From NCBI RefSeq assembly GCF_020640915.1, contig NZ_JADWDC010000045.1:1-40072 (forward strand): a stretch of 40,072 bases of DNA, in the 5' to 3' direction. This DNA is from Waterburya agarophytonicola KI4 (GTDB lineage Bacteria > Cyanobacteriota > Cyanobacteriia > Cyanobacteriales > Xenococcaceae). Positions 1 through 40,072 of the stretch are shown here, piece by piece; the first letter of the stretch is position 1; every line of letters starts with the position of its first letter. The notes beneath the pieces were generated by a model. It saw only the letters and a program-made list of their open reading frames with translations, was not told the DNA's origin and did no database searches. The position numbers were made by a program, and so were the translations under genes.

Positions 1-36
1 CTCTCTGAATCCTTTGTCATATCTGAATTGTAAAGG

Positions 37-212
37 TTGTCTCCCCGTCAGGAATGGGTCAAAGAAAACCCCAAAAATCTAGGATTAGTTCAAGAAAAAA
101 TCAAGCAAGAGTGGGATATTGTTAGCAGCAAAGATACGATTAAAAGAGTTTTAAAATGTCTGGGAATGAGATGGAAAAGAATCAGAAAGGTAGTAGGAGG
201 ACAACCAGACCC
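37..212 (+). pseudogene. IS630-like transposase fragment
   Basis: The reading frame from the TTG at 37 encodes a helix-turn-helix-like stretch (KENPKNLGLVQEKIKQEW, then DTIKRVLKCLGMRWKRIRK) typical of the N-terminal DNA-binding part of IS630-family transposases. A stop lies just upstream (31-33), and after about position 210 the frame no longer reads as IS630; it runs antisense to the usual frame of the following IS4-like relic. No catalytic DDE domain follows. It is therefore a truncated relic, probably cut by later insertion of the IS4-like element. The family call rests on motif resemblance only. Confidence 0.6.
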
Positions 213-272
213 AGGATCAATATTCTCATTTCTGTTGCCCCTTCTTTATGGAACTACGTTCGCGAACATTAA

Positions 273-887
273 TCGCGAACTCTCAACTCTTTTTGTCCAA
301 AGTCCAATAATTGGTGTCAACCAAAAAACTTTCACCTTAATCGTGGAGAAGCAATCTGTTTGCACAATGTGCGAATACACAAAGGAGAATTTTACGGCAA
401 AGTTCATGTAATTATCGGTCGTAACAATCTTAATAGCGAGCTTTGGGCGATTATTAGCAATGAAAAAACTACATTAAAAACTTTTGCTGAATATAGACTA
501 CGCTTTGACATCGAAGAGAACTTTTTGGATGACCAATCAGGCGGATGGAATGTTCAACGCTCGATGATACGTGATGTCTGCGCTTTGTCTCGATTGTGGT
601 TTATTTTAGCTGTTACTACTCTCTATGTTAGCGCACAAGGAGTAGCTGTAGTTGATAGTGGTAAGCGACGATGGGTTGACACTCATTGGTTTCGAGGTAA
701 CAGCTATTTCCGTATTGGTTGGGACTGGGTTAAAGCTGCACTCTTGAATGGTTGGAAATTAATTCGTTCTGTGACCTTCTCCAGTAATCAAGATCCGACT
801 CCTGCTATGGCATCACTTCAACAACATAAACAACGGTTTTATCAGTTGGAATTTCAAGTTCGGACTTATTCCTACAATATTTCCTAA
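273..887 (+). pseudogene. IS4-like DDE transposase, 5'-truncated relic
   Basis: The open frame begins after a stop at 270-272, and the first usable start is a TTG at 360. The product resembles the C-terminal half of a cyanobacterial IS4-type transposase. It has RLRFDIEENFLDDQSGGWNV, containing the Y/R-x-E type glutamate region of the DDE catalytic triad, followed by helices around LSRLWFILAVTTLYVSAQG and RRWVDTHWFRGNSYFRIGWDWV. The N-terminal part with the first two catalytic aspartates is missing. The element is not expected to be active. It ends at a TAA at 885-887. Inverted terminal repeats were not identified. Confidence 0.7.
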
Positions 888-916
888 AAGTTTTGTCAGT
901 CAATCAGCAACCCTGA

Positions 917-1363
917 TTACTCTAACAATTCTCTTATTTTTTGTTCCAAGATTTCTACCCGCTGATGTTCGTCATTATAACGCTTCATAAACATTGCTTG
1001 TTTTAATAGACGAGAATAAATTGATTTCAATAACTCTTGTCTTGTAAAAGGCTTAGTGAGATAGTCGTCAGCTCCTAACTCCATACCATATCTAATATCA
1101 GTTTTATTGGACATAGCAGTCAAAAAAATGAAAGGAGTTAAAGTTATTTCAGGTATCTCCCGAATTGCCGTTAAAACTTCGTCTCCTTTTATTTCGGGCA
1201 TCATTACATCGCAAATAATTAAATCTGGGTTGTTTTCTTTTGCCCATGAAATTGCTAAAATTCCATTATTAGTGCTGAAAACATCGAAACATTCTGCCTC
1301 TAAAAGCTCAACAATATTTTCTTTAATAAACACGTCATCTTCGATTACTAATATTGTAGTCAT
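917..1363 (-). CDS. CheY-like response regulator, short C-terminal helix
   Basis: A receiver-domain protein of 148 residues if started at the ATG at 1363; a TTG at 1381 would add six residues. The ATG is preferred because the first beta strand (MTTILVIEDD) begins there and AGAGG lies just upstream. The acidic pocket is D9-D10, the phospho-acceptor is D52 (IICDVMMPE), the switch residue T82 (FLTAM) and the lysine K104 (LTKPF) are all present, so it should be phosphorylatable. After the receiver comes only a helical, probably coiled tail of about 28 residues and no DNA-binding domain. It lies 180 bases downstream of the histidine kinase on the same strand and is the likely partner. Output is probably by protein contact. 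Confidence 0.9.
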   Translation of the reverse strand: MTTILVIEDDVFIKENIVELLEAECFDVFSTNNGILAISWAKENNPDLIICDVMMPEIKGDEVLTAIREIPEITLTPFIFLTAMSNKTDIRYGMELGADDYLTKPFTRQELLKSIYSRLLKQAMFMKRYNDEHQRVEILEQKIRELLE

Positions 1364-1561
1364 ACCTCTAAATAAATTCAAAATTTTTACGTTTTTAGAA
1401 AAGAATCTTCTCCAATATATTTTTTATTATTCAATAGTTTAGTATTATTCGTTCACTTTTACCTCAGAAAAAAAACCTATTTTTTATTATTTAGAATAGA
1501 ATAAAAGTGATTTTCAGCATCAAAATGTTATCTTGATTACAGTAAGTATACTAAGTCAAAA

Positions 1562-4108
1562 TTATTGTTCGCTATTTAAATAAGGAAGCATAACTGTAAA
1601 AGTGCTTCCAAAATCAATTTTACTTTGTACAGATATTTCACCACCATGTAGGTGCACTGATTTTTCAACAATATGCAATCCTAAACCAGTGCCAGGAATA
1701 GAATTTACGTTACTAGCACGATAAAAAGATTCAAATAAGTGCTTGATATCTGTTTCAGAAATACCAATACCAAAATCTTTAACTCTAATAATTGCCTGTT
1801 GTGGTTGATAAATTAATTCAAAATCTATACGATCGCTATCGGGAGAATATTTAGCTGCATTAGATAATAGATTATAAATAATATGCTTAACAATTGTTAC
1901 ATCTATGTAAACAGTATTGGTAAAACATTGTTTGTCGAAATTCAACTGCTTTTCCAGCTTAAAATAAATTTTATGAGTTGAAATATTTAATTCAAATTCT
2001 TGAATTAATTGTTGGCATAGTTGAGATAGATCTACCTTAGTAGGTTTTAAATCGATTTTTCCTGCATCTACTTTACCTAACAGCAAAACATCATTGAGTA
2101 ACTCCGTCATATGTTTGACTGAGTCTTGAATACGGTATAAATGACTAAGTTTCTTCGGTTCATCCCACTTATGACCATAGTGTTCTAGCAATTCTGAAGA
2201 AGATAGTATAGAAGCTAAAGGAGTACGAAACTCATGAGAAGCCATAGTTATAAATTGAGATTTAAACTCATTTAATTTCTGTTGCTGTTCCAAAGCTTTG
2301 CAAGTATCTTCTTCGGCTTGTTTGCGTTCTGTAATATCACGAATAATTGCCATAACTTCATCCATTTCACTAATGGCAATACGAATTTCATAGCTATTTG
2401 TTTTATTATCGTGATTATGAATTTGACATTCTAAAATTTGAACTTCACTAGTGCGGAATGCTTCATTAATACAATTTATAATTGACAAAGATACTTCTTG
2501 AGGAAAAACTTCATCTAAATGTTTGCCAAGAAACTCATTTTTGAAAACAAGTGAGCTATCAAATTTAGCGGCTTTATAGTTAACCAAGATCCCCTTGCGA
2601 TTAACACGCAAAATTAGATCGGGTATAGCCTCAAGAATAGCCTTATTAGTTGCCATACTGCTGCGTAAAGCATCTTCTGCTTTTTTACGCTCTATAATCA
2701 AACCTAGCTGAGTAGCTACTGATTTAACAAGATCGAGCATTTGTTCGTTTCGAGGATGAACTAGAAAATCATAAAATACCAAAATTGCTATTATTTTTTC
2801 ATTAGCAATCATGGGAACTGCTAATGCAGTTTTTAGCCCCGTTGCTTTAGCTATTTTATATCTAGAAAAAACTTCCTGATTCTGAATAGAAATATTTTCT
2901 ACCCATTCGGGTTTTTTAGTTGCCCATACTCTCCCTGGTTGACCAACATTAAGAGGAAAAGCTAATGTTTGGCTCACTTCTCTAAAGTATTCGAGCTTTT
3001 CAGTACTATGAAACCAAGCTGGACTGAGTTGTAACACACTATTTTGAAAATCGGGAATCCAAGCTTCCCCAAAGCTCCAATTGACCGTTTCACAAACTTT
3101 ACGCAGGATAATTGTAACCGCATCATCAAAGCTAGGTGCTTCAGAAATAGCTTGAGTAATGGTTTGTAATAAGCTAATTTCTTGTTCTTTTTGTCTGCGC
3201 TCCCCAATTTCTGAGCTTAACAACTCATTGTTATGAACCAACTCTGATGTACGTTCTACTACCCTTTGTTCTAGCTCTTTATGGGCTTTTGCAAGAAGAA
3301 ACTCAGCTTTTTTCCGCTTTGATATATCTGAGACATAACATCTAATTAATCGACTAGGAGAAATTAAATGTATTGACTGTTCGTAAATTTTACGACCTAT
3401 TTTTACTTCTCTTGTGAACGTCTTTTTTTCCGTAATCTTTGTCAAAGCAACAATGTTTAGCAACAAAGGGTGTTCTAATTTTTCTTGTTTGATGGTGGGG
3501 AATTGTTTGAGAGCTGCGGGATTGGTATAAGTAATATTACCCTGGAGATCAATTTCAATAATAGGATCGGAAAACAATTCAGGAAAAGATGCTAGACGTT
3601 CTAAATGTCTTTGAATTGATGCATCCCATTGTTGTGATGTTTCGTATAAGGTAGGCTCTAAGAAATTAGACTGAGGATTACTAGATTCATTGAAATTAGC
3701 TGTAGCTTCAAGATCTTCATCATCAGGCAAGAAAAAAAATGGCGACTTTTCTACCGATTTTAGTGTGTCAATTGTTTTATAGGTTGCAGTCAGATTATCT
3801 GAAAAACTTATAACATCATTATTCTGCAAATTATGAGAAAAACAAGGATTTCCGTTGATTTTAATGCCGTTTCTACTACGGCGACGGTTTAAGTCTCCAT
3901 CTATTATTCTAAACCTATAATCATCATTTTCGGGGATAGTAATTCTTAATAAAGTTGCATGGTAACGAGAAATTTTGGGAGAATCAAGCACAATGAGATT
4001 ATTTAAAGCTCTACCAATTGAATACGTTTTAGATTCAAGATAAATAATATATTCATCTTGATGATTGTTAATAATTAATAAATGCTTAGCAGAATTAGAT
4101 TGCATCAT
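1562..4108 (-). CDS. Hybrid-sensor histidine kinase: FHA-PAS-GAF-PAS-HisKA-HATPase
   Basis: An 848-residue soluble-looking sensor kinase. An FHA domain (about 22-111) keeps the phosphothreonine-binding residues R33, S47-R-x-H50 and N80-G81. A PAS-like domain (about 165-260) is followed by a coiled coil (about 263-312), a GAF domain (about 315-478) and a second PAS (about 485-598). HisKA carries the phosphorylated histidine H625 in ASHEFRTPL, and the HATPase domain shows the N box (NLLSNAAKYSP), G1 (DFGIGI) and G2 (GTGLGL). There are no transmembrane segments and no receiver domain. The adjacent response regulator is the probable target. An FHA front end suggests that Ser/Thr phosphorylation feeds this two-component step. 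Its position beside the exopolysaccharide cluster suggests, but does not prove, a regulatory link. Confidence 0.93.
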   Translation of the reverse strand: MMQSNSAKHLLIINNHQDEYIIYLESKTYSIGRALNNLIVLDSPKISRYHATLLRITIPENDDYRFRIIDGDLNRRRSRNGIKINGNPCFSHNLQNNDVISFSDNLTATYKTIDTLKSVEKSPFFFLPDDEDLEATANFNESSNPQSNFLEPTLYETSQQWDASIQRHLERLASFPELFSDPIIEIDLQGNITYTNPAALKQFPTIKQEKLEHPLLLNIVALTKITEKKTFTREVKIGRKIYEQSIHLISPSRLIRCYVSDISKRKKAEFLLAKAHKELEQRVVERTSELVHNNELLSSEIGERRQKEQEISLLQTITQAISEAPSFDDAVTIILRKVCETVNWSFGEAWIPDFQNSVLQLSPAWFHSTEKLEYFREVSQTLAFPLNVGQPGRVWATKKPEWVENISIQNQEVFSRYKIAKATGLKTALAVPMIANEKIIAILVFYDFLVHPRNEQMLDLVKSVATQLGLIIERKKAEDALRSSMATNKAILEAIPDLILRVNRKGILVNYKAAKFDSSLVFKNEFLGKHLDEVFPQEVSLSIINCINEAFRTSEVQILECQIHNHDNKTNSYEIRIAISEMDEVMAIIRDITERKQAEEDTCKALEQQQKLNEFKSQFITMASHEFRTPLASILSSSELLEHYGHKWDEPKKLSHLYRIQDSVKHMTELLNDVLLLGKVDAGKIDLKPTKVDLSQLCQQLIQEFELNISTHKIYFKLEKQLNFDKQCFTNTVYIDVTIVKHIIYNLLSNAAKYSPDSDRIDFELIYQPQQAIIRVKDFGIGISETDIKHLFESFYRASNVNSIPGTGLGLHIVEKSVHLHGGEISVQSKIDFGSTFTVMLPYLNSEQ

Positions 4109-4142
4109 AAATATTTAGGCTTGCTGCAAATAAAAAAATCAG

Positions 4143-5114
4143 TTACTTAACTCCTATCAGTCTTACAGAGTCATATTTAACTGAATTAGGCATAAATATT
4201 GATTTTAGTAATAGTTTCCAGGCACGAGTTTTAAAATTAGGTTTTTTCTCTTTTTTGATATCACACTGATAAAATGCCGTCCAAATTTCATTTTCGGTTT
4301 TTAACCAGCTATTAGAGAATTGACGGCAAAAGCCTTGATATTTGACAAAGCTTGTCTCAAAACCATGTTTTTTGAATATTTTGTCCAAACTAGATCCAGT
4401 AAAAAAGTTTAGATGTCGTGGAATATCAGACCATGGCCATTCTCCTCGATAGGTTTGAAATCCTAAAGAATTGCAATTAGGTATTTCGACAATATACACT
4501 CCCCCATCATTAAGAATTTCTTTAACGTTAGACATAACCTTATTTATGTCAATGCAATGTTCGAGAACATGAGACATAAGTACAATATCGTATTTTTCGT
4601 TTTTGATCCCTTGGGGTAGTTCTTCGGCAGTACCACTTAAAATATTAGGAGTAATTTTTTGAGCCATTTTTCTCGCTGCAGGATCGGGTTCAATGCCAAA
4701 AACATCGTATCCAGATGCTTGAAACTTGATGAGATTTTTACCGTTACCACAACCAATTTCACACATTCTAGGTTTGTTTGTCTTCAATAAAGTATCAACT
4801 TCTCCAGGATCTAAGTCTTCTCCCTGATCAAAAAGATAAGAGAGGTGGATTCTTAAACGGTCTAGGAATGATATCTTATTTTCATTGACGTCGGATGTAG
4901 CGGCATTGTGAGTGTAGTAATCATCTAAATCATAAAAATCTTCTACTTCTTCTTTTGATGGTCTATTTTCTGTCATGCCATAATCGCATTCAGAACACCA
5001 ATAAATTTTGTAATCTTGAGAATTATTGGGTTTTCTATAATCACAAGGGACTGTAAATTTTGGAAAGACACGAGCTTCACAGATAGGACAACGAAGAGAA
5101 TTGTTGTTATTCAT
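4143..5114 (-). CDS. Class I SAM-dependent methyltransferase with N-terminal zinc ribbon
   Basis: A 323-residue protein. A four-cysteine ribbon (C9-x2-C12 and C40-x2-C43) opens the protein, as in many sugar- or polysaccharide-associated methyltransferases. SAM-binding motif I is E119-I-G-C-G-N-G125, the acidic residue that holds the ribose is in FGIEPD, and the later motif ADELPQG-like loop and LMSHVLEHC follow. The start ATG at 5114 is the only one that includes the ribbon. It lies between the sulfotransferase (41 bases upstream) and the kinase gene and is co-directional with both. I infer O- or C-methylation of a sugar of the exopolysaccharide. Substrate is unknown from sequence. Confidence 0.87.
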   Translation of the reverse strand: MNNNNSLRCPICEARVFPKFTVPCDYRKPNNSQDYKIYWCSECDYGMTENRPSKEEVEDFYDLDDYYTHNAATSDVNENKISFLDRLRIHLSYLFDQGEDLDPGEVDTLLKTNKPRMCEIGCGNGKNLIKFQASGYDVFGIEPDPAARKMAQKITPNILSGTAEELPQGIKNEKYDIVLMSHVLEHCIDINKVMSNVKEILNDGGVYIVEIPNCNSLGFQTYRGEWPWSDIPRHLNFFTGSSLDKIFKKHGFETSFVKYQGFCRQFSNSWLKTENEIWTAFYQCDIKKEKKPNFKTRAWKLLLKSIFMPNSVKYDSVRLIGVK

Positions 5115-5155
5115 TGGTATTTAATTTTCTTGATTGCTATTTGGATTATGAAAAA

Positions 5156-6109
5156 TTACTTCAATCTAGCGGTATCAACTGTGTTGGATTGCAATTGAAT
5201 TTGCTTTTGCCATTGTTTAAGCCTGAGATGTCGTGACAAAAAACTAAACAGAATTAAAGGTAGACCGTAGATATTAATACGACCTACTATTACATTTAAC
5301 TTACTATGAAGTTTTAGTATTCTTTGGAACAAAGAGTTGACGGTCAATGGGGAAAAATGACTGAGTTCGTAACCATATTCGATTAGAGTATTATCTATTT
5401 TTGCTTCTAGTAAACGAACTTCCCAAGGAGATAACTTACTTTTCCATTGCTGTATCAATTTTGGGTTTGGTAAATTATAGGTGCTAGTCTCAGGATAACT
5501 AAGCATTGAGAGATTATAGCTTGTGCCAATAAATTCACACAGACTACTTAGAGTGTTCTTTGGGTTGACGATTAAAGCTTCATAATTAATCTCAATATAT
5601 CTGTCCTCTGGAAGAGTAGATTTTAGCTCCGACCATAACTTTTCCACTTCTATCCAGCGATCGCTTCCCGTCCAAACATTACCAGCCCAATTCATATTCA
5701 CGCAAGAGCGAGCAACATCTCTACCATCACGAATTATATGAATAAATTTTGCACCAGACCAAATTTTTAATAAGCGATCAAAATGACGATGAACTGTTGC
5801 ACCAACAAAATATTTGCCTGTGTTGATGCGTTTTTGAACTAAAAAACTGTTGACAAGCTGAGGGTAGTTTAATGTATAGTCAATTTCAAAATTGCTACTT
5901 TGAAATAAACGGTCTGTAGCTAGATGATCGTAGAAATCATCAAGAGATGGATAATTTTCATTTTGAAAATAATCAACTACAAATTCGAATTCGCTATGAA
6001 AGGCAATGTTACTATGGCAATCAAGCATTAGCCTAAGTAAAGTTGTACCAGAACGTTCGGCACCTATTAAGAAAATAGGTTGAGCAATTACAGAAAAATT
6101 GTCATTCAT
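5156..6109 (-). CDS. PAPS-dependent sulfotransferase family protein
   Basis: A 317-residue protein with the two PAPS-binding signatures of sulfotransferases. The 5'-phosphosulfate loop is IGAERSGTTLLRLML (G16 to T23), and the 3'-phosphate region is IIRDGRDVARS, with R127 and S135 as the expected contacts. HSEFEF after the first strand contains a candidate substrate-site acid. Length is normal for the bacterial sulfotransferase family (PF13469/PF00685 type). It ends 41 bases from the methyltransferase and starts 14 bases after the GT2 gene ends, so the genes are probably co-transcribed. I infer sulfation of the polymer built by this cluster, as is common for cyanobacterial sheath polysaccharides. 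Confidence 0.88.
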   Translation of the reverse strand: MNDNFSVIAQPIFLIGAERSGTTLLRLMLDCHSNIAFHSEFEFVVDYFQNENYPSLDDFYDHLATDRLFQSSNFEIDYTLNYPQLVNSFLVQKRINTGKYFVGATVHRHFDRLLKIWSGAKFIHIIRDGRDVARSCVNMNWAGNVWTGSDRWIEVEKLWSELKSTLPEDRYIEINYEALIVNPKNTLSSLCEFIGTSYNLSMLSYPETSTYNLPNPKLIQQWKSKLSPWEVRLLEAKIDNTLIEYGYELSHFSPLTVNSLFQRILKLHSKLNVIVGRINIYGLPLILFSFLSRHLRLKQWQKQIQLQSNTVDTARLK

Positions 6110-6123
6110 AAAATTGTTGATGA

Positions 6124-7203
6124 TTAAGATTTTGCTTCAGAAAAATTATCTCGTTTGGTTTTGATCCATTCCTTTTGAGGTTTAAAGACAAAGGCTAGAT
6201 ACATAGGAATTTTCGATAAAACATAAAAGGGAATGTTCAACAGCACTGAACCAGGTATTAGTCCTCTGCCGAACTTAATCCAAGAACCTACGATTGATGT
6301 CAAAATGAACAATCCTCCAATACCTAAAATCAGAGCAGAAACCCATGCACCGCTGAAAATCCACAGCACCAACGCCGTAACCATAGCAGCCAACCAAAAC
6401 ATAACTAACAATGAAAGAGGAGGAACTCCTAAGTCTAAAGCGAGAACCAGCAATCCCCAGCGTCTTTGTTTAACTGCTGCTTTTAGTAGTCGTGGCACTT
6501 GAGTCATTAAAGTTTGTAAGTGACCATGTTCCCAACGAGTTCTCTGGGTTTTAGCCGTTTGCTGTTCTTGAGGAAGAATTCCTGTCACTTTGGCGTCAGA
6601 ACAATATAGTGGTGGGTAGCCAGAAATCGCTAAATCAATAGCTAACTGCATATCTTCAACCAAATTGGCATTAGCCAAGGACACGGAAGAGATTACCGAC
6701 CAAGGAAAAGCCATCCCCGTTCCATAGAGTAAGCATGGCAAACTAAGTCGAGCTAGACCTTTTAAACGGACATGATTTTTAACTAAGATTGCTAGAGCAG
6801 AAATAGTATCTTTGGGAGTAGGGTTTTGAGGGCAATCTTGAAGATAAGTAGCCTGGACTGGTCTACCAGAAGCTAGAGCAACCTTGGCTAGTTGCTGTAC
6901 TGTTTGGGGATGAACTATACAGTCTGCATCGATTAACACTACTGTCGATGGTGCGTCTGACTTGAGAAATTGTATTCCAAAATCTAAAGCGTAGCCTTTT
7001 CCTAATCGTGTAGAGTCTTCTCTTTCTAAGACGGTAACATCAAACTGCCTGGCGATCGCAGCAGTAGAATCACTACAGTTATCGGCTACAACCACCACGC
7101 GATCGCCAGATATCAACTGTGGCATCAAACTGCTTAAGGTCTGGGCAATGGTTAATGCCTCATTATGGGCGGGTATTAAAACCGTAATTTTACTAGAGTT
7201 CAT
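6124..7203 (-). CDS. Processive family 2 glycosyltransferase (cellulose-synthase-like), membrane
   Basis: A 359-residue GT2 enzyme. It has the nucleotide-binding entry IPAHNE (10-15), the D-x-D metal site D92-A-D94, the acceptor-base motif E183-D184 and Q220-R-T-R-W224, the QxxRW signature of processive GT2 enzymes. Two or three membrane segments follow (about 243-330). The ATG at 7203 has no convincing ribosome-binding site, and immediately upstream, in the same frame, lie TAG, CCT and TAA and then the separate membrane peptide at 7210-7329. Homologues that I remember carry such a membrane segment fused to the N-terminus, so this gene may be the catalytic part of a split gene. Sugar donor unknown. 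Confidence 0.88.
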   Translation of the reverse strand: MNSSKITVLIPAHNEALTIAQTLSSLMPQLISGDRVVVVADNCSDSTAAIARQFDVTVLEREDSTRLGKGYALDFGIQFLKSDAPSTVVLIDADCIVHPQTVQQLAKVALASGRPVQATYLQDCPQNPTPKDTISALAILVKNHVRLKGLARLSLPCLLYGTGMAFPWSVISSVSLANANLVEDMQLAIDLAISGYPPLYCSDAKVTGILPQEQQTAKTQRTRWEHGHLQTLMTQVPRLLKAAVKQRRWGLLVLALDLGVPPLSLLVMFWLAAMVTALVLWIFSGAWVSALILGIGGLFILTSIVGSWIKFGRGLIPGSVLLNIPFYVLSKIPMYLAFVFKPQKEWIKTKRDNFSEAKS

Positions 7204-7209
7204 CTAAGG

Positions 7210-7329
7210 TTATCCTCTATTAGTAGATTCAGGAAGCAGAGCAGCTAGGCATTCAACAAAAAGAACTGTACTGGAAATCAAAAGAGTGAATGCTACTATC
7301 AAAAGTACTGTTTGAATAAATAAGAACAT
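7210..7329 (-). CDS. 39-residue single-pass membrane peptide, in frame with downstream GT2
   Basis: An ATG at 7329 opens a 39-codon frame (starting MFLFIQTVLLIVAFTLL, ending LPESTNRG) that closes with TAA at 7210-7212. The product is one hydrophobic helix of about 25 residues followed by FVECLAALLPE. The GT2 start lies exactly 42 codons downstream of this ATG in the same frame, separated only by TAA-CCT-TAG. It looks like the N-terminal anchor of the GT2 broken off by two stop codons. It could be expressed as a free peptide, or the stops could be recent mutations or sequencing errors. The membrane prediction is from residue composition. Confidence 0.6.
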   Translation of the reverse strand: MFLFIQTVLLIVAFTLLISSTVLFVECLAALLPESTNRG

Positions 7330-7363
7330 TGCTTGTCAATTAAAATATTTTTTTGACGAGGAT

Positions 7364-7402
7364 GATTGATTTATAAACATTAGTAATGTTTATAAATCAA
7401 TC
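7364..7402. repeat. Perfect 39-base palindrome (19-base arms, 1-base centre)
   Basis: Arm 7364-7382 (begins GATTGATTTATAAAC) is exactly the reverse complement of arm 7384-7402, with a single G at 7383 between them. The right arm covers the stop codon of the GT4 gene (7397-7399). Neither side has a clear run of T in the transcribed direction on the minus strand; on that strand the following bases are A-rich. It may be an RNA-processing or attenuation hairpin between the GT4 and the membrane peptide/GT2, or a protein-binding palindrome. Confidence 0.8.
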
Positions 7403-8452
7403 AAATTTTATTAACCGACGGTAAGAATTAATTCCTTGAGTTTCTAAATATCGATTGATGAGTCTTACTTGGGCATTTTTAACCACCGAGTTCAGTATTG
7501 CTGGAGAAGTTTGTTGAAGCTTGAGCAAAGATAGTCCTAAATCTTGTGCATCGTTAGCATTAAAGTGAAATCCAGAGATATTATCTTCTACTAAAGTTTT
7601 TGTACCACCTTGATTGGGAATTAACACTGGTAATCCAATCGCAATTGCTTCAAGTATTGCTAATCCAAAAGGTTCTACGGGACAAAGATGAAGTAATAAA
7701 TCAGAGTTTGCCATTGCTTTAAATACGTCCTTAGAAAAACCTTTAAGAATTACTTGGGGATAATTTGCTGCTGCTTTAGTTTTTAGTTTTTCCATATCTT
7801 TGCCAAAACCAAAGATATGGAATCTAAGGTCACTCAATTCAGGAAAGGAATCCAAGGTATCAAATAATAGGTCAACTTTTTTAATGGGGTCGAGGCGAGA
7901 GACGACAATAACTCCATGAATACCTTCTTTGCCAAAGGGTTGGCGTTTGGGAATTTTTTCGATCTCAGATGCCAACAAGAAATTTTCAATTACCTGAATT
8001 TTTTTGGGATTTACTCCGTGACTTTCAAGACGTTCTCGAACATAATTTGAGACAGCAATCAATTTTACAGGTAAATTATTGAACAAGGATTTGCGTCCAT
8101 AACTTAAATATTCTTCCGCACCACCATGAACCATATGTAGATGAACTACCTGGCGACGATAGAAGAGATTGCACAGCATGATTAGAATTGATTGGGAAAC
8201 ACTAGTCGTAGCAAATACTAATTTTTGATGTCGAACTAGATAAAATTTTATGCGACTCACTAAATCCCAATTACCTTCAAAACTTTTAGTGACAATGCTA
8301 CGATTTGCGGCTTCCGCTAAGATCAATCCATCTGGGGTTAAAATCGTAGATAAATGTTCATGACTAAGACCTTTTGCAATATTTAGGGTCATTCTCTCAG
8401 TACCATATAGTTGACCGCTATATAGAATATGAATAAAAGGAATTTTATCCAT
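7397..8452 (-). CDS. GT4-type glycosyltransferase
   Basis: A 351-residue GT-B fold enzyme. The N-terminal half begins with IPFIHILYSGQLYGTERM, a glycine-containing acceptor loop usual in this family. The C-terminal half has the donor-binding strand GVIVVSRLDPIKK and the E-x7-E motif (EPFGLAILE) followed by AIGLPVLIPNQGG, where the nucleotide-sugar diphosphate is bound. Retaining mechanism is expected for GT4. It begins 18 bases after the end of the double-DUF4114 gene on the same strand, so the two are probably one transcript. Donor and acceptor sugars cannot be told. Confidence 0.87.
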   Translation of the reverse strand: MDKIPFIHILYSGQLYGTERMTLNIAKGLSHEHLSTILTPDGLILAEAANRSIVTKSFEGNWDLVSRIKFYLVRHQKLVFATTSVSQSILIMLCNLFYRRQVVHLHMVHGGAEEYLSYGRKSLFNNLPVKLIAVSNYVRERLESHGVNPKKIQVIENFLLASEIEKIPKRQPFGKEGIHGVIVVSRLDPIKKVDLLFDTLDSFPELSDLRFHIFGFGKDMEKLKTKAAANYPQVILKGFSKDVFKAMANSDLLLHLCPVEPFGLAILEAIAIGLPVLIPNQGGTKTLVEDNISGFHFNANDAQDLGLSLLKLQQTSPAILNSVVKNAQVRLINRYLETQGINSYRRLIKFD

Positions 8453-8469
8453 AAATAAAATTGAAATGA

Positions 8470-9825
8470 TTACAAATCTGCATCATCACCATAAGCTAGA
8501 ATAGCTTCACCTATTTCTGTCTCTAACCAATTTCGATTATCTCCAATAACATCTGCGATCGCCGAAATACCAATTGCCTCCGCTCCTTCTATGGATAAAA
8601 TGACATCATTGTAATCAATACTAGACTTAGGACTAGCAAAAGTATCTTCTAAACTAACAATTGTTCTTCCTTTAGTGGCAAATATTTCAGCAATTTGCCC
8701 TTGACCATTAGTATTTGCGGTTGGTAAAGAAAATAAGGGAGAATTAGATGCTGATGGGTTAATCAATAGTTCGTCGAAAGTTCCATCAGGAACTAAAACT
8801 ACCCCAAAAATATCTCCAGGATTCATCTCAAAAGATTGCTTTGCAGAATATTCTCCTCGATTAAAATCAGCTTCCCATTCAAGGTCACCACTAAATTTTG
8901 CACCTTCAGTAGCATCTGATATTACTATATGACCTTGAGTAGAATTACTTTTAGCTCTATTTACAGCCTCTTCAACAAAAGCTTCCGAAGCAAAATCGTT
9001 AGGATTTAAATCTTCAAGACTGAATATTCCAACTTCGCCCTGAAAAAATCCACCATCAAAAAGATAATCAACTTTTATCTCACCCGTTTCACCTACTTCA
9101 AATACTCCCTCACCTAAGTCAGGTTCTGGGACTACTTCAGGTTCTGGGACTACTGGTTCATTAAGATTACTGCTCTTTGTGTACTCAAGTATCTCTTGCC
9201 CAATAGGGGATTCTCTCCAGTCACGATTGGAGTCAATTCTATTCTCGATGTTTGGTAAATTTCCCTCTAAACCTCGTACTTGATAGATCAAGTCATTGTA
9301 ATCTCTCTTTGAATTTTCTAGAGGTAAGTCTGAGATTCCAATAGTGCCATTTCCATTGATATCAACAAACTGAGCTTGAGGAGACGAAGACTCGTTTAGA
9401 TTTAATTCAGGAATAGAAAAAAGGGGTCTTTTCTCAAATTCAGAAATATTATTAAGATCTGAGAGTATGTCACCAAAACTAGTATTTGGTGCCAGTATAA
9501 AAGCTACTGCTGCCCCAGGGTTTATTTCAAAAGTTTGAATATCCTGATATTCACCACTGTTAAAATTAGGTTCGTAGCTTAATTTTGATTCAAATCTAGC
9601 ACCATCCACATCATCATTAATAACAATATGACCAAGATTAGAACGAGTGCTAACTCTTCGTACCGCCTCTAATACAAATTCAGTTGAGTTAGGATCAAAA
9701 GCATCCATTCCTTCAAGATTGAATAGTCCTAATTCACCCTGAAAAAATCCACCATCAAATAAGTAATCAACTTCAATTTTTCCCTGAGAATCTACAGTGA
9801 AAGTACCAGTTTCGTATTTCAACAT
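8470..9825 (-). CDS. Double DUF4114-type protein (A copy)
   Basis: A 451-residue acidic protein made of two homologous modules (about 1-215 and 238-450) joined by a Pro/Glu-rich linker (223-238). Each module begins with a strand pattern G-x-F-x-V...V-D-Y-L-F-D-G-G-F-F-Q-G-E and ends with the DUF4114 signature D-Y-N-D-L/V (K173-R-D-Y-N-D-L and I-D-Y-N-D-V near 403) and a tail with R/N-x-W. No Sec signal peptide or membrane segment is visible. DUF4114 occurs in secreted, often calcium-rich, bacterial surface proteins, but its function is not established. Its closest relative here is the protein at 24233-25585. It probably opens the minus-strand operon with the GT4. Confidence 0.85.
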   Translation of the reverse strand: MLKYETGTFTVDSQGKIEVDYLFDGGFFQGELGLFNLEGMDAFDPNSTEFVLEAVRRVSTRSNLGHIVINDDVDGARFESKLSYEPNFNSGEYQDIQTFEINPGAAVAFILAPNTSFGDILSDLNNISEFEKRPLFSIPELNLNESSSPQAQFVDINGNGTIGISDLPLENSKRDYNDLIYQVRGLEGNLPNIENRIDSNRDWRESPIGQEILEYTKSSNLNEPVVPEPEVVPEPDLGEGVFEVGETGEIKVDYLFDGGFFQGEVGIFSLEDLNPNDFASEAFVEEAVNRAKSNSTQGHIVISDATEGAKFSGDLEWEADFNRGEYSAKQSFEMNPGDIFGVVLVPDGTFDELLINPSASNSPLFSLPTANTNGQGQIAEIFATKGRTIVSLEDTFASPKSSIDYNDVILSIEGAEAIGISAIADVIGDNRNWLETEIGEAILAYGDDADL

Positions 9826-10246
9826 TAATATATTGTTTCAGTAACTTAAAGCAAAATTTATAACTTACCTTTTCATAATAAATAACAGTATTACCACTGT
9901 TTTTTAGATTACATATTTAGATATAGATGTTTTAAATAGTGATCTTACTTAATACAAGATACTTTCCTTTTCCTCTTGTTATTTTAAACATATCGAGTGT
10001 GTATTTTAGAATTTTGCTCAAATGTAATTTAAGCTACATATCTAAGTTAGTAAGCAAGTATCTTTGTTATCCCCAAAAAATCAAAAAGCACTACTGAAAA
10101 GTATTTTGACTCTTAAAACTAATAAATTTGATTAAAAAATATACAAAAACAAAAAGCTGACAATCGTTATAATCGGTGTTTAAATTATACAAACTTGTAC
10201 TTTTCAAGGCTTTAATGAATTATTGTATTAGGTTGGGAGTAGGATA
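9826..10246. promoter_or_regulatory. Divergent intergenic region, gene-free
   Basis: An AT-rich stretch of 421 bases between the minus-strand DUF4114 gene and the plus-strand Wzz-like gene. No open frame of note, RNA gene or long repeat is seen. A TATAAT at 10168-10173 could serve as a -10 element for the plus strand, but no good -35 lies 16-18 bases upstream. The plus-strand gene has GGGAG at 10235-10239, seven bases before its TTG start. Promoters for both wings of the cluster must lie here. Confidence 0.6.
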
Positions 10247-12406
10247 TTGCAGGAGATTTTATTAGCTTTTAGTCCTTGTTTGAGAACTTTTCGTCGTCAA
10301 GCTTTTTTAATTATTAGTTTTGCTAGTACTACTACCATCATAGCCTTGTTACTAAGTCTAAAAGACTCTAATACCTATGTAAGTAGTTTCCGATTATTAC
10401 TCGAACCAGTAAATTACACAGCCAGACTGAGTCAAGCTTCTGCTCTAACACGTACAGAAGGATTACCAGACGAAGATTTATTGAATTTGGATTATCCAAC
10501 TCAGTTAGAAATATTAAAAAGTTCTTTAATCATGTCTAAAATTTCTCAAGAGGTTAAAACAAAACTGCCAAAATCTAAAGCTTCTTCGATTGATCGAGGT
10601 TTACAAGAAAATTTTATGGTTGAACGGATTACCATCGGACCTAGCCGATATGATTGGACTAAAATATTTGAAGTAACATATCAAGATACAGATCCTGAAA
10701 TTGTTCAAGCCGTAGCAAAAGCAACAGCAAATCAGTATTTACAATATTCCCTAGAAGAGCGACAAAATAGTATTAATTCAGGTGTCAAATTTATAGATGA
10801 ACAATTACCTAAATTAGAAAAGCGAGTTGTACATTTGCAATCTCGCCAACAAGAATTACAGCAAAATTATAATTTGATCGATCCTAGTGAAAGGGGTCAA
10901 GAATTATTTTCTCAATTAGACGAAATAAGTCAGCAAAAATCAGCTAATGAAAGTGAGTTGCTAGAACTTAAAACTCTTGCCTACACCTTACAAGGACAGT
11001 TAAATTTAACTCCCAAACAAGCTGTGGTTGCTTTGGCTCTCAATCAAAATCCTAACCATCGCGAAATATTAAGACAGCTACAGGTAACAGAAGGAAAGAT
11101 TGCTGCTGAATCAGCTCGCTTTAATCCTGGTAGTCCTCATGTTTTAACTTTAAAAGAAGATAAAGAAAATATGCTAGCACTGCTGAAACAGAAAGCTAAA
11201 CCTATTTTGGAGCAGCATAAAATTTCTGTTGACGATAATATTTTGGCGTTTAGTTATCAGAATGAATCTTTAATAAAATTGACTCAACAATTGATTGATA
11301 CTCATAATCAAATTAAAGTTTTACAAGTTCGCGGTCACTCATTACAAACAAGCAAAAAAGCCTTAAACAAACCTGCTCAAGAGCTGCCCGCCATTGCTCG
11401 TCAATATAAAAAATTAGAACAAGATTTAGCTTTAACTACCCAAATATTAAATCAGCTGTTGACTCAAAGAGAAACACTAAAAGTAGAAGCTGCTCAAAAA
11501 GATGTGCCTTGGAAATTGCTAAGCAAAGCCGATATAACTCGTGACGAAAATAATTTGCCTTTAGCTTTTTCGCCAAATCGACCCAAAAAAATTCTAGCTG
11601 GTTTAATCTTGGGAATATCAGGAGGGATGGGAATAGCAATATTGTTGGAAAAACGGCGAGATATTTTTTACACAGCCGAGGATATTCAAGATTTACTGCT
11701 ACTACCACTTTTGGGCAAAATTCCTGTAGACGATCGCTTTAAGACTGTGGATCGTCCAGATTCCAATTTTAGCGCTTTGGCTTTTATGAATGCCAATAAC
11801 AAGACAAGAGAGTCTTTATTTCTTAAGTCCTTTGAATCTCTTTATGCTGAACTTACTTTTCTTTATGCCGACAATCCCATTAGCTCTCTAGTTGTTAGCT
11901 CAGTAGAACCAAAAGATGGTCAATCTACCGTTGCTTTACAGTTGGCTAAAACAGCAGCAGCAGAAGGAAAAAAAGTATTATTTGTCGATGCCAATGTAGA
12001 TCAACCTCAAACTTATACCCAGTTTGATTTACCTCCATATAGAAAACTGGGTCGGGGATTGAAAAACTCTTCGGTGGTTCAAGAAGTTATTTGTCGTGTA
12101 CCAGGAATTGACAATTTGTATATTTTAACTGCTAATGCTTTACGGTCAGAATGTTCGACTAAGCTTTGGTCGATGGAGATGCAGCACATAATGGGAGATT
12201 TATCAACAAACTACGATTTAGTTATTTATGATGCTCCCCATTTTTTGAATTCTCCTGACGTTAGTTTTATGGCAGCTCAAACTGATGGCATTCTCATGGT
12301 TATAGGGGTTGAAAAAACCAGTCAATCTCTAGTTAGAGAAGCCATGGATCAGATTAATTCTTTTCGCCTAACTAACTTAGGAGTAGTTGCCAATCACTTA
12401 AGTTGA
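10247..12406 (+). CDS. Wzc/GumC-like polysaccharide co-polymerase with degenerate P-loop
   Basis: A 719-residue inner-membrane protein of the chain-length/co-polymerase type. Membrane segment one is about 18-38 and segment two about 444-464, with a periplasmic Wzz-like portion and long coiled coils (about 180-425) between. The cytoplasmic C-terminal part resembles a bacterial tyrosine kinase (BY-kinase): Walker A' is VLFVDANVDQP and Walker B is YDLVIYDAP. In Walker A the usual G-K-S-T reads G558-Q559-S-T, so the phosphate-binding lysine is missing. The C-terminus ends at VVANHLS without a tyrosine cluster. It is probably a structural co-polymerase that cannot autophosphorylate in the normal way. 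The start is TTG with GGGAG seven bases upstream. Confidence 0.9.
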   Translation: MQEILLAFSPCLRTFRRQAFLIISFASTTTIIALLLSLKDSNTYVSSFRLLLEPVNYTARLSQASALTRTEGLPDEDLLNLDYPTQLEILKSSLIMSKISQEVKTKLPKSKASSIDRGLQENFMVERITIGPSRYDWTKIFEVTYQDTDPEIVQAVAKATANQYLQYSLEERQNSINSGVKFIDEQLPKLEKRVVHLQSRQQELQQNYNLIDPSERGQELFSQLDEISQQKSANESELLELKTLAYTLQGQLNLTPKQAVVALALNQNPNHREILRQLQVTEGKIAAESARFNPGSPHVLTLKEDKENMLALLKQKAKPILEQHKISVDDNILAFSYQNESLIKLTQQLIDTHNQIKVLQVRGHSLQTSKKALNKPAQELPAIARQYKKLEQDLALTTQILNQLLTQRETLKVEAAQKDVPWKLLSKADITRDENNLPLAFSPNRPKKILAGLILGISGGMGIAILLEKRRDIFYTAEDIQDLLLLPLLGKIPVDDRFKTVDRPDSNFSALAFMNANNKTRESLFLKSFESLYAELTFLYADNPISSLVVSSVEPKDGQSTVALQLAKTAAAEGKKVLFVDANVDQPQTYTQFDLPPYRKLGRGLKNSSVVQEVICRVPGIDNLYILTANALRSECSTKLWSMEMQHIMGDLSTNYDLVIYDAPHFLNSPDVSFMAAQTDGILMVIGVEKTSQSLVREAMDQINSFRLTNLGVVANHLS

Positions 12407-12484
12407 CATTAATCGGTTGACTTTTAAACTCAGTTAAATTCAATTTCAATAGCTTTTAGTCCCATAAAGAATTATTAGTTGATT

Positions 12485-13472
12485 ATGTTTAATTCAAGTC
12501 AGTCAGAACAACTACCTTATTTAGTAGTGGTAATTGTAAACTACCGTACAGCCCAGTTGACTATCAATTGTTTGCGCTCATTAGTTGATGAAGTTAAAGC
12601 TTTGTCGGGAACAAGAGCTGTAGTGGTTGACAATAACTCAGGAGATCGCTCGGTGGAACAGATAAAAAATAGCATCAAAAGAGAAGGTTGGAATGATTGG
12701 GCTTCAGTGTTGCCGTCAGAACACAATGGAGGGTTTGCTTTTGGCAATAACTTAATTATGCGATCAGCATTAGAATCAAAAAACCCTCCTGCCTATTTTC
12801 TATTACTTAATCCCGATACTGTAGTGCGAGAGCGATCACTCCAGGTACTAGTAGATTTTATGGAAACAAATCCTAAAGTAGGTATTGCGGGTAGCCGCCT
12901 AGAAGATCCTGATGAAACTCCTCAATGTTCCGCTTTTCGTTTTCATACCTTGTTAAGCGAGTTAGATTCGGCTTTACGTCTGGGGATAGTTTCTCGACTA
13001 TTGACAAAATGGATTGTCGCCCCCCCCCGTTGTCTCTGTTGCTCATCAAACTGACTGGGTGGCAGGGGCTAGTATGATTGTTCGTCGAGAGGTTTTAGAA
13101 ACCGCTGGTTTAATGGACGAAAACTATTTTCTTTATTACGAAGAAGTTGATTTCTGTTTGCAGGCTTACAAATCAGGTTGGAACTGTTGGTATGTACCAG
13201 AAAGTAGAGTGGTGCATTTAGTTGGACAAAGTTCAGGAGTAACGAACACTAAAACCCTGCCAAAACGATTACCTAAATACTGGTTTGATTCTAGGCGCAG
13301 ATATTTCCTGAAGAATCATGGTTGGCTTTATGCTGCCTTGACCGATTTAGTTTGGCTTTTAAGTTTTACTTTGTGGAGATGTCGTCGGTTTATTCAACGC
13401 AAGCCTGATAATGATCCTCCGCATATGTTGGAAGATTTCTTTGACAATAGTGCATTAGTGAAAACCAGTTAG
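12485..13472 (+). pseudogene. GT2 glycosyltransferase (rhamnosyltransferase-like), frameshifted at poly-C
   Basis: The first frame, from the ATG at 12485, carries LVVVIVNYRT, VVDNNSGD and LLLNPDTVV (the D-x-D region), all typical of inverting GT2 enzymes of the WbbL/rhamnosyltransferase group. It breaks at a run of nine C (13020-13028), reads PPRCLCCSSN and stops at 13054. The next frame resumes at once with VVSVAHQTDWVAGASMIVRRE and YYEEVDFCLQAYKSGW, and ends at 13472. Eight C would restore one continuous protein of about 328 residues. The break may be a phase-variable switch, a true loss of function, or a homopolymer sequencing error. Neighbours belong to the same exopolysaccharide operon. 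Confidence 0.85.
13020..13028 (+). repeat. C9 homopolymer tract in GT2 gene
   Basis: Nine consecutive C inside the codons for the Ala-Pro-Pro that precede Val-Val-Ser. Nine puts the two halves of the GT2 in different frames; eight (or eleven) would join them. Such tracts are known slipped-strand sites in surface-polysaccharide genes of other bacteria. Confidence 0.85.
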
Positions 13473-13497
13473 TAATTTTATTCACGATTTGTAAGTA

Positions 13498-14064
13498 ATG
13501 ACTACCCAACTTAATGTATCCGAGAGTATCAATGTATCTGAAAAACAGTCTTTAGGATTATGGCAACAAATAAAAGAAGACTGGATTGCTCATGGACGAG
13601 ATTGGACTAAACCAGGATTTAGAGCCGTTGCTGTTCAAAGGTTTGGAGTATGGAGGATGAAGCTAAAGCCAAAACTTTTACGCATCCCCTTTAGCCTAAT
13701 TTATAAATCCCTCTATCGCAAAATTCGCAATACTTACGGCATCGATCTACCCTATACCGTTCAGCTTGGTCGTCGGGTAATTATCGAACATCAAAGCTGC
13801 ATTATTATTCATGGATATTCTGTTATTGGTGATGACTGCGTTATTCGCCAGGGAGTAACTATCGGTAATCGTTATCTCAATCGTCCTGAAGATACTCCTA
13901 AATTAGGAGCAAGAGTCAACGTTGGGGCAGGAGCAAAAATTCTGGGTAATATTGCCCTGGGCAATGACGTAAATATTGGGGCTAATGCGGTGGTATTGAG
14001 TGATATCCCTGCCAACAAAACAGCCGTTGGCATCCCTGCAAAGTTGGTTACTACTTGCTCTTAA
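13498..14064 (+). CDS. Serine acetyltransferase-like hexapeptide acyltransferase
   Basis: A 188-residue protein. A helical N-terminal part (about 15-75) is followed by a left-handed beta-helix: repeated [I/V/L]-G-x-x-x-x units run from about 85 to 180 (IGDDCVIRQGVTIG, LGARVNVGAGAKILG, LGNDVNIGANAVVL, ending VGIPAKLV). A histidine in IEHQSCIIIHG is a candidate catalytic residue. The layout matches CysE-like acetyltransferases, but inside an exopolysaccharide operon such paralogues usually acetylate a sugar rather than serine. The position between two glycosyltransferases supports this. ATG at 13498, 25 bases after the preceding gene. Confidence 0.85.
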   Translation: MTTQLNVSESINVSEKQSLGLWQQIKEDWIAHGRDWTKPGFRAVAVQRFGVWRMKLKPKLLRIPFSLIYKSLYRKIRNTYGIDLPYTVQLGRRVIIEHQSCIIIHGYSVIGDDCVIRQGVTIGNRYLNRPEDTPKLGARVNVGAGAKILGNIALGNDVNIGANAVVLSDIPANKTAVGIPAKLVTTCS

Positions 14065-14106
14065 CTTCTGAACTTCTCAACTTTTTAACCATCATAATTT
14101 GTACAG

Positions 14107-15435
14107 ATGAATAACCCACGGGTATTAATTATTGCCGAACACGCATCCCTTAAATATGGAGGAGAAGCAGCATTACCGCTACATTATTTTCGAGTATTGC
14201 GAAAGCGTGGTGTTGAGACATGGTTAGTTGTCCACGAAAGAACGAGATCGGAATTAGAAACGTTATTTGAAAGCGATCGCGATCGCCTTTATTTTATTTC
14301 CGACACAGTTTGGCATCGTTGGCTTTGGCAGTGTAGTCAGTTTTTGCCCAAAAGGATAGCTGACTTCACTTTTGGACTAGTTTTGCGGTCGATCACTCAA
14401 ATAGCTCAACGTCGTCTCGCAAAAAAAATTGTTCGAGAGAAGAACATTGATATTATTCATCAACCAATATTAGTTTCACCAAAAGAACCTTCCGCTATTT
14501 TTAAGATGGGTGTGCCAGTAATAATTGGACCGATGAATGGAGGAATGGAATATCCTTTAGGCTTTGGTCGAGAAAATAAGTTAATTGATCTAGGAGTAGC
14601 GACGGGTCGTCTTTTTGCTAATTTATTCAACTCTTTGATTCCTGGCAAACTAGAAGCAACAACCATTTTAGTCGCCAATCAACGTACTAGGAGATCGCTG
14701 CCTCAGGGCATTACTGGCAATATCGTCGAAATAGTCGAAAATGGTGTCGATTTATCAGTTTGGAAACCAAATGGCGATCGCGAAGCAATACAGAAAGAAG
14801 ATACTCAACCAGTTAAATTTGCTTTTGTTGGTAGATTAGTGTCGTGGAAAGCAGTTGACTTGTTACTTAGAGCCTTTGAATACTTGTCAGCACAACTACC
14901 TGTGCAGTTAGAAATTATTGGTGATGGCGAGGAACGCCCTCATTTAGAAACTTTAGCGCGAGAATTACACTTAAATTCAGACGACCAAACTTTAGTTAAC
15001 TTCACTGGTTTTTTGCCTCAGTCCGAATGCGCCCAAAAATTAGAATCCGCCGATGTGATGGTACTCCCCAGTCTCTATGAATGCGGTGGAGCAGTAGTTT
15101 TAGAAGCTATGACCATGGGGATTCCTGTAATTGCTACCAATTGGGGCGGTCCCAAAGATTATTTAGATTCCTCCTGTGGCATTCTGGTCGAACCAAAAAA
15201 TCCCCAGCTATTTGTGTTAAATTTAGCCGACGCCATGTTGAAATTAGCAGAATCGCCAGAATTAAGAAAAACCATGGGAGAAGCTGGACGCCAACGTATT
15301 CTCAGTCACTTTGACTGGGAAGTAAAAGTCGATGCCATCGTCGATATCTATCAAGATGCGATCGCTCGATATTCTGCTTCTAAAGTTACACTCCATCCCC
15401 ATTGGAACGAGAAAGATAAAGCAATCAGCCATTAG
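14107..15435 (+). CDS. GT4-type glycosyltransferase
   Basis: A 442-residue GT-B enzyme. The acceptor-side half opens VLIIAEHASLKYGGEAALPLH, with the glycine loop expected near the N-terminus. The donor-side half has KFAFVGRLVSWKAVDLLLRAF and the E-x7-E motif in YECGGAVVLEAMTMGIPVIAT. The gene is 42 bases after the acyltransferase and 42 bases before the next GT4, in one co-directional run. Retaining transfer is expected; the sugar is unknown. It contains several HIP1-like GCGATCGC sites (for example near 14275 and 14774). Confidence 0.88.
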   Translation: MNNPRVLIIAEHASLKYGGEAALPLHYFRVLRKRGVETWLVVHERTRSELETLFESDRDRLYFISDTVWHRWLWQCSQFLPKRIADFTFGLVLRSITQIAQRRLAKKIVREKNIDIIHQPILVSPKEPSAIFKMGVPVIIGPMNGGMEYPLGFGRENKLIDLGVATGRLFANLFNSLIPGKLEATTILVANQRTRRSLPQGITGNIVEIVENGVDLSVWKPNGDREAIQKEDTQPVKFAFVGRLVSWKAVDLLLRAFEYLSAQLPVQLEIIGDGEERPHLETLARELHLNSDDQTLVNFTGFLPQSECAQKLESADVMVLPSLYECGGAVVLEAMTMGIPVIATNWGGPKDYLDSSCGILVEPKNPQLFVLNLADAMLKLAESPELRKTMGEAGRQRILSHFDWEVKVDAIVDIYQDAIARYSASKVTLHPHWNEKDKAISH

Positions 15436-15477
15436 GATTAATTACCAAAAATATTCCCCTCTTCATCGAGTAAACCC

Positions 15478-16755
15478 ATGAAAATTGCTTATTTAGTTCA
15501 CTTTTATCCCAAAGTTAGTCATAGTTTTGTGCGCCGTGAAATTGCGGCACTAGAAGAAATGGGCATCAGTGTCGATCGCTTTTCCATTCGTTCCTGTGCT
15601 TCAGAGTTGGTCGATGCGGCAGACATATCGGAGTTGGCAAAAACCAAAATTGTTTTAGATACTTCTAAACTAGTTCTACTTTTAAGCTTGTTGCAAGTAT
15701 TAATATCTAGACCGATTCGTTTTTTGAAGGCTTTTAAATTAACCTGTCAAATTGGATGGGGTTCAGATCGAGGACTACTGCGAAACTTGATGTATCTGGC
15801 AGAAGCTTGCTTATTACTAAAGTGGTTTAAAGAGGAAGATATATCTCATCTCCATGCTCACTTTGGCATCAATCCTGCTGCGGTGGCTATGCTCTGCAAC
15901 ACTTTAGGAGGTCCTTCCTATAGCTTTACCGTTCATGGTCCTAAAGAATTTGATTCAGCTACTGGGCTGGCACTGTCTGAAAAAATCAACAGAGCAAAAT
16001 TTGTCGTGGCAATTAGCTCTTTTGGCAAAAGCCAACTATACCGCTGGTGCGATCGCTCTAACTGGTCAAAAATTCATGTGGTTCATTGTGGCTTGGACAA
16101 AATGTTCCTAAATGCTCCCTATCAGCCAATCCCAGACCAACAACAGCTAGTTTGTGTGGGTCGTTTGTGCGAACAAAAGGGTCAGCTACTTTTAGTAGAG
16201 GCAGCAGGCAAATTAGCTCAGGAGGGATTAGACTTTAAACTAGTTTTGGTTGGAAATGGTCCTCTAAGGAAGGAAATTGAAGCTTTAGCAATTCAACTAA
16301 ATATTAAAGATAAAGTTGAAATCACTGGCTGGGCTAGTAACTCCGAGGTACAAAGACATATTTTGGCTTCTAAAGCAATGGTATTGCCCAGTTTTGCTGA
16401 AGGTTTACCAGTGGTCATTATGGAAGCTTTGGCTCTTGGTCGTCCAGTCCTCAGCACCTACGTAGCAGGAATACCCGAATTAGTTCAACCAGACTGTGGT
16501 TGGTTAGTTTATGCTGGTTCGGTGGATGATTTAACAGTTAAAATGCGTACTGTTTTACAGTTGCCCATCGATGAACTAGAAAAAATGGGCAAAGTGGGTA
16601 TACAGCGAGTTGCTCAATACCACGATGTTAAACAAGAAGCTCTCAAGCTTGGAAATTTATTAAATTATGAAGACTTGATCGTTGATCCACTAGTACTGAC
16701 CCCCGTTAGTAGTAATCTTCATCAAGATGACGTTAGAGTCACCGTAACTAAATAA
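15478..16755 (+). CDS. GT4-type glycosyltransferase (WcaL-like)
   Basis: A 425-residue GT-B enzyme. It begins MKIAYLVHFYPKVSHSFVRRE, the S-x-T/S-F-[IV]-x-x-E type start typical of colanic-acid-type WcaL glycosyltransferases, and HLHAHFGINPAAVAML is also characteristic of that group. The donor site has LVCVGRLCEQKGQLLLVEA and the E-x7-E motif EGLPVVIMEALALGRPVL. Its stop codon is one base before the ATG of the flippase gene, strong evidence for translational coupling. The exact linkage made is not known. Confidence 0.88.
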   Translation: MKIAYLVHFYPKVSHSFVRREIAALEEMGISVDRFSIRSCASELVDAADISELAKTKIVLDTSKLVLLLSLLQVLISRPIRFLKAFKLTCQIGWGSDRGLLRNLMYLAEACLLLKWFKEEDISHLHAHFGINPAAVAMLCNTLGGPSYSFTVHGPKEFDSATGLALSEKINRAKFVVAISSFGKSQLYRWCDRSNWSKIHVVHCGLDKMFLNAPYQPIPDQQQLVCVGRLCEQKGQLLLVEAAGKLAQEGLDFKLVLVGNGPLRKEIEALAIQLNIKDKVEITGWASNSEVQRHILASKAMVLPSFAEGLPVVIMEALALGRPVLSTYVAGIPELVQPDCGWLVYAGSVDDLTVKMRTVLQLPIDELEKMGKVGIQRVAQYHDVKQEALKLGNLLNYEDLIVDPLVLTPVSSNLHQDDVRVTVTK

Positions 16756-16756
16756 A

Positions 16757-18103
16757 ATGTCATCACTTTCTTTAAAAAAACTGGCTATACGTGGCACAGT
16801 CTGGACTTTATTTGGTTATGGCTTTAGCCAATGTTTGCGCCTGGGTGCCAACCTCTTCTTGACTAGGTTGCTTGCACCAGAAATGTTTGGCTTGATGGCA
16901 CTAGTCAACGTTTTCATTTTGGGTTTAACTCTATTTTCAGATATTGGTATTGCTCCTAGTATCATTCAACACGATCGCGGGGATGAACCAGATTTTTTGA
17001 ACACTGCCTGGACACTCCAAATTGTTAGAGGCTTGGTTTTATGGTTGTGCTGCCTCGCTTTTGCTGTACCAGTCGCTCAGTTTTACGGCGAGCCGAGCCT
17101 CAGCTGGCTAATTCCCATTGTGGGCTTTACCACGGTTATTTCGGGATTTAACTCTACAGCCTTATTTACCTTCAAGCGACGGATCAACCTTGGTAAATTA
17201 ACTTTATTTGAATTGGGAATTCAGCTATCTTCCCTCTGCATCATGCTGCTGTGGGCATGGTTTCATCGCTCTATCTGGGCGTTAGTAGTGGGAAATTTAG
17301 TATCAGAATCTCTCAAGATGGTGCTTAGTCATCGTTTAATTCTAGACAGTAATAATCGTTTGGCTTGGGAAAAAAAGGCGATCGCCGATATTTTTGCTTT
17401 TGGTAAGTGGATCTTTGCTTCTACTGCCATGACATTTCTCGCTGCCCAAGCTGATCGCATTATCTTAGGTAAGTTGCTAAATTTTCAGCTTTTGGGAATT
17501 TATAACGTAGCTCTCATCTTTGCTGAGTTACCCAAAATGGTCATGATGAAGATTGGCAATCAGGTGATTTTCCCTGTAATTTCCCGACAGCTTGATTTAC
17601 CTCGCTCAGATCTTCGCCAAAAAATTCTTGAGCGACGCTGGTTAATTTTGATGGCGGCAGTTCCTTTATTAGGGATATTAGTCAGTTTTGGTGACTTTTT
17701 TGTTTTGGGACTTTACGACAGCAGATATCAAGAGGCTGCTTGGATGCTACCCATTTTAGCTTTAGGAATTTGGCCTAACCTACTCACCATCACCATGTCC
17801 CCTGCTTTATTAGCAATTGGTCAGCCTCTTTATGCAGCTTGGGGTAACTTTTTAAAATTTTGCTACATGATAATTGCTTTACCCCTTGGCTATTCTTTCC
17901 TGGGAGTTACGGGAGCGATAATTGTAGTAGCCTGTAACGATTTTCCTTTCTACCTAGCAGTCAGTTATGGTTTGTGGCGCGAAAAACTAACGGCGATCGC
18001 TCAAGATATTCAAGCAACCTTATTGTTGGGCGGATTTATCGCTCTAATTCTCTTGGGACGATACTTTAGCGGTTTAGAACTGATTTTACCGCCAAGCTTT
18101 TAA
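16757..18103 (+). CDS. Wzx-type lipid-linked oligosaccharide flippase
   Basis: A 448-residue polytopic membrane protein with about twelve hydrophobic segments. The N-terminus AIRGTVWTLFGYGFSQCLRLGANLFLTRLLAPEMFGLMALV is the conserved opening of the polysaccharide exporter family (MOP superfamily, PF13440-like), and DIGIAPSIIQ closes the second helix. It should move undecaprenyl-linked repeat units across the inner membrane. It is one base after the GT4 gene and 12 bases before the polymerase-like gene, as expected for a Wzx/Wzy pair. Confidence 0.9.
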   Translation: MSSLSLKKLAIRGTVWTLFGYGFSQCLRLGANLFLTRLLAPEMFGLMALVNVFILGLTLFSDIGIAPSIIQHDRGDEPDFLNTAWTLQIVRGLVLWLCCLAFAVPVAQFYGEPSLSWLIPIVGFTTVISGFNSTALFTFKRRINLGKLTLFELGIQLSSLCIMLLWAWFHRSIWALVVGNLVSESLKMVLSHRLILDSNNRLAWEKKAIADIFAFGKWIFASTAMTFLAAQADRIILGKLLNFQLLGIYNVALIFAELPKMVMMKIGNQVIFPVISRQLDLPRSDLRQKILERRWLILMAAVPLLGILVSFGDFFVLGLYDSRYQEAAWMLPILALGIWPNLLTITMSPALLAIGQPLYAAWGNFLKFCYMIIALPLGYSFLGVTGAIIVVACNDFPFYLAVSYGLWREKLTAIAQDIQATLLLGGFIALILLGRYFSGLELILPPSF

Positions 18104-18115
18104 TTAGGAGACACA

Positions 18116-19543
18116 ATGAGTATTCAAGCACAACTAGTAATGATTCTCTGGTTGCCCATTGTCTTCTATTTATTTAGAATTCATTCACTACGCAAAGCCG
18201 TCATTATTAGTTTTATTGGGGGTTTACTATTTTTACCAGAAAGAGCAGGTTTTCGACTGCCCCTAATTCCTGATTATCAGGGAATGGTTGCCACTTGCTA
18301 TGGTATTACCTTGGCTATTTTAGTTTATGACTTTCAGCGTCTAAAAGAATTTAAACTAGCGTGGATTGATTTACCAATGCTAATTTGGTGTATCTGCCCA
18401 GTTTTTTCCTCCCTGAGTAATGATTTAGGTTTTTATGACGGAATTAATGAAGCGATCACCCAAACTGTAACCTGGGGATTACCTTATTTTTTAGGTCGAT
18501 TTTATTTGAGTAGTCTTGCAGCACAGCGAGATTTGGCGGTCAATATTATCAAAGGGGGGCTAATATATGTTCCATTATGCCTTTATGAAGGACGCATGAG
18601 TCCCCAATTACACAATATGGTGTACGGTTACTATCCTCACCCTTCAGGTATTGCTCAGTCTTACCGCTTAGGAGGCTACCGACCAATGGTTTTTATGGAA
18701 CATGGTCTAATGGTAGGAATGTGGATGATGGTAGTGGCATTAATTGGATTTTGGCTATGGAAAGCAAAATCAATCCAGAGAATTTGGAACATACCAATGG
18801 AGGGCGTTGTAATTCTCTGTACTCTCACATTTATTTGGTGCAGATCCACTGGGGCTTATGGCTATCTACTCTATGGCTTAATTATTCTCTTTTCAGCTAA
18901 ATGGTTGCGTACTAGTCTGCCGTTATTACTCCTGGCGATCGGAATTATTTATTATCTCTATACTTCTACTACCGGGCATTTTCAGAGCGAAGGAATTGTT
19001 TCTCTAGTGGGAGAAGTAATCAATCCCGAACGAGCTCAGTCACTAGAGTATAGATTTGGTAATGAAGAAATTCTTGCCAATCACGCACGGGATAGAATAA
19101 TTTTTGGCTGGGGAGGCTGGGGCAGAAATCGCCTCTATGAAGAAAATTGGCACGGTATTTTTGAAGATGCGGCAATTACCGATAGCTTATGGATCTTGGC
19201 TTTCGGCATTAATGGCTTAGTAGGTTTAATCAGTCTAATGGGATCTTTGATATTGCCTATAATTCTTTTTAGCTTTTCAAGTTATCCAGTAAAGACATGG
19301 TTTGAACCCAAGGTAGCTCCTGGTGCTGCCTTAACGGTAGCATTACTACTGTTTGTTTTAGATTCTTTATTAAATGATATGTTTAATCCTATTTTTCCTT
19401 TAATTAGTGGAGGATTGTCAGGTATGATCTTAAAAGAAAGAAAGAAAACAAAAGCCGATCAAAAAAATAGTAAATTTCTATCGAAAAATCAACGCTATAA
19501 AAACATGACGCGCTCCAAATTATCGGCGTTGCTAAACAGATAG
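18116..19543 (+). CDS. Wzy-like O-antigen polymerase/ligase-family membrane protein
   Basis: A 475-residue polytopic protein with roughly ten to twelve hydrophobic segments and a larger loop after about residue 295 (containing EYRFGNEEILANHARDRIIFG and WGGWGRNRLYEENW), the usual layout of the O-antigen ligase/polymerase family. ARDRIIFGWGGWGRN is reminiscent of the conserved loop in cyanobacterial members. The C-terminal 35 residues are lysine-rich. AGGAG at 18106-18110 lies five bases before the ATG. Position after the flippase suggests it polymerises the repeat units. Sequence alone does not distinguish polymerase from ligase. Confidence 0.82.
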   Translation: MSIQAQLVMILWLPIVFYLFRIHSLRKAVIISFIGGLLFLPERAGFRLPLIPDYQGMVATCYGITLAILVYDFQRLKEFKLAWIDLPMLIWCICPVFSSLSNDLGFYDGINEAITQTVTWGLPYFLGRFYLSSLAAQRDLAVNIIKGGLIYVPLCLYEGRMSPQLHNMVYGYYPHPSGIAQSYRLGGYRPMVFMEHGLMVGMWMMVVALIGFWLWKAKSIQRIWNIPMEGVVILCTLTFIWCRSTGAYGYLLYGLIILFSAKWLRTSLPLLLLAIGIIYYLYTSTTGHFQSEGIVSLVGEVINPERAQSLEYRFGNEEILANHARDRIIFGWGGWGRNRLYEENWHGIFEDAAITDSLWILAFGINGLVGLISLMGSLILPIILFSFSSYPVKTWFEPKVAPGAALTVALLLFVLDSLLNDMFNPIFPLISGGLSGMILKERKKTKADQKNSKFLSKNQRYKNMTRSKLSALLNR

Positions 19544-19605
19544 TGGATTTATTATAAATAAAGATGGGAATGTAAAGACCGCGGTCGTATTTTTGCGCGA
19601 CTTTT

Positions 19606-19677
19606 AATGATTCTTGGCGTGTAGATGAAACCTATATTAAGGTCAAGTGGAAGAGGTCAAGAAAAATGATGTTTTAG
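19606..19677 (+). pseudogene. IS6-like transposase relic
   Basis: This short frame reads NDSWRVDETYIKVKWKR, matching the conserved first catalytic block of IS6/IS240-type transposases (D-S-W-R-V-D-E-T-Y-I-K-V-K), and then runs into a stop at 19675. The rest of the transposase is missing. The sequence AAACTTTTTGCGACACAACC at 19757-19776 loosely resembles an IS6 terminal repeat and may mark the old right end. The fragment sits between two convergent genes. Confidence 0.65.
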
Positions 19678-19783
19678 GGGAAAAGAAATTCATTGATTCT
19701 CTCTTTGAAATTGCTGTCTGAAAAATTAGATAATCACAGAGCTATTCTATCTTTTTAAACTTTTTGCGACACAACCCCTTTTT

Positions 19784-20467
19784 TTATTTAGAATTTTTAT
19801 AAAATTGATTTAAACCCCAAAAACCGAAACATAGGACAATACCAAGACTGGGAGAAAAGTCAAAAGGAACTTCTGCTATTCCTCCATTAGCGACATCCCC
19901 TACCAACTGAAAATTGCTATTGTATGTTGTTTGAGTTTCTTGAGCAGCCCACAATTCTAAAGAACCTACTCCAAAATTCTCGAAAAGAACTAATTCGAGG
20001 TCATATTCTCCAACTGCCAGATTTATCGTACCTAGATTATCTTGAGTTGGGTGTAGCGCATCATCCTTGATGACATCAAAACCATCAATGCGGAGACGGA
20101 CTCCATCATCACCACTAGTCAAAAAAGTCCAGTCGTCTGCACTAGTAATTTCTATTGTAGTCGTTACCAAAACAGCGTAATTGTTAATATTGGGATTCCC
20201 TGTAGTACCTGGGAAAAAATTGTCAATGTCTGAATGACCCCAAGGAGTTCCATAAGCCACATCGCGAAAATCAATAATGTCATAACTTCCCGATGATGTA
20301 CTTTCTAAGTTAGTCCCGCCGATGAGTGCATCCGCATCACTTAGACTTTCAATAGGGGTAGTAGATTTAAATAATTCTACAGTAAAAGCATTTACTTTCT
20401 TAGTCAGTCCGAACTGAACCAAACAAACCGAATATAACAATATGCTGTAATTTATTATTTTTATCAT
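19784..20467 (-). CDS. PA14-domain protein with signal peptide and PEP-CTERM-like tail
   Basis: A 227-residue protein. The N-terminus has a hydrophobic stretch and possible cleavage after VNA27. The middle (about 80-175) has PA14-type features: DDWTFLTSGDDGVRLRIDG and VGEYDLELVLFENFGVGSLELW, a fold that often binds glycans. The C-terminus is E-V-P-F-D-F-S-P followed by a hydrophobic helix and YKNSK, the form of a cyanobacterial PEP-CTERM-like sorting tail. Such proteins are usually found near exopolysaccharide genes. GGAG (CTCC at 20476-20479 on the plus strand) precedes the ATG by eight bases. It is probably exported and attached to, or released into, the matrix. Confidence 0.8.
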   Translation of the reverse strand: MIKIINYSILLYSVCLVQFGLTKKVNAFTVELFKSTTPIESLSDADALIGGTNLESTSSGSYDIIDFRDVAYGTPWGHSDIDNFFPGTTGNPNINNYAVLVTTTIEITSADDWTFLTSGDDGVRLRIDGFDVIKDDALHPTQDNLGTINLAVGEYDLELVLFENFGVGSLELWAAQETQTTYNSNFQLVGDVANGGIAEVPFDFSPSLGIVLCFGFWGLNQFYKNSK

Positions 20468-20510
20468 GGTGTAAACTCCAAATCAATTTAAGATAATTTA
20501 GGGCATGCAA

Positions 20511-21518
20511 TTAATTGCTTTTAATATTTGTTGCCAAGGTTTTATACTCGATTAGGGTGCTTTGTTTTTTCTGCAACTTAATCAGATAAAATTTAATCTG
20601 TCCTGTTGCTTGAGCAAATTTGCCGATCGCACAAAATAATGCATACAATAAGGCTTCACCCGAAGCTAGGTTGTGCTTTTTGTTGCTATATATGCGATAG
20701 ATTAAAACAGGATATCCAATCAGGAGAATTAAACTCCACCCTTGGGTTAACCAAATAGTGCTTATACTGGAAAAAGGTAAAGCTACACCCCAAAACCAGA
20801 TGCTTTTACTTTCTTTGACCCAATGTTTTTCGGGACTCTTTCCATGTAGCCAGGCACCCTCTGCATAGGCATGACCAGCCCTCATAGTTCGATTCCACCA
20901 CTGGCTAAACCTAAGCATTTGGGCATCGTGGAGAGTCATTTCCTCTTGAATACGCAAAATTTTCCATTGCTGCTGGCGCAAACGCACACATAATTCTGGT
21001 TCTTCTCCTGCAATGAGACCAGAGTCAAATCCTCCAACTTCCTTAAATGCTCTAACGCGCATCATTGCATCACCTCCACAGGCTTTTGTTTCACCCAGTG
21101 GGGTATCCCATTCAATATCGCATAATTGATTATAAATAGATTTTTTAGGAAACTTTTCTCGACGACGACCACAGACAACTGCAACTTCTGGTCTTAAGTC
21201 AAATATAAGCATAGCAGACTTGAGCCAAGAGGGAGCAATTTGACAGTCACCATCAACAAATTGAACAAATTCAAGGTCGGGATTAATCTTTAATAAATAG
21301 GCAAATCCTTCGTTTCTGGCGCGAGCGGCTGTAAAAGGAATGGTTAAATCTAATTCCAACAAATTTACTCCGAGCGATCGCGCTAAATTGACACTATTAT
21401 CAGTAGAGCCAGAATCGACATATACTATGTCTCTTACTGTATTTAATGCTGATAAAAAACATTGATGAAGGCGATCGCTTTCATTACGTCCAATAATTAC
21501 TAATCCAAGCTTATTCAT
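20511..21518 (-). CDS. GT2 glycosyltransferase with C-terminal membrane segments
   Basis: A 335-residue protein. The GT2 domain has LVIIGRNESDRL, VYVDSGSTDNS and the metal motif QFVDGDCQI (D-G-D), with CGGDAMMRVRAFKEVGGFDSGLIAGEEPELCVRL providing the conserved acid-containing acceptor region. Two hydrophobic segments follow (about 240-275 and 288-305). It is one of the minus-strand enzymes of region 7, between the PA14 protein and the initiating sugar transferase. Sugar specificity unknown. Confidence 0.87.
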   Translation of the reverse strand: MNKLGLVIIGRNESDRLHQCFLSALNTVRDIVYVDSGSTDNSVNLARSLGVNLLELDLTIPFTAARARNEGFAYLLKINPDLEFVQFVDGDCQIAPSWLKSAMLIFDLRPEVAVVCGRRREKFPKKSIYNQLCDIEWDTPLGETKACGGDAMMRVRAFKEVGGFDSGLIAGEEPELCVRLRQQQWKILRIQEEMTLHDAQMLRFSQWWNRTMRAGHAYAEGAWLHGKSPEKHWVKESKSIWFWGVALPFSSISTIWLTQGWSLILLIGYPVLIYRIYSNKKHNLASGEALLYALFCAIGKFAQATGQIKFYLIKLQKKQSTLIEYKTLATNIKSN

Positions 21519-21603
21519 ATAAATAATAATTGTGATAATTGTAAGAAATTCTTTTGCGGGTTTTTTCAGCTACGTAAACTACTGAGAGTGGCCCGATCGC
21601 TGC

Positions 21604-22254
21604 TCAATAAGCCCCTTGACGATTGAGAACTATTTTAATTGTTCTCAAAATTAATTTGAGGTCATATACTATTGACCATTGACACTGATAGCGAAGATCC
21701 AATTTGACAATTTCTTCAAAATCTTTGATCATAGACCTACCATGAACTTGCCATTCTCCAGTGATTCCCGGCTTAACCTTTAATCTTTCCCAGTGATGAA
21801 TTTGATAGTTTTGGACTTCATCTACAGTTGGAGGTCTAGTGCCAACTAAACTCATATCTCCTCGTAGAACATTCCAAAATTGAGGAAACTCATCTAAGCT
21901 AGTGCGACGCAAAAATTTACCCAAACAGGTAATACGCGGATCGTTGGCATTTTTGAAAAAATGACCAGAAACTTCGTTACAAACTTTGAATTTAAGTGCA
22001 TCTGCGTTGACAACCATAGAACGAAGTTTCCAAATTTTAAACGTTTTTCCGTAAAGTCCACAACGCATTTGACTATAGAATATAGGCCCTGGATCGGAAA
22101 TTGCCATGGCGATCGCAACTATGACAATGATGACACCAGTTAAGGTTAGTCCTAACAATGCACCTATAATATCGATTAGGCGTTTAAGGCGATTATTCAC
22201 CGAGGGGTGCATTGGTTTAGGCTTAAAATTAGGTTCTGCGAGACTTAGATTCAT
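21604..22254 (-). CDS. Undecaprenyl-phosphate sugar-1-phosphate transferase (ExoY/WcaJ-type)
   Basis: A 216-residue monotopic membrane enzyme of the bacterial sugar transferase family (PF02397). One hydrophobic N-terminal helix (about 28-52) precedes the catalytic part, which shows KLRSM, the DEFPQFWNVLRGDMSLVGTRP block with the catalytic D-E pair, and KPGITGEWQVHGRS. It lacks the extra N-terminal four-helix region of full-length WcaJ, as in ExoY-like short forms. It should start the repeat unit by loading the first sugar phosphate on undecaprenyl phosphate. Together with the following Alg13/Alg14-like pair, it would make the lipid-linked disaccharide. Confidence 0.92.
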   Translation of the reverse strand: MNLSLAEPNFKPKPMHPSVNNRLKRLIDIIGALLGLTLTGVIIVIVAIAMAISDPGPIFYSQMRCGLYGKTFKIWKLRSMVVNADALKFKVCNEVSGHFFKNANDPRITCLGKFLRRTSLDEFPQFWNVLRGDMSLVGTRPPTVDEVQNYQIHHWERLKVKPGITGEWQVHGRSMIKDFEEIVKLDLRYQCQWSIVYDLKLILRTIKIVLNRQGAY

Positions 22255-22306
22255 AAAGAACTAGAAAATGAATATTGTCGATGATATTGCTAATAAAAGC
22301 TATGAG

Positions 22307-22837
22307 CTAGCTTGCTATTATTTCAGGGGTAAAATCTCTTTGTTTGGTATTAGTGGTTAAAAGAGAGGTAGTGAAAAGATCTAAAGAATGACAAATTAGA
22401 CTAACAGCCTGTGGACTTAAAACTGAAAAATTTGCTCTAAATGGATTTCTGACAAATGCTAATAACTGCTCTAAGGAAAATGCAACTGGCACTCCTTTAT
22501 TGAGTAGTTGATAAGCTAGTTCAAGTTGATGATTATCAACATGCTCATTTAGCTCGGCTCTCCTTGGAACTAATATATAAGGAGCATTAATTTTTTCCGC
22601 TAACAAAAGTGTTCCTTCTCCACAATGTCCAATAACTAAATTGGCTGACATTGCCAGCTCCTGGAAATCTTTTGCTGGTAATAGCTTATGAGATTCAATT
22701 CCATGGGGAAAGTAAATGCAGTTACCATACTGAACGATGATTTTTTCTTTAATCCAATGCTGTTTGCTTAAAATTGAAGTCCACACCATCAAGCGATCAA
22801 ATTGAAATTTTTCTGTTCCAACAGTGACTAAAATCAT
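22307..22837 (-). CDS. Alg13/PssE-like glycosyltransferase catalytic subunit
   Basis: A 176-residue protein corresponding to the C-terminal half of a GT28/Alg13 enzyme. It opens MILVTVGTEKFQFDRL and contains VIGHCGEGTLLLAEKINAPYILVPRR and NEHVDNHQLELAYQL, the UDP-sugar binding elements of that family. Such proteins work as pairs with an Alg14-like membrane anchor, which is the next gene upstream (22885-23328, 47 bases away). In rhizobial exopolysaccharide synthesis the PssD/PssE pair adds the second sugar. The same role is inferred here. Confidence 0.87.
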   Translation of the reverse strand: MILVTVGTEKFQFDRLMVWTSILSKQHWIKEKIIVQYGNCIYFPHGIESHKLLPAKDFQELAMSANLVIGHCGEGTLLLAEKINAPYILVPRRAELNEHVDNHQLELAYQLLNKGVPVAFSLEQLLAFVRNPFRANFSVLSPQAVSLICHSLDLFTTSLLTTNTKQRDFTPEIIAS

Positions 22838-22884
22838 TAAATATTTCTCTTGTTAGTTATCTATATTTTGAATGATTATCAACT

Positions 22885-23328
22885 CTACACAGGAATTAAT
22901 TCTGCTTGGGGATATCTAACTTTCAAAGATGGCCAACGAACATATAAACGATTGATCAGAGGAAGAACAAGTTTAGCAGAAAGACTTATATCTTCTACTC
23001 TAGTAATCGATTCAATAAAAATAACTTGACTGCCAAACATCCTGCCTATAACTATAAAAGGAACAGATTCACCAGCACCCGTAGTCATAATTAGTTTGGG
23101 TCTTTCTTGAGAAATAATTTTCCAAGCTAGAAATAAATTCTTAACCAAGTTTTTCAAGTTTCTATTAGTGGGACCATAAGCCCAATAGACTTGCTCTTGT
23201 TTTAATACAGATTCAGTCGAATGACTTTTTTGTGTTACCCAACAATGTTGTTTATCCTCCCAAAAATGTTTAAGGTTCACGAGGGTTCTAAAATGTCCAC
23301 CAGTTGAAGAAATGAGAATAATATCCAT
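22885..23328 (-). CDS. Alg14/PssD-like glycosyltransferase subunit
   Basis: A 147-residue protein corresponding to the acceptor-side half of a split GT28 enzyme. ISSTGGHFRTLVNLKHFW at the N-terminus has the G-G-H loop of Alg14-type proteins, with a conserved TTGAGESVPFIVIGRMFG and FIESITRVEDISLSAKLV following. It should recruit the PssE-like subunit to the membrane and bind the lipid-linked acceptor. It begins the minus-strand run 22307-23328 and is preceded by the 900-base gene-free region. Confidence 0.87.
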   Translation of the reverse strand: MDIILISSTGGHFRTLVNLKHFWEDKQHCWVTQKSHSTESVLKQEQVYWAYGPTNRNLKNLVKNLFLAWKIISQERPKLIMTTGAGESVPFIVIGRMFGSQVIFIESITRVEDISLSAKLVLPLINRLYVRWPSLKVRYPQAELIPV

Positions 23329-23769
23329 GGTTAGCTACATACTCGAAATTTACTCAAAAGACACGCCAAAAGTCATTTTTTGTCACATTAGCCCAGCAAA
23401 ATTAGAGCGAAGTAACCAAAATATCTTTAAACTTGAGGCTTTATCAGAACCTTCAAGTGTTTAAGCAGATAAAAATCATTAAATATCTTATCAAGAAGAA
23501 TATTTTACTTTCGGCTTACTGATTTCAATAGAAAACAAGAAAATATTATTGTAATTTAGTTATTAATTTAACCTAGTAATAATTGATTGTATATTTAGCA
23601 TAGTTAAGCCAATATTATTGTGCATAGCTTTGTATTTGACAATAGTAAGTTTGTCGAAATTTTTTTCTTGTTTATGTTCTTACAATTAAATACTTCATTC
23701 AATTTATAGTTAATATTGAGATAAATAGCCCTCCGAATAAATACTTAAATAATACTACTAAAATAACAA

Positions 23770-23798
23770 TTGACCTATATAAACCGAGAAGATACTGT
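23770..23798 (+). promoter_or_regulatory. Possible sigma70-type promoter for the large-protein array
   Basis: TTGACC at 23770-23775 and TACTGT at 23793-23798 are separated by 17 bases. This is the best match to a sigma70-type promoter I could find in the region. If used, the leader would be about 430 bases and include both inverted repeats. Confidence 0.35.
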
Positions 23799-23988
23799 AA
23801 TCTGTCTTACCTTTACTGCCAAACTTTGCATGGATTAAAGATTTTATATTCAATCTAAAGAAAAAAAAAAAAAAATCATGATCGCGAAACTTTTTTTAAA
23901 AAAACCGTAAAGATACATAGAAATATAATCTCTTTATTTTTACTATCAAATATCAAAGTAGATAGATATTTTCAAAAGCTTATATAGT

Positions 23989-24027
23989 ACTAGATAGTTT
24001 TTTTGATCTCTCTAGAAACTATCTAGT
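23989..24027 (+). repeat. Hairpin 1: perfect 12-base inverted repeat, 15-base loop
   Basis: Arm 23989-24000 (ACTAGATAGTTT) is the exact reverse complement of 24016-24027 (AAACTATCTAGT). A T-rich stretch follows (CTTACTTTTTATT). It could be a terminator-like or leader hairpin. Confidence 0.75.
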
Positions 24028-24061
24028 CTTACTTTTTATTGAAATATGTATTCTATTTTAC

Positions 24062-24106
24062 AATCTAAAATATGCAATATATATTACATATTTTAGATTA
24101 ATTTTT
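24062..24106 (+). terminator. Hairpin 2: perfect 13-base inverted repeat followed by T7
   Basis: Arm 24062-24074 (AATCTAAAATATG) pairs exactly with 24087-24099 (CATATTTTAGATT) across a 12-base loop and is followed by AATTTTTTTAGG. The form is that of an intrinsic terminator, though the stem is AT-rich. No gene ends upstream on this strand, so it may act as an attenuator in the leader of the 24233 gene. Confidence 0.5.
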
Positions 24107-24232
24107 TTAGGAGTAAAAATTAATAAAGCAAATAAAAATACAGTGCAAATACTATTGAAAAGTTCAAAATAGATAGGCTATAAACTGAAGAAAGCTGTAT
24201 TCAAATTACTTGTTTTATTAATTTATTTATTT

Positions 24233-25585
24233 ATGCATACATACAATAGCGGAACTTTTATTGTTGGTTCTAGTGGCGAAGTTGATGTTGATTTTCTCTT
24301 TGATGGAGGCTGGTTTCGGGGAGAAATAGCTTTATTTAATGTCGAGGGGATGGAAGAATTGATCCCTGGCTCAGAAGCGTTTATGTTAGAAGCAGCCCGT
24401 AGAGCCTTAACTGACTCCGAACAGGGTCGCATAATTAATCAAGATGAAATTGAAGGGGCGAAATTTTCTACCACCGATTTCAATTGGGAGCGTGATTTTA
24501 ATACTGGAGAGTATATAGGAGCAAAAAGCTTTACCTTTAATCCTGGCGATGAGTTAGGTTTAATGATGGTACAGCATAAGACTGTACAAGAAACTTTCGA
24601 GAATCCCGATCGCATTAATGAATTTGGTAGATTTCCTTTATTCTCAATCCCAGAAGCCAATATAGGTGGTTCTTTACCGAATCAATTTGAATTTGTGGGG
24701 CTCGATGGAAATGGCATAATTGCTGGGGAAGATATGCGTATCTTTCAGGCGGATCGCGACTACAACGATGTGGTTTTGCAGTTTAGAGGTTTAGATAGCA
24801 ACTTTGCTTCTCTTGATGAGTATATTAATCCGACTCGGGATTTTAGAGATTTCCCAGTGGGGGAAAATTTGCTGGAATATGCAGAAAGCCGAGTTTTAAA
24901 TGAAAAAGACCCTGGAGTATTTCAAGTAGGAGAGTCAGGGGAAGTAACCATCGATTTTCTTTATGATGGAGGATTATATGAAGGGGCAGTGGGGATCTTT
25001 AGTTTAGAAGATATTAATCCCGAAGATCTAACCACAGAAGAGTTTACTCAAAAAGTAGTAGAGCGAGTACAAAGCAATTCTACCGAAGGTCATATAGTTA
25101 TTCAAGACAGCACTGAAGGAGCAAAATATTCAGCAGAATTAGAGTGGGAGCAAGCTATACCAGAGGGAAAAAATCACTTTAATGATGGGAGCTATTTAGG
25201 AACTAAGACTTTCACTATGACTCCAGGAGATAATTTTGCCCTGGTTATGATTCCTGATGGTAATTTTAATCAAGCCATAGGTGCAAATGAATCTGTAATG
25301 AAGAATGACTTGATTTTTTCGATGCAGGGAGCTAATTTTCAAAATCAGGTTCAATTTGTCAATGTCAAAACGTCTGCTGGCGGCGGTACTATTGCTAGCT
25401 TTGAAGATGATCGCATCGATCGCCCTTCTAATGAAGATTATAACGACATTGTTTTAGCAATCGAAGGAATTCAAGAACCTATTGGTTTATTTTCTCTAGA
25501 AGACCGCGTTTTTCCCGATCGTAATTGGGCAGAATTACCCATTGGTGAAGACAATATTCTTCCTTACTTCGATGGTAATGAATAG
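24233..25585 (+). CDS. Double DUF4114-type protein (B copy)
   Basis: A 450-residue acidic protein with two modules (about 1-215 and 228-450), paralogous to the protein at 8470-9825. Each module starts with the strand set G-x-F-x-V...V/I-D-F-L-F/Y-D-G-G and ends with a D-Y-N-D signature (D176-Y-N-D-V and E401-D-Y-N-D-I), then an R/N-D/W tail. No signal peptide or membrane helix is visible. No good ribosome-binding site precedes the ATG. Its first module is the closest relative of the N-terminal modules of the two following large proteins. It is probably a small companion or adaptor in the same operon (78 bases to the next gene). Confidence 0.85.
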   Translation: MHTYNSGTFIVGSSGEVDVDFLFDGGWFRGEIALFNVEGMEELIPGSEAFMLEAARRALTDSEQGRIINQDEIEGAKFSTTDFNWERDFNTGEYIGAKSFTFNPGDELGLMMVQHKTVQETFENPDRINEFGRFPLFSIPEANIGGSLPNQFEFVGLDGNGIIAGEDMRIFQADRDYNDVVLQFRGLDSNFASLDEYINPTRDFRDFPVGENLLEYAESRVLNEKDPGVFQVGESGEVTIDFLYDGGLYEGAVGIFSLEDINPEDLTTEEFTQKVVERVQSNSTEGHIVIQDSTEGAKYSAELEWEQAIPEGKNHFNDGSYLGTKTFTMTPGDNFALVMIPDGNFNQAIGANESVMKNDLIFSMQGANFQNQVQFVNVKTSAGGGTIASFEDDRIDRPSNEDYNDIVLAIEGIQEPIGLFSLEDRVFPDRNWAELPIGEDNILPYFDGNE

Positions 25586-25663
25586 CTATCTAGATTGAAA
25601 TTTACTTAACACTTAAATGTTTACTTACAGCTATTCTCTTTTACTTTAAAGATATATCAAACT

Positions 25664-28600
25664 ATGACTATGTTTAACACTGGGACTTTCTCTGTTGATG
25701 AAGATGGTCAAATTGAAGTCGACTATCTTTTTGATGGAGGTTGGTTTCGAGGAGAACTAGCTGTCTTTAGCCTAAAGGGAATGGAAGATTATGAACCTGG
25801 ATCTGAATCATTTATTCAAGAAGCAGCCAGAAGAGTTTTAACCAACTCCAAAGAAGGCAAAGTGATTCTTCAAGACGATCTTGAAGGTGCTAAGTTTAGT
25901 ACAGATTTACCTTGGGAAAGAGATTTTAATACGGGACAGTATCAAGGAGTTAAAACATTTAATCTAACTCCTGGGGATGAAGTCGCTTTAATGCTAGTGC
26001 AACACACTACTGTTCAAGAGACTTGGGAAAATCCGGGGAAAACTGGCGAGTTTGGCAAGCAAGTGATCTTCTCACTCCCCGAAGCTAATTTATCTGCTTC
26101 CTCCATGGATGGGTATGAAGTGATAGATGTTAATGGCAATGGCACAATTGCTTTTGAAGATGTACCCATTTTCCAAGCTGATAAAGACTATAACGATCTA
26201 ATTATCGATCTCCAAGGTTTAGAGGGGAATTTACCTACTTTATCAGACAATATCAATCAGACTCGGGACTGGCGTAAAACTCTAATTTTGTACGATAGGA
26301 AACTACAAAAATTATCAGATGACGAGCTGGTGATGCATCTAGAGTTCGACCTCGTTAGGGAAAACACCTTACCAGATTCATCTCCTCTCGGGGGAAACAA
26401 CCCAGGAAAATTAAGCAATGGGGCAGAATTTAGTAATGGTAGAGTCGATCTAGGCGATCGCAATGACATTATTAAAGTTGCTGACTCCCAAGACATTAAC
26501 CTCGGTACTCATTCCCAGCGCACAGTTTCTCTGTGGTTTAAAGTTGACAATAAAAATATTGGCAATGGCAAACAAATTATTTATGAAGAAGGTGGCTTCA
26601 ATGGCGGCGATGCAGGACTAAATATTTATATAGAAAACAGTCGACTCTATTTTGGTGGTTGGAATCGCGACCGCGGAAATTGGGCGGGGACTTATTTGTC
26701 TAGCGACGCTATTTACGCCGATACCTGGCATCATGCAGTCTTAGTTTTGGATGCAGAAGCGGGAGTTGGCACAACTCAACCAGAGGTTTTAACTGCCTAT
26801 CTCGATGGGGTGAAAATCGGCGTAGGGTCGGGAATCGAGCTTACATCCCATACCGATAATGTTGGTTTAGGGGGATTAAATGAAACTACCCGATTTCATA
26901 ACGGAGTGGGGCAAACCAATGAAGAACATAGTTCGATCGGCAGTTTGGCAGACGCTCGCATTTATAACCGAGCTTTGACCGAGTCAGAAATCTCTTTGTT
27001 ATATAATCCCAACCATGCGCCAGTAGCAAAAGACGATTTATCTACTACCATCGAAAACTCAGAGGTAATTATCTTTGCTATTGATTTACTTGCCAATGAT
27101 ACCGATCTTGATGGCAACACTTTGAACTTGGTCTCAGTGGATAATGCGATCGACGGTAATGTATCTCTCGATCTTGACGGAAATATAATCTTTGCTCCCG
27201 AACCAAATTTTAGCGGCGAAGCCAGCTTTGAATATACCATCAGCGACGATGTGGGGGAAATTGACACTGCCCAGGTTACAGTTAACGTACTTCCTGCCAA
27301 AGATCCTATAGCTTTGGGTACTAACCTCCATCCTTTGGCAGAATGGTCGCCCCAGTTGCCTTTTATTAATGCTTTTAAAACTGCTCGTAAATGGATTCCT
27401 CAAGACTGGGATCGGAAAACTAAATATCGCTGGTATCCCAATATTTGGGACACGGGAGAATTTAAAGAATTAGATTTGGATGAAAATGGTTGGGTCAAAT
27501 CTTTACCCGCACCAGAAGATTCCGAACAATATACCAGTGTCGGTACGATTATGTATCGCAATGTAGGTGAATATCCCGCAGGAAAATATGTTGTTCTTTA
27601 TGAGGGAGAGGGGTCTATTGTTTATGGGCTAGATGCGGTCAAAGATGAGACAGCGTCTACGACCGGTAGGGATGTAATTGATGTCAACCCTAGCAATGCT
27701 GGTATTTGGTTGCGCATCACACAAACCGATCCTAATGAAACAGGGGATTACATTAAAGATATTAAGGTTATTCATGAAGACTATGAATATGCCAGCAACC
27801 AAACTTTTAATCCCGAGTTTCTCGAAAAAGTTCAGCTCTTTGATACCATCCGTTTTATGGATTGGATGGAAACGAATAATTCTCACCAAGGAGAATGGAG
27901 TACCAGACCAACTCCTGATAATTCCCTCTTTTTTGGTGGGGTTGCCTCGGTGGAAGACATGGTGGAATTGGCTAACCGCACTCAGACTAATCCCTGGTTT
28001 AATATGCCCCACCAGGCGACAGATGAATATATCGCTAATTTTGCGAACTACGTTAAAGAAAATTTAGATCCCGAACTTAAAGTTTACGTAGAATACTCCA
28101 ACGAAGTTTGGGGTGGCTTGGCTCAAGGATGGTGGGTCGAACAACAGGGAAAATCAGAGTTTGCTGATTCAAAAGAAGGGAATTTTGCTAAACGAATAGA
28201 TTGGTTTAGCAAACGTACCACGGAGATTACCCAGATTTGGGACGAAGTTTATGGAGAGGAAAAAGAGCGAGTAATTGGGGTTATGGGGGTGCAGGCAGCA
28301 AACCTTTGGACGGGAAGAAGGGCATTAGATTATGCTTGGACAGATAATCCCCTCGACCATGAAGAGTATGGTATTGATGCCGTTGGTATTGGTCCTTATT
28401 TTGGTCGCTACCTGGGCAAACCTTACTTCGCTTCTCAGATGGAAGCATGGCTTGACGACGACGATCCCGACCTACCTTTGGATAATCTTTTCCAAGAAAT
28501 CACTGAGGGAGGAATTTTACAACATACACCCAAGCAAGGAGCTTTACAAGAAGCCTACGACTGGACGAGCAACTATGTAACTCTGGCGGAAGAACAGGAT

Positions 28601-29575
28601 CTGGATTTGCTGGCATACGAAGGCAGTCAGCACGTTACGGGAATTTATGGGACGCAATACAATCAAGCGATCGCCAATCTATTTATTGAAGCCAATCAAG
28701 ACCCCCGCATGGGAGAAATCTATCAAGAATACTTTACTACCCTTGATGAATTGGGAGTAGACCTTGCGGTCAACCATAATGATGTTAGCCCCTATAACCG
28801 ATGGGGTAGTTGGGGGACTTTGGAAAATATCCATCAAGAAGACTCGCCCAAATATAACGCCTTAAAATCTCTAACGGCTAAAAGTAATTTACCCCCCGTA
28901 TTAGGGGAGTTGGAGACTAATCTTGCCGACCTTAATATATTACTGGAGGGAGAATCTCTAGAGTTAGGGATTGAATATACCGATGTTGGACTGACTGACT
29001 ATCATTCTATTGAGTTTGATTGGGATGATGGCAGTGTTGCAGACGTAGAAGAAAAAGAACCTTTGTTGGGGGATTTAGGGGAAATATCGGGCAGTCATAT
29101 CTATCAAAAGCCCGGTATCTATAGCCCTACAGTCACAATTACCGACAATAAAAATCTAACTAGCAGCAAATCTTTGACCGTCTCTGTTGCCCAAAAAGTA
29201 GAGATCGACTGGAATCCTGATGTTGATAATTCCGATATCGACATAACAGGTAACGGCAATATCAAAGTAGCTATTTTAGGTCGGTCGAATTTCGATCCTG
29301 CAACTATCGACCCTACCACCATTAGGGCAGACGACGAGCGAGAGATTTTACTCAATGGTCGAGATATTAGTGCGATCGCTAATGACTTCGTCCTGAAAGA
29401 TAGCAATAGTGATGGGTTCTTAGATCTAGAGATTACTTTCTCTAAATCTAGCCTGAGAAATGTTGTTGATGTTGATTTAGAACCGTTTGTTAGCCAGCAG
29501 CAAATTTATTTATTTGGCAGTAGTTCGAGCTTGGCAGGAGGTTTTTTCTTGGGTACTGAGGAATTACGAGATTGA
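25664..29575 (+). CDS. Large modular protein 1: DUF4114-LamG-cadherin-like-barrel-PKD-C-domain
   Basis: A 1303-residue protein. Modules by residue: DUF4114 type (1-205, ending A172-D-K-D-Y-N-D-L), LamG/concanavalin-like (225-450, W354-HH and NRAL), tandem cadherin-like (452-545), glycosidase-like barrel (about 550-1070), PKD-like (1078-1176, FDWDDGS), and a C-terminal module with DSNSDGFLDLEITF, a calcium-site-like loop (1179-1303). In the barrel, E-Y-S-N813-E814-V-W and L-A-Y985-E986-G-S-Q-H are the likely acid/base and nucleophile motifs of a clan GH-A-type fold. The barrel resembles proteins annotated as cellulose-binding in other bacteria; activity is not known. No Sec signal is visible. 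Two ATGs (25664, 25670) are possible starts. Confidence 0.88.
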   Translation: MTMFNTGTFSVDEDGQIEVDYLFDGGWFRGELAVFSLKGMEDYEPGSESFIQEAARRVLTNSKEGKVILQDDLEGAKFSTDLPWERDFNTGQYQGVKTFNLTPGDEVALMLVQHTTVQETWENPGKTGEFGKQVIFSLPEANLSASSMDGYEVIDVNGNGTIAFEDVPIFQADKDYNDLIIDLQGLEGNLPTLSDNINQTRDWRKTLILYDRKLQKLSDDELVMHLEFDLVRENTLPDSSPLGGNNPGKLSNGAEFSNGRVDLGDRNDIIKVADSQDINLGTHSQRTVSLWFKVDNKNIGNGKQIIYEEGGFNGGDAGLNIYIENSRLYFGGWNRDRGNWAGTYLSSDAIYADTWHHAVLVLDAEAGVGTTQPEVLTAYLDGVKIGVGSGIELTSHTDNVGLGGLNETTRFHNGVGQTNEEHSSIGSLADARIYNRALTESEISLLYNPNHAPVAKDDLSTTIENSEVIIFAIDLLANDTDLDGNTLNLVSVDNAIDGNVSLDLDGNIIFAPEPNFSGEASFEYTISDDVGEIDTAQVTVNVLPAKDPIALGTNLHPLAEWSPQLPFINAFKTARKWIPQDWDRKTKYRWYPNIWDTGEFKELDLDENGWVKSLPAPEDSEQYTSVGTIMYRNVGEYPAGKYVVLYEGEGSIVYGLDAVKDETASTTGRDVIDVNPSNAGIWLRITQTDPNETGDYIKDIKVIHEDYEYASNQTFNPEFLEKVQLFDTIRFMDWMETNNSHQGEWSTRPTPDNSLFFGGVASVEDMVELANRTQTNPWFNMPHQATDEYIANFANYVKENLDPELKVYVEYSNEVWGGLAQGWWVEQQGKSEFADSKEGNFAKRIDWFSKRTTEITQIWDEVYGEEKERVIGVMGVQAANLWTGRRALDYAWTDNPLDHEEYGIDAVGIGPYFGRYLGKPYFASQMEAWLDDDDPDLPLDNLFQEITEGGILQHTPKQGALQEAYDWTSNYVTLAEEQDLDLLAYEGSQHVTGIYGTQYNQAIANLFIEANQDPRMGEIYQEYFTTLDELGVDLAVNHNDVSPYNRWGSWGTLENIHQEDSPKYNALKSLTAKSNLPPVLGELETNLADLNILLEGESLELGIEYTDVGLTDYHSIEFDWDDGSVADVEEKEPLLGDLGEISGSHIYQKPGIYSPTVTITDNKNLTSSKSLTVSVAQKVEIDWNPDVDNSDIDITGNGNIKVAILGRSNFDPATIDPTTIRADDEREILLNGRDISAIANDFVLKDSNSDGFLDLEITFSKSSLRNVVDVDLEPFVSQQQIYLFGSSSSLAGGFFLGTEELRD

Positions 29576-29640
29576 TACACGACAAAACGATAAACGATCG
29601 AATAAAAATTTTTAAGTTATTTCTAGCAGGAGAGTGAAAT

Positions 29641-32600
29641 ATGAACGAGCAAACAGGAATTTTTAAGGTTGATTCTAGCGGTGAAATTGCAGTCGACTAT
29701 CTTTTTGACGGGGGATGGTTTCGCGGAGAATTAGGAGTTTTTAGCCTCGCAGGAATGGAGGATTATGAACCAGGAGAAACAGCATTTATTAAGGAGGCTG
29801 CTCGTCGGGCATCAAGTAATTCCGAACAAGGACATATCTTAATTAGTGATGAAATAGAAGGAGCAAAATTTTCTGCCGACTTACCTTGGGAGAGAAATTT
29901 TAATACTGGAACATATCAAGGAATTAAAACCTTTAATCTTACTCCTGGGGATGAAGTCGGATTAATGATGGTGCAGAACAACACCATTAGCAAGACTCAA
30001 AAACAACCCCAGAAAACTAGCGAGTTTGGCAAGACAGTAATCTTTTCGATGCCCGAAGCCAATCCTTTCAATTCGTCTTCTAACGGGAATGAAATAGTCG
30101 ATGTCAATGGCAGCGGGACGATCGCTTGGGAAGATGTTCCCCTAGCCCAAGCAGACAAGGACTATAATGATTTGATTTTAGACCTCCAAGGACTAGAAAG
30201 CAATCTTGCTACCCTTTCAGATAATATCAATCCCACAAGGGATTGGCGGAAAAGCGTTGTTTTATGGGATGGAGATTTAGCTCAATTATCAGATGACGAT
30301 CTGGTAATGCATCTAGAATTAGATGAGGAGAAGAAAAAGACAGCATCAGACTCTTCTCCTGAAGGTAAAAATAATCAGGGAAAACTAAATAAAGGTGCTA
30401 AATTCCGCGATGGTGTAGTGGAATTGGATGGCAAAAATGATTTCATTGAAGTCAAAGATTCTAGCGATATTAATACTAATACCCATGCCAAACGCACTAT
30501 TTCTATTTGGTTTAAGGTAGACGATAAAGATATTGCCAATCGCCAGCAAATTATCTACGAAGAAGGAGGCTACCAAAAAGATGATGGTGGACTCAATATT
30601 TATATAGAAGATGGTCAAATTTATTTTGGCGGTTGGAATCGTAGTGGGGGTAACTGGACTGGGACTTATTTAGCTAGCGACGATTTAAGTTCTAATACTT
30701 GGCATCACGCGGTTTTAGTTTTGGATGCAGAACCAGGAGTCAATACCGTCCAAGAAGATGCTTTTACCGCTTATTTAGATGGGGTAAAAATTAGCTCTGG
30801 GGAAGGAATGGAATTAACTTCCCATAGCGATGATATTGGTATTGGCGGTTTAAACGAAACTACCAAATTTCACGACGAACCAGGGTCGAAAAATAGCAAG
30901 CTGAGTTTGGGTGGCAGTATCGATGATGTTCGCCTATATAATCGCGCTTTAAGCCCGCGAGAAATATCTTACTTGTTCAGTCCCAACCACGATCCCAGTG
31001 CCGTAGACGACGAGGTTCTGACCGTAGCCAATACAGAAGTTATTCTTTTGGCTTCTAGCCTTCTGGACAATGATAGCGATCGCGATCGCAATCGTTTAAC
31101 CTTAACAGCAGTGGATAATGCTGTTAACGGTACTGTCACAATCGACGAAGCGGGTAATGTCGTTTTTACTCCCGCAGCAGGTTTTGAGGGAGATGCTAGC
31201 TTTGAATATACCGTTAATGACGGAAAGGGTGGAAGCGATACTGCCACAGTTGCCGTAACCGTACTTCCTGCTAGCGAACCAATTCCTTTAGGCACAAATC
31301 TACACCGCCTGGCTGATTGGTCGCCCCAATTCCCTTTTCTCAATGCTTTTGAATCTGCCCGCCAGTGGATTCCCCAGTCTTGGGGCGTAATCCCCAAAGA
31401 AGAAGGGGTAGGTTTTCAATATGTCTGGGATACGGGAGAATTTGCCGATATAGATCTAGATGCTGATGGCTGGGTCAAGACTTTACCCGCACCCGAAGAC
31501 GAGCCTGAATATAGCAGCGTCACTACTGTGATGTTTCGTAACGTAGGGGATTATCCAGGGGGAAAATATGTTGTCCTTTATGAAGGAGAAGGGACGATTG
31601 AATACGGTCTTGATGCGGTTAAAGACAAATCAGCTTCTACTCCAGGACGAGATGTAATTGATGTGTCTCCTTCTGCGGCGGGTATATTATTACGCATCAC
31701 CGAGACAGATCCTGATGAAACTGGGGAATATCTACGGGATATTCAAGTAATACCCGAAGAATATGAATACGCTCAAGATCAAATCTTTAATCCACAATTT
31801 CTGGAAACAAATCAGCATTTTAATACCCTGCGGTTTATGGATTGGATGGCAACCAATCATTCAACTCAAGGAGAATGGAGCGATCGCCCTACCCCAGACA
31901 GTTCCATCTTTTCAGGAGAAATTGCTTCAATTGAGGCAATGGTGGAATTGGCAAATCGTACCGATACCGATCCTTGGTTTACCATGCCTCACATGGCGAC
32001 GGACGAATATGTTACCAATTTTGCCCAATACGTCAAGGATAATTTAGATCCCGAACTTAAAGTTTACGTCGAATATTCTAACGAGGTTTGGAATAATGAC
32101 TTTGCCCAAGGCTGGTGGATTGAAAACCAGGGAAAAGAAGAGTTTGTTGATTCTACCATTGGTGACTTTGGCAAGCGGATGGATTGGTTTGGCAAGCGCA
32201 CTACCGAAATCACCCAAATGTGGGATGAGGTATATGGAGAAGATAAAGAACGAGTTATTGGAGTAATCGGGGCGCAGGCTGCTAACAATTGGACTGCCAG
32301 ACGACCTTTAGCTTATTCTTGGACTGATACCCCTCTTTCTCATGAAGAATACGGCATAGATGCGATCGCCATCGCTCCTTATTTTGGTAGCTATATTGGA
32401 CAACCAAAATATGAAGCAGAGCTTGAAAGCTGGATCGATAGTGAAGACGAAGATAGCGAAAATCTTGCTCTCGATAATCTCTTTGTCGAAATAAACGAAG
32501 GAGGGGCTTTAGACTATGCTCCCCCCCAAGGAGCATTGCAGCAAGCCTATACCTGGACGGAAGGCTATGCAGTCCTAGCAGATTCCCATGGCTTGGATTT

Positions 32601-33576
32601 GCTGACTTACGAAAGCGGTCAACATCTCAATGGCAGCCGCGGTGTTGAAGAAAATGAAGCGATCGGCGATCTGTTTATTGCAGCTAATCGAGATCCGCGC
32701 ATGGGTCAAATCTATCAAGAGTATTTTACTACCCTCAATGAGTTGGGCGTAGATTTATCGCTCAACTATACCGATGTCAGTCGATATAACAAATATGGTA
32801 GTTGGGGACTTCTAGAAAATATTGGGCAAACAGACTCGCCAAAATACAACGCTATCAAAAACGCTTCGACGAAAGTTACCAATGACTTACCCCCCGAACT
32901 AGGCAAAATCAATACTAACCTAGGTAGTCTCAATATTCTTTTAGTAGGGGAATCCCTAGACCTAAATTTCAATTACACCGATGTCGGCTTAACTGACTAT
33001 CACGAAATTGAATTTGATTGGGGCGATGACACAGCCCTAGATATCTTAGAACAAGAACCATTATTAGGAGAAGTTGGCAAAGTTGCTACTAGTCACTCAT
33101 ATAGCAACCCTGGTATATATGAACCTGTGGTAACCATAACTGACGATGACAATCTTTCTACTAGTAAGTCTTTAACCGTTACCGTAGCCAAAAAAGTAGC
33201 CATAAACTGGAATTTCGACTCAAATAATTCCGATCTTAATTTATCTGGAAACGGTTCAATTAAAGTGGCTATTTGGGGTACGACGGATTTTGACCCCACT
33301 ACGATTGACCCCACTAGTATTAGAGCCGATGACAATCGAGATATATTGCTCGACGGTCAAGACGTTAGTGCGATCGCTAATGATTTTCAGTTTAGAGATC
33401 TCAATAGCGATGGGTTAACAGATTTGGAAATTACTTTTTCAAAATCAGAGTTGAGGGGAATTGTTGAAACCAATTCCGAACCATTCTTAAGCGAGCAGCA
33501 GATCTATTTATTCGGTAGTGCCGCTCAACCAGATGGGAGTTTTTTCTTGGGTATGGAACAAGCAGATTTATCTTAA
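29641..33576 (+). CDS. Large modular protein 2: same architecture as protein 1
   Basis: A 1311-residue paralogue that keeps the whole order of protein 1: DUF4114 type (about 1-205), LamG-like (about 225-450), cadherin-like (about 455-545), barrel (about 550-1075), PKD-like and C-terminal module. The putative catalytic motifs are intact: E-Y-S-N-E815-V-W-N and L-T-Y-E991-S-G-Q-H. The APYFGSYIG loop and MDWM-x-TN block are also present. AGGAG at 29628-29632 lies eight bases before the ATG. It follows protein 1 by 65 bases. No signal peptide or membrane segment. Likely a secreted polysaccharide-active or -binding protein. Confidence 0.88.
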   Translation: MNEQTGIFKVDSSGEIAVDYLFDGGWFRGELGVFSLAGMEDYEPGETAFIKEAARRASSNSEQGHILISDEIEGAKFSADLPWERNFNTGTYQGIKTFNLTPGDEVGLMMVQNNTISKTQKQPQKTSEFGKTVIFSMPEANPFNSSSNGNEIVDVNGSGTIAWEDVPLAQADKDYNDLILDLQGLESNLATLSDNINPTRDWRKSVVLWDGDLAQLSDDDLVMHLELDEEKKKTASDSSPEGKNNQGKLNKGAKFRDGVVELDGKNDFIEVKDSSDINTNTHAKRTISIWFKVDDKDIANRQQIIYEEGGYQKDDGGLNIYIEDGQIYFGGWNRSGGNWTGTYLASDDLSSNTWHHAVLVLDAEPGVNTVQEDAFTAYLDGVKISSGEGMELTSHSDDIGIGGLNETTKFHDEPGSKNSKLSLGGSIDDVRLYNRALSPREISYLFSPNHDPSAVDDEVLTVANTEVILLASSLLDNDSDRDRNRLTLTAVDNAVNGTVTIDEAGNVVFTPAAGFEGDASFEYTVNDGKGGSDTATVAVTVLPASEPIPLGTNLHRLADWSPQFPFLNAFESARQWIPQSWGVIPKEEGVGFQYVWDTGEFADIDLDADGWVKTLPAPEDEPEYSSVTTVMFRNVGDYPGGKYVVLYEGEGTIEYGLDAVKDKSASTPGRDVIDVSPSAAGILLRITETDPDETGEYLRDIQVIPEEYEYAQDQIFNPQFLETNQHFNTLRFMDWMATNHSTQGEWSDRPTPDSSIFSGEIASIEAMVELANRTDTDPWFTMPHMATDEYVTNFAQYVKDNLDPELKVYVEYSNEVWNNDFAQGWWIENQGKEEFVDSTIGDFGKRMDWFGKRTTEITQMWDEVYGEDKERVIGVIGAQAANNWTARRPLAYSWTDTPLSHEEYGIDAIAIAPYFGSYIGQPKYEAELESWIDSEDEDSENLALDNLFVEINEGGALDYAPPQGALQQAYTWTEGYAVLADSHGLDLLTYESGQHLNGSRGVEENEAIGDLFIAANRDPRMGQIYQEYFTTLNELGVDLSLNYTDVSRYNKYGSWGLLENIGQTDSPKYNAIKNASTKVTNDLPPELGKINTNLGSLNILLVGESLDLNFNYTDVGLTDYHEIEFDWGDDTALDILEQEPLLGEVGKVATSHSYSNPGIYEPVVTITDDDNLSTSKSLTVTVAKKVAINWNFDSNNSDLNLSGNGSIKVAIWGTTDFDPTTIDPTSIRADDNRDILLDGQDVSAIANDFQFRDLNSDGLTDLEITFSKSELRGIVETNSEPFLSEQQIYLFGSAAQPDGSFFLGMEQADLS

Positions 33577-33638
33577 TCGCGTTATCTGGTCTATTTTCTA
33601 CTTTCGTTTTTGTATATCTAACCAAATGTTTAAAGTAA

Positions 33639-36600
33639 ATGCAGAACAATAATCAATCACCAGCACTTCAGTTTGAAGGAGAGTATAACTTTGGCACAGA
33701 AGGACAACCTGGCGTTTACGACCGGCGTACCATTTCTTTGTGGTTTAAAGTTGACGAGCTACAAAACAATCAAGAACTAGTAATTTATGAAGAAAATGGC
33801 ACGACGGAGGGTTTAAATATCTATGTCAAAGACAGTCGTTTATTCTTCGATACTTGGAATCAGACTGGGAATGAATGGTCGGGGAGTTATGCTTCTAGCA
33901 ATGCTATTACCTCCGACACTTGGCATCATGTAGGATTAATTCTAGATCGAGAATTGGAGAACGATTTCATTGCTTACCTCGACGGAACAAATATTGACGA
34001 GGGAGAAGGTAACCCTACAGATAAAGTTGATGTGGGTATTGGTGGTTTAAGTCCATCTGGGGAATTAGAAGAAGATTCGGTTAATTCTGGATATAGCGTC
34101 AAAAATATTGGAGTATACGATCGCGTTTTAACTCAAGCGGAACTAGAATTGATCTTCGATCCCAACTACGAGCCAGAACCAGTTAAGGATAGTGCTGTAA
34201 CCATTGAAAATACAGAAGTTATCTTGCTTGCTTCTCGACTATTGGCTAATGATTTAGATGCCAACGGCGATCGCTTAACTATTAAAGGAGTTGGGAATGC
34301 TACTGATGGTCAGGTGGCTCAGAATAGTGACGGTAATATTATTTTCACCCCAGCATTTGGCTTCAGTGGTGAAGCTAGCTTTGAATATATAGTAGAAGAT
34401 AATGCTGGCAAAGCATCTACTGCTACAGTAACGGTTGACGTCCTCTCAGAAAATCGCTCTGTTCCCATCGGTACTGGTCTTCATCGCGTTGAAGGAGTAT
34501 CCCCAGAGTTACCTTTTCTCAACGGTATCAAAACTGCTCCAGGGTGGTTGACTCAAGACTACAATGTAACTACAGATGATCAGGGAAATTTCATTAATGT
34601 TTGGAATACAGCGGAAAACAACCTTTTAGATTTAGATGAAAATGGTTGGATCAAAACCATTCCCGATCCTGAAGATGACCCCCAATATTCCAGTGTCGGG
34701 ATGTTACTTTACCGCAATTTGAATTATTATCCCGACGGTAAGTATGTCGTGCTATATGAGGGAGAAGGTTCAATTGAATATAATTTTGATGCCCGAATAG
34801 ATCAATCTGAATCTGCTCCTGGTAGACATGTCTTAAACGTAAACCCCAGCAGTAACGGTGTCTGGCTGAGAATTACCGACACCGACCCCAATGAAACGGG
34901 CGACTATATTCGCAATATTCGTGTCGTACCCGAAGAATATGAAGATATAGCCGAAGAAACGTACAATCCAGACTTTATCAACACCATAGCCAACTTTGAC
35001 ACTTTAAACTATTTAAACTGGGCGGGAATTAATAGCTCGACGGAAATTGAGTGGAGCGATCGCTCTACTCCTAAAAGCTCTATTTTCGCTGAAGATCTGG
35101 TATCCATTGAAGAGATGGTGGAGCTTGCCAATCAAACCCAAACTAATCCTTGGTTTCATCTTCCCCACCAGGCTACCGATGAATATGTGACTAACTTTGC
35201 CGAATATGTGGCGGAAAACCTCAATCCAGAATTGGATGTGTACTTAGAATATTCCCATGAAATTTGGAATCCTAGTTACGATCAGGCTCGCTGGATTAGA
35301 GAGGAGGGAGAAGCTCAATGGTCGGATAATAGCTTTGTTGGTGGTTTTGGCAAACGGTTAGATTGGTATAGCCAGCGCACTGTTGAAGTTACCCAAATCT
35401 GGGAGGAAGTATTTGCTGAGGAGAAAGAAAGAGTAATTGGCATAGTTGGGGGAGAAGCAGCTAATACCGCTACCATTGATCGCATCCTAGAATATAATTG
35501 GGCGGAAGATCCTTTATCCAATGAAGAATATGGCATAGATGCGATCGCTATTGCCCCCGATACCGCTTCCTATTTAGAAAATCCCGCCATTGCAGATGAA
35601 GTTGCCAGTTGGACTACCGATAGTGATGGTGGAATAGATAAATTATTTACCGAACTCACAGAAGGCGGATTAGTTAGTAATAGCCCCTCTGGAGGAGCTT
35701 TTCAGCAAGCCTACGACTACACGGAGACTTATTCAAACATAGCCGACTTAGAAAACTTAGACTTAATTACCTATGAAGTCGGTCAAAAACTTCCCGTAAA
35801 CTTTGGCGGTAATAATAACCAGGCGATCAAGAATTTGTTTAACACCGCCAAGAGAGATCCTCGTATGGAAGAACTTTCTCAAGAATATTTCACTACTCTT
35901 AGTGAAACAGGGGCAGATCTTTCCACCAGCTTTAACGATCCTAATGCTTATAATCAATGGGGTAGCTGGTGGAAAATGGATGAAAATAATCTCAATGGTT
36001 CGACCAAGTTAGAAACGATAACTTCTTTAATCGCCAAAAATGATTATTCTCTTGCTCCCCAAATAGGAGTACTAGAAAGTAATCTTTCTCGACTCAATTT
36101 AATCTTAGAAGGTGATTCTTTAGAATTAGCTACTAACTATACTGATGTTAATACCGAAGAAGAACATAGCTTCAAGTTGGATTGGGGAGACAATAGCGAG
36201 GTAGTTGAAGAACAGCAAGATCCTCTATTGGGCAAGGCAGGTGACATATCCGCTAGTCATATTTACGATAGGGAAGGAAATTATACCGTCAGCTTAACCA
36301 TCACTGATCAGCAAGAAAAAGTTGCCCAAGAAGACATATCTTTTTCTGTCGCTAAAAAAATCACGATAGATTGGAAACCCTACTCTACAAGCCAACAAAC
36401 AGATTTAGGGGAAAATGGTCAAGTACAAGTGGCAATTTTTGGTCGAGAAGATTTTGCCGTCACAGATATTGAACCTACTTCAGTCAAAGCTAGCGATCGC
36501 AAAAATGCTCTACTAAATGAAGATGGTGTAAGTGCTTCAGCCGATCTCACTGAATCACGAGATGTTAACGGTGATGGATTTGCCGATTTAATTTTCTCTT

Positions 36601-36725
36601 TTGATAAAGCAATTTTAAGATCTGCGATCGCAACCGATGACGAGTCGATGATCAATGATAATGAACTGTATTTATTTGGTAGCAATTCTGCGTTAGATAG
36701 TGGTTTCTTTTTAGGAATGGAATAG
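33639..36725 (+). CDS. Large modular protein 3: no DUF4114 module, diverged barrel
   Basis: A 1028-residue paralogue lacking the DUF4114 module. It begins within the LamG-like fold (1-175), then cadherin-like (178-269), barrel (about 275-800), PKD-like (about 805-905) and C-terminal module. The barrel is the most diverged of the four: the acid/base motif reads E-Y-S-H540-E541-I-W instead of S-N-E, the second motif is Y-E713-V-G-Q-K instead of Q-H, and the PYFG loop is PDTA. The two glutamates remain, but surrounding residues do not, so it may be a pseudoenzyme or have changed specificity. No clear ribosome-binding site. It follows protein 2 by 62 bases. Confidence 0.85.
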   Translation: MQNNNQSPALQFEGEYNFGTEGQPGVYDRRTISLWFKVDELQNNQELVIYEENGTTEGLNIYVKDSRLFFDTWNQTGNEWSGSYASSNAITSDTWHHVGLILDRELENDFIAYLDGTNIDEGEGNPTDKVDVGIGGLSPSGELEEDSVNSGYSVKNIGVYDRVLTQAELELIFDPNYEPEPVKDSAVTIENTEVILLASRLLANDLDANGDRLTIKGVGNATDGQVAQNSDGNIIFTPAFGFSGEASFEYIVEDNAGKASTATVTVDVLSENRSVPIGTGLHRVEGVSPELPFLNGIKTAPGWLTQDYNVTTDDQGNFINVWNTAENNLLDLDENGWIKTIPDPEDDPQYSSVGMLLYRNLNYYPDGKYVVLYEGEGSIEYNFDARIDQSESAPGRHVLNVNPSSNGVWLRITDTDPNETGDYIRNIRVVPEEYEDIAEETYNPDFINTIANFDTLNYLNWAGINSSTEIEWSDRSTPKSSIFAEDLVSIEEMVELANQTQTNPWFHLPHQATDEYVTNFAEYVAENLNPELDVYLEYSHEIWNPSYDQARWIREEGEAQWSDNSFVGGFGKRLDWYSQRTVEVTQIWEEVFAEEKERVIGIVGGEAANTATIDRILEYNWAEDPLSNEEYGIDAIAIAPDTASYLENPAIADEVASWTTDSDGGIDKLFTELTEGGLVSNSPSGGAFQQAYDYTETYSNIADLENLDLITYEVGQKLPVNFGGNNNQAIKNLFNTAKRDPRMEELSQEYFTTLSETGADLSTSFNDPNAYNQWGSWWKMDENNLNGSTKLETITSLIAKNDYSLAPQIGVLESNLSRLNLILEGDSLELATNYTDVNTEEEHSFKLDWGDNSEVVEEQQDPLLGKAGDISASHIYDREGNYTVSLTITDQQEKVAQEDISFSVAKKITIDWKPYSTSQQTDLGENGQVQVAIFGREDFAVTDIEPTSVKASDRKNALLNEDGVSASADLTESRDVNGDGFADLIFSFDKAILRSAIATDDESMINDNELYLFGSNSALDSGFFLGME

Positions 36726-36726
36726 T

Positions 36727-36826
36727 AATACCATTTTGAATTTGAAACACGAATGATTCTTGTAGGGGCGAATAGTTATTCGTCTCAACGATTCATATGT
36801 GAGAAAAGCTATTTAATTTGGTATAG
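36727..36826. repeat. MITE-like element before protein 4
   Basis: About 100 bases with imperfect terminal inverted repeats (AATACCATTTTGAATTT at the left, AATTTGGTAT at 36815-36824) and an inner GGGGCGAATAGTTATTCGTC hairpin. The GTAGGGGCGAAT...ATTCG core resembles short dispersed repeats common in cyanobacterial intergenic DNA. It fills nearly all of the 123-base gap between proteins 3 and 4. No transposase is encoded. Confidence 0.55.
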
Positions 36827-36848
36827 AAATCAAGAGATAACTAAATAA

Positions 36849-39800
36849 ATGAATACTAATCATTTGTATGATGAGCGTACCGTTTCGTTATGGTTTAAGG
36901 TTGATGAGGCTGAAAATAACGATAGGTTAACAATCTATGAAGAAGATGGTGGCATCCAGGGACTAAATATCTACGTAGAAAATAACTACCTATGGTTCAA
37001 AACCTGGAGTCAAACGGGAAACGAGAGATCGGGTTATTATCTTTCTACTGATGCGATCTCTAGTGATACCTGGCATCATGCAGTCATCGTCTTAAACACA
37101 TCCCAAACAGAGCCGTTTACAGCCTACCTCGATGGGTTGAGTATAGATCCTCAACAGGGGGAGCAGCCAAAAAATATTGGGGTGGGAGTAGGTGGTTTAA
37201 ATTCAGTAGGAGATAATTTAGCAGCAGATGATTCTGTCTATAGTGTTAAAGATATTCAAGTCTACGAGCGATCGCTTTCTCAAGCAGAAGTTGCTTTACT
37301 ATATCAACCAAACAAAGAACCTGTAGCTACTGAAGATATATCTCTGACAGTAGAAAACAATCAAATTATTCTATTTCCCGATTTTTTGCTAGATAACGAT
37401 CTAGATCCAGACAGAGATACTCTAAAGATTGAGGCAGTGGGCAATGCTGTTAACGGTAATGTTGCTCAAGATTCGGAAGGTAATATAGTTTTCACTCCAG
37501 AAACTAATTTCAATGGTGATGCCAGCTTTGAATATACCGTCAATGACAATCGTGGTGGGACGGCTACAGGAATAGTCAATTTGATGGTATTACCAGAGAC
37601 TAGTCCTATTCCTGTGGGAACTAATTTACACCGTTTGGCTGATTGGTCAGCTCAACTACCTTTTCTCAATGGTTTTAAATCTGCTAGGAGATGGTTAACT
37701 CAAGATATTAACGTCACCACCAATGAAGAAGGGCAATATATTAATACTTGGAATACAGGTGAGTTTTCTAGTTTAGATTTGGACGAAAATGGGTGGGTTA
37801 AATCTATACCCGAACCTGAAGACGAACTCCAATATACCAGCGTGGGTACTATTTTATATCGAGATTTGGGGGTATATCCAGGAGGTAAATATGTGGTTCT
37901 CTATGAGGGAGAAGGCACAATCAAATATGATTTTGATGCGGTGAAAGATGAATCTGCTTCAACTCTTGGTCGAGATGTAATTGATGTTAATCCAACTAAC
38001 GCAGGTATTTGGTTGAGCATTACAGACATCGATCCCAACGATACGGGAAATTATTTACGGGATATTCATATCTTGCCTGAGGAATACGAGTATGCCGACG
38101 ATCAAATATTTAATCCAGATTTTTTAGAAAAAATTCAGCCCTTTAATACCCTCCGTTTTATGGACTGGATGGCGACCAATAACTCACAACAGGGGGAATG
38201 GAGTAACCGCCCCACTCCCGAAAGCTCGGTTTTCTCTGGAGAAATTGCTTCAATTGAATCGATGGTGGAATTGGCTAATCGCACTGATACCGATCCTTGG
38301 TTTACGATTCCCCATCAAGCTACCGATGAGTATATTACTAATTTTGCCAAATATGTCAAAAATAATTTAGATCCCGAACTTCAGGTATATATAGAATACT
38401 CCAATGAAGTTTGGAACCGCGATTTCGATCAGGGTTGGTGGGTAGAAGATCGGGGTATTGAAGAATTTGCCGATTCTAATGTGGGAGATTTTGGCAAGCG
38501 CATCGATTGGTATAGCAAGCGCACTGTTGAAATTGCCCAGATGTGGGATAAAGTATTTGACGAGGATAAAGCCAGAGTAATCGGGGTAATGTCGGGTCAA
38601 GCTGCCAACTCTTGGACGGCAAAAAGAGCTTTAGAATATCATTGGGCGGAAGATCCCTTATCAAGCTCAGAATACGGTATAGATGCGATCGCTTTTGCAC
38701 CCTATTTTGGCAGTTACTTAGGTAAGTCAATTTATGAAGCTGAAATAGAAAGCTGGACAGAAGATTCTGATGGCGGACTAGATAAGCTATTTGAGGAATT
38801 AAATACTGGAGGTTTATTGGAAGATGCACCTCCAAGTGGTAGTTTGCAACAGTCTTATTATTGGACAGAAAAGTATACCAATCTTGCCGATCTGCACGAC
38901 TTAGATTTAATAACCTATGAAAGTGGTCAACATCTAAGGGGAAACAATGGAGTAGAAGATAACCAATCGATTACCAATCTTTTTACAACTGCCAACAAAG
39001 ATCCCCGCATGGGAGAAATATACCAAGAATATTTTGGTACTTTGAATGAACTGGGTGTTGATTTATCAGTTAACTATACTGACGTTAGTGGATATAACAA
39101 GTGGGGTAGCTGGGGTGCCTTAGAACACATCAATCAATCTAACTCACCCAAATATAATGTTTTAAAGTCCTTGACTGCTAATAATAATAATAATAATCTC
39201 CCTCCTCGATTAGGAAAAATTAATACTAATCTTTCTAATCTAGGAATTATGGTTGAAGGGAATACCCTCAATATCAATGCTAACTATACTGATGTGGGAT
39301 TACAAGACTATCACAATGTTGCGTTTGATTGGGGCGATGAAAGTCCCATTAACACTAAACAGCAAACTCCCTTACTTGGGGAAATTGGCATAGCCGAAGG
39401 AAGCCACGTTTACAATTCAGTAGGCACTTATACTTCGACCATAACCGTTACTGATGATGATAATTTGCTGGCTAAAAAAAACGTGTCTGTAACAGTGGCA
39501 AAAAAAATTGATATTGATTGGAAACCTAGTTCCAATAGCAAACAAATACTCTTGGCTGGAAACGGAATGGTTAAAGTTGCTCTTTTCGGCGATGAAGATT
39601 TTGATGTAACCAATATAGATTTAGATTCAGTAAAAGCTAATGATAGTAGAAATTCGCTTTTGAATAATCAGGGAATTAAAATAGTTAGTAATCAAATAAG
39701 TTTCCAAGATGTTGATTTAGATGGATTTCAAGATTTAATATTAGCTTTTGATAAATCTAGTTTGCGATCTGTTGTTGACACTGATGATGACTTGTTAATT

Positions 39801-39872
39801 AACGATAGCCAAATTTATGTGCTTGGTACGTTTTTCCAATTAGAAACTAGTTTTTTCTTCGGAGCAGAGTAG
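36849..39872 (+). CDS. Large modular protein 4: no DUF4114 module, intact barrel motifs
   Basis: A 1007-residue paralogue. It starts inside the LamG-like fold (1-155, opening YDERTVSLWFKVDE, so the first strand seen in proteins 1-2 is lost), then cadherin-like (157-249), barrel (about 254-780), PKD-like (about 785-885) and C-terminal module with DVDLDGFQDLILAF. The barrel has E-Y-S-N-E520-V-W-N and I-T-Y-E691-S-G-Q-H, like proteins 1 and 2. The ATG lies about 22 bases after the MITE-like element and has no good ribosome-binding site, so the 5' end may have been remodelled by that insertion. No signal peptide. Confidence 0.86.
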   Translation: MNTNHLYDERTVSLWFKVDEAENNDRLTIYEEDGGIQGLNIYVENNYLWFKTWSQTGNERSGYYLSTDAISSDTWHHAVIVLNTSQTEPFTAYLDGLSIDPQQGEQPKNIGVGVGGLNSVGDNLAADDSVYSVKDIQVYERSLSQAEVALLYQPNKEPVATEDISLTVENNQIILFPDFLLDNDLDPDRDTLKIEAVGNAVNGNVAQDSEGNIVFTPETNFNGDASFEYTVNDNRGGTATGIVNLMVLPETSPIPVGTNLHRLADWSAQLPFLNGFKSARRWLTQDINVTTNEEGQYINTWNTGEFSSLDLDENGWVKSIPEPEDELQYTSVGTILYRDLGVYPGGKYVVLYEGEGTIKYDFDAVKDESASTLGRDVIDVNPTNAGIWLSITDIDPNDTGNYLRDIHILPEEYEYADDQIFNPDFLEKIQPFNTLRFMDWMATNNSQQGEWSNRPTPESSVFSGEIASIESMVELANRTDTDPWFTIPHQATDEYITNFAKYVKNNLDPELQVYIEYSNEVWNRDFDQGWWVEDRGIEEFADSNVGDFGKRIDWYSKRTVEIAQMWDKVFDEDKARVIGVMSGQAANSWTAKRALEYHWAEDPLSSSEYGIDAIAFAPYFGSYLGKSIYEAEIESWTEDSDGGLDKLFEELNTGGLLEDAPPSGSLQQSYYWTEKYTNLADLHDLDLITYESGQHLRGNNGVEDNQSITNLFTTANKDPRMGEIYQEYFGTLNELGVDLSVNYTDVSGYNKWGSWGALEHINQSNSPKYNVLKSLTANNNNNNLPPRLGKINTNLSNLGIMVEGNTLNINANYTDVGLQDYHNVAFDWGDESPINTKQQTPLLGEIGIAEGSHVYNSVGTYTSTITVTDDDNLLAKKNVSVTVAKKIDIDWKPSSNSKQILLAGNGMVKVALFGDEDFDVTNIDLDSVKANDSRNSLLNNQGIKIVSNQISFQDVDLDGFQDLILAFDKSSLRSVVDTDDDLLINDSQIYVLGTFFQLETSFFFGAE

Positions 39873-39874
39873 GA

Positions 39875-39901
39875 CATTGCAGAATTAGGCGTTGCAGAAT
39901 T
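39875..39901 (+). repeat. Short tandem repeat
   Basis: ATTGCAGAATTAGGC is followed at once by GTTGCAGAATTAAGG, two near-identical units of about 15 bases just after the last large gene. No gene is recognised in the remaining bases to 40072. Confidence 0.6.
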
Positions 39902-40072
39902 AAGGGTTGAGGATAGATGACAAAATTATTTAATATCCCTCATCAATTTATATTCTTTAAATGCCACAGTAGAACTCTTGTGTTCCATTACTTTCCACAT
40001 AAAGGGAATTGCTCTACCCTAGGGTGTTGATTTTGTCAAAAATAGCTGGGAGTAATTTCATACACTTTCTCT

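Follow-up and report, generated by a model that had tools for sequence, protein, structure and literature searches.

Organization of the tandem array

In the window, i.e., the whole analyzed stretch of 40,072 nucleotides from Waterburya agarophytonicola KI4, the open reading frames confirmed a tandem array of five genes, all on the + strand. A gene for a double-DUF4114 protein (D) is followed by four paralogues (P1 to P4) of 1,303, 1,311, 1,028 and 1,007 aa. The intergenic gaps are 78, 65, 62 and 123 bases in this order. ORFs, Pfam matches and the pairwise identity of the paralogues (47–64% over the shared length) agree with the four giant paralogues and double-DUF4114 opener of the preliminary description. 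Its size range of 1,003 to 1,311 residues is correct at the upper end, whereas the shortest of the longest ORFs (P4) has 1,007 and not 1,003 codons' worth of residues.

D (24233..25585, +; 450 aa) consists of two modules of about 205 aa, recognized by two PF13448 matches and module alignment, without an enzyme core. P1 (25664..29575, +) combines DUF4114, LamG, Ig/cadherin-like, core, PKD-like and C-terminal modules according to Pfam and alignment. Its core (27305..28876, +) was predicted as a barrel with a beta-sandwich insert, and the codons of E814 and E986 are located at 28103-28105 and 28619-28621 (+). P2 (29641..33576, +; core 31279..32868, +) has the architecture of P1 and a canonical active site (E815, E991). 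P3 (33639..36725, +; core 34458..36032, +) consists of LamG, Ig/cadherin-like, core, PKD and C-terminal modules and has a changed active site. P4 (36849..39872, +; core 37605..39176, +) shares this architecture, with a canonical active site (E520, E691). The assignments of P2 and P4 are based on Pfam and alignment, and the core boundaries of P2 to P4 on alignment. The inserted beta-sandwich of P4 (37743..38087, +), taken as an example, folds alone in prediction (pLDDT 93.6).

Pfam identified DUF4114, LamG_3 and Big_9/Cadherin_5 in P1 and P2, and LamG_3 and Big_9/Cadherin_5 in P3 and P4. PKD_4 matched all four paralogues, exceeding the Pfam cut-off in P3 only. These matches agree with the common order of LamG, cadherin and PKD-like modules proposed earlier. 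DUF4114 had no Pfam match in P3 and P4. The C-terminal module, previously labeled calcium-site-like, had no Pfam match over the cut-off. When full-length P1 was compared with PDB sequences, the Ig-like region matched an RTX protein (E 6.7e-11), and besides it only the PKD region matched, weakly.

Promoter and terminator predictions for the window were not above chance. A phage origin was rejected, as no match was found in phage records. A viral structure search returned generic neighbors, some of them called glycosyl hydrolases.

DUF4114 modules and the exopolysaccharide cluster

Six DUF4114 (PF13448) modules are present in the window, all above the Pfam cut-off. A second double-DUF4114 protein, 43% identical to D, is encoded at 8470..9825 (−) on the far side of the exopolysaccharide genes; it had been missed in the preliminary description. 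Searches of the whole genome detected six DUF4114 modules and four cores, every one of them around this one cluster in the window. D is presumed to be a Ca-dependent lectin. In the available excerpts of PMC11934332 and PMC9109919, DUF4114 is described as a mannose-binding domain in Acanthamoeba (AcMBP-1), and a Ca- and exopolysaccharide-binding role is proposed for it in Myxococcus PilY1.1. These proteins and the window modules have the family PF13448 in common, whereas the modules in the window occur in pairs or are joined to an enzyme-like core, unlike those of AcMBP-1 and PilY1.1.

The exopolysaccharide genes at 10247..19543 (+) encode a Wzc/Wzz-type protein, a frameshifted GT2 (12479-13472, +), a hexapeptide transferase, two GT4, a Wzx flippase (16757-18103, +) and a putative Wzy (18116-19543, +), the latter being a guess for an ORF with no Pfam match. 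At 20511..23328 (−), a GT2, an initiating sugar transferase (Bac_transf; 21604-22254, −) and a GT28-C and Alg14-like pair were found. A further stretch (4143..8452, −) comprises a methyltransferase, a sulfotransferase (5156-6109, −), a GT2 and a GT4. A sulfotransferase was detected near 5 of 79 core loci and 0 of 36 controls, which is not significant (p 0.15); two of the three seeds of this survey were drawn from core loci.

Predicted fold of the core domain

The core of about 520 aa was modeled by AlphaFold2 with a pLDDT of 95.8 and a pTM of 0.94, using a 64-row alignment as input. With the strand order read from the DSSP string, we interpret the model as a (beta/alpha)8 barrel that carries an inserted beta-sandwich between strands 1 and 2. 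Residues D59, G62, W63, G101 and G103, which are among the most conserved, sit in this sandwich and at its entry. In core numbering, E267 follows strand 260-264 and is preceded by N266, and E439 lies within strand 434-440. In P1 these residues are E814, predicted just past strand 4, and E986, predicted to close strand 7, as had been anticipated.

In clan GH-A, the acid/base Glu follows strand 4 and is preceded by Asn, and the nucleophile Glu ends strand 7. The core model agrees with this Asn-Glu rule except in P3, where His replaces Asn. Foldseek yielded 45 PDB matches at E<=0.001. A beta-1,4-galactanase (3.7e-7) and GH10 xylanases head the list, which includes entries labeled GH5, GH53, GH26 and GH164. 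Most of the best matches belong to families that we assign to clan GH-A. Since the structural overlap with the 45 matches is partial (TM-score by query length 0.28–0.38), the assignment to clan GH-A is based on fold type and motif.

Search for a known family

A Pfam and NCBIfam scan of 64 core members identified no family over the curated cut-off. The best weak Pfam match had an E of 0.00013 in one member (25 of 29 matching families listed), and the sole glycoside hydrolase family among those listed was Glyco_hydro_76 (E 0.083, one member). Comparison of the core with PDB sequences gave chance-level matches only. GH5 and GH10 were rejected at an hhalign probability of 0.3% against small, hand-cut profiles (14 GH5 and 6 GH10 sequences). 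The inserted sandwich showed weak, scattered Pfam matches only (47 of 64 insert rows used). A known CBM was rejected for it, as no PDB fold matched at E<=0.001 and the best hit was a chitin-binding domain (E 0.13). In the literature, judged mostly from the beginnings of abstracts, no paper was tied to the core, and the term "glycoside hydrolase" is absent from the available part of the synechan paper (PMC8205485). Compared with Pfam, NCBIfam, PDB and the GH5/GH10 profiles, the modeled core apparently represents an undescribed clan GH-A-like family.

The family is broadly but patchily distributed. In 25 plasmid records, members are named "calcium-binding", "hypothetical" or "cadherin-like", or are features without a name; one name derives from a fused GH16 domain and one reads "ABC transporter substrate-binding". 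The annotation "cellulose-binding", said earlier to be used elsewhere, does not occur among these feature names.

Active-site conservation and state of the paralogues

The 64-row alignment comprises 60 locus rows out of 79 loci and the four window cores. E439 is present in 64/64 rows, R183 and Y365 in 63/64 each, E267 in 63/64 (one gap) and N266 in 62/64 (one His, one gap). Among 109 distinct core domains longer than 420 aa, E267 was found in 107 and E439 in 106.

The motifs EYSNEVW and YExGQH, ascribed earlier to all four paralogues, occur together in P2 and P4, while P1 has YEGSQH and P3 has EYSHEIW and YEVGQK. In P3, N457 replaces Arg, H540 replaces Asn and D641 replaces Tyr, with both Glu retained. 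Its tip branch in the tree is 0.55, compared with 0.15–0.28 for the others. This loss of active-site residues had been missed in the preliminary description. The P1 core carries G441S and N270G. Judged by these residues, P2 and P4 look catalytic, P1 is probably catalytic, and P3 is a probable pseudo-enzyme that would act as a non-catalytic binder.

A core in Thiohalocapsa has lost active-site residues as well, its chain carrying one dead and one intact core. Together with P3, the predominance of binding modules and the link of DUF4114 to sugar binding in other organisms, as far as the excerpts cited above describe it, this fits an array of structural, non-catalytic matrix adhesins in which the barrel is a lectin. 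Nevertheless, the near invariance of both Glu, the preceding Asn, the strand-2 Arg and the strand-6 Tyr is unexpected for a pure binder, and we regard such adhesins as quite improbable.

Genomic neighborhood and export

At least two exopolysaccharide genes were found at 8 of 37 core loci and in 0 of 40 random stretches. Of the 79 loci, 73 had a match range, and the 37 wide-flank loci are those among them with at least 18 kb. In a first run, 36 of the 40 stretches drawn were used (three were dropped for overlap with other stretches and one for its proximity to a core copy); with all 40, the enrichment holds. As L016 and L070 are both Moorena, removal of one results in 7/36 vs. 0/40.

With window genes as probes, which favors cyanobacteria, and many loci being short, exopolysaccharide genes were detected near the core in 15 of 23 cyanobacterial and 3 of 56 other loci. 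Four of these 15 are Moorena and one (L011) is linked through a hexapeptide transferase alone. Among the matches listed, a Wzx/Wzz gene was located within 20 kb of 12 of 63 core places, an enrichment over random stretches. This count covers 20 of 26 other matching genomes and the genomes of 18 of the 79 loci, omitting the window genome. Wzx matches below 36 bits (a cut set post hoc) and three short core pieces were dropped, and sub-cut-off Wzz matches were retained. Among the 12 places, G107 depends on a Wzx match at the 36-bit cut and G105 is a partial core.

In another Xenococcaceae the same exopolysaccharide cluster adjoins the core, and in Lyngbya, Moorena and Hydrococcus the cores lie inside runs of exopolysaccharide genes. 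The link was also present on 5 of 6 inspected plasmid regions, the sixth being without annotation. The proposed connection to polysaccharide genes is supported for cyanobacteria, the related Xenococcaceae and these plasmid regions, and by the enrichment, but not as a general feature: by the profiles used, 28 of the 37 wide-flank loci contain zero exopolysaccharide genes, and no more than the 12 core places mentioned above, out of 63, are close to a listed Wzx/Wzz gene. Homologues lying mostly away from such genes, named earlier as counter-evidence, are thus partly what was found.

The five proteins of the array are assumed to be secreted. By eye, none of the five has a hydrophobic N-terminal signal, and no Pfam RTX repeat was found in them; a Fischerella relative (L017) contains RTX repeats. 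In a crude test, 52 of the 68 homologues scored as having a hydrophobic N-terminus, and several look like lipoproteins by eye.

The latter would suit enzymes degrading foreign polysaccharide (algal, plant or of a neighbor's matrix) for food or competition, their exopolysaccharide location being incidental. The position of non-cyanobacterial homologues, mostly away from exopolysaccharide genes, and the fusion of one homologue to a GH16-annotated protein point the same way. This appears unlikely given a cyanobacterial host, the arrangement in the other Xenococcaceae and in Lyngbya, Moorena and Hydrococcus, the presence of every DUF4114 module found in the genome at this site, and the enrichment over random stretches.

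Proposed function

A secreted glycoside hydrolase family remodeling the cell's own polysaccharide, with P1, P2 and P4 as enzymes and P3 and the double-DUF4114 proteins as binders, is in our judgment reasonably probable. The genes, modules, conservation, predicted fold and place in the genome are shown above; catalysis, the substrate, export and its route, and the inactivity of P3 we infer. P1, P2 and P4 would use their clan GH-A-like barrels in a retaining double displacement, in which the acid/base is the second Glu of EYSNEVW and the YExxQH Glu acts as the nucleophile. They may be kept on the polysaccharide by LamG, Ig-like and DUF4114 modules, and P3 and the double-DUF4114 proteins would bind without cutting. 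The substrate would most likely be the polysaccharide of the surrounding cluster, perhaps sulfated, trimmed or remodeled extracellularly.

Retaining clan GH-A enzymes can also transglycosylate, a less common activity in the clan. Enzymes joining or cross-linking the polysaccharide rather than cutting it seem very doubtful to us: several copies beside synthesis genes would suit matrix building, but sequence does not separate transglycosylation from hydrolysis. There is also an outside chance, quite a small one, of an extracellular sulfated-sheath machine, in which barrel enzymes of the undescribed GH-A-like family cut and rejoin the polysaccharide while docked by DUF4114 lectins and the repurposed dead barrel P3, every component being encoded together with the synthesis genes. 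If so, the Thiohalocapsa chain would make the pairing of live and dead barrels a recurring design.

The clear active-site signature of this widespread family, which is enzyme-like, presumably secreted and poorly annotated, allows own-polysaccharide processing in cyanobacteria and other matrix-forming bacteria to be tested directly. The family would be a candidate new glycoside hydrolase family, provided that CAZy does not already contain it, and would be a useful tool if active on sulfated polysaccharide.

Comparison with known systems

PslG and BcsZ are glycoside hydrolases of exopolysaccharide operons, and their likeness to the array would be one of function, not homology; the searches above brought up no sequence relation. 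Both are single enzymes, compared with the multi-copy lectin array described here. ExoK and ExsH of Rhizobium have a GH16-type fold and not the barrel of the window cores. In the available part of PMC6813494, PslG of Pseudomonas aeruginosa belongs to the exopolysaccharide operon and its activity matters for Psl production. ExoK and ExsH are described in the available part of PMC4443731 as extracellular endoglycanases that reduce the size of the bacterium's own succinoglycan, and a title cited there pairs ExsH with prsD/prsE.

The core resembles clan GH-A (GH5, GH10, GH26, GH53, GH164) in its predicted barrel, the Asn-Glu after strand 4 and the strand-7 Glu. It differs by its conserved beta-sandwich between strands 1 and 2, and no sequence-level similarity was found. 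An interrupted clan GH-A-type enzyme, GH148 EngU, is described in the available part of PMC5725463, where the insertion is a CBM4. The EngU motifs given there are INNEN and VTEYN, compared with EYSNE and YExGQ in the window cores. The two catalytic Glu of EngU flank its insert, whereas in the window cores both come after it.

Organization of the array and the exopolysaccharide cluster

All five open reading frames of the array were found on the forward strand at the positions of the preliminary description. Its leading member (24233-25585), described there as a double-DUF4114 protein, indeed has two Pfam DUF4114 matches. It is followed by proteins 1 to 4 (P1, 25664-29575; P2, 29641-33576; P3, 33639-36725; P4, 36849-39872), with intergenic gaps of 78, 65, 62 and 123 bases. 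The Pfam domain order is DUF4114-LamG-Ig/cadherin in P1 and P2 and LamG-Ig/cadherin in P3 and P4. The PKD-like module reported earlier could be located near the end of all four paralogues and exceeded the Pfam cut-off only in P3. P1-P4 share pairwise identities of 47-64%, which at the sequence level marks them as not being recent duplicates. They are free of cysteine, with net charges of -99 to -140. Between an Ig-like and the PKD-like module lies a region of about 520 residues, the core, of which a genome search revealed no further copy in the host.

The window also carries a Wzx/Wzy-type exopolysaccharide cluster. Besides several GT2 and GT4 members, it encodes a Wzc/Wzz-type protein, an initiating sugar transferase, a Wzx flippase and a sulfotransferase, as well as an Alg14/GT28-C pair. 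Another product, a putative Wzy, has no Pfam match. A second double-DUF4114 protein (8470-9825, reverse strand) lies on the far side of these genes from the array, and each of the six DUF4114 modules that searches located in the genome belongs to the array or to this protein. A small protein within the exopolysaccharide region (19784-20467, reverse strand) has a PA14 domain, a type that is often sugar-binding. At 12479-13472 (forward strand), a GT2 gene reads as frameshifted, by decay or sequencing error: it is split into two overlapping ORFs that both match a single 334-aa GT2 protein of Xenococcaceae MO_188.B32.

DUF4114 is shown as the mannose-binding domain in a study on an Acanthamoeba protein (PMC11934332). 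In a Myxococcus study, mutation of its proposed Ca site ties the domain to exopolysaccharide-dependent motility (PMC9109919).

Predicted fold of the core

By sequence, the core lies outside every family compared: nothing exceeded a cut-off in Pfam and NCBIfam, nothing beyond chance was found among PDB sequences, and comparing profiles with small sets of GH5 and GH10 sequences gave no similarity. For the P1 core, AF2 gave a model with a mean pLDDT of 95.8 and a pTM of 0.94. Read as a barrel, the model was numbered with strands 1-8 at residues 4-7, 181-183, 229-234, 260-264, 323-328, 357-362, 434-440 and 487-490, skipping the short strands 31-34, 492-494 and 504-506. Two glutamates on strands 4 and 7 of such a barrel had been named beforehand as support for a glycosidase-like centre, and in the model E267 (E814 of P1) lies directly past strand 4 and E439 (E986) ends strand 7. 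In clan GH-A enzymes, one Glu follows strand 4 and another closes strand 7, and the predicted placement corresponds to this arrangement.

Foldseek identified 45 PDB matches to the model at E ≤ 0.001, headed by beta-1,4-galactanase and GH10 xylanases and including entries labelled GH5, GH53, GH26 and GH164, arabinofuranosidase, exo-agarase, designed enzymes and Cwp19. The structural overlap is partial, in part because a beta-sandwich of about 95 residues (64-157) is inserted between strands 1 and 2. This insert was predicted to fold alone (pLDDT 93.6) and gave zero matches to PDB folds at E ≤ 0.001. Five of the seven invariant columns in an alignment of 64 cores (60 locus rows and the four window cores) fall in the insert and its entry (D59, G62, W63, G101 and G103).

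Predicted active site in intact and altered cores

Within this alignment, E439 is present in 64 of 64 rows, R183 and Y365 in 63 each, E267 in 63 (one gap) and N266 in 62 (one His, one gap). A domain survey across the collected loci comprised 134 domains, 114 of them over 420 aa and 109 of those distinct. Four rows deviate: P3, a Thiohalocapsa core counted twice (loci L028 and L135 are one place) and one gapped row. The Thiohalocapsa core, the first in its ORF (L028:8231-11572), has lost both Glu; the second, which is the aligned row, has an intact signature.

P3 retains both Glu and carries R183N, N266H and Y365D; its tip branch is the longest of the four (0.55 versus 0.15, 0.18 and 0.28). P3 is likely a pseudo-enzyme, and P2 and P4 are taken as catalytic. 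P1, which deviates at two nearby positions (G441S and N270G), is probably catalytic as well.

Distribution of the core

Core relatives were found at 79 loci (genome_contigs search). With the host counted in both, the core is present in 27 of 100 genomes of kin and in 18 of 291 across the phylum; in four of these 18, it is incomplete or interrupted by stops. It also occurs in 25 plasmid records and in none of the phage records. A number of relatives consist of one core in a protein of 550-600 aa. By a crude test, 52 of 68 relatives have a hydrophobic N-terminus.

The 64-row tree has two sides. One, with 24 rows, groups the window cores and cyanobacterial relatives with two proteobacteria and locus L009; the second, with 40 rows, comprises thiotrichs, methanotrophs, Burkholderiales, Acidobacteria, Planctomycetes, Armatimonadota, Cohnella and others. 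L009 is a contig filed as Candidatus Gracilibacteria; its genes are ordered as in Hydrococcus and its core is closely similar to the L006 core, so the filing is probably a binning error. Large core expansions were seen in the filamentous bacteria Thiothrix fructosivorans (G102, L012; 8 matches, some of them fragments) and Leucothrix arctica (G107, L047; 10 matches).

Association with polysaccharide genes

Whether the link to polysaccharide genes is conserved, a question raised in the preliminary description, was examined in cyanobacteria, on plasmids and in other lineages. Probes from window genes detected an exopolysaccharide-type neighbour at 15 of 23 cyanobacterial loci (L009 included) and at 3 of 56 non-cyanobacterial loci. 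In Xenococcaceae MO_188.B32 (L032), the genes after the core encode seven proteins with relatives in the window cluster, and on Hydrococcus-type contigs (L005, L006, L009) an initiating sugar transferase lies between two cores. In Lyngbya and Moorena, and at one of the two Crocosphaera loci, the immediate neighbour of the core is a Wzy, GT or Wzx gene; in Geminocystis, a putative Wzy is one gene away.

For 63 core places in 38 genomes (window genome excluded), a Wzx or Wzz gene was found within 20 kb at 12, versus 2.5 expected. At least two exopolysaccharide-type genes were present at 8 of 37 core loci. None of 36 random 20-kb stretches had as many (p 0.003), nor did any when all 40 stretches drawn were counted (p 0.002). 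At least one such gene was present at 9 of the 37 core loci and in 3 of the 36 stretches (p 0.06), or in 3 when all 40 are counted (p 0.04).

Six of the 25 plasmid regions were inspected. The core lies amid glycosyltransferase and polysaccharide genes in Roseobacter pTB2, Thioclava and Paracoccus, and about 10 kb or less from such genes in Sulfitobacter and Gloeothece; the Shinella record carries no annotation. On the Paracoccus marcusii plasmid (L144:7459-14367), the core is part of a protein whose annotation reads family 16 glycosylhydrolase, amid polysaccharide genes. Cyanobacteria thus show a strong link, some alphaproteobacterial plasmids carry it too, and in most other lineages examined it is weak or missing.

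The window cluster has a sulfotransferase, and a profile search found relatives near 5 of 79 core loci versus 0 of 36 controls, which is not significant (p 0.15); five of these nine relatives are in Lyngbya. On the Thioclava plasmid, a neighbour of the core is annotated as sulfotransferase. This hints at a sulfated substrate in organisms with a nearby sulfotransferase.

Proposed function

Most likely, P1, P2 and P4 would be exported, their LamG and DUF4114 modules would hold polysaccharide and their barrel would cut or rearrange it, while P3 and the double-DUF4114 proteins would only bind. In the five window proteins, no signal peptide was seen by eye and no RTX repeat was found by Pfam. The host genome has one HlyB-type transporter above the family cut-off, and RTX repeats are present in a Fischerella relative (L017). 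By function, the nearest known kind is represented by PslG, BcsZ and ExsH, in which a glycosidase is encoded with its own polysaccharide.
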